Positions 1-64,000 of a stretch of DNA of 64,000 nt are shown here, one piece after another. The notes under the pieces are model-generated. The model was not told the origin of the DNA. It saw only the letters and a list, made by a program, of their open reading frames with translations, and did not search any database. The DNA is taken from positions 4,237,501-4,301,500 of the forward strand of contig JAFFSR010000351.1 in the NCBI GenBank assembly GCA_017163975.1, written 5' to 3'. How positions within the stretch are numbered: position 1 is the first letter of the stretch; each line of letters starts with the position of its first letter. The stretch comes from Anastatus disparis. Lineage: Eukaryota; Arthropoda; Insecta; Hymenoptera; Eupelmidae. Position numbers and translations under genes: made by a program.

Positions 1-320
1 AAATATGTTCATAAAGCGTTTTCAGACAATCTTCTGTTTTAAAATTTAAAATAATTTCAAAAAATTGGTCATAAATAAAATGATTTTATTTGATGTTAAA
101 ATTTGGACAATATATATTTTAAATAAATCAAATACAAAAATTGAAAGTGTGTTATTTTATATTTAAATTTGAAAAAAATTTTAATTCAGCATCCATAGTA
201 TTTGAACCATTTTTATAAATATTTATTATCAAAATAAATTGTATGTTTTTTAATAAAACAAATAAACCTCCTTTGTAGATTAAAAAAAAAGATATATACA
301 TATATTTATTTACTACTTAC
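1..320. other. FAF1 intron sequence, nothing else seen
   Basis: AT-rich intron downstream of the 11th FAF1 exon. No further FAF1 exon, repeat or RNA gene could be recognised. Confidence 0.6.
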
Positions 321-3300
321 ATCTCTCCTAGGCCAACTCGATATGACCTTGTAGTCTTCTGTTGGATAACCTTTTACAATCAAAAAATTCAAAACTGTTT
401 GGAGTGAAGCATCACCTAAAAACCTACGTTCCAAAAAATTTCCTGATGGTAATCTTACTTTAATTTTTAAAACACCTTCAGTCAAATCTTGTGGAGGTTC
501 AGGAGGCAAGCTTGATTCAACTGCTAATCTGTGAGATTCTTTCCTAACTTGTTCAGCTAATCTTTCATTTTCTGCTTGCTCTCTTCGTTCTTTTTCAATT
601 TTTTCTAATAATTGTTTAGCTTCTTCTTTGGCTCTAGAATATTTAAATTTTAAAATGAATAATTAAAAGTTTTTTAAACTTTTCAGTTAAAGTATCTTAT
701 TTATTTCACTACTATTATTATATCTAATTTGTGTGATTAATTAACCAATATAGTATATTTTGGTACTAGTGCGATAAAGTGATTTCTTACTCGTGTGGCG
801 GTTTGCGCCCGAGCAAAGCGAGGGTGAAAAGGTCACACGAGTAAGAAATCACTTTCTCGCACGAGTATCGAACACTATTTTTTGACACGACGTGTGAGAA
901 GCTCCATTTTCGCACGTGTCACTTTGTACAGCGTGCGTGAAATCGAGCTTCTCGCACGGAGTGTCAAAAAAGGTTATTATGACATTTTTAATATTAAGTT
1001 TAAGTTTATTTGTACTGTAACATTTAATTAGAAGAAAAATTGTAATTTTTATAGGACTACAAGTCAAAAGTTTAATAGTTGCAATTGATATACTTCTTTT
1101 AATAATATATATTCTGTATCAAAGTATTATTTTATACAAATTAAATAAAAAATTATGACTCTAAGGGTTAATGAAATGGTCACAAAAAAATTCTTATTAT
1201 TTTAAATTTTCACCTGTCTGCAGCTAAACTTTCTTGATAAGCTTGATCTTGTTCTTCTTTAACTCTTTCTCTAGCTTGTCTTTCATCTTCAAATTCTATA
1301 TCACTTTGCCTTTGTTCCTAAAGAATATTAAATAATAGCACGTTATAAAGATAGGAAGTAAAGTTAGATATTTCCAAGAATGGAATTTGCAACCTGAGCA
1401 TGTAACACAAAACAAAGGGAGTAAATAAATACCCAAGAGAGAAATAAATTTTACTTTCACGTTCGATATATTTTGTTGCTACCAAAATGTGGCTACTTCA
1501 TAATATAAAAGAAAGCAAGATTAATTGAATAAAATTAAACTTTTATTTTAAAATTCAATATATTAATATATCTATTTTTATTAAAATTTGATACTTTTAA
1601 AATCATTTTTATTAATTTATTTAATATTTAATAATTTTATATAAATTTTAGTCAATTTCATGAGCTCCCAACTTGATGAGTGTAAAATAGTACTTTATTT
1701 CTACTATTTTTAAAAGTAAGAAGTTGTTAACTTTTGGTCTGTTTTTTGAATCAATAGCAGTCATTACAATTGAGATAGAAATAAAAATATTTGAAAATAG
1801 AAATTTTTTGTTAGTTAAAAAAAAAACTATAAATATTTCTACCTGGAAAACGTCTACAGCTTCTATTAAATTAGTGAGTAAATCATTTACTCCAACATTT
1901 CCATGAATCATTGTAAAAACATCTGTATTAGATCTAGATCGCATAATTACCATCAGCACTGGCATAGTGTCAACATCAGTATTTCTAATAGTTGCTGCTG
2001 CTGATGGTCCTAGTACTTGTTGCAAAGAAGTTAAAAATCTAGAACATTTTTTTTTGTTATTAAAAGTAACTCTTATCAAATTAGATTATTTTCAAAAATT
2101 TACTTTTGCTTATTTGATTCAAGGGTGCAATCCCATCCCCAAACTACAAAATTAGCTGTTAAAAGTTGAAGAACAGTCTCAAAACCTAGTAATTGTGTGC
2201 AAAAAACATTTGCTAAAATGCTATTATCATGATGTAAATATACTGCCAGTAATTTTCTCTTAAACACAAATAAAGATTATTAATATGAAAACATTCATTT
2301 TTTGTTTCACTTAATATTGCATTTATTTTAATTACCTCTCTTGGTGATTTTAAGCAGGAATCTGCTACAGCTTCTTCAAAAGTACCTGTAAAAAAATTTG
2401 GGTGAACAGGTCCATATCTCTTTTTGTATTCTTCTATAAAATGCATTGTTCCAATGATTTCATCTTCGACATTATCTGGTACTAAAATCAGTATAAAGTA
2501 ATATTTTATAATAAATTATTAATTTAAATTAATAATTTTTTTTATTTGAATTGTAAATATTACTTAAATGTTGAATTTTTATAGGCTGGACATGATCTAT
2601 AAATATATCATCATCTACTTGAAATGATTCAGGAGCATCTTCAAAATCTTCTCCATCTTCTTGTTCATCAACAGAACTGTCAGTATCAACTAAATCAACA
2701 ATTTCCTAAAATTATTTTAAAAAATATTTAATAACAATAAATTAAAAAGATGATTAAAAAAAATTACCTTTTTTGATTCTCTTTTAGAAATTCTTTCGAT
2801 GGAAAGATTATGTTCTGGGAAAGAAATACCACTTTCTGCCAATGTAATTGAATCGTTTTTTATATGTGATGGCCATCCTTTCCATAGTTGATTTCGAACT
2901 GGTATATCATTCAATGTATAAATGTTACTTTTAACATCTAAAATTGTGTGTGTTCCAGGAAAATTCAATCTGTATGTTATATTGTTAATTTCATCCTTTA
3001 TAATTAAAGTGAATGTACTTGTCAAGCGATCTGAAAGTTTCGTTCTGTAATAGAAAATAATTCAACAAAATTAAGATGAAATTTATTCAATTATCATATA
3101 GGAAAAATTCTGACTAAAAAATATTGTTTACGTAGGGGAAGATGAGTCTCCTATTTCAGATACTAAAGACACATACAAATCATTTTCACGAGGTAATTCA
3201 AGAGATTTCAAAGTGCAGGAATCTCCTCTAGGTTCCTTTCTCCATCCATGCAACTGTTGTTGACATGGTGTAATATTTGTATGATTATAAATCATTAATT

Positions 3301-3706
3301 TTAGGTCTCCTAAAAAGTTATAGATGTAAATTAAGGAGATGTAAGCCGGACACTACACCTGTACCCATAAATATTGATTTATCTTTTCATTATATTGCAA
3401 AATTTCAGGAAAAGAAATGCATCAGCTTGTAGTATGTACCATGAAGGTAATTCAATTAAATTTTTAAATAAATTTTATTAGTTTTTAAAAATTTTAGATT
3501 CGTTGTACAGAATCGGAAAATTTTCATATGCAAAATTGGAATCCAAAACTTTCAATAATAAATGAATAAATTTATTTAAAAATTTAACTAAATAATCTTC
3601 ATGGAACACATTACAAGCTAATGTATTATTTTTCCAAAATCTTGGAATAGAATAAAAAGATAAGCAATATTCATGAGTACAGGTGTAGTGTTTGTTTTAA
3701 ATACTC

Positions 3707-3742
<36 letters not shown>

Positions 3743-4894
3743 GTTTATACAAGATTTTGCCTCAAAAATAAAAATAATGAGGTGAGTGAAAAATTTATTC
3801 ATATTAATATACCCATGGTTCTAATATCAGATATTTCAATTTGAAATGTTCTACTCTGATAATGTACATGGAATGTGAGAATTCTTGTTTGCTCTTTTGT
3901 TTGGCTTGACCCGGCTACCGTTTTTCCAGTATTTCTTAAATTACTCGTGCCAGGAAGAATTTCAACTTTATCAACTGAATTAGTACTTTTATTTTGCGAT
4001 AGACAGGTTACATCTGAATGTGTATTTCTAGGAATATGCTTTATTTCTTCGACCATTTCAACATCTCTATTTAATTCTGAAGGTAATTGTTGTGTGTTTT
4101 GGGGCATAACATTATTGATGGCAGCCTAAAAATTTGTAAATATAAATATTATTTAAAATATTTTACATAATAGCTGTGAAAAAATATAAAATTGAATATT
4201 TTCTTACTAATAAATCCCAATTTGTTCCTTCTAAATGCAAGATAGCCTCACCAACATCATCAATATCAGTGCATGCCTAGAAAATTACAAAAGAATAAAA
4301 ATTTAAGAAATTTATTGTTGACAATAAAGATTTTAATTGGTTCAAAAGAGTATAAGGAAAGAATAAAGAAAGGAAAATAATTGTATTCTTTGTAATACTT
4401 CAGATAAAAAATACATGCTTGCTCAAAAATTTAATAACTTTATACTTTGGATAGCGTTCCTGAATAATAAAACGTTATAAAGTTATTTTCTTAATAATAG
4501 ATCTTTTATTTATTTAAATTTGAAATAATTATCTTCGAAAAATCCAAAAAGTATATTTTGATCTTTAATAAAATATTATTATAGTGGCATCAATCAAAGG
4601 TAGGAGTTTAAAATTTAACAAAGAATTATAAACAAAAATTTAATTAAGAACGTAAAATTGATCAATCATACAGATTTCGTTTATTATTAAAAGTTAAATT
4701 GTCAATTGTGTTAATCATCTTAAAAGCACTTTGTAGTCAACTTTTTGTTATCACTGTCACTACCCATAATGAAATTTTTTTCATAACCTAATAGAAAATA
4801 ATTATAAAACTATTGAAAAATTTCTAAATTGCTATCGTTAAAAGAATTCAAATACCTGAAAATCTGCAAGAATGACATCACGATTGCCTGCCAT
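321..4894 (-). CDS. FAF1: FAS-associated factor 1 (UBA-UBL-UAS-UBX), 3' end outside window
   Basis: FAF1 is a cofactor of the p97/VCP ATPase that binds ubiquitinated clients. I could follow 11 coding exons with consistent phase: 4894-4856, 4276-4208, 4125-3813, 3309-3132, 3044-2768, 2705-2564, 2481-2336, 2258-2104, 2038-1843, 1317-1214 and 633-321. All junctions are GT-AG, and together they encode 644 residues. Exons 1-3 hold the UBA domain (start MAGNRDVILADFQ), exons 4-5 two ubiquitin-like domains, exon 6 an acidic linker, and exons 7-9 the UAS thioredoxin-like domain (HHDNS, VFCTQLL). Exon 10 and the first part of exon 11 form a charged coiled coil. Exon 11 then carries most of the UBX domain (FLERRFLGD, SSWPRRD). 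It ends at a GTAAGT donor at 320, and the remaining UBX residues are not in positions 1-320, so the last exon lies left of the window. The frame is intact and this is probably a functional host gene. Confidence 0.95.
768..975. repeat. Hairpin element in a FAF1 intron
   Basis: Two inverted repeats stand side by side in the intron between the exons at 633 and 1214. One pairs AAGTGATTTCTTACTCGTGT with its reverse complement around a short GC-rich loop (about 775-855). The next pairs TTTTTGACAC near 880 with GTGTCAAAAA near 961. GC content is higher than the surrounding intron. Probably a small foldback transposon. Confidence 0.6.
3331..3710. mobile_element. TTAA-flanked hairpin MITE in FAF1 intron 3
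   Basis: Begins TTAAGGAGATGTAAGCC and ends with the complementary arm (ACAGGTGTAGTG...CTCTTAA), with TTAA at both ends. The outer and inner arms pair along about 170 bp. A related copy lies at 19,212-19,570 inside the Polinton. It sits only 22 bp from the FAF1 splice acceptor at 3310, in the stretch where the pyrimidine tract and branch point would lie. Confidence 0.75.
3711..3737. repeat. (TA)n microsatellite
   Basis: Uninterrupted TA dinucleotides directly beside the TTAA hairpin element. Confidence 0.9.
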
Positions 4895-5087
4895 AATGAA
4901 ACTTCGATAATTTTCAAGTTAAATAAATTGTAATTGAATCTCAAATTCAGTAATATTTTATATATTTAGAGCCACACTCGCAAATGAAACGCATATCATA
5001 TACATCCACGAACTTTACAAAGATTTTGCGTATTTAGACATAAAACTAACTAGTATGGTACTGTCATCTAGGACGAGAACGAGAATC

Positions 5088-5954
5088 AGGGCGATTCTTC
5101 ATTTAACCCGTAGTACCGTACCCGTACCCGCACGATTGTATAGGCGAGTACTTTATCTTCACTACTTTACCCTCTATGATGAGTTTCTATCTACTATCGA
5201 ACTCATCATAGATGGTAAAGTAGTGAAGATAAAGTACTCGCCTATACAATCGTGCGGGTACGGGTACGGGTCTTAGAGCATATATTACTGGAGGCAGCTC
5301 TGAATGCACCGTGCGCGTGGTTAGGTTGGGAAAGAGAAAGATATACTAAGGTTGATAGCTATCTCTATCTCTCCGTCATGTGATAAAGGAGTATAAAGGA
5401 GTAGGAAACAAAACAAACCAATCACGTGCCGGAGAAAAAGAGATATCTGTAAACCTCAATATACCTTTCTCTTTATAGGAGCGCGGTGGCGTAACGGATA
5501 GAGCTCTTGCCTTCAACGCGGTGGGCACGGGTTCGAATCCTGGCCAGGCACCTCTGACTTTTTTTCGAAAGAAAATTAGTGTATGTGCTACCCATATCGC
5601 GACTCTTAAGAAATCTGATCTCATTGAGTATCGGTTGATTGTTGGTCACAAAAGTGGCTGACCATCCATCGGTAGTCAAAGTTTTCGGTATGGCGGTGTC
5701 TGACAGTCTAGCCTGATGTAATGTGTTAAACGGTTCCGGGCTGGGCTCCCTCGACATCTCCATAGAAAAAGGTTAATTATATAGAGGATAACAATATCCT
5801 TTATATATTAATCTTTAAAAAAAAAAAAAAAAAATATATACCTTTCTCTTTCTCAACTTAACCACGCGCACGGCGCATTCAAAGCTGCCTCCAGTAATAT
5901 ATGCTCTAAGGTACGGGTACGGGTACGGGTACGGGTTAAATGAAGAATCGCCCT
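5088..5954. mobile_element. Inverted-repeat element just upstream of FAF1, split by a SINE
   Basis: The outer ends pair: AGGGCGATTCTTCATTTAAC at 5,088 with its complement ending at 5,954. Just inside, a near-perfect hairpin at about 5,108-5,275 carries arms with GTACCCGTACCC and AGTACTTTATCTTC. A second pair runs from GAGCATATATTACTGGAGGC (5,277) to its complement near 5,910. The G-rich end contains GGGTAC repeats (5,911-5,935). SINE copy 1 is inserted in the middle. It begins about 200 bp upstream of the FAF1 start codon. Confidence 0.7.
5478..5834 (+). mobile_element. tRNA-derived SINE, copy 1
   Basis: Starts GGAGCGCGGTGGCGTAACGG, which carries a pol III A box (TGGCGTAACGG). A consensus B box GGTTCGAATCC follows at 5,530. 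The body is about 270 bp unrelated to tRNA, ending in a poly(A) tail. Target duplication of at least 14 bp (ATACCTTTCTCTTT) at 5,461-5,474 and 5,838-5,851. These are the hallmarks of a LINE-mobilised SINE. Confidence 0.9.
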
Positions 5955-6389
5955 TATAGTGGGAAAATGACGTTATTTTTTTTAATGACATGATTTTCAG
6001 AAATGACGTTATTCGTAATCAAAACAATGTGATTTATAGTGGGAAATGACATAGGAGCGCGGTGGCGTAACGGATAGAGCTCTTGCCTTCAACGCGGTGG
6101 GCACGGGTTCGAATCCTGGCCAGGCACCTCTGACTTTTTTTCGAAAGAAAATTAGTGTATGTGCTACCCATATCGCGACTCTTAAGAAATCTGGCCTCAT
6201 TGAGTATCGGTTGATTGTTGGTCACAAAAGTGGCTGACCATCCATCGGTAGTCAAAGTTTCCGGTATGGCGGTGTCTGACAGTCTAGCCTGATGTAATGT
6301 GTTAAACGGTTCCGGGCTGGGCTCCCTCGACATCTCCATAGAAAAAGGTTAATTATATAGAGGATAACAATATCCTTTATATATTAATC

Positions 6390-6425
<36 letters not shown>

Positions 6426-7415
6426 TAGTGGGAAATGACGTAATTTTTTCAAATGACATGATTTTATGAAATAACGTTATTTCAGAAAATCAACGTCATT
6501 TTTCATGAATTATTTCATTGAAAAACGACTTTACATCATAATCATTTTCCATTTAAAGGAAAAAACAAAAACGAGGTAAACCTCGTAGTTTCAACTCTTC
6601 GAAAAATGAAGAGCATTTGTGATTAAGCTGAGATCATTCTGCATCTTCGAGATTTGCATCAAGGATCAGAAAATTTAAAAAAACGCCACCTAGTGACTTA
6701 CAGTCGAATTGATAGTCGATTGAGTCAATTTAATTTTAAATCGCCAGGTGGCGATTTTGAAGTTTTGTGATCTCTTATACAAATTTCAAAGACGCAGATA
6801 TATAAGGCCACAACGTTTTCAGTTTAATCGCAAATGCTCTTCGTTTTTTGAAAAGTTGAAACTACGCGATTTACCTCGTTTTTGTTTTTTCCTTTAAATG
6901 GGAAATGATTATCATGTAGTCATTTTTTAATGCCATAATTCATGAAAAATGACGTTATTTTTCCTAAATTTGGAGAAAATGACGTCTTAGAGAGACGTCG
7001 TTATTTTCAACAGGCGAAATAACGTAATGAAATGACGTTATTAGTATTATAAAAATGACGTCATTCTACAGATCTGTTCTCGGTAACGAATAACGTTATT
7101 TCAGAAAATCATGTCATTTGAAAAAGTTACGTCATTTCCCACTATAACCCCCGTGTTTTTTATAACGAGTAACGTCATCTCTAAAAATCATGTCATCAAA
7201 ATAAATGACGTCGTTTGGAAACAACGACGTCATTTTGAAATATAAAATAACGTCTTTTTCTTAATTTAATAAGCCATCAAAGCTCACTTGAACAATGACG
7301 TTATTTGCATAAATGACGTCGCGAAATGTCTCAATTTGCAACGTCATTTGATGAAATGACGTTATTAAATGACGTTATTAAATGACGTCATTAAATAACG
7401 TTATCATTTTCAACA
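5955..7415. mobile_element. Element dense in TGACGT motifs, with hairpin core
   Basis: The stretch is built from TGACGTTATT, TGACGTCATT and AACGTCATTT units on both strands. An inner element runs from about 6,033 (TTATAGTGGGAAATGACGTA) to 7,146 (its complement). It holds a hairpin at about 6,543-6,910 with GAGGTAAACCTCGTAGTTTC paired to its complement. Additional TGACGT copies flank the inner element on both sides, suggesting a nested or duplicated insertion. SINE copy 2 is inserted in it. No open reading frame of interest. Confidence 0.65.
6054..6425 (+). mobile_element. tRNA-derived SINE, copy 2
   Basis: Nearly identical to copy 1, with the same A and B boxes and a long A tail. Flanked by a 15-bp target duplication ATAGTGGGAAATGAC (6,036-6,050 and 6,425-6,439), so it inserted into the TGACGT-rich element. 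Confidence 0.92.
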
Positions 7416-7502
7416 GGGTAAATCCTCTTAAAAAAGATTTTTTTATTTTAGAAAGTTGGAAGAGTTTTTAAGAGAATAGTAATAATATTATAATGAACTT
7501 AC

Positions 7503-8108
7503 TTCTAAATTGTCTTGATTAAATCTAGCAGTCATGACGTAATCAACTGTGATAAATAGATATTTATTTTTTTCGTTCTTTGCTTGAAGTTCCCATTTTC
7601 TCAAAAATTGTAAAAAATTTTCAATGATCTGTACATAAAATTAATAATTATCTTAATAACAAATTTTTTTTATAACACGGAAAAAAATACATTGCATAAA
7701 AAAAAATTACTATTTTTAAGGTAGTTACCGTGAGACATACTTAACTTTGTATAAAAATTACTATTGTAAGATAGTAAAAATTGTTATTGTAAAAAGTTAA
7801 AATTTTATTTTTATTATAAATATAGCAATTAATAATATTGTAAATAGTTATTTTTATACAAAATAAAGTATTTACCTCGGTCACTATGTGAAATAGTAAT
7901 TTTTACGATGTAATTTTTCTCCTCTTATTATTTATAATTGTATCATATCAGACCTTCCACATATCATTATCCGGTTTTAAACTGTTTAAAGGTGTTCTAA
8001 TATTCATAGCTGTAATTAAATTTTTTACTCTTCTACAAAATTTAATAGTACCCTCACAGTCATTAAGATCTGGGTTCTCTTGTTTCAACAATTCCATTGC
8101 ATCTGCAA
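7503..8108 (-). pseudogene. P-element/THAP9-like transposase, two exons of a decayed gene
   Basis: Two open segments on the minus strand look spliced. The first (8,108-7,954) encodes a segment with MELLKQ, FCRRVKNLI and LNSLKPDNDMW. The second (7,628-7,503, 42 codons) starts after a TTATGTACAG acceptor, ends at a GTAAGT donor, and finishes with MTARFNQDNLE. That spacing and the closing T-R-x-N-Q-D-N-L-E motif are what I know from the RNase H-like core of P-element/THAP9 transposases. The donor at 7,953 (GTCTGA) is weak and nothing continues the frame to the left, where the TGACGT-rich element stands. I infer a broken transposon or transposon-derived host gene. The family call is from recall, not from a search. 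Confidence 0.55.
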
Positions 8109-8408
8109 CTCCGAAAAAATGAAAACGATTTTATTGTTTAAATATACACTGAGAGAAAATTCATGCTAATAGAGCATGCGAACTGCCATCTATGCGAGCA
8201 TATAAAACATCGATACAAATATGACAGGCCGTGAGAAGCTTTATTAGTATTAGATTACCTTATACTAAAAAAGATGGTATCAGTGATGGATTTCGAAGAT
8301 GCTTATATGATATCCAACAGCCAACTTCAGAGTATATACTACAGAATAATATATTCTGCTTATACTCTAATTCTACGGTATACTCTGAAGTTGGCTAAAG
8401 GATATCCT

Positions 8409-8665
8409 AATATTAAAAATAAAAAAAAAACTTTTTAATGTACTACGTTTTTATAATGAACCAAAAAGTATAAAATAATGTGTAATAAAATGAATAATGA
8501 TTTGAAATAAAAAAACGTGGGGCGCATGTTTTTTATTATGTATTGTATGCGCCCCACGTTTTTTTATTTCAAATCATTATTCATTTTATTACACATTATT
8601 TTATACTTTTTGGTTCATTATAAAAACGTAGTACATTAAAAAGTTTTTTTTTATTTTTAATATTA
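8409..8665. repeat. Near-perfect 257-bp palindrome
   Basis: Arms of about 115 bp are almost exact reverse complements (for example AATGTACTACGTTTTTATAA against its complement), around a loop of about 20 bp. The inner stem includes GGGGCGCAT. It would form a stable snap-back; probably a MITE. Confidence 0.85.
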
Positions 8666-9204
8666 TTTTATATTTTTAGTTCAATTAAAAAACGTGGTAG
8701 ATTGAAAATTTTTTTTTATTTAGATATGATCTTATACCTTTTGGTATTATTATTATTATTAATATTATTTATCGTGTTGTCCAACAGTGCATATTATATA
8801 GCATATATATTGTTATCAAGGGACTAAAACGTGTTTCATCTATTTTTTTAGAGAACACGTAATCGCATGCTGAGTTTCCCGCCATTTTGACGATAATGAC
8901 GCTATTAGAAATTCAACCAAAATTTATTGTTTTATGCATTGATAGACCATAAAATGAATAAAATACAGTCTCAAATTTTATATGTACAATACAAAATGCT
9001 GTAATTTATGTCTAATTGCAATATGAGAAGTTAAAGAATTTTAAAAATTTTCGAAGATGGTTAGACACTAATGTTAAAAGTATATCTATATATAAAATCT
9101 TCTAAATTTCAATTTTTCCAATATCTCCGTATATAATTGTATTAATATATTTTTCGGTGGGAATATATATTTAATTATATTATCCAACAATGCATACAAA
9201 AATA

Positions 9205-9478
9205 TAATATTGAATATATTAATATATTAATATATTTGATATATTAATATATTAATATATTTGATATATTAATATATTTGATATATTAATATATTAATAT
9301 ATTTGATATATTAATATATTAATATATTTGATATATTAATATATTAATATATTTGATATATTAATATATTAATATATTTGATATATTAATATATTAATAT
9401 ATTACTATATTAATATATTACTATATTTGATATATTAATATATTAATATATTAATATATTAATATATTAATATATCAA
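9205..9478. repeat. ATATTAATATATTTGAT satellite
   Basis: About ten copies of a unit of roughly 26 bp built from TTAATATAT and TTTGATATA. Sits between two diverged copies of a sequence starting near 9,060 and 9,485 (TTAGACACTAATGTTAAAAG), so the satellite lies inside a short direct duplication. Confidence 0.85.
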
Positions 9479-10985
9479 AAGAAGATTTTTAAAATTTTCG
9501 AAGATGTTTAGACACTAATGTTAAAAGTGTATCTATATATAAAATCTTCAAATCTTCAATTTTGCCAACATCTCCGTATATGATTGAATATATTAATATA
9601 TTGTTCGGTAGATATATATATTTTTTTTATAATATTGCATTGTCATCCAGTTCCGAGCTATATTTAAAATTTCAAGTCTCTAGCTCATCAGGAAGTTAGT
9701 TTACAATCGGTTGCAAAATTCGTACCGAACAGACAGACAGACACCAAAGCGAGTTAATAAAAACGTAGTAATAATAATATAGATATACATAAATGTATAA
9801 AGCATCCTCGAAATCCATCACTGGATGGTATGGAGAGTAACTAAAGCATGAACGGCATTCACTGATGACTCGCGTGGTATACTTCGATGACTCCCCACTC
9901 TCATATCCTTTGTTTGCTTGAGTCGCCTCCTCTTTTGGGTGGCGACGCGAGCAAACACGGCTGGTCTATATCCAAAATTATGTTGCAAATTTCTTTAACG
10001 TATTTTCGTAGCGTGAATCTTTTATATCTTTTCTTTTTGAAGCTATGCTTCTTACGCGACGTTACGGCAGGGGCACTAAATGTATAAAAATCGACAGTCC
10101 CAAATGTCACCCAGCGTGAATGAACGAATACGGCACAGGATGCCATTATTGCTATCAACATACAAACATTCTTTTTTCTCTTTCTTTCTTTCCCTCTCTC
10201 CCATTCCGCTTAAGAATATGCATGTATATACACAAGTGGATGTGTATAAGAAAGATAAAGAAAAAGAGACTGCTTGTTGTAACCGGCAAAGAAGGCTAGA
10301 CATAGCCCCCTCCATTCGCGGCTACCTTTATTGTACATATAAGAGAAAGAAAGAGAGAGGGAGAGAGTCAATTCTTAAAGCCGACGGACAGAGAAGGATA
10401 GACGCAACCCTCTCTATTCTTTATGAAAAAGAAAGAGAGAGAGAAAGAGAGTCAATTCTTAAAGCCGGCGGACAGAGAAGGATAGACGTAGAATACGATG
10501 ATTAAATAAATAAATTATGTAAATAATATTTATTTAATTTAAATTTTAAAATTAGTATACGTATGAAAATATGCGTTTGTATTTATAATATTATAATCTT
10601 AATATATTTTTTTGGCAAGAAATTTTTTATTTTCTCTCATTATCTTCCTCCGTTTATTAATATGTGTATATTTATATAGTTGTTATTAATTACTACATTA
10701 ATAACAAAAAATGAAAATTTAATAAAATTTAATAAAATTTTTGTATTTTTCTGTTTACAATGCACATGACGAAAATTACGTTTACCTAAATATATGTTTT
10801 TTTAATAATTGATATTAATAAAAAACTACATTATTAATATATTTTTAAATACATAATACATCGAATGAAAAATAACGTTTTCACTAAAAAATTAATTATA
10901 ATTTTGCAAATGTCACACTTCCTAATTTCTATGTATATATACTGGAAGCATAGCTTCTGTCGGCCAGTCCCCACGACTGCCACTC

Positions 10986-12006
10986 CTGTTTTTTTATGAA
11001 GGGAGATACGTTATAAATATAACCTGTTAAACTTTTTAACTTTAAATAATTAATTTTTAACTTAAAATTTAATTATTTTAAACCGCTGGGGGGCAGATGA
11101 GCATGTACGATTTTACGCCAGAGATATTTCGGAGTAGCGTTGGTCTAGTGCGAAACGTTCACGCTTTTCCTTTTGAGTACGCGAGTTCAACTCTCGGCTA
11201 GGGTCACTTTTTTTTTATTGTTTTAATATTTCTTATTCCTTTTTATATTTATTTTTTTTTAGATTTTGTATTTTTTTAATAATTTAAAAATTTAATTTTT
11301 CACAAGTACGCTTGTTTTTTTCAATGAAAATTTTTTAAAAATAAATTATTCTTTATAGGTAGTAATTACAAATATTGATAAATAAATAATAGTGATGTTT
11401 ATTTTATAATAGTGGTGTTTATTTTATAATAGTATAGTTTAATTTATTTATAATTTAGTTTATAAAATTTACAATAAATTACAATAAATAAATAAAACTG
11501 AGTTATTATTATTTATGTTATAATATATATTGTATATTGAAATATGTTTATAAAGACAAAATTGAACTATAGTATTGTAAATATCACTATTATTTATTTA
11601 TTAATATTTTAAATTATTTTCTATATGAAATAATTTATTTAAAAATATTAATAAAAAAAACGAGCATATTTTAAGTAACTTGTGAAAAAATAGATTTTAA
11701 AATTAATAAAAAAATAGAAAATAAAAAAAATATAAATAAAAAAAAGCAATAAAAACTATTGAAATAATAAAAAAAAAATTAAAAAAAAAGACCCTAGCCG
11801 AGAGTTGAACTCGCGTACTCAAAAGGAAAAGCATGAACGTTACGCACTAGACCAACGTTACTTCGAAATATCTCTGGCGTAAAATCGTACATGCTCATCT
11901 GCCCCCCAGCGGTTTAAAATAATTAAATTTTAAGTTAAAAATTAATTATTTAAAGTTAAAAAGTTTAACAGGTTATATTTATAACGTATCTCCCTTCATA
12001 AAAAAA
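10986..12006. repeat. Inverted pair of 230-bp arms, each with a tRNA-like core
   Basis: Arms 10,986-11,215 and 11,783-12,006 are close reverse complements separated by about 570 bp of very AT-rich DNA. Each arm holds a 75-bp tRNA-like segment: 11,131-11,207 on plus and 11,790-11,866 on minus. Each has an A-box-like TAGCGTTGGTCTAGTG and a B-box-like GAGTTCAACTC. The cloverleaf does not close (the acceptor arms do not pair), so I do not call tRNA genes; they look like pol III promoter heads of a SINE-type unit. Confidence 0.6.
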
Positions 12007-12046
12007 GAAAAGAAAAGAAATAAAAGATTCACGGTACGAAAATACG

Positions 12047-12451
12047 TTAAGGGGAATCCTCATACCGACATAGAGTTCTACCTTATCTACATTCAAATTA
12101 TGAATTTTAATAAAAATTTAACTATTCATGACTGAAATTCGTAGGAGAGGCACATTCTTAACATGCCAAAGAATTTATTGCAACGTTAAAAGACAATATA
12201 AGGGTAAAAATAAAGGCGAAAACTGCTTAATACGATTAACTTTTCAATGTAGTTATGAATAATCGTATTATGCAGTTTTTGTCTTCATTTTCACTTTTAT
12301 TCTGTCTTTTAACGTTGCAATAAATTCTTTAGAATGTTAAGAATGTGCTTCTTCTATGAATTTTAATAAAAAATAGTTACATTTTTATTAAAATGCATAA
12401 GTTAAATGTTGATAAGGTAGATCTCTGTGCCGGTATGAGAACACCCCTTAA
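12047..12451. mobile_element. TTAA-flanked hairpin MITE
   Basis: TTAA at 12,047-12,050 and 12,448-12,451; ends AGGGGAATCCTCATACCG against CGGTATGAGAACACCCCT. Internal arms of about 90 bp pair around AATACGATTA. The uninterrupted target is visible in the opposite arm near 9,990-10,003, where the same sequence reads through a single TTAA. This proves a TTAA duplication. Confidence 0.85.
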
Positions 12452-12948
12452 CGAAATTTGCAACATGATTTTGGATATAGACCAGCCGTGTTTGCTCGCG
12501 TCGCCACCCAAAAGAGGAGGCGACTTGAGCAATAGAAGAATGCCATAGTTAGCAGTAAAGAAAGAATAGTGGACAAGCCACGTTTACTTCCTTCACGTCC
12601 CATGAGAGGATACAGCGCTAGCTATCGAAGGATATTAGAGTGGGGAGCTACTAAAGCATGTAAACAAACAGTTTTTGGATAGCACAAACCTAGATGGCGC
12701 TGTTATTATAGCATAGGATATTACTTACTAACTTTGGATACGTAGACTACATGCTCTATTGGCATGAATTTTCTCTCAGTGTAGTATAAATAACTACAAC
12801 AGATAAAACATATTTTACCAATTTATCAGTGTACTAAATAAATTTCTCTCATTTTGTATTTAGAATAATTTTTACTCAATGAAATTTGAAAAGGAAAAAT
12901 TTTAAATCGTTAATTACAAACATGGTAATAATAAAATCGATATTGTAC

Positions 12949-13030
12949 CTGAAAAGCAAGAGCAACATTCTTTTTTTGATAATACTAGCGACATTCATGC
13001 GATACATTCATGGAGTATACAAATTTATAC
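12949..13030 (-). pseudogene. Possible upstream exon of the P-element-like transposase
   Basis: Minus-strand segment ending at a CAG/GTACAA donor at 12,949, preceded by a short frame with NVALAFQ. Together with the exon starting at 8,108 it would resemble the helical stretch that precedes the RNase H-like core. It needs a frame change in an A-run and the splice phase is not clean, so it is at best a decayed exon. Confidence 0.3.
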
Positions 13031-13211
13031 TCCAGGGTCAACTATGGATATAATAACACCTATAAACATGATAAGTAATTTTAATAAACGAAATTATTTT
13101 AGTAGCAATTTTATTGTTTTGAAAAAAATGATGAGTGGTCATCTATCAAAAATTAATTTTAAATAAAAACTAAAATTATGAACCTTAAAATCAAACAGTA
13201 CGAAGTGCCTT

Positions 13212-13893
13212 AGTAGAGAGACCTGTTCTATAGCGCACCCAGACGGCGCCAAAAAAATTTTCGGTCTCTCTCGACGCCTTTCCCTCGCGCGTTATAGACA
13301 TGAAGGTTCCCCCTCCCCCGGGCAAGATGGACATGGGTTTCCTCTCCCTGGGCAAGATGGACATGGGTTTCGTGACTTAGGAGAGCGACGAAGAGATTTC
13401 TTTCCCCTCTCGGCGCTATAGCTCACATCGAGCTGTAGACGCCCCCCTCTCTAACTTACCGTACAGGGGCCTGTGAGTGTTGAAGAGAGCAAGGGAGAGA
13501 AGTATACTTACCCCTCTTGGCGCTATAGCATCCATCGGCGTATAGACATCGCTCTCTTACTTACCGTACAGCCCGTAAGCGTTGGGCTTTGTGGACAGCA
13601 GCGAAGAGTACTGGTTACCCCCTCTTGGCGTTATAGCTTACATCGAATTATATGAATTTACTTAAGAAAAATTTAGTTAAAAGTTTTAAATATTAATAAA
13701 AAGTTTTAGAAAAAGATAAAATATGAAAAATATTTAAGAAAATTTATGAGAAAATTATGTTAAAAATTTAAAAAAATTTTAAATAATATAAAAGAATGTA
13801 TATGAAAAAATTTTAATATAAAATTAAATTGAATGAATTTTGGTGGGTCATAGTGTGAAGTAGATGAAAAAAGGTTAGGACGGGTATGATACA
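13212..13893 (+). repeat. Polinton left terminal inverted repeat
   Basis: Mirrors 33,950-34,630 with only scattered differences. The outer half is GC-rich. It has two copies of a unit with GGGCAAGATGGACATGGGTT (from about 13,320). Then come longer diverged units, each with GGCGCTATAGC or GGCGTTATAGC and CTTACCGTACAG. The inner half is AT-rich. Three ACTTAC motifs (13,454, 13,506, 13,559) read as GTAAGT splice donors on the minus strand, pointing out of the element. A 60-codon frame at 13,473-13,655 is only a by-product of the repeat. Confidence 0.93.
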
Positions 13894-14201
13894 GGAGATG
13901 GGTAAAAATACAATTTATTATATGTAATAAAAATAAATTTTCAAATTTATTAACAAATATATAATATTATATTATATTACAAATTTTACAAAAAATAGAA
14001 TATACAATATTTGACAAATTAATAAATAAAGTAGGTGGTATATAAAATATTTTAAAGAGCTTTTTATACATGTTTAACAATAATAAACATACATACAATA
14101 CGCATACGATCTTACAAATTTTACGAAAATATACAACATTTTTTTACAAAATTAATCGAGAAATATACATTATATACAATATTTAAAAGTCGCACACGCT
14201 A

Positions 14202-17200
14202 TTATTCTTTATAACCGAATGGTAAAGACGTACCATTTTGAAAAAAGCGACGTTTAGTTAGAACGACAGAGCATGTTTTTTGTTCGTCCTTTGTAATTAT
14301 TTTAAAATTTTCCGTACGCTTGATACTACGAAATGATAATTTGATTGTGTTAATTTCTTTATTTATTAATTTTTTAACACTATCAAAATTAATATGTGCA
14401 GTATTTTGGAAATTCAATCGAATGCCTTTAATTTTACAGCATTCGAAAGTATTTCCAGATGGTGAAATCCCTTGAAAGGCATAAAACTTTGGGCCACCGC
14501 TCAGGTATTCTGAGATATAAGAACCATCTTCATAAGAAGACAGTTCATCGGTCATTTGCCCTAAGAAATTACCTGTTTCGGGTGTATATTCACCTTGCGT
14601 ACCGGTTGTGACGAAAATACATGAATCTGTATCGCAATATAATAAACGCTTCCCTAGTTTTTCTAAGTACGAGTATAAAACAAGGCGCGCTTGAGCAGTG
14701 GTATAAGCGGCGATTACTACATTAGTATGGCTTGAACTTTTTATAGCGTCATCTTTAAATACCCAATTGACGCATAAAACATTTTCATTAATAAGAAGTA
14801 ATCCTGTTACTTCTTTATCTTTAGCCATAATAATATTTAAAAGTTCTTGTCTGCTTTTGACAAATTCAGTGTGAGGTAAATTATCGCGTTGACCAAATTT
14901 ACCCCAAAACGAATTTAAGCAGAGCTTTGCCACTGCTCGCAGCCCTGAATTTTTCTCGATTTTATTGTAATCGAGAGAAATTCCTTCCTTTGTTTTATAT
15001 TCATTTATGTAATTAGTTTTTGATTGGTCGTCTTTACATTCAGACGGCCAACCACTCGCTTCCTGTTTAATTTTTTTAGAAAACAGTTGATGTAGTCTTT
15101 AAAAAGACCGCCATCGCCGTTTTCATCTATTTGTATAATTTGGTATTGCCAAATTACAAAAATATTTAAAATTATGTACCCTTTTTCTAAGGCGACCTTT
15201 ATTTCGTCTGAAACCCAGGTACCTAAAAGAGCACGCTCTTTAACATTTTTATGTTTGCAAGATCTAAAATTTTGCTCTTCGCAACACGTTTTACAAAGAG
15301 GAAATAATAATTTTTTTTCTGATTTGACCGGTAGAACAGGTATATATAAATTTTGAGGAGGTAAAATTAGACATTTGACAAGTCCATTTACCTCAGCAAA
15401 TTTTTCATAATTGTTCCCTGTCAGCTGTAAACATTCACCACCAACATAAATTTGTGGATGGCCTGTAGGGAATTTACCTGTTTTACAGATATACGGATAT
15501 AATGAACATATATCCGTATACCTGATTTTTTTATCATTTTTTACGGTGTACGAAGTTACAAAATTTTCGGTACGTCCACCAAAGAATGCGTCTCTAGGGT
15601 CCAACTTAACGTTGGATAAAAGTGAATGGTTTTTTAAATATAGTGATATTTCGGGTTGCGCTATTTTCATTTTATTGAAATCGCATTCCCAAATCCATTC
15701 TACTTTATACCCGCTAGCACGTATTTTTTGTATTTTTTCCAGTGTTTTTTTATAGCATTCGTGCATCGGTCGCCTGAATGAATCTCTCGACTCATAGTTG
15801 TGAGCAAAACACTTTTTACACCCGTGAGCATAACATCCTTGAAATTCAAATACTGTTCCTTTGAATTTCGGGGATGAAGCTTCGTTTATATCCACTGGTA
15901 AAAAACCATCGACTTTATAGCTCTCTGGTAAAACATGTTCCCGCGCTCTTGCCGCGTGAATGATTTTTTTCCCTAATACGTGTTCACGCCATAATAACCA
16001 TTCGTTTGATTTTTTCGAATGGTTATCGGCAAGTCTGTAGCCCTTTGTGGGTATAAGGCCGATCGTTTTTTCCTGTAAAAAGTTTTGCCTGTATAGGACA
16101 GAGCATGCAGAAGCTATAGTCGTAGCCTGTGAAAAAGGGCATAAATTTCCTTTTTCTAGAAATATATTCCTAAATACAACGCACGCTCGCCGTAAAATAT
16201 TTACATCCAGGGTACAATATTTTATGATTTCTTTTTGGAAATCGAATTCGTTACATGTTTTTAAATTTTCGTCGTACCACTGATAAAATTTCTCTCTCTC
16301 ACCAACACTCATTGTATCGGGCGAGTAATATTTTGCTGGTGGTAACGGGCTTTTATATTTTTCATTTTCTTTCGTATTAAATAAATGTGGAAAATACCCT
16401 TTAACATTACCTTCAGGCAAGCCGAATGCCTTTGGTAAATCACTTAATCTCATGTTAAAATAATTTATCGAATCAATAAATCGCGTTTTATGAACAGACA
16501 TTAAAATAATATTTCTACCGTTTAATATTATTTTAGGTTTGATATTATAATTTTCTTTTAAAATACTGTTTAAAATAAAATGCGCATCAAATGCTTTGGC
16601 ATTATGTGCGATGCATATTGTATTTTTAAAAATAGAATTTGGGCGAACAGCTAATTCTATTAAATTTTTAACGGGGTTCTTTTTAAATATAAATTCCCGT
16701 ATACCACAAAAACTGCAATGAGTTGTGAGAGATTCAATATTAATACAATTGTCGCACACTTGTTGTGCTACACATAAATTTACAACATGTAAATTTACGT
16801 TAGCACTGTATAGATCGTCTTGCCTCGTCTCGAAATCATAGAATATAAATCTATTTTCCGGCATATTTTCATTATGCGTGCTTTTTTTAACAGCTAGCGG
16901 TTTAATGTAGCACAATTCATTGTAATTATGTATAATTTTACATCGATTACAATAAAATGTACCACATTTGTGCTCTGGTTTATTTTTTTTTCTATTCATG
17001 TTTTTAATCACACATTCATCGCAATTGTATATGACAGCACACACACTACTGTTCCGATCGTAACTTCCGTTTTGTAAATGTCTCGCGTAACACGCTTGAC
17101 TCACAAAACTTCTGTTACAAGCGGAACAGATTATATTTTGATCTCCACACACACATGCTGGTTTGGAAAAACAACAAGAACAAATATCGCTACATTTATG

Positions 17201-18691
17201 CATATCTTTTCGCTCATATGCTTTGTTACATTTTTCGCAAAACTTTGGGAGTCCAGCTTGCTGTAAAGATTTTATAAAAGCAAAATGTTCTGGTGGACCC
17301 TTAAAGTATAATAAATTGATTTCTTGTGGTGTTGGTATATTATTATCGTTATTATTTATGAAAAATTCCGAAATACGTCCATCGTAGGATATTTGTGACA
17401 TATTATTCGCAAATTCGTTATTTTTTCTTATAATTAAAGCGATATTTTTTTTTTGCGCGAGATATTTTTGAAAAATTTGAATCTGTTCCATATGACACCC
17501 ATTTTCAGGTATATCATTTAGGTCAATTCCAACTTCTTTTAAAATATCAAGTGCACATTTTTTTTGAAAAGCACGTCGTGAATCGATCTTTCTTTTCCAA
17601 TGTTTTAGAAAATTAGTATTTTTTGGGTCGGATTGCAACAATAAATATGCCAATCCGACCGCTATTGCTCGTGGCAAACAAAGATTATCATCATTTTCTA
17701 TTGTAATGATAGAGCGCTTTCTTTTAGCGGCTTCTTTGTTTAAGGGTTTACCTAAATTTCTAGCCCCGCCTTGAATTCCTTTTACTAAGGTAATATCAAG
17801 AATTAAATTATTATTGATGTTAAATTCCGCATTGCTTTAAGCAATTTGAAAAATAACATCAAATAATTCTTCGGGGCGAAAATCTCTTACGTATTTTAAA
17901 CGCATCCAACCGGGTCCACGAGTAAATTCATCGCTCGTGATATACGCCGTAATATAATCGAAGGGATTTTCGGTTATATCTATAATAAATGCGTGTATTT
18001 CTGCAATCGCTTCTTGCAGCCACACTAAAGGGTTGGTATTTGGTGGGGGCGTTTCAATACGTATAGTTAGGCGCTCGCCACGCACGCCGTAACGTTGCGA
18101 ATTCCCACCCGGTTGTCGAGAAATTACAGCAAACTTTTGCGCATTTCTACCACCACCTACCTGATTATATAAATTAACCTCATTTTCTCTATTATTTACA
18201 CATGAACAATATTCAAATTCAATATCACTGTCATTCATCACACTATCACCCAATATCGCTTCATTACTTAAAAACGGTGATTCTTCGTTACCATCATTCA
18301 TACTCTCATCACTTTCTGATATAATTATATTATTTTCGGAATTTAAACATTCACTCTCGCTACTTGTATCGCTAATACTATCATCGCTCTCCGGTATTAT
18401 TATGTTATTTATAATTATTTTTTTATTATTTATATATATATTATCACTATCGCTATCGTTAATACTCTCATCGGTCTCGGGTATTATTATATTTTTTCTA
18501 ATTATATTATTATCAATATATCTATCGCTATCGCTATCGCTACCGCTATCGCTACCGCTATCGCTTATATAATTAACATCTGCTTCGTTGTTGTTGCTGT
18601 CATCATCGCTTTGACTCGAATACACTTGTCTCAGCAATTCTAGGGCGTTAACTATATAAAAATAAAAAGAGACAAAAATAAATATTTTCAT
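14202..18691 (-). pseudogene. Polinton protein-primed DNA polymerase B, broken by a stop and a frameshift
   Basis: Family B polymerase that would copy the element from a protein primer. Three open blocks follow each other: 18,691-17,840 (acidic Ser/Asp/Asn-rich head, then a conserved block from about 18,080), 17,836-15,005, and 14,933-14,202. The first two share one frame and are parted by a single TAA at 17,837-17,839. The last is in another frame, and the change lies at an A7 run near 15,070-15,080. Visible domains: a Cys-rich zinc-binding region, exonuclease motifs FYDFETR and AHNAKAFD, palm motif A DICSLYP, motif B KLCLNSFWGKFG and motif C YCDTDS. All catalytic residues are kept, so the damage is recent. 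A splice acceptor at 18,651 (TTTTTATATAG) suggests the true N terminus may come from an upstream exon. The apparent start at 18,691 would give an unlikely hydrophobic leader. Confidence 0.92.
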
Positions 18692-18838
18692 GTCAACTTA
18701 TTTTTATTATTTTTAATTTGTAAAATAACGCCTTTTCTTAAAATAAAGCTAAAAATTAATAAAAGAAAAAAGAATTTACGTAGAAAAGTTAATATACAAA
18801 CGTAAATGTTTGCGTTGAATATACTACTTTTGATACCT

Positions 18839-19215
18839 TTAATAGTCGCCCGTATCGTTCTGTCCTTGTCTAATCTAAATTTCCGTTATAATAAATTAAA
18901 TATTTATATACAAATGTAAGAGGTGAGGGCTGTAGAGTAAAAAAACGAGCAAACAATTCTATTTTATGAAAAAATATGAAATTTCCATCACTTTTCAAGT
19001 AGAGTATGAAACGAAAAATTAAGTTGAATTTGACTGTTTTTCGTTTCATACCTTATTTAAAAAATATTGGAAATTTCATATTTTTTCATAAAATAGAATC
19101 GTTTGCTCGTTTTTTACTCTACAGCCCTCACCTCTTACATTTGTATATAAATATTTAATTTATTATAACGGAAATTTAGATTAGACAAGGACAGAACGAT
19201 ACGGGCGATTCTTAA
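18839..19215. mobile_element. TTAA-flanked hairpin MITE
   Basis: TTAA at 18,839-18,842 and 19,212-19,215. Ends TAGTCGCCCGTATCG and CGATACGGGCGATTC; arms of about 170 bp are near-perfect complements around 19,020-19,040. It lies between the polymerase gene and the three-exon gene, inside the Polinton. Confidence 0.88.
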
Positions 19216-19570
19216 GAAGATGTAAAATGGATACTACACATTTACTCATAAATATCGACTATCTCTTCATCTTATTGCAAAATTTTCAGCAAAGAAATTA
19301 GCTTGTAGTTTGTACCACAAAGATTATTTAGTTGAATTTTTTTTCATAGAAAATTACGGTCCCAATATTGTTTATTCGAAGTTTTCGATTTTGTACCAGA
19401 AATCTGAATATCTTAAAACTAATGAATGAATTCATTTTAAAATTTAATTAAATAATCATCATAGAACATACCACGAGCTAATGCATTTCTTTTTTGAAAA
19501 TTCAACAATAAATGGAAAGAAAGTTAATATTTATAGGTACGGGTGTAGTGTCCGTTCTACATCTCCTTAA
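19212..19570. mobile_element. Second TTAA hairpin MITE sharing the TTAA of its neighbour
   Basis: Starts at the same TTAA that ends the previous element and closes at TTAA 19,567-19,570. Ends GAAGATGTAAAATGG and GTTCTACATCTCC. Same family as the FAF1 intron copy at 3,331-3,710. Confidence 0.8.
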
Positions 19571-19949
19571 AGTATATACATATCTCTCTCTCTTTCATTC
19601 GGTTATATCCCGTACTTTTTCTCTCATATCCCTACTCCGCTTATGAATGTAAATTTAAGTAGATGTAAGCTACCGCTGTTTTTATTCTATCATACGCTTA
19701 ATAACCATAATCTATACACTAAATAAATTTTAAATTATTATAAAATCTTCAAATTTTTTTTTACATAAAACATACTATTTATAAAAATTATACAAAGATT
19801 TTATATAAAATACGTCATATAAAATTTGAAATATATTACAATAAAAATAATATTTAAAATGTTTAAATTATATTAAAAGAAATTAAAAAAAAAATGTATT
19901 TTAAATTTACATGACCGTATACATTTATATAAAATCTTTGTGTTAATTT
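19571..19949. other. AT-rich intergenic, nothing recognised
   Basis: Between a hairpin element and the stop of the three-exon gene. Contains a short CT-rich run (about 19,580-19,640) and AT-rich sequence; no frame or RNA gene that I can support. Confidence 0.6.
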
Positions 19950-21286
19950 TTAGGGTTCAGACACCCCACGAAAACATTCGGAAACCCGTAGCAATAAAGC
20001 TCGTAATTCGTGTAAAGGGAGTTGAAGCACGTGGTTTTCGTCGTTATTTTTTAGAGTTTCTAAGAACCATCTACGTTCGCGCGCACGTGGTGCCCATTGA
20101 ATGCTTTTCCAATGTTCAGGAATTGCAACACCTAGTTCCTCGTTATTGCTTATATCTTAAAAATATTTTTTGTTATTTAAAAAAAACTAAATATTATAAA
20201 TAAAATGATTTTTAAAAAAAACTTACGATTGTTGACATCGTTGTCCGCACAGCTGTTTTGGTTGAAGCGAGTGGGTACCAGGTTGCCTTGCTCGTTCACG
20301 TAGTTAGTCTGGTCGAATGGATTGTGGTGCGGTCGATAAAAGAAATCGTTGAGTACTCGCGATCTATCCACAGCTGAAGATGATTCGTCGTTTGGCACTA
20401 TAAACTGATGATCACGAATTGGCGAAGGATCATGTGGTAGTGGTGCAACATCAAATGGTACGTTGAATCGAATTTCATCTTGTTGTTGTTGTTGTTGTTG
20501 TTGTTGGTTTTCTTCTTCTTCTTTTAACACATTTTTTGCTATATCTACGTGCGATCTTGTTGATTGATCGTGTATATCCAGGAAGCCTCCGGCTATAAGG
20601 GCCGGGGTTATCCTCTGACCCTCATAGTTAATAGAGTCGTCCGAATCGGGTATCGGACTACTCGCTGCAAACCGTTCACCATTCGCGAAAATGTTCGCGA
20701 CTTCCTCATCATCTTCGTTCAAACTTTGGTCTGCATTATTCACGTTATGGTCACTACCAGCACCACTACCACTCAGCATATTTTCCTCCGAGCTGCTCTC
20801 TTCCACACTTTCTTCACTATGTTCCTCCACACTATCTTCTTCAGAATCTCCCCACAGAAGGGCGAAAAAAGCTAAAAAAAATCACAAATTTATTAAATAA
20901 CTTTTAAAAACACAAACACTTATATCACTTTTTTTTTTAATCACTTTTTATCACATACCGTTGGCTTCATTCAGGCCTGTTATTACTTCTGCGAACAGGG
21001 GTGAATCACGTAACCCACGATTCACAATAACCGTCCCCGCTATTAAAGATGCGTGCATCGAAGAATAAAATCTGCTCCGATACAAAGATCTAATGTCACG
21101 CGCCGTGAGATTGGTAAGAAGTCGTCGTAATTCACGACGCAAACCGTTAATCGACATCGCGCGCAATGTCAACCGTCTTCTCGTTAATTGCTCGCCCACG
21201 AGCGGCGTACGGTTACGATTATTTACAAACGAATCTGTAGCAACTACACTGCTACGTAAATTACACCACTCTTGACGCGACGACAT
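19950..21286 (-). CDS. Polinton acidic protein, three spliced exons, unknown function
   Basis: Exons 21,286-20,959, 20,871-20,227 and 20,155-19,950 join in frame (1,179 nt, 392 residues). Donors are GTATGT and GTAAGT; acceptors are TTTTTTTTAG and ATTTTTAAG; both introns are short (87 and 71 nt) and phase 1. The first exon encodes an Arg-rich helical domain (MSSRQEWCNLR start, RRELRRLLTNL, LTARDIRSLYRSR). The second begins FFALLW, then turns strongly Glu/Ser-rich with a poly-Gln run of nine residues and a proline-containing region. The third encodes a compact ending with EHWKSIQWAPRARER and LHELRALLLRVSECF. I do not recognise the family. The position beside polymerase B and the acidic tract recall the polymerase's own head region. 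Intact frames across two clean introns suggest a real gene. A terminal-protein or regulatory role would be a guess. Confidence 0.75.
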
Positions 21287-22002
21287 TTTTAAATGATTGA
21301 AATTTTAAGGAATACTTAAAAAGAAAAAAACTTAAAAAATTTCTCGAAGATGAGAAAGAACCTTTCAATACGAGAATTGAAACGTAAATGAAAATCTTTC
21401 TGTTTCATTTTCTACAGAATACCCACGTTTGTTTTTTAATAAAAAAAAATACGTTGGTGGGGTCAAAAAAGGAAATGTGACATTTTCACATGGATGAAAA
21501 TTTAGCACGTTTTTTAAAACATCTGTGCTCTGTATGGGTTAATTTTTATATACACCAAACTCCTAAAGAGCCTAAGTGCAATAAAAAACGGGTTCGGCCC
21601 GAAGTAAAAACTAATAAATACAATGCGAAACGTGGGTGAAAATAGTTGTAAAATGCAATAGAAAGAAGGTTATAGAAGAGAAAGATCTTCTCAGTGGGGC
21701 AAATCCTAATAGTTATTATATCTATGACATTTACAATACTCAATACTTTCCTAAAAATAGAAAATGAAATCCCTACTTTTTTATTTTTAAAGAGCGTTTT
21801 CTTGAGTGGACCTATGGGTGTGTAGAAAAATTTTGGTATCCCCTTCTTCTTTTCTTATTTACATAAATTTTTTGTATGTGTGCGTATAGTAGTAGGCGGG
21901 GCTATGAATTTAAAAAGCCTGGATAAATAAATTTTTTACAGATTAGTTGACAAAACACTTGCGGTGAAACATAGTCATTTACATAATAGTGTTAAAGTTA
22001 GA
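21287..22002. promoter_or_regulatory. Divergent intergenic region between leftward and rightward Polinton genes
   Basis: About 700 bp separate the start of the three-exon gene (minus) from the 22,003 gene (plus). The rightward promoter candidate is at 21,895-21,917. No comparable motif was found for the leftward gene. A minus-strand frame at 21,546-21,743 has no supporting features and is left uncalled. Confidence 0.45.
21895..21917 (+). promoter_or_regulatory. Candidate Polinton promoter (GC box plus TATA-like)
   Basis: GGCGGGGCT followed after a few bases by a TATA-like TTTAAAAAG, about 86 bp before the ATG at 22,003. The same arrangement, GGCGGAGCT then AATAAAAAG, occurs at 31,252-31,274 before another rightward gene. 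ATTAGTTGAC about 30 bp downstream has a counterpart (ATTAGTTTAC) at the second site. Confidence 0.5.
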
Positions 22003-22905
22003 ATGGCTCAAATGCAAGTAGAGTTACAATCCGCGGCACGTTGTCGAGTTTATGAGGGTAAACAGGTAGATGGGACATTAAGACTACCCAACATTATTTT
22101 AGCTACCTGTTACGCTTTAAATGTCTCCAATACAAAAAGGATCATTGTGGGATTTGATCGGACACAAGAGTCAAACGACAGTGGTGTATTCAAATACGAT
22201 ATTGTGTTGAAATTTGTCAATGCTGGTAGTGGTATAAAAGGAACTCAACGTGAATTAGTTATGGATGTCAATGCTTGGAACGACTTGCAGGAAAAATTTG
22301 ATTTAATATCCACCTACTTCAACGATGATTATCAATATTACGAAAAATATAATGGACAGCGTGTTGTTACTATGGGTAATTATGAACTTTTCTTCACAAC
22401 ATCGTATGGTTCAAAGTCTGTGACGATTGAGCAGCGACCATCTTTCGGAGAAATTTTAGACCTCTCATCTCAGAGCACGGATATTAACCAGCAAAATAAA
22501 AAAGGAAAAATGTACTTACCTACTATTGTAATGCAGCTCGTTACTTTTGAAGGCGTTAAAACTGTAAGTAAATGTATCAATGCACAAATAGCTCGTTTCG
22601 AGGAACATACAAAAAATATAGATTCGTGTGCAACATTTTTAAAGGAATACACGCGTGATATTATTTATCAACGAGTATCATCAGAGACAGCACGAAGAAA
22701 TATGTTGGATAATTTAAGTGAATTTAAAAATTTTTTAAATGATAACTCTGTTATAGAATTGTTATATCGTAAATTAAAAGAAGATTTACCTAGTGATTTT
22801 ACAGCAAAATATTATAATATAGTTTTTGAAGAAATGTTAGCATTTTTGATAATACCTATTGCTGAACAAATTCGAAAAGAAATGTTTCCAAATATTAAGA
22901 TGTAA
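22003..22905 (+). CDS. Polinton protein of unknown function, 300 aa
   Basis: Open frame without breaks; the first ATG is at 22,003 (MAQMQVELQSAARCRVYEG) although the frame extends 13 codons upstream without an ATG. The first two thirds look like a beta-rich globular domain (LPNIILATCYALNV, RIIVGFDRTQ, FKYDIVLKFVNAG, YELFFTTSYG). The last third is predicted helical with many Glu/Lys (FEEHTKNID, ARRNMLDNLSEF). No signal peptide, membrane segment or known motif. It is the first gene of the rightward set and has a candidate promoter of the same kind as the 31,380 gene. I do not recognise the family. Confidence 0.75.
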   Translation: MAQMQVELQSAARCRVYEGKQVDGTLRLPNIILATCYALNVSNTKRIIVGFDRTQESNDSGVFKYDIVLKFVNAGSGIKGTQRELVMDVNAWNDLQEKFDLISTYFNDDYQYYEKYNGQRVVTMGNYELFFTTSYGSKSVTIEQRPSFGEILDLSSQSTDINQQNKKGKMYLPTIVMQLVTFEGVKTVSKCINAQIARFEEHTKNIDSCATFLKEYTRDIIYQRVSSETARRNMLDNLSEFKNFLNDNSVIELLYRKLKEDLPSDFTAKYYNIVFEEMLAFLIIPIAEQIRKEMFPNIKM

Positions 22906-23647
22906 ATATTTAAAAAATTTTTTCAATCCATATAAATTTTTCTAAAAATTATAAAAAAAAAACTTATTCTAACATTAAAATTTGAAAAAAATTGTAAAAA
23001 TAAAAAAATAAAAATTTAAAAACATTTATTGTAATGATGCGTCGTTATAAAAATGTAATTATATATAATTTTATATACATACGTATGTGTGTGTATTATT
23101 ACCGAATCAGTATACTGTAAAATACATTGCGTACAAATATAAATGTAAATAATTATGTTAGTAGTTTATTGCGTTTACGCGCTAGTACACGATTTAAATT
23201 CAAGCATTTTTGATGCACTCCAATTTATAAATTGGCTGAAATTACAGTAGATTTGATATCTGTAACATTTTTAAAAGATGTGTAAATGAAAGTATAATGG
23301 TACTTTCAAATACGCGTTTTTAAAAGTATTGCAGTTATCAAAACTGCAGTAATTTTCTCCAATTTGCAAAATGGCGGGTGTTAAAAATGCTTGATTATAA
23401 ATCACGTACTAGCGGGTCGACGGAGCATATGAAGACATTATCTGTAAAAACAAATGTTATAAAATTTTTAAATGATTGTGTCAATAAATTCTGTAAAAAA
23501 CATGTCTTTTTTTCTTTAATATACCTACACTTATACCTTTTCCCTCTTTATCATAATTATTAATTTTAATTTAAAATTAATTTATATAAATAATTTTTAT
23601 TACATCATTTTTAAATTAATTATTTTTAAAATTTTGACATAAAATTC
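22906..23647. other. AT-rich gap with a foldback at 23,172-23,415
   Basis: The gap holds an imperfect inverted repeat. GCGCTAGTACACGATTTA with AAGCATTTTT near 23,171-23,210 is matched by AAATGCTTGATTATAAATCA and CGTACTAGCG near 23,385-23,415. No gene. In Polintons the packaging ATPase could have been in a gap like this, but no Walker A motif is present. Confidence 0.55.
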
Positions 23648-23917
23648 TAATGCGCCACGCGCAATCATAGGAAATAAATATTACTGGAAAGTCGAATCAG
23701 TTGAATCTGTTTCGAGAGATAACGTGACACCACAAACAGCGCCTTTACCAAGCAGCTCCGATGGCGAAATAGAAAGTTTGAATGGTCGTAAAGCAAAAAA
23801 ACGTAAAATATCATCTCGCGCAAAGGAAAAAGTGAAAGAAAAAAGTAAAATATTACAAAACAATTTAATTACCCCGCAGCAACAACAGCAAAAGGGTTGG
23901 TTTTCTATGAATTGATA
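23648..23917 (+). CDS. Small basic frame before the integrase, no ATG
   Basis: Open for about 90 codons after a TAA and ending at TGA 23,915-23,917, nine bases before the integrase ATG. It reads IIGNKYYWKVESVESV, then a Ser/Pro stretch, a strongly basic run (GRKAKKRKISSRAKEKVK, NLS-like), and a Gln run. There is no in-frame ATG, so it is either the 3' exon of a spliced gene, a 5'-truncated gene, or chance. Close packing before the integrase favours something real. Function unknown. Confidence 0.35.
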
Positions 23918-23925
23918 ACAGAGCA

Positions 23926-25029
23926 ATGAGTAAAAAGTATGAAAAACAATATTTTAACCCAGCTCACGAAGCTGGCTTTTCTGGTGCACGAAAACTTTTG
24001 CGTTTAAATAAAAGTGACTCGCCTAAACGTATTTTAGAATGGTTGAGTAATCAAGATGCATATACCCTTCATAAACCAATAAGAAAAAAATTTCCTCGCC
24101 TACATTATAATGTACACATGATAGATGCAGTTTGGGAATTAGACCTAGTCGATATACAAACTTTAAAAAATTATAATGATGGGTACTCGTACTTATTAGT
24201 AGCTATAGATGTATTTAGTAAATTTGCTTTTGTTCAACCCATGAAGGATAAAACCGCTCAGGCGGTCGTAAAAGCTTTCATTGAAATTTTGTCCCGAGCG
24301 AAGGGTCGAATACCCGTATTCTTACAAACTGACCGTGGTAAAGAATTTATAGGTAGTGCTTTTCAAAAATTTTTAAAAACCAAAGGTATCCTATTCGGTA
24401 TTGCTCCTTCTCCAGATGTTAAGGCTGCTGTTGTTGAGTGCTTTAACAGAACTTTAAAAGAACGTTTATGGCGATATTTTACATACAGAAATTCATACAG
24501 ATATATAGATATATTACAGGACCTTGTACGAAGTTATAATCATACACCTCATAGTAGTATAAAAATGATACCGGCTTCTGTCACTATATACAATGCAATA
24601 CAAGTGCGTGAAAATTTGGAACATTCATGGAAACGCAATGATGGAAAAAACCGAAAAGCACGTGGATTAAAACCTGCTAAATACAAGGTTGGTGACTTTG
24701 TGCGTATCAGTCGCGCGAAGCATGTTTTTGAAAAAGGTTATGTTCACGGTTGGAGTGAAGAAATTTTCAAAATTTCACGAGTTTCTAAACGTCAAGATAT
24801 TTACACATACGAATTAATTGATCTAGCAGAAGAAAAAATTCAAGGGTTTTTTTATACCGAAGAATTGACTTTAGTAGGTAAAAATCGTATGAAAACAAAA
24901 ACTTATAAAATTGAACGTGTTATACGTTCTAGGGGTCGAGGTAAGAAAAAAGAAGTCCTTGTAAAGTGGATAGGATACCCCGAGAAATTTAATTCGTGGA
25001 TTCTCGAATCCGAGCTCGTTGCAATATGA
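23926..25029 (+). CDS. Polinton integrase (retroviral-type) with C-terminal chromodomain
   Basis: The integrase would insert the linear element DNA into the host genome. The 367-residue frame is intact. N terminus: a helical Polinton-type region (residues 1-60, DAYTLHKPIRKKFPR). Core: rve/DDE fold with D73 (ELDLVD), D136 (QTDRGKEF) and E171 (VECFNRTLKER). Residues 225-310 form an SH3-like segment (KYKVGDFVRI). Residues 318-367 are a chromodomain (YKIERVI, VLVKWIGYP, NSWILESEL), which in such elements may bind histone marks and guide integration. The stop TGA at 25,027 overlaps the ATG of the next gene in an ATGA. No key residue is missing. Confidence 0.95.
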   Translation: MSKKYEKQYFNPAHEAGFSGARKLLRLNKSDSPKRILEWLSNQDAYTLHKPIRKKFPRLHYNVHMIDAVWELDLVDIQTLKNYNDGYSYLLVAIDVFSKFAFVQPMKDKTAQAVVKAFIEILSRAKGRIPVFLQTDRGKEFIGSAFQKFLKTKGILFGIAPSPDVKAAVVECFNRTLKERLWRYFTYRNSYRYIDILQDLVRSYNHTPHSSIKMIPASVTIYNAIQVRENLEHSWKRNDGKNRKARGLKPAKYKVGDFVRISRAKHVFEKGYVHGWSEEIFKISRVSKRQDIYTYELIDLAEEKIQGFFYTEELTLVGKNRMKTKTYKIERVIRSRGRGKKKEVLVKWIGYPEKFNSWILESELVAI

Positions 25030-25931
25030 GTACTTACGAATTTTATCTTGTGCTACCCAGTAACAGTAGCATGAGATATTTTCCCGATAATACAACTACT
25101 TGTTTTACCACGCAACTACCTCATGAAATGCGGCTTCACGGTGACTGGTGTGTTGGTCTTGCAGAGATTCATATAACCTGTACTATTTCACATTTTTCAC
25201 ATAAAACTAAAGAAACAAAATTGAATTTTTTCTATACTGAAAATGATTTAAAAAAAAACAAAAAAAGAACAACTACCAAACTATATGCAATCGATCTACA
25301 CGAAATACCGTACGGTAATTATGAAAATGTAGAACAATTAGTTGAAAGTATAAATAATATTAGCTCTAACATGCGTAATCATTTAAATTTTACACGCTCT
25401 TCCAAAGCTTTTGGATATTATGAACTTAAAACTGTGGGTGATACGAACTGCGGGTCAACGCATTATTTAACAATAAGTGAAAAAATTGGTAAAATATTAG
25501 GATACGATCCAGGTACAATGAGCACCATAAAATCAGAAGATGAAAACTCTGAAACGAAAACAACAACAGTAACACCAGGATTCTCTTATATGCGATTTAT
25601 AATAGATAATAATGGAGGGTCTATAACAGGTAGCAGACCGGCATGCTTGGCGCGTGCTATACCTGAGCAGATATTTGTCTATTCGGACGTTTGTGAACCT
25701 TTTACAGTAGGGGACACACAAGCCTCATTACTTAGAATTGTTTCTTTAGACAATGCTAATTACAAATTCGGAACTACAATAGTAAAAAATTTTGCGCCTA
25801 TTAAATATATACCACTGATGAAAAATGCATTTAACAATATCGTTATTGATATAAGAGACGCACACGGTAGTCCTATAGCATTCGAGTATGGAATTCTCAC
25901 ATTGACACTTCATTTTAAGCGTATTCTTTAA
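25026..25931 (+). CDS. Polinton minor capsid (penton-like) protein
   Basis: 301 residues, intact. The opening YEFYLVLPSNSSMRYFP with TTCFTTQLPHEM and GDWCVGLAEIHI is the signature I know from the minor capsid/penton protein of Polintons and related adintovirus-like elements, thought to be a single jelly roll at the five-fold vertices. The start ATG overlaps the integrase stop by four bases, so it is probably read from a shared transcript by reinitiation or from an internal promoter. The core-protein gene follows 13 bases after its stop, in capsid-gene order. The name comes from pattern recall; the jelly-roll fold is inferred. Confidence 0.8.
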   Translation: MSTYEFYLVLPSNSSMRYFPDNTTTCFTTQLPHEMRLHGDWCVGLAEIHITCTISHFSHKTKETKLNFFYTENDLKKNKKRTTTKLYAIDLHEIPYGNYENVEQLVESINNISSNMRNHLNFTRSSKAFGYYELKTVGDTNCGSTHYLTISEKIGKILGYDPGTMSTIKSEDENSETKTTTVTPGFSYMRFIIDNNGGSITGSRPACLARAIPEQIFVYSDVCEPFTVGDTQASLLRIVSLDNANYKFGTTIVKNFAPIKYIPLMKNAFNNIVIDIRDAHGSPIAFEYGILTLTLHFKRIL

Positions 25932-26571
25932 ATGTAAGTGTAAAATGAGTCATTATATAGCATACTACGAAAATCAAATCGGTAGCGGAAACGGTGTACG
26001 CAACGTTTTCGCCGGTTCGCGCTGGCAGCGCGGTTCAGGTCTTGGAAGTTTTTTTTCAGGTCTGGCCAGAACTATTTTACCTTTTGTATCGAAAGGGTTA
26101 AGAGCAGTTGGTAAAGAAGCTCTGCGTGGTGGAATAAGAGTACTTGAAGATATAGGCGATAATATTAGTTTCAAAGAATCTATAAAAAATCGATTTGCAG
26201 AATCAAAAGATAATTTAAAAGAAAAAGCAAAAAATAAAATTAACGAAATGTTAATGAGCGGGTCGGGATATAAAAATCCTGTTTTCAATTCAGCAATACA
26301 GTCTTTGAAGCGACGTTCGATTGAAAGCATCGCAAACTCATTAGCAAAAAAGAGAAAAAAAAGAAGAAAAAGAAAAAGTGGCAAAAGGAGAAAAAAAACT
26401 TCAGCAGGTAATAGAAAAACGCTGCCAAGTGCTTTGGCGGAATGCTTTCTCATAGAGCTCTTTGAGTTTCATTAATTTTTTTATATTTATTTAAATGTGA
26501 TTTTAATATTAAAAAATTGTCTAACATTAATATTTACTCATATTGTACTTTATAAATTTCGAAAATTTATG

Positions 26572-27701
26572 CTACCCTAGCGGAAAAAAAAATGCAGAAA
26601 ACAGTAAATATCCGAAAATATCAGAAGAAAACAGAAGAAAACTGATAAAAACTGCAGAAAACAGAAATTAACTGTTGAAAAATGTCGAGATTGAGACAAA
26701 GACAACAGTTATCTTCTGATTTCTTCTGATTTCTTCAGTTTTTATCAGTTTTCTGCAGTTATCTGCAATTATCAACAGTTTTATTCATTTTTCAACGTTT
26801 TTCTTCATTTATAAAAGCAATTTGAAAAGTGAAGAAATCCGGAAAAAACTGAAGACAACTGTTATATTCTGAAAATAACTGTTGGAAAGTGAAGAAAACT
26901 GAAGAAAACAGTTATATTCTGAAAATAACTGTTGAAAAGTAAAGAAATCTGAAGAAAACAGTTATATTCTGAAAATAACTGTTAAAAAGTGAAGAAAACT
27001 GAAGAAAACAGCTATATTCTGAACAAAACTGTAAAAAAGTGAAGAAATCTGAAGAAAAAAGGTAATAACTGTTTAAAAATAAAGTAAAATGAAGAAAATT
27101 GGAAAAAAAATATTTTTTTACGAAAAAAGTGAAGAAAACAGAAAATAACTGAAGAAAACTGATAATATCGGCAGAAAACGGAAGAAAACAGTTAATAACT
27201 GTTGAAAAATGAAGAAAAGTGAAGAAAATTTAAAAAAAAAATATTTTCTTATATAAAAAGTGAAGAAAACAGAAGATAACCAAAGAAAACTGATAATATC
27301 GGCAAAAAACTGAAGAAAACAGTTTATAACAGTTAAAAAACGAAAAAAAGTGAAGAAAATTGAAAAAAAAAAAAAAAATTTTCTTATATAAAAAATGAAG
27401 AAAACAGAAAATAACTGAAGAAAACTGATAATATCGGCAGAAAACTGAAGAAAACAGTTGATAACTGTTAAAAAACGAAGAAAAATGAAGAAAATTAAAA
27501 AAAAATTTTCATTTTTATATAATAATAACTAGAAAACAGAAGATAACTGAAGAAAACTGATAATATCGGCAGAAAACTGAAGAAAACAGTTGATAACTGT
27601 TGTCTTTGTCTCAATTCCGACATTTTTCTGCCGTTATCTTCTGTTATAAACTGTTGTCTTCAATTTTCTTCAGTTTTCTTCTTTTTTTTCCGCTAGGGTA
27701 G
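26572..27701. mobile_element. 1.1-kb non-coding element rich in AGAAAACTGAAGAAAACAG
   Basis: Terminal inverted repeat CTACCCTAGCGGAAAAAAAA against its complement. Inside, units of about 130 bp repeat the phrase GATAATATCGGCAGAAAACT (27,160-27,570). Complementary stretches near 26,700-26,800 and 27,590-27,690 let it fold. It is a satellite-like MITE nested in the larger insertion. Confidence 0.75.
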
Positions 27702-27837
27702 CTGTTTGCTTTTTCAACATTTATAATTTATTTTAAATTATCAAGTAATACAAAAAAATTTGTTCTATTGAAAAAATGATATAATGTAGTAATAAAAAGA
27801 ATGATGACAACAAAATTTCTAATCTTTATAAAATGCA

Positions 27838-28282
27838 ATCATATTTATATGATCATATCTCCACAACTTTTAATCTTTTGGTGATATGTCATTTTACAGC
27901 TGTCACTGGGTAGCGAATGATGCACACTATTCAAACTAGGTTCACACCTTTTGTACAATCTTGTTCCTCTATTTTTTATGTATATAGTGAATGTGCCACC
28001 AATGCTCCAGTAGATATTTCTATAAAACGTAAATTTTTACATGGATAAAAGTTCGGAAATTTTATCCATGTAAAAATTTTCGTTTTATAGAAATATCTAC
28101 TGGAGCATTGGTGGCACATTCACCATATACATAAAAAATAGAGGAACAAGATTGTACAAAAGATGTAAACCTAGTTTGAATAGTGTGCATTATTCGCTAC
28201 CCAGTAACAGCAGTAAAATGACTTTTCAAAAACATTATAAAAAAATTAAAAGTTGTGGAGATATGCTCATATATAAATACAG
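27838..28282. repeat. Long hairpin, arms about 210 bp
   Basis: The arms are near-perfect complements; for example TCCAGTAGATATTTCTATAA pairs with its complement 60 bp beyond the centre at about 28,052. The loop is only a few bases. Small sequence differences sit mainly in the outer arms. Confidence 0.85.
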
Positions 28283-29604
28283 TTCATGTTTATGGCTCTA
28301 TAAAAAAAACTACTCTATGAATACCAATTTTCAATAGCTTCCCGTCTAGTTATACAAAAACATAGATGGTATACAAAATTTGAAGCAAATCCATCGAGTA
28401 ATTTTCGAGATCTAACTGGTTAAATAAGTAACATTTTCTTTTCAAAATTTCTTTTTCAGAATTTTAAAAATCCTCTAAAATTAAAACTACGCTATAAAAA
28501 TCAATTTTTGAAAATTTCCCTTCTTTTGGCAGTCGCAAATAATTTCCCTGCAATTTTTAGAACAAAACTATCGAGTACTTTACGTAGAATAAAAAAAAAT
28601 AAGAAAAGAAGAATCGAAATTTTTTTTTAAATCTTTAAAATTCTCTAAAATTGTAACCACGCTAAGAAAATTAGTTTTCAAAAGCTTATTTTTTTCAGAC
28701 AAAAGCGAATTAATTGTATAAAAATTTTGGAGAAAATTTATAGTATGGTTTACGCAAAATAGAATATAAATGAAAAATAAAAATTTTTTTGAAAATTTTC
28801 AAAGTGCTCTAAAATTAAAACTGCACTGAGAAAATTAGTTTTCCAAAGCTTGTTTTCTTCAGACAGTAGCGAATAAATTGCATACAAATTTTGGAGCAAA
28901 TCTATCAAATGGTTTTCGTAAAATAGAAAAAAATTAAAAATAAAAATTTTTAAAAAAATTTTAAAAATGCTATAAAATTAAAAGTGCGCTAAGAAAATTA
29001 GTTTACAAAATTTTTTATACTTTTGGCAGTCGAAATTAAGTTTCATACAAATTTTCGAACAAATTCTTTGAGTAGTTTACGTAAAATACAAAAAAAATGA
29101 AAAATCGAAATTTTTTAAAAATTCTTAAAATGTTTCTTAAAAAAAACTACGCTAAGAAAACCAATACTCAATAGCTTCCGCACCAGTTGATCGAAAAATT
29201 GAATTGTATGGAAAATTTGAAGTAAATCCATCGAGTAGTTTTTAAGATTTTATTGGCTTAATAAATAGAAACATTTTTTTTTTAATTTCAAAATGCTCTA
29301 AAATTAAAACTAAGCTAAGAAAATCAGTTTTTAAAAATTTATTTCATCCGGGCAATCACAAATAATTTCCGGGCAAATTTTGAAGCAAATTCATCGAGTA
29401 GTAAACAAAAAAAAAACCAAAAAACGAAAAATCGAAATTTTTTTTTTTTTTTTTTTTTCAACTCTAAAATGAAAATTACGCTAGAAGAACCAATTATCAA
29501 TAGCTTCCCAGCAAGTTAGTCAAAAAACTAAATTCCATGCAAAATTAGAAGCAAATCCATCGAGTAGTTCTCGAGATACAGTTTACTAACTGAATCCATA
29601 CATC

Positions 29605-29636
<32 letters not shown>

Positions 29637-29872
29637 TACAGACATTTTCTGGAAACCACTTTTTTCGACTCACCGAGTTCAAATATGTACAAATTAATGA
29701 AAAAATAGAAAAAAATTTTTTTTATCGATACAATGCTTTCTCTATGAGAAAGCAAAAAGAGACGTCGCTCGAGCGGTGTAATTAAGAGAAAAAAGAAAAC
29801 CACTGTTCGCCGTCGTAAGAAAAAAATTTCACGCAGACAAAAGTCAAACGATATTTTTAACTAAAAAACATC

Positions 29873-31198
29873 ATGGCTTTTTTACACAGTCATAGTAATG
29901 AGTGTCTTAAATCAGAGCTGTCATTATTTACTCTCCCACACACTCAAACATCTATTGAATCAAATGAAATAGTACATTATAAGCCCGTATCATCGTTAAA
30001 CGACAATGCACCTTTAGAATTTGTAATATCCAGCAGTGGAGAGAGTTACATTGATCTTGCTCATACTATGTTAAGCTTACGCATTCAAATACTACCGAAA
30101 GATGCAGAAAATAATGAAAAAGTCGGGCCTGTAAATTATATATTACATAGTTTATTTCAACAAGTAGATGTATTATGTAATAATAAATTAGTATCGCCAC
30201 CTAATAATGCCTATCCATATCGTACATATATAGAATCTCTTTTAAATTACGGGCGTGCAGCTAAAGATACTTATTTAACTACCTCTCTGTGGTATACAGA
30301 CACTGCAGGTAAAATGAATGCAAAACCAGATGCTTTGCAGGCTGAATGTAATAAGGGTCTAGTAGAACGTTGTAAACATACTTACGCTGGTAAAATAGTT
30401 GATCTACTCGGTCGCCTGCATTGTGATTTATTTAACCAAGATCGTCATCTTTTAAATGGCGTAGAAATAAGATTACGATTCGTAAGATCGAAAGACGCTT
30501 TTTGTCTTATGGACTCTACGAATGACGCAAATTTCAGTATTCACATCGTTGAGGCTACGCTTCTCGTAAGACGTGTAAAAATAAGCCCCAATATTCTATT
30601 AGCCCATGCTAATGCACTTTCAAAAACAACGGCTAAATATCCCTTGACAAGAGTAGAAGTAAAATCTATAACCATGCCTGCTGGTATTTTAGGTGATACA
30701 CTTGACAATGTTATATTAGGACAAATACCTAAACGAATAATTTTAGGTTTTGTAGATAATCGAGCATTTAACGGGGATCGTACATTAAACCCATTTAATT
30801 TTGAACATTTTAACATAAATTTTTTGTCTTTATATATAGACGGTGTAACCGTTCCGAGTATACCGTTACAACCTATTTTTACTGGTAATAATAAGCTTTA
30901 CGTTGACGCTTGTCATACGATTTTCTCTGGAACTGGCATACACTTTGCGAATGAAGGTAACGAGATTACACGTACAAATTATCCCGACGGATACTGCCTT
31001 TTCGCTTTTGATTTGACACCCGATTTATCAGCAAATTTTTGCGATCATTGGAATCTCGTTCGTCACGGCTCTATACGCATAGAAGTGCATTTCGAAACAG
31101 CTCTCACCAAAACGATAAACTGTATAATTTACTCGGAATACGATAATGTATTAGAGATCGACTCTTCAAGACAAGTTATAGTTGACTTTAACTCATAA
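29873..31198 (+). CDS. Polinton major capsid protein
   Basis: 441 residues, intact. The N terminus (MAFLHSHSNECLKSELSLF, then LPHTQTSIESNEIVHYKPV and SGESYIDLAHTMLSLRIQI) is characteristic of the Polinton major capsid protein, a double jelly-roll protein expected to form the hexagonal capsomers. Further conserved-looking blocks are PYRTYIESLLNYG, LDNVILGQIPKRIILGFVDN and a C-terminal GYCLFAFDLTPDL. The ATG lies eight bases after the core-protein stop, so both were probably on one transcript. The insertion upstream may have cut this gene off from its promoter. Family assignment is from motif recall. Confidence 0.88.
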   Translation: MAFLHSHSNECLKSELSLFTLPHTQTSIESNEIVHYKPVSSLNDNAPLEFVISSSGESYIDLAHTMLSLRIQILPKDAENNEKVGPVNYILHSLFQQVDVLCNNKLVSPPNNAYPYRTYIESLLNYGRAAKDTYLTTSLWYTDTAGKMNAKPDALQAECNKGLVERCKHTYAGKIVDLLGRLHCDLFNQDRHLLNGVEIRLRFVRSKDAFCLMDSTNDANFSIHIVEATLLVRRVKISPNILLAHANALSKTTAKYPLTRVEVKSITMPAGILGDTLDNVILGQIPKRIILGFVDNRAFNGDRTLNPFNFEHFNINFLSLYIDGVTVPSIPLQPIFTGNNKLYVDACHTIFSGTGIHFANEGNEITRTNYPDGYCLFAFDLTPDLSANFCDHWNLVRHGSIRIEVHFETALTKTINCIIYSEYDNVLEIDSSRQVIVDFNS

Positions 31199-31251
31199 AT
31201 TTAAAAATAGAATCTCTATAAATAAATGTTTTTAAAAAGAGGGGGAAAAAG

Positions 31252-31274
31252 GGCGGAGCTTAGAGAATAAAAAG
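31252..31274 (+). promoter_or_regulatory. Candidate Polinton promoter, second copy
   Basis: GGCGGAGCT followed by a TATA-like AATAAAAAG, the same layout as at 21,895-21,917. It lies 54 bp after the capsid stop and about 105 bp before the ATG at 31,380. Confidence 0.5.
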
Positions 31275-31379
31275 ACGAGTAGCGACTTAATTTTTTCAAA
31301 AGTCAATTTTGTCTGATTAAACGCAGTAGTTTGAAAAAAATTAGTTTACGTACGAGTGCTATACATTTTTAAAACAAAA

Positions 31380-32328
31380 ATGGAGTTAATTATAGATATT
31401 CAACCTATTTTCGATAAAGAGTACAAAATTATACCTAAAGAAGTTGCCGTAATGTCTCTTCAAGGAGACGCGTATTCACATTGGATTATAAAGCCACCTC
31501 ACCAATTCTCACAGCTTAATAGTTATTTACAACGGGCAAATAACTCGTTAACGAAGTTTGTGCACGATATAGAATGGTTTTTAAGGTGATACAACGCTTA
31601 AACATGTGCAGGAAAATTTAAAAGCCTTTATGAAAAGTGCTTCTCATATTTACGTTTCCGGTCGACCCAAAGTCGATTTTTTAACGGACATTTTAGGACG
31701 AAAAGTAATTAATTTAGATGATTATGAAGTGCCCAGTTTCGCAATGATGAATTCTAAATATAAAGATGAAATTTTAACCTCGTGCGTTTATCATAAAACA
31801 AAATCGTGTTTCTGGGTAAACTGTGCAGTGCATAAAGCAGCTTTGTTAAAAAAATGGCTTAACGATTTGAAAATAAAATTCAGAGATTCCATCACAAAAG
31901 AAGTTAAAGAAAATAATAAACCACGCACTTTGAACTTTGACAAAGATAAGGATGAAGGTGAAATTCTTGAAATTTTGGAAATATATGCCTGTGAATATCG
32001 TAAAAATAATCCAGTATGCGATGACAGCGATGAGGAAAACAATTCAACATCATCTTCATCGACAATATTAAGTACGTTATCGAATTATCTTGCTAAAGAT
32101 CCCGAAGAAAACAAAGAAAATGAACCATCAAATATAAAAGATAAAGAAGAAGATAGTCAAAATAATACAACTGTTGGATTGAGCCCTATCAAAGAATCAC
32201 CAAGTAAGAAAGATGAATACATGTCAAATATTACAGGCGATTCAACACCTTCCAACACTAACAGTAGGGGTAGTACCAGCAGATCGAATCCCGCGAATAT
32301 TGACGAGACCGACAGCATTAGTAATTAA
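31380..32328 (+). pseudogene. Polinton-associated protein with acidic Ser-rich tail, one frameshift
   Basis: The first part (31,380-31,589) starts MELIIDIQPI and holds KEVAVMSL and HWIIKPPHQF. The second (31,585-32,328) continues in the +1 frame with SASHIYVSGRPKVDFL and a Cys/His-containing block (CVYHKTKSCFWVNCAVHKAA). It ends in an Asp/Glu/Ser/Asn-rich tail. The change lies at the T5 run before TGA 31,587-31,589. I recall this I-D-x-Q...KE-x-A...H-x-x-x-KPP layout from uncharacterised proteins of arthropod mobile elements and viruses, but no activity is known to me. The last 116 bases overlap the protease frame. Confidence 0.6.
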
Positions 32329-32764
32329 TACAGATGAAAGTTATCGGTCTGGGACTCATTGGGTAGCATTATACATAGACAAAGAAGGTATAGGAACCTT
32401 TTTTGACAGTTACGGCCAACCACCTCAATCACCGTATTTTCGAAGCGCTTTAAAGAGAAATTGCAGAAAATATACCTGGAATACCAAATGTTTACAACAA
32501 CCAGAGTCTACAGTTTGCGGTAATTACTGTGTTGTGTTTTTACATTATATGTGTCAATTCAATTCATTACAGAGTTTTTGTATATTGTTTACTAATAATT
32601 TACAAGAAAACGACACAATAATTTTATACTATTTTAATCAATTAGTTAAAAAAAAAAAAAACATTATTCGATGTAACAAATTAACTCATGTTTTAAATAA
32701 AAATATCATAGGCGGTAGTTACTGTATTCAATCTTGTACGACGAAACTGTATTGTTTAAAATAA
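32213..32764 (+). CDS. Adenain-like cysteine protease
   Basis: 183 residues. Adenovirus-type proteases cleave capsid and core precursors during maturation. The triad is present: H49 in GTHWVALYID, D65 in FFDSYG, and C106 in VCGNYCVVFL. A Gln just before the Cys (Q95/Q96) may serve as the oxyanion residue. The upstream part has VPADRIPRI and ALVINTDES, usual for the family. The ATG at 32,213 is the first in frame and overlaps the preceding gene. An A13 run near 32,650 could hide a frame change in the C-terminal 40 residues, which look less conserved (Lys run, then Cys-rich end). Likely intact. Confidence 0.88.
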   Translation: MNTCQILQAIQHLPTLTVGVVPADRIPRILTRPTALVINTDESYRSGTHWVALYIDKEGIGTFFDSYGQPPQSPYFRSALKRNCRKYTWNTKCLQQPESTVCGNYCVVFLHYMCQFNSLQSFCILFTNNLQENDTIILYYFNQLVKKKKNIIRCNKLTHVLNKNIIGGSYCIQSCTTKLYCLK

Positions 32765-33098
32765 ATTCAAAATTTTTAAAATCTTGTGACTTTTTATTTG
32801 TATTTCTAACCCTCTACCCTAATAATAATAAAAAATTTCTTTTAGGATAAACCCAAATTCATAAAAATATATATTTTGAAAAGTTACTTTCAAACATAAC
32901 CAGTAAATTGTATACAATAAATACCAGATGTAAGCATAAACTTTTTTCTCCCACCATCTTTTTACCATTATTATATATATTTCAATGTTCGAATCTTTCT
33001 TAAAAAATTTTCTTCTCATTATACTTTCATCTGTAGCCGAGTCAACATCTTAGTAATTTTAAATTTCTTCTTCAAATTTTTCTAAAAAATCATCGAAA
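32765..33098. other. AT-rich gap, nothing recognised
   Basis: Between the protease and the six-exon gene. It should hold the promoter of the latter, but the GGCGG-type motif is absent. Confidence 0.5.
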
Positions 33099-33886
33099 AT
33101 GGAAAATTTCAGACAAACAATGGTAAGTTATTTTTCTTTTTTTTTTTGTAAATAAAATTTATAATTAAAATTTAATTTTTGTTTTTTTTTTTCAGGTACG
33201 AAGACGCGTAATGCGCTTACAACGTAGGAAGCTACAGTCGAAAAATTTAGTCGAAGAAATTAAGGACATTAATAATGCTTTCTGGGTATGTATGTTTTAC
33301 TTTAAAATATTTTTAAATTTTAAATCATTTTTAAAATATTTATTTTTTTTTCAGAAAACACATTCTAACCAAGATCATCAGCCTAGGCTTCGGGTAAAAA
33401 CACCCGGAGAAATCAACGCGACATATGACCTAGAGGTATGATTTTATTTTTATTAATTATATTAATATCTTTTTTAATTATTATATTCCTTTTTTCTTTT
33501 TTCAGCCAATCACACCAGGCATACGCATACATACAATTATACCGGTGACACCGTTGATAGAGACTGTGAGTATTTTGACATACATGTTATGAAATAATAT
33601 TTTAAAATCATTTCTTAAATATATTTTTCTTTTCTTTGATTTCAGATCACAGCAAACCGTTTACTAAAATTTTATAAAGAAGTCGTTGACAACATCGACG
33701 ACGAAATCAACAAGCCCTCTTCTGTAAGTTTTGTTTTTTTAATTGCCTATCATCATCATCATAAAATAATTAAATATTTATTAAAATTTTTTTTCATTTT
33801 AGGCTGAAGCTCTGGATGAGGAGAAATTCAGGTTTAATAACTTAAAAAAATTCAGCAGAAGATTTATTCAAAGACTAAATGCATAA
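33099..33886 (+). CDS. Small Polinton gene of six in-frame mini-exons
   Basis: Exons 33,099-33,122 (24 nt), 33,196-33,285 (90), 33,355-33,435 (81), 33,506-33,565 (60), 33,646-33,723 (78) and 33,803-33,886 (84 with stop) join into 138 codons. Donors: GTAAGT, GTATGT, GTATGA, GTGAGT, GTAAGT. All five acceptors are preceded by strong T/C tracts ending CAG or TAG. All introns are 69-80 nt and phase 0, and every exon is a multiple of three. The protein starts MENFRQTM, then a basic stretch (VRRRVMRLQRRKLQSK), an acidic helix, a proline-containing middle (PITPGIRIHTIIPVTPLIET), and a charged helical end. No known domain. It is the last gene before the right inverted repeat, only about 60 bp away. 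The splice signals and unbroken frame make it very probably real. The function is unknown; a DNA-binding or regulatory role would be a guess from the basic N terminus. Confidence 0.85.
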
Positions 33887-33949
33887 AACATGTAATATTT
33901 TGTTTTCAATATATGTATTAAAATTATTTATTCTGTTTTTATTTTACCC

Positions 33950-34630
33950 CGTATCACACCCATCCTAACCTTTTTCATGCACTTCACACTACGACCCACC
34001 AAAATTCATTCAATTTAATTTTATATTAAAATTTTTTCATATACATTCTTTTTATATTATTTAAAATTTTTTAAAATTTTTAACATAATTTTCTCATAAA
34101 TTTTCTTAAATATTTTTCATATTTTATCTTTTTCTAAAACTTTTTATTAATATTTAAAACTTTTAACTAAATTTTTCTAAAGTAAATTCATATAATTCGA
34201 TGTAAGCTATAACGCCAAGAGGGGGTAATCAGTACTCTTCGCTGCTGTCCACAAAGCCCAACGCTTACGGGCTGTACGGTAAGTAAGAGAGCGATGTCTA
34301 TACGCCGATGGATGCTATAGCGCCAAGAGGGGTAAGTATACTTCTCTCCCTTGCTCTCTTCAACACTCACAGGCCCCTGTACGGTAAGTTAGAGAGGGGG
34401 CGTCTACAGCTCGATGTGAGCTATAGCGCCGAGAGGGGAAAGAAATCTCTTCGTCGCTCTCCTAAGTCCCGAAACCCATGTCCATCTTGCCCAGGGAGAG
34501 GAAACCCATGTCCATCTTGCCCGGGGGAGGGGGAACCTTCATGTCTATAACGCGCGAGGGAAAGGCGTCGAGAGAGACCGAAAATTTTTTTGGCGCCGTC
34601 TGGGTGCGCTATAGCACAGGTCTCTCTACT
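33950..34630 (-). repeat. Polinton right terminal inverted repeat
   Basis: Complement of 13,212-13,893, ending ...GGTCTCTCTACT. Contains GTAAGT at 34,279, 34,332 and 34,384 on the plus strand (pointing outward), the paired GGGCAAGATGG units, and the GGCGCTATAGC units. The 6-bp target copy TGCCTT follows at 34,631. Confidence 0.93.
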
Positions 34631-34635
34631 TGCCT

Positions 34636-35024
34636 TTAAGAGGAGGTCACGTATCTCTGTCCTTTTCTAATCAAAGAAATGATTTTTTTACAAAAACTAC
34701 TAACTTTAGCAAAAAATGAAGAGAAAGCCGCATCTTGTATCAAAAAAAGCAATATTTTCTTTGATGAAAAAGAATTAATTTTATTGCTTCGTTTTCAAGA
34801 AAACCTTGAAAAACGAAATTGTCCACCCTAACCTCTATGATTTAAGTTTTTCAAGGTTTTCTTGAAAACGAAGCATTAAAATTAATTCTTTCTTATCAAA
34901 GAAAATATTGCTTTTTTTTATATGAGATGCGGCTTTCTCTTCATTTTTTGCTAAAGCTATTAGTTTCTGTGAAAAACTCAATTCTTTAATTAGAAAAGGA
35001 CAGAGATACGTGACCTCCTCTTAA
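34636..35024. mobile_element. TTAA-flanked hairpin MITE abutting the Polinton
   Basis: TTAA at both ends, ends GAGGAGGTCACGTATCTCTG against the complement. Arms of about 170 bp pair with few differences around 34,830. The Polinton's target duplication ends on the first T of this TTAA, so the Polinton entered the junction of an older hairpin element. A related element lies at 50,477-50,877 (both contain AGAAAAGGACAGAGATAC). Confidence 0.88.
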
Positions 35025-35166
35025 TGCGTCATCAAAAAATAAAAAAATTAAATTAAAAAAAATTTTTAATATAATATGTGACATACATAATTTTCAATAT
35101 TTATATTAGTTCTTTGGCATGTAGGATATAAGATCAAATTCTAGACATCGCAGCATACAACTGACC

Positions 35167-35317
35167 ATGATCAAAAACTTCTCTTCATCAATCAATAATT
35201 ATATTATTCTTGAGCAGCTGACAGCAGCTAAAAATTTTTTTAAGGAACTGAATAAACTAATAGCAGTATCTGTTTCAATTTTTCTTTATTTACAACATAT
35301 AAGTGATTTGAAACATA
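35167..35317 (+). pseudogene. Left fragment of a Penelope-like retroelement
   Basis: The last codons before the TA element (ISDLKH) continue in frame with the segment right of it at 51,887. Upstream of this the reading is weak. About 60 bp at 35,210-35,275, read on the minus strand, resemble 52,612-52,670 on the plus strand. That could be the inverted terminal repeat known from Penelope-like elements. Low confidence alone; stronger together with the right half. Confidence 0.45.
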
Positions 35318-35638
35318 CACTGAGAAAAAAATTTAGTTGGATTAAGTAAGGCTTAATTGAATTAATAAAATCCCTTAGGTGCGGGCGGCACATAAAATAT
35401 TTACATTAATACAAATATTTTAATTGAGTCAAATAAATATTTCATTTTTTAAAATAAATATTTGATTCTACTAAACATCACAAATATTGGTTGAATAAAA
35501 TTAATTTATTGTTTTAAAAAAATTTGTTATTAATTCAAATGCATATTTGTTTTTCTAATTGCTTATTTCATTACATCAATATGCATATAATATTTTGTAT
35601 TTTCAAATAAATATTTGATTTACTAAATGTCGCGAAGA

Positions 35639-36685
35639 CCCTGGTAGAAAATTTCACTGTTATTTGGTCATATTTTGACCAGTTTTAGAAAAAATGACCA
35701 AGAAATGACCAATATTAATCAGAAAATAACCAATTTATCCGCTTATTGACGACAGTTAATAGTCAAAAACTGTTATAAATATGATCAACCATTTTATTAT
35801 ATTATTATAATAAATAATACATTAATTTATTTTTATTATTAAATATTATACTAAATTATGAAACAATATTAATATTAAATAAAATTTGTAACCACAAATA
35901 TAACTTTTATCAATTATTTTTAATGAGAAACGAGTTCGATGAAAAAATTCAATTTATGTATCCCATTTACGATATTACATCAGTTAGTGTGTTTGACAAA
36001 TTTTTTCCAAATCACAGTCTTGAGAACTATATCACAGCTTTCTTCAACAGTTAATTCATTTTCACTGCAACCATTGTTTACACTGTTTTTAATAACCTCA
36101 AATTTTACACTTTTCACTCTTCTCCAATAGACTTATTAAACTTATTGACTTGATGATATATTAGTCTATTTTCTTCCTTTTTTTTAAATTTTCTTTTCTT
36201 ATTTGAAGACTCCGTACTTTTCAAAAAATGAACTACTTTATTAATTTGTGTCTGTTTTACAGTTCTCTCAAGTTTTGGAAACTCTACCACTTTTTCTCTC
36301 TTCCTCGTTTTTTCTTTCTCTCTCACTCTCTTTTAGCTTACTTGCAAGGCAAGGTTAAAACAGAGTCATGGCAGCCTGAGAACTAACCTTAAATCTCTAA
36401 AATATTTATTTAAAGTCTCTGCCATTTTTATTATGCTGTAACATAATTTTTAGGCTTTTTGTGATCCATTTTAACTTTACCGTATTAGCAAGTTAATTTT
36501 TGTAAAGAAATTCTCTTCGTTGAAGAAAAGAAATATATCTATAAATTTATTTGCATAAAGTATATATCTATATATATTAGCAATTTCACCATATTTTGGT
36601 CATTTTGTGATTAAAAAATTAGTCATAAAAAAATGACTAATAAATGACTAATGGCCATTTTTGAATGGTCTATTTTCTACCAGGG
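35639..36685. mobile_element. 1.05-kb element ending CCCTGGTAGAAAAT
   Basis: Inverted termini CCCTGGTAGAAAAT and ATTTTCTACCAGGG. Subterminal regions repeat ATTTGGTCATATTTTGACC-like and AATGACCAA phrases. The uninterrupted target (GCGAAGATTGATTC) is seen in the tandem copy at 36,847, showing a 2-bp GA duplication. A plus frame at 35,939-36,130 has no recognisable domain. Confidence 0.75.
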
Positions 36686-37679
36686 GATTGATTCAATAAA
36701 ATTAATTCATTGTTTTTATAAAAAATTTTATCAATTAAAATGCCCATTTGTTTTTCTAATTGATTATTTCATTACATTAATATACACATTGAAATTAAAT
36801 CAAATAATATTTTGTATTTTCAATTAAATATTTGACTTATTAAATGTCGCGAAGATTGATTCAATAAAATTAATTCATTGTTTTAACAAAAAAAATTATC
36901 AATTAAAATGTCCATTTGTTTTTCTAATTAATTATTTCATCATAATAATGCTATATTGAAATTAAATTAGTTCAATATTTTATATTTTCAAATAAAAGTT
37001 TAATTTATTGAATATTGCAAAAATTGATTTAATAAAATTAATTCATTGTCTTAACAAAAAATTTTATTAATATAAAGACATTGATAAATTATTCGGTTTC
37101 ACAAATAAAATATTTCTTCAAAGTAAAGAAATATTTAATTAATTCCATTTATAGATATTTTAATCGAACAAATACTGTCTTTAATCAACAGTATTTGCTT
37201 TCAGTGATTAATATTTATTTATTAACATCAATGAATTGATGACTCTCATTAAAGGACAGGTGAATATAAGTACATTTATTTATATGGTAAAGAATAACAA
37301 TTATTAACATACTAACATTAGTATGCTTTATACAGTGATCGCACGCACAGTAAATCTAACATAAATTTCGTTCGCATTACAATTTACGTATTATCTTGGA
37401 TTTTTAACTTCCTTATATATCAACTTGAAGGCCCTCTTACCGCTTGCGAGATCGAAAATTAACGACGCCACCAAGCGGTAGTATCATCAAACCATCGAAC
37501 TAAATGATTTTGTTAAAACAATAAATGTTTCTTTTAGATCAAATATGTGTTATTTGAATGAAATAAATTATGTAGTTGAATCAAATAGTGGATTTACTTG
37601 ATTTTGACAAGTATTTAATCAGATTTCTCTGTAATTTTTATTAACTTTAGTACATATTTTGCTAAGTTATTCACTTCCC
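36686..37679. repeat. AT-rich subterminal tandem repeats
   Basis: Diverged units of about 160 bp carrying GAAGATTGATTCAATAAAAT and TGTTTTTCTAATT at 36,690, 36,850 and about 37,020; then unique AT-rich sequence. The stretch at 37,220-37,480 (CTTACCGCTTGCGAGA, then CCAAGCGG) resembles 39,160-39,360, so a second small repeat family is present. Confidence 0.6.
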
Positions 37680-39080
37680 GGTCGAAAAAGGTTAGCTATA
37701 AAATACAGTTAAAAAAAATAGTTAAATATATAGCTGTATCGAGCTGTATTTACAGCTATTTCGATGTGTTTTTTTAGCTGTTTTTTATAGTTAAAAATGT
37801 ACTTAATTTTATAGTTAATAATTTCGTTATCTCCCGAAAATATTAATAGCTACTTTTTCAACTATATTTTATAGCTATTATTATAGTTAAAAAAAACACT
37901 TGATTTTTTAGTGTATTTATACTCGGTCAAAAAAGGTTAGCTGTAAAATATAGCTAAAAAAATAGTTAAATATATAGCCCATACAGCATGAAAGGACTTT
38001 GAAAGGATTCTGAAAGGATTCATAAAAGGACTACAATCTTTCAGAAATATTTCACTGAAAGGATTCTGAAATAATTCTATGTCCGAGGTATTATTCTTTT
38101 AAAAATAATACATAAAAATATTTCATAAAGAATTCACAAGTCATTTCAAAATCCTTTCAATGGAAGAATTCTGTAAGGATCCATGAATTCTTTTGGTAAT
38201 AATTCGTAAATCTTTTCATACATCTTCCATTGAAAGGATTCTGTAAGAATAATATGAAATATTTTTAAAATATTTCATTGTATTATTTCTAAAAGGAATA
38301 TACCTCGGACATAGAATCATTACAGAATCCTTTCAATGAAAGAATTCTGTAAGGATCCATGAATTCTTTTGGTAATAATTCGTAAATCTTTTCATACATC
38401 TTCCATTGAAAGGATTCTGTAAGAATAATATGAAATATTTTTAAAATATTTCATTGTATTATTTCTAAAAGGAATATACCTCGGACATAGAATTATTACA
38501 GAATCCTTTCAATAAAAGAATTCTGTAAGGATCCATGAATTCTTTTGGTAATAATTCTTAAATCTTTTCATACATCTTTTATTGAAAGTATTCTGTAAGA
38601 ATGATATAAAATATTTTAAAAATATTTCATTGTATTATTTCTGAAAGAAATATACCTCGGACATAAAATTATTACAGAATCCTTTCAATGAAAGAATTCT
38701 GTAAGGATCCATGAATTCTTTTAGTAATAATGCATTAATCTTTTCATCTACACGGACAGACTTTTGCCTCAATAAACTTGACGCGCGCCCTCACTAGAAA
38801 AAGTGATGCCTTCTGCTACGTAAATCATATTACATTTTATAATGCATGCATCACTTTTTTTGGTGCATTAATCGTAAAACACAGCGCAAGGTGGCGCCGC
38901 ATCGATATTTATCTTGCATATTCCAAAAATATTGTGCATGCGCGCCACCTTGTAGAGCGTTTCTAAAACGCACTATCTTTTATGGTGCAAAAGTCTCTCG
39001 GTGTATCTTTAGTTGAGAGACGTGTAATGTTCTAGAAATTTTATTCTTTCCTGTACTATTTAAGAATCAATTTAGAATCA

Positions 39081-39162
<82 letters not shown>

Positions 39163-40946
39163 CGGATATATGATGATATAATTATTCATAGGATTACGAA
39201 TAGTTTTACAGCGGTTAAAATCGAAGTTATCATAACACAGATATCGCACGCATAACAATTTATAGTTTCCATTTAAGATTCTTATTTTCCTTATATATGA
39301 AACGGGAAGCACTCTTACCGCTTGCGAGAGTAAGAGATACCGCCATCAAGCGGATAAATTATAAACTAATCCCGAAAATATTTCTAAATGATTCTGTTAT
39401 CTTTCACGTTTTCTTTCATAAAGTCCTTTCAAAATCCTTTCAGTAAGGATTCATGTAATAACTTTTGTTCTTATCATAAGTTATTTCATGAAATATTTCA
39501 AAAAGATTTCAAAATTATTTCATGTAAGATTTCTTGAGACTTTACCAAAATATTGCATGAATTATTTCATGAAAGCTTTTGAATGAATCTTGAAATGATT
39601 CGGTGAAAGAATACCTTAGATCATTCCGAAAATCTTTCTAAATTATTTTCTGATTTTAATCGTTAGAAGATTTCTGAGTTCTTTCTTGTTTCCTTTCAAG
39701 AAGTCTTTTCAAAGTCCTTTCAGTAAGGATTTATTTAATAACTTTTATTCTCATCATAAGTTATTTCATGAAATATTTCAAAAAGATTTCAAAATTATTT
39801 CATGTAAGATTTCTTGAGACTTTACCAAAATATTGCATGAATTATTTCATGAAAGCTTTTTGAATGAATCTTGAAATGATTCGGTGAAAGAATACCTTAG
39901 ATCATTCCGAAAATCTTTCTAAGTTATTTTCTGATTTTAATCGTTGGAAGATTTCTGAGTTCTTTCTTGTTTCCTTTCAAGAAGTTCTCTCAAAGTCCTT
40001 TCAGTAAGGATTCATGTAATAACTTTTATCGTCATGATAAGTTCTTTCATGAATTATTTCAAAAAGGTTTTAAAATTATTTCATGTAAGATTACTTGAAA
40101 TATTACTAAAACCTTGCTTGGAATTATTACATAAAAACTTTTTGTAAGTATCTTGAAATGATTCGTTGAAAGAATATCTTAGATTATTTCGAAAATCTTT
40201 CTAAATTATTCCATGACTAGAATCTTTGGGAGATTTTTGAGTTATTTCTCGTTTCCTTTCAAGAAGTCATTTCAAAGTCCTTTTAGAAAGGATTCGTGTA
40301 ATATTTCATATTTTAACTTTCATTTCCTTCTTGGTATTATTTTTGTAAAGACTTTGTAATCTTTCTGTGTATTATTTCATAAATTCTTTTCAAAAGAATA
40401 TGGTTATCTTTTTAAGTCCTTTTTAAATTTTTTCAACGTATTATTACTTGTTATATTTCATGAAATTATTTCAAAATTCTTTCATGCTACTTTTTCAACT
40501 ATAATAATAGCTATAAAATACAGTTGAAAAAGTAGCTATTAATATTTTCGGTATAACGAAATTATTAACTATAAAATTAAGTACATTTTTAACTATAAAA
40601 AACAGCTAAGAAACACATCGATACAGCTGTAAAACAAGCACGATACAGCTATATATTTAACTATTTTTTTAGCTATATTTTACAGCTAACCTTTTTTGAC
40701 CGGGTATAAATACACTAAAAATTTAAGTGTTTTTTTTTAACTATAATAATAGCTATAAAATATAGTTGAAAAAGTAGTTATTAATATTTTCGGTAGCTAA
40801 CGAAATTATTAACTATAAAATTAAGTACATTTTTAACTATAAAAAACAGCTAAAAAAACACATCGATATAGCTGTAAATACAGCTCGATACAGCTATATA
40901 TTTAACTATTTTTTTAGCTATATTTTATAGCTAACCTTTTTTGACC
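37680..40946. mobile_element. 3.3-kb nested element with doubled ends
   Basis: Ends GGTCGAAAAAGGTTAGCTAT and AGCTAACCTTTTTTGACC. About 245 bp inside each end the same terminal sequence appears again (37,923 and about 40,700), so each end is duplicated in tandem. The core holds satellite units based on GAAAGGATTCTGTAAGGATC (38,145-38,750, period about 177 bp, 3.4 copies) and on TTATTTCATGAAATATTTCA (39,420-40,290, period about 290 bp). No coding frame. Confidence 0.7.
39083..39160. repeat. (AC)n-(AT)n microsatellite
   Basis: About 22 AC dinucleotides followed by about 16 AT dinucleotides. Confidence 0.95.
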
Positions 40947-41796
40947 GTGTTAGCAAGACACGTATTTAAAACATGAGTTTGTTTGAGTATAAAGGATGAT
41001 AACTTATACAAAAAAATATTTTTCAATAATATTAAATATTAATTTTGACATTATATTTCATTCGATTTAGTAAATATGTTATTAAATAATAATTGATTGT
41101 TTTAATAAATATTTCATTAAGATAATCAAATAATTATTTAATCGATCTGATAAAGAAATTAATTAATACAACAAAATATTTAATTGGAACATAAATAGTA
41201 AAATATTTAATTGTTAAAAATAATAATTAATTCAATTAATCACCGATTTCATAGACGCAATATAATTAAATAATAAAAGTAATAAAATAATTTTATAGAT
41301 CAAAATAAATCACATATTTGAATCAATTAAAAATTTAATTAATTTAATGCATCCAATTAATTATAATATAGCAATGAAATTATTTGATTAAAAGACAATG
41401 AGATATTTCATAGAATCAATCATATATTTCATAAAGAGAAAAAACGCATTCATCAAAGCAACTAAATATTGAATTAAAATGATTAGGTATTTCATTGACC
41501 AGTGAAATAATTTAATATAAGTCATACAATATTTAATTGAAACAATGAAATATCTCTTTGTTACTATTCAAAATTTATTGAAAGAATAAAACAATAATCT
41601 TGAAATTATTAAATATTTCATTAATATAATTAAATATATTATTGAACAGTAAAGTAATTTAATAGAGGTGATATAATAATTAATTGAATCAATGTAATAT
41701 ATTTTTCTTTTAATCAAAATTTGATAAAAATAATAGAATAAATACGTTAGAATAATAATAAAATACCCCAGTGAAAATGGTAAATGTATCCAAATC
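40947..41796. other. AT-rich subterminal-type sequence
   Basis: Made of short phrases such as AATATTTAATTGAAACAATG and TAAATATTTCATT. It resembles the satellite at 50,137-51,170 but is without clear period. No gene. Confidence 0.5.
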
Positions 41797-42345
41797 ATAC
41801 GAAAGTGTATCAAAGTGTATCAAAGTGTATCTAAGAGCGATATTTCGGACCAAAGGTTAATACACTTTGGTACACTTTGATACACTTTCATACATTTTTA
41901 TACACTTCCAAAAAAAAGTTTCTTGGTATCAATTTTTTATATTCGTTAATGATATACACTTTGATACACTTTAATACACTTTTGCACATTTTCATATATT
42001 TTTTGGACACTTTCATACACTTTGATACACTTTCATACATTTTTCTAATAAAGGAAAAATGTTGATTTTCTTGGATACACTTTTGCATACATTGATACAC
42101 TTTTGCACACTTTGATACACTTTGATACACTTTTCGAAAATGTTGACTAAAATTAATTTCTACATTTGCTATGTGTTACACACTTTGATACACTTTTGCA
42201 CACTTTGATACACTTTGATATACTTTTGCACACTTTAATACACTTTCATACATTTTTCCAATAAAGGAAAAATGTCGTTTTTATTGGATACACTTTTGCA
42301 TACTTTGATACACTTTTGCACACTTTGATACATTTTAAAAATTTT
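41797..42345. repeat. TACACTTTGATACACTTTTG minisatellite
   Basis: Units of 10-12 bp (TACACTTTGA, CACACTTTGA, TACACTTTTG) organised in higher units separated by AAAAATGTTGA. The opposite-strand version lies at 49,025-49,150 and 49,532-50,040. Confidence 0.9.
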
Positions 42346-42351
42346 AACTAA

Positions 42352-42489
42352 AATAAATTTCCATTAAATGAAGCCTCTTCCTTAAATAATCAACAAGATC
42401 CCTGTAACATATTGACTGTGCAAAATGGAAACAGCAATAATACTAATAATAATGAAGATGCGACTGCAAAGACTACAAAAAATAACTTA
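42352..42489 (+). pseudogene. C-terminal coding fragment, left half
   Basis: Open from 42,352 (after TAA) with an Asn-rich reading (SSLNNQQDPCNILTVQNGN, NNTNNNEDATAKTTKNNL). It continues at 47,804-47,836 (VSIDNTNENL, stop) if the palindromic element and one TTA are removed. It is probably the end of a protein once carried by the 16.6-kb element. Family unknown. Confidence 0.5.
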
Positions 42490-45400
42490 GGCTGTATTCA
42501 CAGTAGCAAGGAAGTTCGGCAATTCGAAATTCCACCTGTGATAAATTAATAACGGTAAAATTTGCTCCAGTATGCTGAATCGTGGTTCATGATTATTCTT
42601 GAATCAACCATACGATACAAAATAACAATTTGATATTTTTTTATTTGTCAAGTATTTTATATACAATAGGAGTAAATACGTATAACAAGCCATATAGAGA
42701 TACCGAGTAAACATTTCATTATTACACAGTAGCTTTTTTGTGACCGTTTTATTAATTATAAAAATACTTAATATCAACCGAAGATCGTTCTAGCAAATGT
42801 AATATGCATGCGAAAAGAGCTTGCATAAATTATTCACACTCGGGAAAAATCCCGTGGTTTTAAATCCGATTGCTACAACTAAGCGTTTAAAAGATGTATC
42901 CTCGATATACTTATATTTTATACAAGTTCTCAGAAATAGCCCTAGCGTCAATCGCATTAGACGTGCATGTATGATACAATATAACCTATCTATTTACACG
43001 TGTTTTCTTGACTCGGTATAATATTATATACATAGTATGATACGACATAACCAAGCTATTTACACGTGCATTCATGATTCGGTATACGATTATATATAAC
43101 CTGGTATACGCGAATCAATAGCTAGGTATAAGCTTACAGTAGTATCCTCGGTATGCATATACGTATAAATAACCAAGCTATTAACACGCGCACACACACC
43201 TCGGCATAGTAATCTCAGTACGCATACACGCGCAAATAACCAAGCTATTTACATGCGCATACTCACCACGGTATGAACAGCTCGGTACACTAGCATATTA
43301 ACCACGCTAAATACACATCACGGTATAAACAGCTTGGTATACTAGCATATCAACCACGCTAAATACACACCGTGGTATAAACAGCTCGGTATACTAGTAC
43401 ATTAACCGCGCTAAATATACACCGCCGTATAAACAGCTCGTTATACTAGTATATTAACCGTGCTAAATATACACCGCGTTATAAACAGCTCGGTATACTA
43501 GCATATTAACCATGTTAAATATATACCACGGTATAAATAGCTTGGTATACTAGCTTATTAACCACGCTAAATATACACCACGGTAGAAACAGCTCGGTAC
43601 ACTAGTATGCCGCGCTATTTACCCGCGTATACATGCCTCGCTATACGAGCATACTTGTATAAAAATAGCTCGGTATACTAGCATATTAACCACGCTAAAT
43701 ATACACCACGGTATAAACAGCTCGGTACAATAGTATGCCGCGCTATTTACCCGCGTATACATGCCTCGCTATACGAGCATACTTGTATAAAAATAGCTCG
43801 GTATACTAGCATATTAACCACGCTAAATATACACCACGGTATAAACAGCTCGGTACAATAGTATGCCGCGCTATTTACCCGCGTATAGATGCCTCGCTGT
43901 ACGAGCATACGTGTATAAAAATAGCTCGGTACACTAGCATATTAACCACGCTAAATATACACCACAGTATAAACAGCTCGGTACAATAGTATTCCGCGCT
44001 ATTTACCCGCGTATACATGCCTCGCTATACGAGCATAGACAACGAGGCATATGTGTATAAAAATAGCTCGGTATACTAGCATATTAACCGCGCTGAATAT
44101 ACACCGCGGTACAAACAGCTCGGTACAATAGTATGCCGCGCTATTTACCCGCGTATACATGCCTTGCTATACGAGCATACGTGTATGAAAATAGCTCGAT
44201 ATACTAGCATATTAACCACGCTAAATATACACCACGCTAAAAACAGCTTGGTACAATAGTACGCCGCGCAGTTCACCCGCGTATAAAGCCTCGCTATACG
44301 ATCATAGACAACGAGGCATACGTGTATAAATATAGCTCGGTATACTAGCATATTAACCGCGCTAAATATACACCTCGGTATAAAGAGCTCGGTACAATAA
44401 TATGCTGCGCTATTTATCCGCGTATACATGCCTCGCTATACGAGCATAGACAACGAGGTATACGTGTATAAAAACAGCTCGGTACAATAGTATGCCGCGC
44501 TATTTAGCCGCGTTTACATGCCTCGCTATACGAGCATATACAACGAGGTATACGTGTATAAAAATAGCTCGGTATACACGTATATACACCTAGGTTAACA
44601 CATATGAACGCACGTATATTACGTGCGTCACGTTGATAATTTGATACTCGTCTCAAAGTTCGTCTGCATGTGTTCCTAGATGCATCATATATGTTCTCAT
44701 ATGAATGCGTGCAATCAAACTTTAATATTTATTTAGATTAAGAAAAGGAGTAGAGAAACGTTTTATTTTTTTCCTCTGTGATAATTTATTTAGTTCCTCT
44801 GTGATAGTTTATTGTAAGAAATTGATGAGTTTTCATTTGTTTCTTAGTGAATATGATATTGATATACACAAGTTAAATTATGTTGTAAATATACTGTATA
44901 AAGCATTATATTTCTGATTTTTTTTTCAAATAATTGATAAAATTTTTGCAATATTCAATAAATTATACTTTTATTTGAAAATATAAAATATTGAACTAAT
45001 TTAATTTTAATATAGCATTAAAATGATGAAATAATTAATTGGAAAAACAAATGGATATTTTAATTGATAATTTTTTTTGTTAAAACAGTGAATTAATTTT
45101 ATTGAATCAATCTTCGCTACATTTAGTAAGTCAAATATTTATTTGAAAATACAAAATATTATTTGATTCAGTTACTATATGCATATTGATGTAATGAAAT
45201 AAGCAATTAGAAAAACAAATATGCATTTGAATAAATAAAAAATTTTTTTAAAACAATAAATTAATTTTATTCAACCAATATTTGTGATGTTTCGTAGAAT
45301 CAAATATTTATTTTAAAAAATGAAATATTCATTTGACTCTATTAAAATATTTGTATTAATATAACAAAATATTTTATGTGCCGCCCGCACCTAAGGGATT

Positions 45401-47800
45401 TCATTGATTCAATTAAGCCTTACTTAATCCAAATAAATTTTTTTCTCAGTGTAGTATCATCTAATATCACCATTTTGTCAATTATTTGAAAAAAAATCGG
45501 AAATATAATGCTTTATACAGTATATATACAAAATAATTGAACTTGTGTATATCAATATCATAACCTCTAAGAAACAAATGAAAACTCATCAATTTCTTAC
45601 CATAAACTATCACAGAGGAACTAAATAAATTATCACAGAGGAAAATAAAATAAAGCGTTTCTTAACTCTTTCTCTTAATTTAAATAAATATTAAAGTTTG
45701 ATTGCACGCATTCATATGAGAACATACATGATGCATCTAGGAACACATGCAGACGAACTTTGAGACGAGTATAAAATTATCAACGTGACACACGTAATAT
45801 ACGTCCGTTCATATGTGTTAACCTAGGTGTATATACGTGTATACCGAGCTATTTTTATACACGTATACCTCGTTGTCTATGCTCGTATAGCGAGGCATGT
45901 AAACGCGGCTAAATAGCGTGGCATACTATTGTACCAAGCTGTTTTTATACACGTATACCTCGTTGTCTATGCTCGTATAGCGAGGCATGTATACGCGGGT
46001 AAATAGCGCGGCATATTATTGTACCAAGCTGTTCATACCGAGGTGTATATTTAGCGCGGTTAATATGCTAGTATACCGAGCTATATTTATACACGTATGC
46101 CTCGTTGTCTATGCTCGTATAGCGAGGCATGTATACGCGGGTAAATTGCGCGGCATACTATTGTACCGAGCTGTTTATACCGTGGTGTATATTTAGCGTG
46201 GTCAATATGCTAGTATACCGAGCTATTTTTATACACGTATGCTCGTATAGCGAGGCATGTATACGCGGGTAAATAGCGCGGCATACTATTGTACCGTGCT
46301 GTTTATACCGCGGTGTATATTCAGCGCGGTTAATATGCTAGTATACCGAGCTATTTTTATACACATATGCCTCGTTGTCTATGCTCGTATAGCAAGGCAT
46401 GTATACGCGGGTAAATAGCACGGAATACTATTGTACCGAGCTATTTATACTGTGGTGTATATTTAGTGCGGTTAATATGCTAGTGTACCGAGCTATTTTT
46501 ATACACGTATGCTCGTACAGCGAGGCATGTATACGCGGGTAAATAGCGCGTCATACTATTGTACAGAGCTGTTTATACCGTGGTGTATATTTAGTGCGGT
46601 TAATATGCTAGTATACCGTGCTATTTTTATACAAGTATGCTCGTATAGCGAGGCATATATACGCGGGTAAATAGCGCGGCATACTAGTGTACCGAGCTGT
46701 TTCTACCGTGGTGTATATTTAGCGTGGTTAATAAGCTAGTATACCGAGCTATTTATACCGTGGTATATATTTAGCATGGTTAATATGCTAGTATACCGAG
46801 CTGTTCATAAAGCGGTGTATATTTAGCGCGGTTAATATACTAGTGTAACGAGCTGTTTATACGGCGGTGTATATTTAGCGCGGTTAATATACTAGTATAC
46901 CGAGCTGTTTATACCGCGGTGTGTATTTAGCGTGGTTGATATGCTAGTATACCAAGCTGTTTATACCGCGGTGTGTATTTAGCGTGGTTAATATGCTAGT
47001 GTACCGAGCTGTTCATACCGCGGTGAGTATGCGCATGTAAATAGCTTGGTTATTTGCGCGTGTATGCGTACTGAGATTACTATGCCGAGGTGTGTGCGCG
47101 CGTATTAATAGCTTGGTTATTTATACGTATATGCATACCGAGGATACTACTGTAAGCTTATACCTAGCTATTGATTCGCGTATACCAGGTTATATATAAT
47201 CGTATACTGCATCATGAATGCACGTGTAAATAGCTTGGTTATGTCACATCATACTATGTATATAATATTATACCGAGTCAAGAAAACACGTGTAAATAGA
47301 TAGGTTATATCGTATCATACATGCACGTCTAATGCGATTGACGCTAGGGCTATTTCTGAGAACTTGTATAAAATATAAGTATATCGAGGATACATCTTTT
47401 AAACGCTTAGTTATAGCAATCGGATTTAAAACCACGGGATTTTTCACGAGTGTGAATAATTTATGCAAGCTCTTTTCGCATGCATATTACATTTGCTAGA
47501 ACGATCTTCGGTTGATATTAAGTATTTTTATAATTAATGAAACGGTCACAAAAAAAGCTACTGTGTAATAATGAAATGTTTACTCGGTATCTCTATATGG
47601 CTTGTTATACGTATTTACTCCTATTGTATATAAAATACTTGACAAATAAAAAAATATCAAATTGTTATTTTGTATCGTATGGTTGATTCAAGAATAGTCA
47701 TGAACCACGATTCAGCATACTGGAGCAAATTTTACCGTTATTAATTTATCACAGGTGGAATTTTGAATTGCCGATCTTCTATGCTACTGTGAATACAGCC
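42490..47800. mobile_element. 5.3-kb palindromic Harbinger-like element
   Basis: Ends GGCTGTATTCACAGTAGC and GCTACTGTGAATACAGCC, target duplication TTA (42,487-42,489 and 47,801-47,803). A TWA target and GG start fit PIF/Harbinger. The arms 42,490-44,938 and about 45,476-47,800 are close complements over 2.4 kb. Each arm holds a tandem array with units of about 130-140 bp: CGCTATTTACCCGCGTATAC, GCCTCGCTATACGAGCATA, and AGCTCGGTATACTAGCATAT. No transposase. The centre (44,939-45,451) is a terminal piece of the CACTGAG family. Frames such as 44,145-44,429 merely read through the array. Confidence 0.85.
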
Positions 47801-47803
47801 TTA

Positions 47804-47836
47804 GTCTCAATAGACAATACAAATGAAAATTTATAA
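47804..47836 (+). pseudogene. C-terminal coding fragment, right half
   Basis: Eleven codons ending at TAA, in frame with 42,487-42,489 across the palindromic element. See the left half. Confidence 0.45.
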
Positions 47837-48197
47837 AAAAAAAACTATCTTAGAAACAACAATGTTTAAATATTTATATTTAATAATGTTATTAAATTAA
47901 AAATGTGTTTATTAGTATAAATTATTTATCTTATCTCATTACTTGATATGTATTACAAAAGAATAATTATTTTTTTGAAGTTGTCTCTATTAAACTTTTA
48001 TTATTTATAAATTTCTAATAATAATAATGTTTAAATATTTAATGCTAATATAGAATGTAAGTTTTTCATTACAAATTATATTTCAAATATATATTGCTAA
48101 TTCTTATGTTTTAAATTACTTTTTATATTTTACTTTTATAATTTATAAAAATATTTTTCAATTTTTTCAATATTGTCGTTTTATTAACCTTACATTT
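47837..48197. other. AT-rich, nothing recognised
   Basis: Low-complexity AT-rich sequence between the coding fragment and the next element; no frame or repeat structure I can support. Confidence 0.55.
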
Positions 48198-48940
48198 AGG
48201 GTAGATGTGGGTATTGCAGCGGAATCGACGTATGATGAATTTTAAACTCATAATAAAAGCTTATAGATGAAGAAAACTTATCACTTTTATTTTTAATAAA
48301 ATATTTAAACATTGATTAACTAGAAAAAAATTAATTTAGCATTTAATTATAGAGTTAAAATTAAGAAAAAACGAATTTAAAATAAAATGTATTTGTGGCT
48401 ATTGCTGCGGCCGTGTTTCTAATGCTGTGTGCCAGTTACTATTGACACTTTTATATATTCCGTTCGAAAAGTTGAGGTTAGGTTTACCACGTGTTATAAT
48501 AATAAAAGGATGCCACAGTAATTCATATTTGGTGATTTTAATGACGCATAATACTAAGGTGTAAAATTAAAATATTAAATATGTGCTAGGTGAAATTTCC
48601 AAAAAATATATAACAAGCAAAGATATATTTTATTTAATAATGATCTTATTTTACATAAAAAAGAATAAAAACAGAAAATATTGTCAAATTTAGGATGCAT
48701 ACGTGATCGCGATTTTACGAAATTTATCAAGATTTTAGAACAGTTCAATTTCAAATAACCAATATTAAATATTTTTAGACTTTTTTTTGTGAGATATATT
48801 TTTAAAAATATTAAATAATACTTATAATATTTGATTATGCATTCAAATATTATTTATGGACTTGGAAAAAATTATTTTTACGAATTTTATATGAAAAAAC
48901 AGTAATTAGCACCTCCGTAGCAATACCCACATCTACCCTA
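48198..48940. mobile_element. 0.74-kb element ending TAGGGTAGATGTGGGTATTGC
   Basis: The terminal inverted repeat of about 25 bp at 48,198 is matched by GCAATACCCACATCTACCC ending at 48,940. The interior is AT-rich and non-coding, with GCGGCCGTGTTTC near 48,410. Confidence 0.75.
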
Positions 48941-49024
48941 TCCCAAGGGGTATTAATACATTAAAATTTATGAAAATATCTAAAATGAAAACGGCTTATT
49001 TTAATAAGTTTCATGCCTAAAAAG

Positions 49025-49150
49025 TGTATTAAACACTATTAAAATGTATAAAAAATGTACGCATGTGTATCAAAGTGTGCATGGTAAAACCATTTTTTAA
49101 TTTCTTACTTAGAAATGTATCGAAGTGTATCGTGTTTTATTAAAATGTAT
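49025..49150. repeat. Minisatellite, AAAGTGTATC orientation
   Basis: Copies of AAAGTGTATTAAACAC, ATCAAAGTGTGC and GAAGTGTATCG, the reverse-complement version of the array at 41,797-42,345. Confidence 0.75.
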
Positions 49151-49164
49151 TATATTACATAAAG

Positions 49165-49500
49165 AGAGCGCGGTGGCGTAACGGATAGAGCTCTTGCCTT
49201 CAACGCGGAGGGCATGGGTTCGAATCCTGGCCAGGTACCTCTAAACTTTTTTTTCGAAAGAAAATTAGTGTAAGTGCCATTTTATATCGCGACTCTCAAA
49301 AATCCGATCTCATTGGGTATCGGTTGATTGTTGGTCACCAAAAGTGGCTGACCATCCATCGGTAGTCAAAGTTTTCGGTATGGTGGGTCTGACAGTCTAG
49401 CCTGATGTAATGTGATAAACAGATACCGGGCGGGGACTCCCTCGACCTCACCATAGAAAAAAGATTAATCATATAGAGGACAATATCCTTTATATATTAA

Positions 49501-49531
<31 letters not shown>
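49165..49531 (+). mobile_element. tRNA-derived SINE, copy 3 (diverged)
   Basis: Same family as the copies at 5,478 and 6,054: A box TGGCGTAACGG, B box GGTTCGAATCC, long A tail. It has several substitutions and small deletions in the body, so it is older. No clear target duplication; it sits inside the minisatellite. Confidence 0.9.
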
Positions 49532-49533
<2 letters not shown>

Positions 49534-50136
49534 TATCAAAGTGTACAAACGTGTGCAAAATAAAACAGGAAAAGGATAATACTCAGAAGTGTATCAAGAT
49601 GTACCATAGTATATTAAAGTGTGTCAAAGTGTGTAAAAGTGTATCAACGTGTACAAACGTGTGCAAAATAAAACAGGAAAAGGTTAATACTCAGAAGTGT
49701 ATCAAGATGTACCATAGTATATTAAAGTGTATCAAAGTGTGTAAAAGTGTATCAAAGTGTACAAACGTGTGCAAAATAAAACAGGAAAAACAATTTAGGC
49801 TAATACTCAGAAGTGTATCAACATGTACCATAGTATATTAAAGTGTGTAAAAGTGTATCAAAGTGTGTAAAAGTGTATCAAAATGTGTCAAAGTGTATCA
49901 AAATGTGTCAAAGTGTATAACATCAAAAAAATTGAGGAAATTTAATTTCAGCTCACTTTTTAAGAAATGTACCAAAGTGTACCAAAGTGTATCTAAGTGT
50001 ATCAGAGTGTATCAAAATGGATCGAGAATAAGGTCTGAAAAATCGCTCTTAGATACATTTTCATACACTTTGATACATTTTTGTATGCTTCAATACACTT
50101 TCATACACTTTTATACATTTTGATACACCGAAAAAT
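49532..50136. repeat. AAGTGTATCAAAGTGTGTAA minisatellite
   Basis: Three higher-order units of about 115 bp with GCAAAATAAAACAGGAAAA as marker (about 49,556, 49,669, 49,774), then simple 10-bp units. At about 50,045 the orientation flips to TACACTTTGATAC. Frames in this stretch (49,551-49,841, 49,863-50,123) are products of the repeat. Confidence 0.9.
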
Positions 50137-51170
50137 TTCCATTCGGGTAAATATATTTGGTTTAATAAATATTTCATTAAGATAATCAAATATATTATTA
50201 AATATTAAAGTAATTTAATGGAAGTGTTAATATAAAATATAATTAAATCAGTGAAATATATTCTTGTTTCAATAACTACTTGATAGAAATAATAAAATAA
50301 ATATATTTGGTTTAATAAATATTTCATTAAGATAATCAAATATATTATTAAACATTAAAGTAATTCAATTGAAGTGTTAATATAATATTTAATTAAATCA
50401 GTGAAATTTATTCTTGTTTCAATAACTACTAGATAGAAATAATAAAATAAATATATTTGGTTTAATAAATATTTCATTAAGAGTCAGCTGTATACCGACA
50501 CAGTTACCTGTTTTACCGAATCTATTTAAAATTTATTTTCTATAAAAACTAATAGCTTCAGGCAGAAATAAAGAGATGGTTTCGATTCGTGTAATAGAAA
50601 GCAATATTTTCTCTAATAAGAATAATTTAATTCCACCGCTTTATTTTCAAGAAAAGTTGGAATAACTTGAAAATCCCATTATTTGACACTAATTTTTTAA
50701 GTTATTCCAACTTTTCTTAAAAACGAAGCAATAAAATGAATTCATACTAATCAAAGAAAATATTACATTTTATTGAACATATCGAAACCATCTCTTTATT
50801 TTTGCCTCTTGTTGCTAATTTTGGGAAAAAAGTCAATTTTTTTATTAGAAAAGGACAGAGATACAGCGGACTCTTAAGATAATCAAATATATTATTAAAC
50901 ATTAAAGTAATTTAATGGAAGTGTTAATATAAAATATAATTAAATCAGTGAAATATATTCTTGATTCAATAACAATTTGATAGAAATAATAAAATAAATA
51001 TATTTGGTTTAATAAATATTTCATTAAGATAATCAAATATATTATTGTACATTAAAGTAATTTAATGGAAGTGTTAATATAAAATATAATTAAATCAGTG
51101 AAATATATTCTTGTTTCAATAACAACTTGATAGAAATAATAGAATAAATATATCCGGTTTAATAAATATA
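50137..51170. repeat. AT-rich satellite, unit about 160 bp
   Basis: Five or more tandem units carrying TTTAATAAATATTTCATTAA and AGTGTTAATATAAAATATAA at about 50,160, 50,310, 50,460 and (after the nested element) 51,000 and 51,150. The array is interrupted at the TTAA of one unit by a hairpin element. Confidence 0.88.
50477..50877. mobile_element. TTAA-flanked hairpin MITE inside the satellite
   Basis: TTAA at both ends; ends GAGTCAGCTGTATACCGACA and TACAGCGGACTC; central hairpin with AAGTTGGAATAACTTGAAAA paired to its complement. Neighbouring satellite units read TTTCATTAAGATAATC without interruption. This shows the empty site and proves the TTAA duplication. Confidence 0.92.
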
Positions 51171-51884
51171 TCTTTAAAAAAAATTTAATATCTGATTTTA
51201 CGTTGCACCTTTCTTGACTTTAAAAAAATAATTTATTGGTTTTCTTTTTGTAAATTCATTGAAATTGGATTTGTTGATTTTAAGGAACCTATTTCTTTAA
51301 ATTGATTGTAATTTTTATTGAAATGCTGATCAAATTTTATGTGTTATGTACAACAAAATATTTTTTTTATACAATCACATATATGATTAATTAAATGACA
51401 ATGTTATTAACTTAGTGAAGCATTTATTTACAATATAAGCTTCTTTAACTTAATCGGATGACCGTTAATTCAAGCAAATATTATATTGATGATTGATCAA
51501 TATTTTTTTATTGTTATTAAAGATTTTGTTAATATTACAAACGATTTACTAAAATAAATATTTAATTACTGTAACAAAATATATAGATAATTTACAAACA
51601 TATTCTATTGTTACAAATAAATATTTTATAAAATTTTATCAGCTGCCTTAATGAAATTGATTTGATTAAATCAATCGAATAATTTAACCAAAACAATAAA
51701 TTTTTCTTTATTTTAAAAAAATATTTATTTTTTTTTAACTTAGGTATTAATTTTTTTTATCCCAACTAAATATTTCAGTGATTTAATAACCTTGCATATT
51801 ACTTCAATCAAAATTAATTTTTATCAACAAAATATTTAATAACTAAATTTATTTCATTGACTCAACTAAATTTTTTTCTCAGTG
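51171..51884. other. Right subterminal region of the 16.6-kb element
   Basis: AT-rich, with repeated TAAATATTT-type phrases, ending AACTAAATTTTTTTCTCAGTG. No gene. Confidence 0.6.
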
Positions 51885-51886
51885 TA

Positions 51887-52111
51887 ATAGAGACAAATCT
51901 GCATTGGTTACACACTGTAAAAATTCTGGCCATAGCTTTGATACAAACATAGGAACCTCAAAGATATTAGACATTGAATGCAATTATCAAAAAAGATTGC
52001 TATCAGAAATGATACATATTAAAAAATATGAAAATTGCAATAATACACGACACTGAAAAATTAAACAACGTATATAATAAATACATAGTTGAATTATTAA
52101 AAAGAAATTAA
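51887..52111 (+). pseudogene. Penelope-like retroelement, C-terminal GIY-YIG endonuclease fragment
   Basis: Reads RDKSALVTHCKNSGHSFDTN, KILDIECNYQKRLLSEMI and HIKK in one frame, then (after a frame change near 52,040) DTEKLNNVYNKYI and a stop at 52,109-52,111. The A-L-x-x-H-C...G-H-x-F-D...I-L-D...Y-x-x-R-L-x-S-E-M-I-x-I-K-K order is what I know from the GIY-YIG endonuclease end of Penelope-like elements. The 5' part is missing and the upstream sequence is 16.6 kb away because of the TA element. Confidence 0.75.
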
Positions 52112-52692
52112 TTTTTTTGATAAAACGGTTTCAAGAATAAATTATTTACAATAAAACGCAATAATTGTTAAATGAGATTAAATATAATTGAATCAGATTC
52201 ATTCATGTGAGTCAAAATCTTGAATCAAATACCAAGTACATAAAGGAACACACTTGCTAGTCACTTTGTACAAATGTAACTCACCTAAATTACCTATTTT
52301 AAAGATTTGTATAACTTGCGAAAATTTTTATTATTAATAGAAATATCTATTATTATATATTTTTATAAAACAAAAATAGTTTGACAGTTATGTAATACCA
52401 CATGTGTAATACTTTTAAGTTTCATTTTTTATTTTTATTGTTACACCTAAAATGTATTATTTTAGGTGATGTTTTTTTAATGTATTGTTGATGAATTTAG
52501 AAATTTTTAATCATTAAGAAACTGTTATCAGTTGTTATTAAATTTTATGTTTTAGCACCATAAGAAGCATCTCTAAAAAATAGAGGAGAAAAGTCGTTTT
52601 TTCTCTTATAGAAATAAAGAAAAATTGAAACAGCTGTGGCTATTAGTTTATTCACATTTAAAAATATTAAAGACAAAGTCTGTTAAAACCAG
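52112..52692. other. AT-rich, probable Penelope-like 3' sequence
   Basis: No gene. AAATAAAGAAAAATTGAAAC near 52,612 is repeated in inverted orientation near 35,270, possibly a terminal repeat of the Penelope-like copy. Confidence 0.4.
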
Positions 52693-53129
52693 TTAAGAGG
52701 CGGTCGGAACCAAATCGGTGACTTGCGGTATATATCAAGTCAGCATTTTTCGCTTTACGATAATATTTTGTATATTTTTATGGCTTAAATTATTTCAAAT
52801 TATTCTTTATATACATGACTAGAGAAAATGACTATATTTTTACCATATGAATGAGTAAATAAATTATTATAAACATTTTTTACAAATATCAAACTGACTT
52901 GAAATATACCGCATGCAAAAAACTGTCGTGTCGATTGTTAGGTGGCATTTTTCGCTTTTTAACAATAATTTGTATATTTTTGTGGCTTTAACTATTTTAA
53001 ATTATTCTTTATATACATGACTAGAGGAAATGACTATATTTTTACCATATGAATAAATGAATAAATTATTATAAGCATTTATTGCAAGCACCGAACTAAG
53101 TCACCGATTTGGTTCCGACCGCCTCTTAA
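52693..53129. mobile_element. TTAA-flanked hairpin MITE, GAGGCGGTCGG ends
   Basis: TTAA at 52,693-52,696 and 53,126-53,129; ends GAGGCGGTCGGAACCAAATC and complement. The interior contains a direct duplication of about 150 bp (GCATTTTTCGCTTTACGATA at about 52,743 and GCATTTTTCGCTTTTTAACA at about 52,945). Confidence 0.88.
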
Positions 53130-53545
53130 CAGACAAAAATGTGTATTACTTTAACAGACCAAATGTCTAAAGGATTTAACAAACAAATGTCTGTTAAAAT
53201 TTTACTTATAAATTGCAGATATTGTCTGTCAATGTACTAAAACTTTTTTTGGGCTTGTTTTCCGTACACATACATACACGTTTTATATATAGTTTTATTT
53301 TTTTTAATTCACGTTTAAATTAATAAATGTACAAGAACTCAAGAAATATTAGAAAGAACGTTTTTTATTATATCTTATATAATATTATATTCGTTTATAA
53401 TATGATATTCATTGTCTAATGAATAGCTTTCGTGACATTTACAATGATATAATTTTAATAATTATTAACAATTTTTATAAACAAATTATAATAATGCGTT
53501 TTTTCAAAAAAAAAAAAATTTATGATATTTTTAGGTCATTTTGAG
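53130..53545. other. AT-rich, nothing recognised
   Basis: Contains a few CAAATGTCTG/AACAGAC phrases but no gene or definable element. Confidence 0.5.
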
Positions 53546-54309
53546 TAAAAAAGGTTCTCATGAATATATTGCTAAAATGAACTGAATCGGCAGAAAAAAA
53601 TCGTAGTTTGAAAAAAAGCGATTTTTCAAAACTTTGACAGCCTATAGCTCAGCTTCTACTGATTTCATTTTAACTCACAATAGCTTAAATTGTTTGTTAA
53701 AATATAAACTTAAAGATTACAATAGTTAGCGACCGTATTTATAATGATTGCATTACCCATTAAGAGGCGGTCGGGACTATTTGCCGCATGCGGTCAGGTG
53801 AGAGAAAAATGTAAAATAATTTTTACTCAGCGATTTACAATTTACTGAAACAATAATATACCCCTAATATTGTCAATAACTCTAGCCATATATATGTAGA
53901 ATAATTATTGATACTAATCTTGTTTGAAAAGTCTAAAATATTGTTGTAAAGCGAAAAATGCAGCGCGAGATAGAACCGGCGTGAGCATATGTATTCATCA
54001 TTCTTTGGTATTACTTTCTCTGTCGCATTAAAGAAAAATACACATGTTTACATCGACTCTATTATGCGCAGAATTTTTCGCTCTACAAAAATATTTTAAA
54101 CTTGTCTTAATAAATTGTAAATCCGTGTATAAAAAATATTTTATATTCTTCTCTCTATTGCAGCGTCACCAAGCGGCAAATGGTTCTGATCGCTTCTCAA
54201 TCGTTCAGAAAAGTGCCGTTTTTTGAAAAATCGCGTTTTTTCAAACTTTGCAATTTTTTTTCTACCGATTCAGTGCATTTTAGCAATATGTTCATGAGAA
54301 CCTTTTTTC
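53546..54309. mobile_element. Inverted-repeat element with nested TTAA element
   Basis: GTTCTCATGAATATATTGCT near 53,553 pairs with its complement ending near 54,303, and the arms extend about 100 bp with some mismatches. Inside, TTAAGAGGCGGTCGGGACTA starts at 53,760. A diverged complement (GGCAAATGGTTCTGATCGC) ends near 54,199, giving a worn copy of the GAGGCGG family. Confidence 0.65.
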
Positions 54310-54854
54310 GAGATTGCATGAACCTTTACTTATATTTCTTATAAGCATTACAATAAATTTTTTTCTCAAATGTAATTTACTGGAAGGATTAAAAGAATTT
54401 AAATATTCTAGAAGAAACATTTCATCTGATTCATTAATGATTTTCATCACTATCAATTTCCGAGTTTTAAAATAATGTATGAAAATTCTATAAATTTTGC
54501 AATAAAAGATCAAAAAGTTTTTCACAAAAAAAACATTTTATTTTTTACTTTTGCATTAAATTTTGTTTCAACTCATTCATATAAAATTGTTTTCACAAAT
54601 TATTATATGCGTTACATCTTTAGTTTGGATAGCATTAAATTAAATTAAATATTACAGTAAACTACATTTTTAAATACTATTATTAGTAATAAGAGTTTAA
54701 AAATCCCTCATTATTTAAAATTACAAAAGTATCTTTTTCATCTTTGTATATTTAATGACTATTAAATAAATGACTTTACTTAGCTACTTCATAACCGTAT
54801 TATAAGTAATAATAAATATTATTACATTTATTTGAATTTAAGCATTTACAAAAA
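54310..54854. other. AT-rich, nothing recognised
   Basis: No frame with recognisable content, no clear repeats. Confidence 0.55.
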
Positions 54855-55055
54855 CACTGCCAAGTGCTTTGGTGTAATGTTTTCTCATAGAGTTCATTGT
54901 GTTAGAGTATTTTGATTTCATTTTGCTTTCTCATAGAAAAATTATTGATCAGTGAAAAAATTTTTTCTATTTTTTCGTTAATTTGTATATATTTAGACTC
55001 AGGGAGTCGAAAAAAGTGGTTTCAAATTAAAATTTTTTCAAAATTTTCAAAATAC
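54855..55055. mobile_element. Left part of a second GCTTTCTCATAG-family element
   Basis: Starts CACTGCCAAGTGCTTTGG like the insertion at 26,420, followed by TTTTGCTTTCTCATAG and a GAGTCGAAAAAAGTGGTTTC segment that is the complement of 29,650-29,670. The LTR retrotransposon interrupts it, and it continues at 63,786. Confidence 0.75.
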
Positions 55056-55308
55056 TGTGGGGCCTGGGACTCCAACCAAAAGCCACACAGTATAGATGAG
55101 AGAAGGTAGAGGTTTTAAGGTTAAGTTAAATGAATACACGAGAGATATGGTTAAGCGTTGTATTTGCTGAAGCCAGGGATACAGTCGGTAGTCAAGTGAG
55201 AGAGCTGACGCTCTCATGCTCACACGTTAACTCGTCTTTAGGGGGTAGGGTCGTTCATACAGTACATGATTGGTTACTCACACTCCTTCACACGTATATA
55301 TCCCCACA
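55056..55308 (-). repeat. 3' LTR
   Basis: 253 bp, TG...CA ends with inverted TGTGGGG/CCCCACA. Differs from the other LTR at one position that I can see (GGGACTCC against GGGGCTCC). Confidence 0.95.
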
Positions 55309-55343
55309 ATACTCCCCCCTTTTTTTTTTTTTTTTTTTTTTTT
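55309..55343 (-). promoter_or_regulatory. Polypurine tract
   Basis: On the minus strand a long A-run followed by GGGGGGAGTAT stands directly before the 3' LTR, as expected for the plus-strand primer. Confidence 0.8.
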
Positions 55344-56385
55344 TTTATTAACAATTGTATTTACTTGCATTACAATAATGATTAATCGTACTCTGGCACT
55401 TATGTACCCCAATTCATTCCGTGCGTAACGTACTTCCATTCATTCCATGCGTAACCATATTTGTAACATTAGCTATTGACATTTTATCTGACTCCCTGGA
55501 TTTTACATTATGCATTTACGTTCGATTTTTACATTTTACATTACATATTTGCTTTAATACCTAGGTAACTGTTTACAAAAAATAAAAAAAAATTTTTAAT
55601 AATGCTGATTTTAAACAATAGAATTATTACAAAATATGGTACTCGCACGTAAATCTCATTTCTCTGTACGCTTAATTACTCGTGCTTAGTTGCACTTTAT
55701 ACTTATTTACACTCCGTGCTTAATTGCACTTATTCATACAACTGTGCTTAATGCACCTACATTACATAACTGTATTTATAGTACTTACTCACGCACCTTA
55801 CTTTGTGCTCACTTGCACTTATGCGTTTTATATATTATTGCGTGCATGAATGCACTTACTATGCTATATATTGCATCTCAAAACTTACTGAATTTACATA
55901 TTTAATTAACTTTAAGCAATTTTATGACAATTTGTACATTATCTATATACTCTTATTTCATACGACGGTATTGAATTATTTTTGGAACTAAACGAGTTAA
56001 TTTTTATGTTTACAATACATATTTTTAAGATTTCATACAATCAATATAACATTCTAATTTTATCACATTTTATGCGTTTAATACGCTCAGTCTTTAAAAC
56101 TATCACATTTATGCGTTTAATACGCTAAGTTTTTACAATGATTATCATACATTGTGCAACCATATGTTACTTGCGCTTAACGCGCTGAATAATAAAGAAC
56201 TTGCATTATTGCCAACCATAAAAAAAACGTCATTTCGCATTAAATATATAATAATATATAACATATGCTTGCACGTCATACATTCTTGACGTAAGTCACA
56301 TTTACTCTAGCATTCTCACACGCATACGCACTATCACTACACTGAGTTCAGTCTTATCTTCTCCTGTGTTCTGCACATCTTCAGC
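55344..56385 (-). other. Retrotransposon 3' untranslated region
   Basis: AT-rich with many short phrases such as TGCGTTTAATACGCT (56,068 and 56,110) and CTTATTTACACT. No convincing frame. Confidence 0.5.
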
Positions 56386-56646
56386 CTAGTACGGCCACCT
56401 GTAGGTGATGTGGAGCAGATCCCCATCTTCAGTGATCCTTGCTCCTTTGTTTTTTAAAAACCTGCGGAGATCCGCGGTGATCCTCACCTTACACTTCCTT
56501 GTGATGAAGGAGAACTCCTGTGGGTAATTCGAAATTAGCCTCTGGATGATGTCTAGGTCGAACTGCCTATTGTTTTTGTTGTTTGCATAATACGACGAAA
56601 GAGGTCCGTCTTGATTCTTGACACCTCTTCCATCGCTGCAGAACAC
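56386..56646 (-). CDS. Unknown 3' frame of the retrotransposon
   Basis: 86-codon frame with FDLDIIQRLISNYPQEFSFI, KVRITADLRRFLKNKG and an ending HITYRWPY. A second frame overlaps its 5' end (56,750-56,553, MEEVSRIKTDLFRRIMQTT), so a longer protein may have been split by a frame change near 56,570. Content is more complex than the surrounding AT-rich DNA, which favours a real but degraded gene. Not recognised as env. Confidence 0.4.
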   Translation of the reverse strand: MFCSDGRGVKNQDGPLSSYYANNKNNRQFDLDIIQRLISNYPQEFSFITRKCKVRITADLRRFLKNKGARITEDGDLLHITYRWPY

Positions 56647-56872
56647 AGGTACGCTAACACTGAGAAAGGAAGCACACTAAAGTTTATTAGAAATAAGGTC
56701 ACAGTGGTGTTCCTATAAAAGTGGAACGCAGTCCAGTAGGAACGAGCCAAAGCTACCTAAATAAAAGAAAAGAAAAGAAAAAAATTATTAATACACATAA
56801 TAAACAACATATGTACATAAAAAACATAATAAATTAATATAATACAATCAGTGTAACATCCTTACTCATATT

Positions 56873-59800
56873 TCAATCATTCTTTATTTTCTTACGATAC
56901 TTAAAACTATTTACAAAAGCGGGCGGAGCATGGTTCCCTACGTTAACGCTAACGTCAAACCTAACTGTTTTTTTAATAGCGGTTTCTTTACAATCTCTTT
57001 TAAGGATGCTATCAGTTCTTTTTCTCCTTTTTAAGATGTTAGGCACAAATCTTTCCTTTTTTTGCCTTTGGGGAACCGTACTTGCATCTTCAATGCTCCT
57101 GCCTTCGTCATTCTGTACACTATTGGCAGTATCCGGCTGACTGACCATTGTCAGTTGATCGTAATCTTGCTGGCCAACTTCAGCTGGGTTTGCCTCATCT
57201 GATGGTCCAATCTCGTCAGAGACTTCCTCTAACCGCTCTTCGACGGCGCTCCGCGCATCTTCTGCGTTACAGTGGACTTCCACCTCAACCGACGTTTGAT
57301 TGTGTACAGAGGTTTGCGAGGTGTTGTTGGTTTGTGACGATGGCGTGGGTGGTTGCTCTTCGTCTGGGGCATCTTCCTGCACTCGTTGTTCGACTGGTGT
57401 AAGCTGTTCCTCACTTCTCAGGAAGAAAGCTGGTTTTAATCTATCAGCCGTTACCACCACATTCCTGCCGTTTTTCTCGATTGTATAGTTTCTACCACCG
57501 TCATGCCTCGCTATAACCTTATGCGGTCCCGTATATGGATGCGTAAGTGGCGGTTCAACCGCCTTCACCCTTTCGAAAACGTGGGTGCAGTGACTCAATT
57601 CTTTAAAAACAAAAGGTTTTATTGCACAGTTGTGCGTAGCAGGCACTGGCTTAATTTGCCTTATGTAATCTTTGAATTCAACAAGGAATTCGCCTGCATC
57701 ATGCGCATTGATCTCACGAAATTCACAGAGATCACCTGGTACAGTCAGCGTCGTACCGTATAAAAATTCGGCTGGGCTTGCCCCCGTATCCAGTCTCAAG
57801 CGCGTGCGCAGACCAAGCATTACGGTAGGCAAGACCCTGGTCCATTCAGCGGTCTCTGTGTGGCACATGATTGCGGCTTTAAGAACACGGTGCCATCTCT
57901 CGACAATACCGTTGGAGGCTGGATGATATGGTGTCGTCCTGACCTTCTTACACCCGATATAATTTAACAGCTGTTTGAACAACTGCGCCTCAAATTGCCT
58001 CCCTTGATCGCTCGTAATAATCACCGGTGCGCCAAATCTCGCCACCCAATTATCATAAAAAGCGCGTGCAACTGTGGGAGCGGATACATCTTGCAGCGGA
58101 ACTGCCTCTGGCCACCTTGAAAATCTATCAATCATTGATAGGATATATCTGTACCCTTCACATGATGGAAGTGGGCCCACGAGATCCACATGAACATGGG
58201 TGAAACGAGCATCTGGCTCGGCGAATTTCGATGGTAAAAATTTATTCTCGCGAGAGATTTTGGATTTTTGGCAATTAATACATGCCTTGCATCATGCAGC
58301 TATCTCCTGGTTCATCTTGGGCCATACATATTGCTGTCTAATTAGCTTAGCTGTTACTTTGCCCGACGGATGCGAGTTTTGATTGTGAAACAGGTTAATA
58401 ATATCCTGTCTTAATTCTTTAGGGACGTAAGGGCGGAAAATCTGATCTACTAATTCTACGTACACGAAGGTCTTACCGGCTCCCCATTGCAGCTTTATTA
58501 ATTTAAGGGGATGACTGGGGTTATCTAAAATCGCCGTTAATTCCTCATCCTCTAGCTGCTTTTCTGCTAGCTCCTCTAAAGAAAAAAACGTAGGAAATCT
58601 TACGTCCTCGATCCTTGATAAGGAATCTGCTACTGCATTATCCTGTCCAGGAAGATAGCATATTTCCGTATTAAATTCTGCTATATACGATAGCCTTCTA
58701 CCAAGAATTGCTGGGCAATCCTCTACGTTCTGCGCAAGTGCGTAAATGAGCGGCTTATGATCGGTATAAATTTTAAACTCCCGACCCTCAAGATAATATC
58801 TAAAATATTTAAGCGCTTGATAAATAGCTGACAATTCTTTGTCCAAAACACAATAATTCCTTTGCGCAGGCGTGAATTTTTTAGAAAAAAATGCTAATGG
58901 TTGCCACGAGTCACCTACTAATTGCTCCAACGACGCGCCCATCGCGAAGTTCGAAGCGTCCGTTACGACTCTAACTTCCGCGTTTTCTGCTGGGAACGCC
59001 AAATAAGCTACCTCTGCTAATTCTTTTTTAGTTTTTTCGAACGCGTCTTCAGCTTCTTTTGTCCATACTACAGGACGTTTATCTTTTTTCTTAATATCAC
59101 TAATTAATACATTTAAATGGCGCTGCGTTTCAGCTGCATGCGGTAAGCATTTTCTATAAAAGTTAATCATACCTAAATATCTACGCATATCATCTTTAGT
59201 TTCTGGCTTAGGGAATTCTACTATAGCTTTAACTTTACTTGGGTCCGGGCGGAATCCTTCTCTGCTTACCTGGTGTCCAAGGAATATTAACTCCGACACG
59301 CCGTACTTGCATTTATCCACGTTCAAACGTAAGTGAAACTTGGCGAGCCGTTCAAATACAATTTTAAGGTGTTCCTCGTGCTCCTCTGGCGATGAAGATG
59401 CAACGAGAATATCACCCACGAACGCGAATGCAAAGTCTAAATCTCCCAGGGCTAGATTGACGTACCGCTGGAAGGTTTGAGCGGCATTTCTGAACCTGAA
59501 CGTCATTACAAGATACTCAAAGAGACCGAAAGGCGTGACAACTGCAGTTTTGGGTATGTCTTCCGGAAAAATTGGTATTTGCAAGAACGCTTGTTCGAGG
59601 TCCAGAGCAGAGAATATACTTTTGTCGTGTAAGTTACTCGTAAAATCGTATAAATGCGGCAAGGGATACCTGTCAGGAACCGTAACGTTATTTAGTTTAC
59701 GATAATCACCGCAAATACGCCAGCTTCCGTCCTTCTTGGGTACCATATGGATGGGTGTAGCCCACGGACTTTTCGAAGGTCTACAAATACCCTCCTCGAC

Positions 59801-60416
59801 CCATTTCTCGAACGCCTTCTTGGCGGCTCTGAGCTTCTCTGGCGGAAGTCTACGTGGCCTTTGTGCGACGGGGGGTCCCGTTGTTTTAATGTAGTGGTAT
59901 ACGCCCCTATGTTTTCGCCGACAAGGGATCTTCTATACCAACTATTGAAGGATACTGGCTTAACAACTTCGCGTATTTATTACCCGGGTCAACGATCGAT
60001 ATTTGAACTAATGCGGCGGTTTTGTTGAATCCTTTGACGGACTCTTGCGTCTCACCATCCACCAGTCTTCTTCTCGTAAGATCTGGTAGAAGATGGTATT
60101 GTTTCAGCATAACTCCGCCTAAAATCGCGTATGGCACGTCTGTCACGATAAATGTCCACCCGAATCGTTTATTTTTAAAACCTAGGTCTAATTGCATATG
60201 GATTGTACCGTATGTGCTTATTCGCGTGTTATTAGCGGCATATAATTGGAACTTGACAGGTTGCTCGCGTTGACCTTCGCTTTTTGGAACAAGCGAAACT
60301 TCTGCGCCCGAATCAATTAAAAATGTTTTACCCGAGACTTTATCTTTAATATGGAGACGTATTGACTCGATACCAGACGCGCACGCCTCATCTACGCGTC
60401 GGTTTGGGGGTTTAAA
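56873..60416 (-). pseudogene. pol: Retrotransposon pro-pol, inactivated
   Basis: Entered by -1 frameshifting from gag. Protease: FLIDSGAEVSLVP, the D-S-G active site. The frame then shifts once in an A4 run, just before the stop at 59,907-59,909 that ends the protease frame. RT follows at 59,746-58,292, with [11 protein letters not shown] and TPFGLFEY. The catalytic YxDD position reads FVGD: residue 111 is GGT (59,414-59,416) where GAT is expected, so the enzyme should be dead. MPFGLRNA is also altered to MTFRFRNA. RNase H ([19 protein letters not shown]) follows. A TGA at 58,292-58,294 stands inside the integrase zinc finger, after its two His and before the Cys pair. The integrase core (MDLVGPLP, TSDQGRQFEAQ, NGIVERWHR) keeps its D, D and E, and a long Glu/Pro-rich tail ends at 56,873. 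Confidence 0.9.
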
Positions 60417-61816
60417 GACTTGATAACGTCTTCTCTCCTATTCGGACTTCTCGCGCTATTAGTCGGTCTAAAACTATTACTTCTTCTGAAATTTTTATTT
60501 TTTACGTCCGAATTTTTCCACGCACAGGGTTTTATGCATCTATAAGCCTTATTTCCGTATTTAGCATGATATTTACAAAATTTATTCGCGGATCTACTTC
60601 TATTTCTATCTTTATTATCGCGACTACGAGATCTTGTTCGTCTCTCACTAGCATAGTCGCGTTTTTTACTTAATTGATCTTGTACGACTGCTTCTATTCT
60701 CGCTATTTCTTCCGTGTTATCTTTACTTTTTTCGACCGCGTTTATCTCCTTTTTACTTTCGCGCAGATTTTTATATACTTCATCCGCGTGTCTAACGAGT
60801 GTCGCTTCATCCGCATCTGCACCGTATCCTGCCATATAATATTTAATACTAGGGATGAGATTATACCTCCATGCCTCGAGCACCATCTGCCGAGGGATCC
60901 GTCCTCTTGCTATATTCAGCATCTCGTTTAGGAACATCGAGGGATTTTTATCGCCCATTTTATACCCAGCAAAAAGGATTTTAGATTCACTTTCGGCGGA
61001 TCTTCCGTATTTTTCTAGTAAGTGACTTTTTAATCCTTCGCATCTTTGTCCCGGCAGCAATAATTTAGTAATCTCGGCCGCCTCATAAATTACGCTTTTA
61101 TCGAGATTAGTTATCAATGCGTAAAATTTTGCGTTATCGTCCATCGGCCTAGGAAAGTTAATCTGGCTCTCGAAAATGCTAAACCACGTATCCGGGTCGT
61201 GCTGCCAAAATGGCAAGTTAACATTTCGCGTACCGTAATGGTAACTGCCGCCCCCTACGCCCGGTGTAGGTATGGGAACTTCTTGATTAGTATTTGCGGC
61301 GTCGATACGTCTTTGATTATCTAGCGTCGGTATGGGGCCTACTGGTGGTACATTGCCTCCTGTCGGTATATTACCGACCGCGTTATTATTACCGACCATA
61401 GCTACTGGTTTACCTACACTCGCTTTCAATGCATCGATCTCTTCACGCATTTTTTCTACTAATTTGTCGCGTTCTTCTAGCTTCGCGAGCCAAACTTTAT
61501 AATCTTCTGTATATTTATCGCGTAACTGATGCATTCTCTCGCGGTGCGTTCTCTCTTGGGCTTTTACAAACTCCTCGAACCTATTTCCTATTGGTGCTTT
61601 ATTTGCACCTTTTTCCGCGATGCCCCCGGCAGCCTCCAGCCGACTACTTTGCGGATTTTTTAACCCTATTCTTCGACTATCTACTTGTTCTTTAAATTTA
61701 TCGTAAGAATTCGGTGTCTGTTGAAGGTCTAAATTATCATTTATAACCTTATTCACCCTAGCAATTTCCGTGATATTAAACGCGCTGTCATTGTCAACTT
61801 CCATGTTAATACTCAT
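60392..61816 (-). CDS. gag: Retrotransposon gag polyprotein
   Basis: 474 residues, intact, starting MSINMEVDNDSAF. It has a charged coiled coil (residues about 90-140, MHQLRDKYTEDY, EERDKLVEKMREEI) and a capsid-like region (WQHDPDTWFSIFESQ, GPIPTLDN upstream; LLPGQRCEGLKSHLLEKYG; MFLNEMLNIARG). An Arg/Ser-rich stretch and a reduced Cys/His motif (CKYHAKYGNKAYRCIKPC) then take the place of the usual zinc knuckle. This kind of gag is common in arthropod Ty3/gypsy elements. It provides the particle shell, and its 3' end carries the slippery site. Confidence 0.9.
   Translation of the reverse strand: MSINMEVDNDSAFNITEIARVNKVINDNLDLQQTPNSYDKFKEQVDSRRIGLKNPQSSRLEAAGGIAEKGANKAPIGNRFEEFVKAQERTHRERMHQLRDKYTEDYKVWLAKLEERDKLVEKMREEIDALKASVGKPVAMVGNNNAVGNIPTGGNVPPVGPIPTLDNQRRIDAANTNQEVPIPTPGVGGGSYHYGTRNVNLPFWQHDPDTWFSIFESQINFPRPMDDNAKFYALITNLDKSVIYEAAEITKLLLPGQRCEGLKSHLLEKYGRSAESESKILFAGYKMGDKNPSMFLNEMLNIARGRIPRQMVLEAWRYNLIPSIKYYMAGYGADADEATLVRHADEVYKNLRESKKEINAVEKSKDNTEEIARIEAVVQDQLSKKRDYASERRTRSRSRDNKDRNRSRSANKFCKYHAKYGNKAYRCIKPCAWKNSDVKNKNFRRSNSFRPTNSARSPNRREDVIKSLNPQTDA
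60410..60416 (-). promoter_or_regulatory. -1 ribosomal frameshift site TTTAAAC
   Basis: Read in the gag frame it is T TTA AAC, a canonical slippery heptamer, 15 bases before the gag stop TAG. Slipping one base back opens the protease frame. This decides how pol is expressed. Confidence 0.85.
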
Positions 61817-63516
61817 TTGCGCGTGTTAACAATTAAAAAAGGAAAAATATACGTTAATTAAGATACGCAATGCGCTCCGAAAACGGTCTGTCTAAAATAA
61901 TTGATCGGTCCAATAATAATTAACTAAATACACAATTGCAGTACGAGTGGTTAAAATAATAATTCACGCTACACGACTTTAATAAATTAAACAATATGAC
62001 AAAATTTATATACAATATGAGAAAAAAAAAAAATACATAAATTATTTACAATTTGAAAACAATTTATGACATAATAAATTAATACGGCACGAATTTACAT
62101 AAATTGTATACAATTGAATAAATAAATAAATAAACACGAATAAATAAATTAATAACAACACGAATAAATAAATTATCACGACACGCTCGCACACACAACT
62201 GAATATTTATTACAATAAATAATCTAGAATACGAATAATATTATAAAATAAAATAATTCTATCCCCCGGTACAAAATTCTCGCTTTGTTTACGAGAGAAC
62301 TTTAGTCTAAACGCGCTTTGTTTATGTTACTCGACTAACTACTATGCTTTTCAAAACATAAGAGGTCGCGTTCTAACGGCTTTTTGTCACCTATCAACCT
62401 TGAACGGTCATCTCGAGTTCGTTCGAATATTCTAGAATTTTCGATTTTAATATTGAAATTTACCTCGCGAATTTTCTTGAAATTTTTCGCGAATTTTCTC
62501 TCTCCTCGATACACTCACATCAATTTTTCGCATTTACTTATATTTTGCACTTGTAATATTTCGTGCGTGCGATGGCTTACAATTTTTACATTTTCTTCCC
62601 TACTTATTATTTATTAATACGTGGAAAATAGGATATTAATTGCTATTAATTTTGATATTTTAAGAATAAATATCTTGTTTGGCGAAGTAAACCCTAGTAG
62701 CTTGTACCTATAAAAGAGGCGAAAAGCCAGTAGGCACAAAACTCCAGGACGTCCTTAGCTGCGCAAGATAACATATATGCATTAATTTGCTGCTCTGGTA
62801 GACTCAGATGCCCCAGAAGCACGTGCCTATAAAAGAGGCAAAAAGCCAGTAGGAAACGTACCCCAAGACTCTTTGTCGCACAACAGCATTGAATATTTAA
62901 GAAAAAAACTAAATATTTTATGCTTTCCACTTATTATATATATATATATGTATATATTTTATATGTGTATCAATTAAATGAGAAAAGAGAAAAAACTCTA
63001 CGAACTGACCGCTAAGGTGAATTTTACTTCAACTTATTATATTATATTTTACGCTTATTTCGCGTTTACCATGCTCCACCCGCACACGCAATACAATTTT
63101 TACGTAGAACGTGCGCGCAGTACTTATGTCGCACTTGCTTTCGGAGCTGTGTACAATTCTCTCTTATGACACCTGTACGCGACTTAATTGCACGTTACAG
63201 GATATCATATACTCTATGTATTCTAAACTTTCTGTGCACTGTACGCGACTTAAAATGCGCCTGACAGTACACAGAGTTCAAGACTATTTGCGACTTATGC
63301 AGAAGAAAAGATTGATGCTTTTCTCTGCGCCGCTAAATAGCTTCCTTTTCTTTAAAAAGAAAATAAAATAACCTCGTTTTATCACCTTTGATATTTCCAA
63401 AAGGGGCAGCGTGCTGCTTCTCTTTCTCTCTTTACCCTGCCGGTCGGTGGCGATGATGCTCGATGAGAGATGATGCCTCACGACGCGGCTTGAATCCTGC
63501 AGAACGTGTCCTGAAG
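61817..63516 (-). other. Retrotransposon 5' leader
   Basis: 1.7 kb between primer site and gag. Holds a direct repeat of about 38 bp, CCTATAAAAGAGGCGAAAAG (62,706) and CCTATAAAAGAGGCAAAAAG (62,826), spaced 120 bp. AT-rich elsewhere. Frames at 63,111-63,371 and 63,284-63,700 have no recognisable domain. Confidence 0.6.
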
Positions 63517-63531
63517 ACTCGGTGTCACCAA
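63517..63531 (-). promoter_or_regulatory. Primer-binding site
   Basis: TGGTGACACCGAGTC starts two bases after the 5' LTR on the minus strand, with the TGG that pairs to a tRNA CCA end. I cannot say which tRNA. Confidence 0.7.
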
Positions 63532-63532
63532 T

Positions 63533-63785
63533 TGTGGGGCCTGGGGCTCCAACCAAAAGCCACACAGTATAGATGAGAGAAGGTAGAGGTTTTAAGGTTA
63601 AGTTAAATGAATACACGAGAGATATGGTTAAGCGTTGTATTTGCTGAAGCCAGGGATACAGTCGGTAGTCAAGTGAGAGAGCTGACGCTCTCATGCTCAC
63701 ACGTTAACTCGTCTTTAGGGGGTAGGGTCGTTCATACAGTACATGATTGGTTACTCACACTCCTTCACACGTATATATCCCCACA
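63533..63785 (-). repeat. 5' LTR
   Basis: 253 bp, same ends as the 3' LTR; followed by ATAC target copy at 63,786-63,789. Confidence 0.95.
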
Positions 63786-64000
63786 ATACTTTAAAATTAA
63801 AACTGCGCTAAGAAAATTAGTTTTTAAAAATTTTTTTCTTTTGACAATAGTGAATAACTTGCATGCGAATTTTGCAAATTTTACAAAATTATCTAAAATT
63901 AAAACCACGCTAAGAAAATCAGTTTTCAGAAGTTTTTCTTTTGATAGTCGCAAATAATTTTCAAGCAAATTTTAGAGCAAATCCATCGAGTACTTAAAGT
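63786..64000. mobile_element. Continuation of the interrupted GCTTTCTCATAG-family element
   Basis: ATTAAAACTGCGCTAAGAAA and AACCACGCTAAGAAAATCAG are the same units of about 150 bp seen at 28,430-29,520. Runs off the right edge. Confidence 0.75.

What the first reader, a model, noticed from the sequence alone, without database searches (positions are those of the whole stretch)
33099..33886. Polinton gene made only of in-frame mini-exons
Six exons of 24, 90, 81, 60, 78 and 84 nt, all multiples of three, are joined by five phase-0 introns of 69-80 nt. Any internal exon could be skipped without a frameshift, so one small gene could yield many protein variants. Polintons are usually drawn with few or no introns; a transposon gene cut into symmetric mini-exons is unexpected. 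It recalls the micro-exon effector genes of some parasites and gall insects, but no homology is implied.
Basis: partly seen in the sequence, partly recalled or inferred. Interest (0 to 1): 0.92.

Follow-up and report, generated by a model that had tools for sequence, protein, structure and literature searches.

The report
Conserved six-exon gene in Polinton transposon
A virus-like transposon repeated through an animal genome (likely a wasp-like insect) carries a small gene cut by five short introns, and dozens of its copies keep the same six exons, so the host is predicted to splice it and it likely makes one small basic protein.

Summary
Exons of 24, 90, 81, 60, 78 and 84 nt at 33099-33886 join into a 138-aa frame through five GT-AG, phase-0 introns of 69-80 nt. 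A gene finder returns this model as the optimum (score 48.6; 150 shuffles reach at most 7.4, 802 flanking windows at most 16.3). The gene lies inside a Polinton with both ends. The host genome was searchable and 80 further copies were read: 29 are intact with all ten splice dinucleotides, 51 have no indel in any exon, and none shows the region as one open frame. Two subfamilies (about 69% protein identity) share the exon lengths, with overall dN/dS 0.19. A second gene of the element (minus strand, three exons) is also spliced in many copies by its exon-by-exon matches. The Maverick papers seen here report no introns, so conserved introns in two genes are a real surprise. My reading: a host-spliced, likely constitutive gene for a small basic, predicted nuclear protein. 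No RNA was available.

The parts
33099..33122 (+). exon 1 (24 nt, 8 aa, ATG start)
   Evidence: A-B dN/dS 0.05
33123..33195 (+). intron 1 (73 nt, phase 0)
   Evidence: GT..AG; GT kept 65 of 68, AG 66 of 68 copies; length 59-79 in intact copies
33196..33285 (+). exon 2 (90 nt, 30 aa, net charge +5.7)
   Evidence: A-B dN/dS 0.11
33286..33354 (+). intron 2 (69 nt, phase 0; its retention stays in frame)
   Evidence: GT kept 66 of 68, AG 65 of 68; retention product 161 aa
33355..33435 (+). exon 3 (81 nt, 27 aa)
   Evidence: A-B dN/dS 0.28
33436..33505 (+). intron 3 (70 nt, phase 0)
   Evidence: GT kept 68 of 68, AG 66 of 68
33506..33565 (+). exon 4 (60 nt, 20 aa; least constrained)
   Evidence: A-B dN/dS 0.57
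33566..33645 (+). intron 4 (80 nt, phase 0)
   Evidence: GT kept 63 of 68, AG 65 of 68; carries a 391-nt insertion in copy L016
33646..33723 (+). exon 5 (78 nt, 26 aa)
   Evidence: A-B dN/dS 0.16
33724..33802 (+). intron 5 (79 nt, phase 0)
   Evidence: GT kept 64 of 68, AG 62 of 68
33803..33886 (+). exon 6 (84 nt including TAA, 27 aa)
   Evidence: A-B dN/dS 0.09
32972..32979 (+). TATATA runs upstream, possible core promoter (inferred)
   Evidence: motif positions 32972 and 32974; function untested
33917..33922 (+). ATTAAA, possible poly(A) signal (inferred)
   Evidence: motif position; function untested
32213..32764 (+). adenovirus-type cysteine protease of the Polinton, directly upstream
   Evidence: Pfam Peptidase_C5 E 1.3e-4; upstream in 19 of 19 elements fetched
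31380..32328 (+). PW-like gene, in two frames in this copy
   Evidence: parts lie in one frame in other copies (spacing); gene name recalled
29876..31198 (+). major capsid protein gene (function name recalled)
   Evidence: 940 homologs, named ones F54H12.2-like in Hymenoptera among the 120 listed
19950..21286 (-). second spliced gene: exons 21286-20959, 20871-20227, 20155-19950; introns of 87 and 71 nt, both phase 1; 392 aa
   Evidence: exon-by-exon matches in many copies
13212..13793 (+). left TIR
34050..34630 (-). right TIR
13206..13211 (.). target site duplication TGCCTT (left)
34631..34636 (.). target site duplication TGCCTT (right)

Best explanation
This is a genuine gene of a Polinton (Maverick) family, cut by five short introns that the host spliceosome is predicted to remove, giving a single 138-residue basic protein that likely acts in the nucleus. 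Shown: the six-exon layout, its place inside the element directly after the capsid and protease genes, its repetition in dozens of copies with the splice sites kept, and protein-level constraint between two subfamilies. Inferred: that splicing is mostly constitutive, because every exon is constrained between subfamilies and the introns are very short. Inferred: that the protein binds DNA or RNA, from pI 10 and an arginine-rich N-terminus that is nearly the same in both subfamilies. Inferred: introns can persist because Polintons copy themselves as DNA and never pass through a spliced RNA intermediate, so nothing purges them. A likely by-product is a splicing gate: keeping intron 1, 3 or 4 truncates the protein and keeping intron 5 changes its last 27 residues, so full product would be made only where splicing is complete.
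For: Gene model is the ab initio optimum, score 48.6 vs at most 7.4 in 150 shuffles and 16.3 in 802 flank windows. Run separately on 80 other copies, the gene finder returns the identical exon lengths in 26, including 9 of 9 intact subfamily-B copies. 51 of 80 have no gap or insertion in any exon. 29 of 80 plus the window are intact with all ten splice dinucleotides. Splice dinucleotides kept 650 of 680 in 68 usable copies; control GT kept 74% in introns, 75% in exons, 68% in flanks; control AG 72% in exons, 60% in flanks. A vs B (189 pairs): dN 0.185, dS 0.965, ratio 0.19; subfamily-B copies differ from the window by about 0.2, 0.13 and 0.37 at codon positions 1, 2 and 3. PW and protease lie upstream in 19 of 19 elements fetched, capsid gene in 17 of 19. 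A spliced-CDS search of the genome gives hits that stop at the exon borders. 138 aa, pI 10.05, 26 K+R, no Cys.
Against: No transcript evidence. Intron AG control dinucleotides (3 sites) are kept as often as splice dinucleotides (95.6%). Introns are T-rich, so the 26-fold higher indel rate in introns (463 vs 20 events) is partly homopolymer slippage. Within subfamilies constraint is weaker (dN/dS 0.29 in A, 0.46 in B), with exons 3 and 4 at 1.5-1.8 within B on few changes. No homolog in the protein, Pfam or PDB searches, so the function is a guess from composition; the best PHROG match is weak (E 0.01).
Confidence: 0.68

Rival explanations
1. Variant generator: internal exons are skipped in different combinations, giving up to 16 related proteins.
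For: All 16 combinations are in frame. Exons are short and much richer in GC than the introns; PMC9225289 (passages) links such GC contrast with exon definition and cites an alternatively spliced exon flanked by 87- and 80-nt introns. PMC6142364 (passages) ties skipping to short exons. Exon 4 is the least constrained (dN/dS 0.57).
Against: In-frame skipping follows automatically from phase 0. Short introns normally favour intron definition; the same survey of skipping ties it to longer flanking introns. All exons are constrained between subfamilies. No copy among those inspected is a processed skip isoform.
Confidence: 0.12
2. Splicing gate: intron retention is the regulated event, as in the P element (recalled), so the protein appears only in some tissues or stages.
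For: Retention of introns 1, 3 and 4 truncates the product (18, 66, 93 aa) and of intron 5 replaces its last 27 residues; retention of intron 2 adds 23 residues in frame.
Against: Most retained introns truncate any gene, so this is not specific. No expression data.
Confidence: 0.15
3. A host gene captured with its introns by the Polinton, recently enough to keep host architecture.
For: GC3 of the two spliced genes (0.381, 0.397) lies outside the range of nine unspliced coding segments (0.238-0.280). Bracoviruses carry intron-rich genes of wasp origin (PMC2646287, passages).
Against: No host homolog found for either spliced gene. Present in both subfamilies at the same place, so capture, if any, is old. 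Higher exon GC may simply help exon recognition beside 10-19% GC introns.
Confidence: 0.2
4. Chance chain of splice-like signals in AT-rich DNA.
For: AT-rich, T-rich DNA yields many acceptor-like sites.
Against: Score controls, conservation of exon lengths and splice sites and codon-position pattern.
Confidence: 0.01

Closest known systems
Polinton/Maverick elements
   Same: TIRs, 6-bp target duplication, PolB, rve integrase with chromodomain, C5 protease, capsid gene; the spliced gene is inside them.
   Different: Vertebrate intact Mavericks have intronless ORFs, in line with earlier work (PMC8097293, passages); a survey used a prokaryotic gene caller because such endogenous viruses 'do not contain introns' (PMC10120064, passage). 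Here two genes carry conserved introns.
Schistosome micro-exon genes (MEG)
   Same: Short exons, mostly multiples of three (PMC10526429, passages).
   Different: MEG exons are mostly 15 bp with introns of 0.1-5 kb and encode secreted proteins; here introns are 69-80 nt and the N-terminus is basic.
Aphid bicycle genes
   Same: Many small exons of one shared phase; proteins that diverge fast (PMC9168663, passages).
   Different: Bicycle exons are phase 2, about 17 per gene; here phase 0, six exons, in a transposon.
Ginger1 DNA transposons
   Same: DNA transposon genes with 1-4 introns, nearly all GT-AG (PMC2836005, passages): introns in a DNA transposon are not new as such.
   Different: Transposase gene with few introns, not an accessory gene made only of mini-exons.
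Adenovirus transcription units (recalled)
   Same: Related dsDNA lineage that relies on host splicing in the nucleus.
   Different: No sequence relation of this protein to any adenovirus protein was found.

Membership tests
Polinton/Maverick | terminal inverted repeats of hundreds of bp | tested here: met
   13212-13793 and 34050-34630, 5 mismatches in 581
Polinton/Maverick | 6-bp target site duplication | tested here: met
   TGCCTT on both sides
[quoted passage not shown]
   Pfam DNA_pol_B_2 E 6.7e-32 and 3.5e-6 on two pieces; the gene is interrupted in this copy
Polinton/Maverick | retroviral-type integrase | tested here: met
   rve 1.6e-14 plus Chromo 1.5e-7
Polinton/Maverick | adenovirus-type cysteine protease | tested here: met
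   Peptidase_C5 1.3e-4, just above its cut-off
Polinton/Maverick | major capsid protein | tested here: inconclusive
   440-aa ORF with 940 homologs, named ones F54H12.2-like; that this is the capsid protein is recalled, no fold test run
Polinton/Maverick | packaging ATPase | tested here: inconclusive
   no Walker A motif in an ORF above 47 aa in this copy; motif scan only, the copy is degraded and other copies were not scanned
Polinton/Maverick | intronless genes (as reported for vertebrate elements) | tested here: not met
   two genes with introns; a reported trait, not a membership criterion
Schistosome MEG | exons multiples of three | tested here: met
Schistosome MEG | long introns (0.1-5 kb) | tested here: not met
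   69-80 nt in the window
Schistosome MEG | secreted, with signal peptide | tested here: not met
   best 11-residue hydropathy near the N-terminus -0.56, basic N-terminus; no dedicated signal-peptide program was run
Aphid bicycle genes | internal exons of phase 2 | tested here: not met
   all phase 0
Aphid bicycle genes | sequence relation to bicycle proteins | not tested
   no bicycle profile was used; Pfam gave no family for the window protein

The most novel reading that the evidence does not exclude
Insect Polintons carry an overlooked layer of spliced, fast-evolving accessory genes (here a six-mini-exon gene and a three-exon gene) that work like the early regions of adenoviruses: host splicing switches them on in the nucleus and, through symmetric exons, can deliver alternative forms against host defences. 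Because endogenous viruses are annotated with prokaryotic gene callers, this layer has been missed across the group.
Probability: 0.2. Interest if true: 0.85.

Novelty: new variant of a known kind. Interest (0 to 1): 0.6.

Why it matters
Mavericks are described as intronless in the papers seen here, and a large survey predicted such genes with a prokaryotic caller. If insect Polintons keep spliced genes under selection, published gene lists would be incomplete, and just for the fast-evolving genes most likely to meet the host. It also shows that a DNA-replicating, virus-like element can keep introns over long divergence, giving a direct setting to test how such elements use the host spliceosome. 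With many near-identical copies in one genome, junction reads would settle the matter in ordinary RNA-seq.

Tried and rejected
Homologs of the 138-aa protein: none with E <= 1 in 5.8 billion proteins (9 candidates), none in Pfam for the window protein (two sub-threshold chance-level names among four copies) or PDB; weak PHROG only. Homologs of the 392-aa protein: none with E <= 0.1. Relatives by capsid or polymerase in viral contigs and genome contigs: none confirmed. Rfam on the window: none.

Exons as repeats of each other and introns as copies of one element (introners): no significant pair (exons 5-6 p = 0.05, introns 2-4 p = 0.06, uncorrected, of ten pairs each).

'Exons evolve faster than introns': raw distances between subfamilies suggested it (exons 0.12-0.30, introns 0.06-0.12; Fisher p 0.0002-0.012 in three pairs). 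I rejected it as a claim because model-corrected distances reverse it (exon 0.426, intron 0.591 between window and L072). A higher synonymous rate than in three neighbouring genes remains unexplained.

Processed (intronless) copies: L041, L068, L069 and L070 looked like candidates but are deletion derivatives.

A training segment was read in the wrong frame (28 stops); onward uses the corrected set. Six-frame regex for ATPase: nothing in a sizeable ORF.

Full report
What is there. The introns run GT..AG and are phase 0, 69-80 nt long, 10-19% GC, against 29-45% GC in the exons. A gene finder that was not given the exon borders returns the same model as the optimum for 32765-34049: score 48.6, while 150 dinucleotide shuffles average 1.8 and reach at most 7.4. 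In 802 windows of the same size in flanking host DNA the maximum is 16.3, and 13.1 for models with four or more introns; inside the element, away from this gene, such models reach 20.5. The best uninterrupted ORF in the region scores 4.3.

Where it lies. The element runs from 13212 to 34630, with TIRs that differ at 5 of 581 aligned bases and a TGCCTT target duplication. It has a family B polymerase, an rve integrase with chromodomain and a C5 protease, and a capsid-type gene with 940 protein homologs, the named ones among the 120 listed being hymenopteran (that this is the capsid protein is recalled). The polymerase is interrupted in this copy by a stop codon and a frameshift, and the PW-like gene is in two frames, so this copy is decaying while the mini-exon gene is intact.

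Other copies. The host genome (939,413,245 bases in 399 contigs) could be searched; the protein matches it exon by exon (222 matches, 150 of 466 candidates scored). I fetched 80 copies. Run on each copy separately, the gene finder returns the identical exon lengths in 26 of 80. After lifting coordinates, 51 of 80 have no gap or insertion in any exon, and 29 of 80 plus the window have the full 138-aa frame and all ten splice dinucleotides. Among the intact ones the introns vary in length (intron 1 59-79 nt, intron 5 71-86, and intron 4 74-471 because of one 391-nt insertion). None of the 80 has an open frame that covers 80% of the region, the largest overlap being 338 nt.

Splice sites. In 68 usable copies (12 dropped for poor cover or under 70% identity) the splice dinucleotides are kept at 650 of 680 sites. 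Control dinucleotides: GT in introns 74%, exons 75%, flanks 68%; AG in exons 72%, flanks 60%; AG in introns 96%, but on three sites only, so that one control does not separate. Indels number 20 in exons and 463 in introns, 26-fold per base; part of that is T-run slippage.

Selection. Intact copies form subfamily A (21 with the window) and subfamily B (9; 68-73% protein identity to the window). Between them dN is 0.185, dS 0.965, ratio 0.19 (Nei-Gojobori, 189 pairs, not independent), and per exon 0.05, 0.11, 0.28, 0.57, 0.16, 0.09. Subfamily-B copies differ from the window by about 0.2, 0.13 and 0.37 at codon positions 1, 2 and 3. Within subfamilies the ratio is weaker, 0.29 in A and 0.46 in B, with exons 3 and 4 at 1.5 and 1.8 within B on few changes. 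The gene evolves faster than its neighbours: protein identity of the window to five B copies is 98% for the capsid gene, 93% for the protease, 91% for PW and 69% for this gene.

It belongs to the Polinton. In 19 elements from both subfamilies and three outliers, PW and protease lie upstream in 19 of 19 and the capsid gene in 17 of 19.

No retrocopy. Searching the genome with the spliced coding sequence gives 194 matches (40 of 132 candidates scored), and in the part listed they stop at or within a few bases of exon borders except one, which is a copy with a 49-nt deletion in intron 2.

A second spliced gene. On the minus strand, exons 21286-20959, 20871-20227 and 20155-19950 with two phase-1 introns encode 392 aa. 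Genome matches break into about 1-111, 110-325 and 323-392 in many copies (186 matches, 105 of 443 candidates scored), also on the same contigs some 12-16 kb from B copies, at 52-59% identity, with 84 nt between the first two blocks in several of them. Both spliced genes have GC3 near 0.39, against 0.24-0.28 in nine unspliced coding segments (Fisher p 0.007 and 8e-7).

How it likely works. The protein is basic (pI 10.05), has no cysteine in the window copy and no signal-like N-terminus, and its first 26 residues are nearly the same in both subfamilies. I infer a nuclear, nucleic-acid-binding protein made from a mostly constitutively spliced mRNA. Introns can persist because the element replicates as DNA (established knowledge of Polintons). 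Retention of introns 1, 3 or 4 truncates it, intron 5 changes the end, and intron 2 alone stays in frame; a splicing gate is therefore possible. Exon skipping is possible but unsupported.

What is known. In the passages I saw, vertebrate Mavericks show no introns in intact elements, in agreement with Kapitonov and Jurka (PMC8097293), and a survey states that endogenous viruses do not contain introns (PMC10120064). Another element paper looked for and did not find GT-AG introns (PMC12721341). Seven literature searches listed no paper that I could recognise as reporting spliceosomal introns in Polinton genes; the library lacks most subscription journals, and supplements could not be read. Schistosome MEGs and bicycle genes resemble it in exon symmetry only.

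Limits.

Noticed in passing
window 19950-21286, minus strand: Second spliced Polinton gene (three exons, 392 aa, acidic middle with a poly-Q run), no homolog in the protein database, conserved exon by exon in many genome copies down to 52-59% identity.
   Followed up: partly
window 33099-33886 against loci L072-L081: Synonymous change is about twice to three times that of the neighbouring capsid, PW and protease genes (38% of conserved degenerate codons changed vs 12-17%; Fisher p 2e-7 in one pair), with equal GC3 in both subfamilies. Cause unresolved.
   Followed up: partly
window 14202-18697, minus strand: Polymerase gene interrupted by an in-frame stop between two long ORFs and by a frameshift in an A run: the copy is decaying.
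   Followed up: no
window 31380-32328: PW-like gene lies in two frames here but in one frame in other copies (spacing of the two parts).
   Followed up: partly
window 26480-29860: Purine-skewed tandem repeats and a 187-nt palindrome (91% complementary arms) sit where an ATPase gene might be expected; no ATPase ORF seen in this copy.
   Followed up: partly
genome G000 (places): At least two further Polinton families with capsid proteins 67-68% identical and mostly intact frames (28 of 96 scored matches).
   Followed up: no
L016, intron 4: A 391-nt insertion lies inside intron 4 of an otherwise intact copy, leaving exons and splice sites untouched.
   Followed up: no
window 56873-61816, minus strand: Retroelement with reverse transcriptase, RNase H and integrase domains at higher GC than its surroundings.
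   Followed up: no
window 42485-47805: Large nested inverted repeat, arms over 1 kb at 97% identity, outside the Polinton.
   Followed up: no
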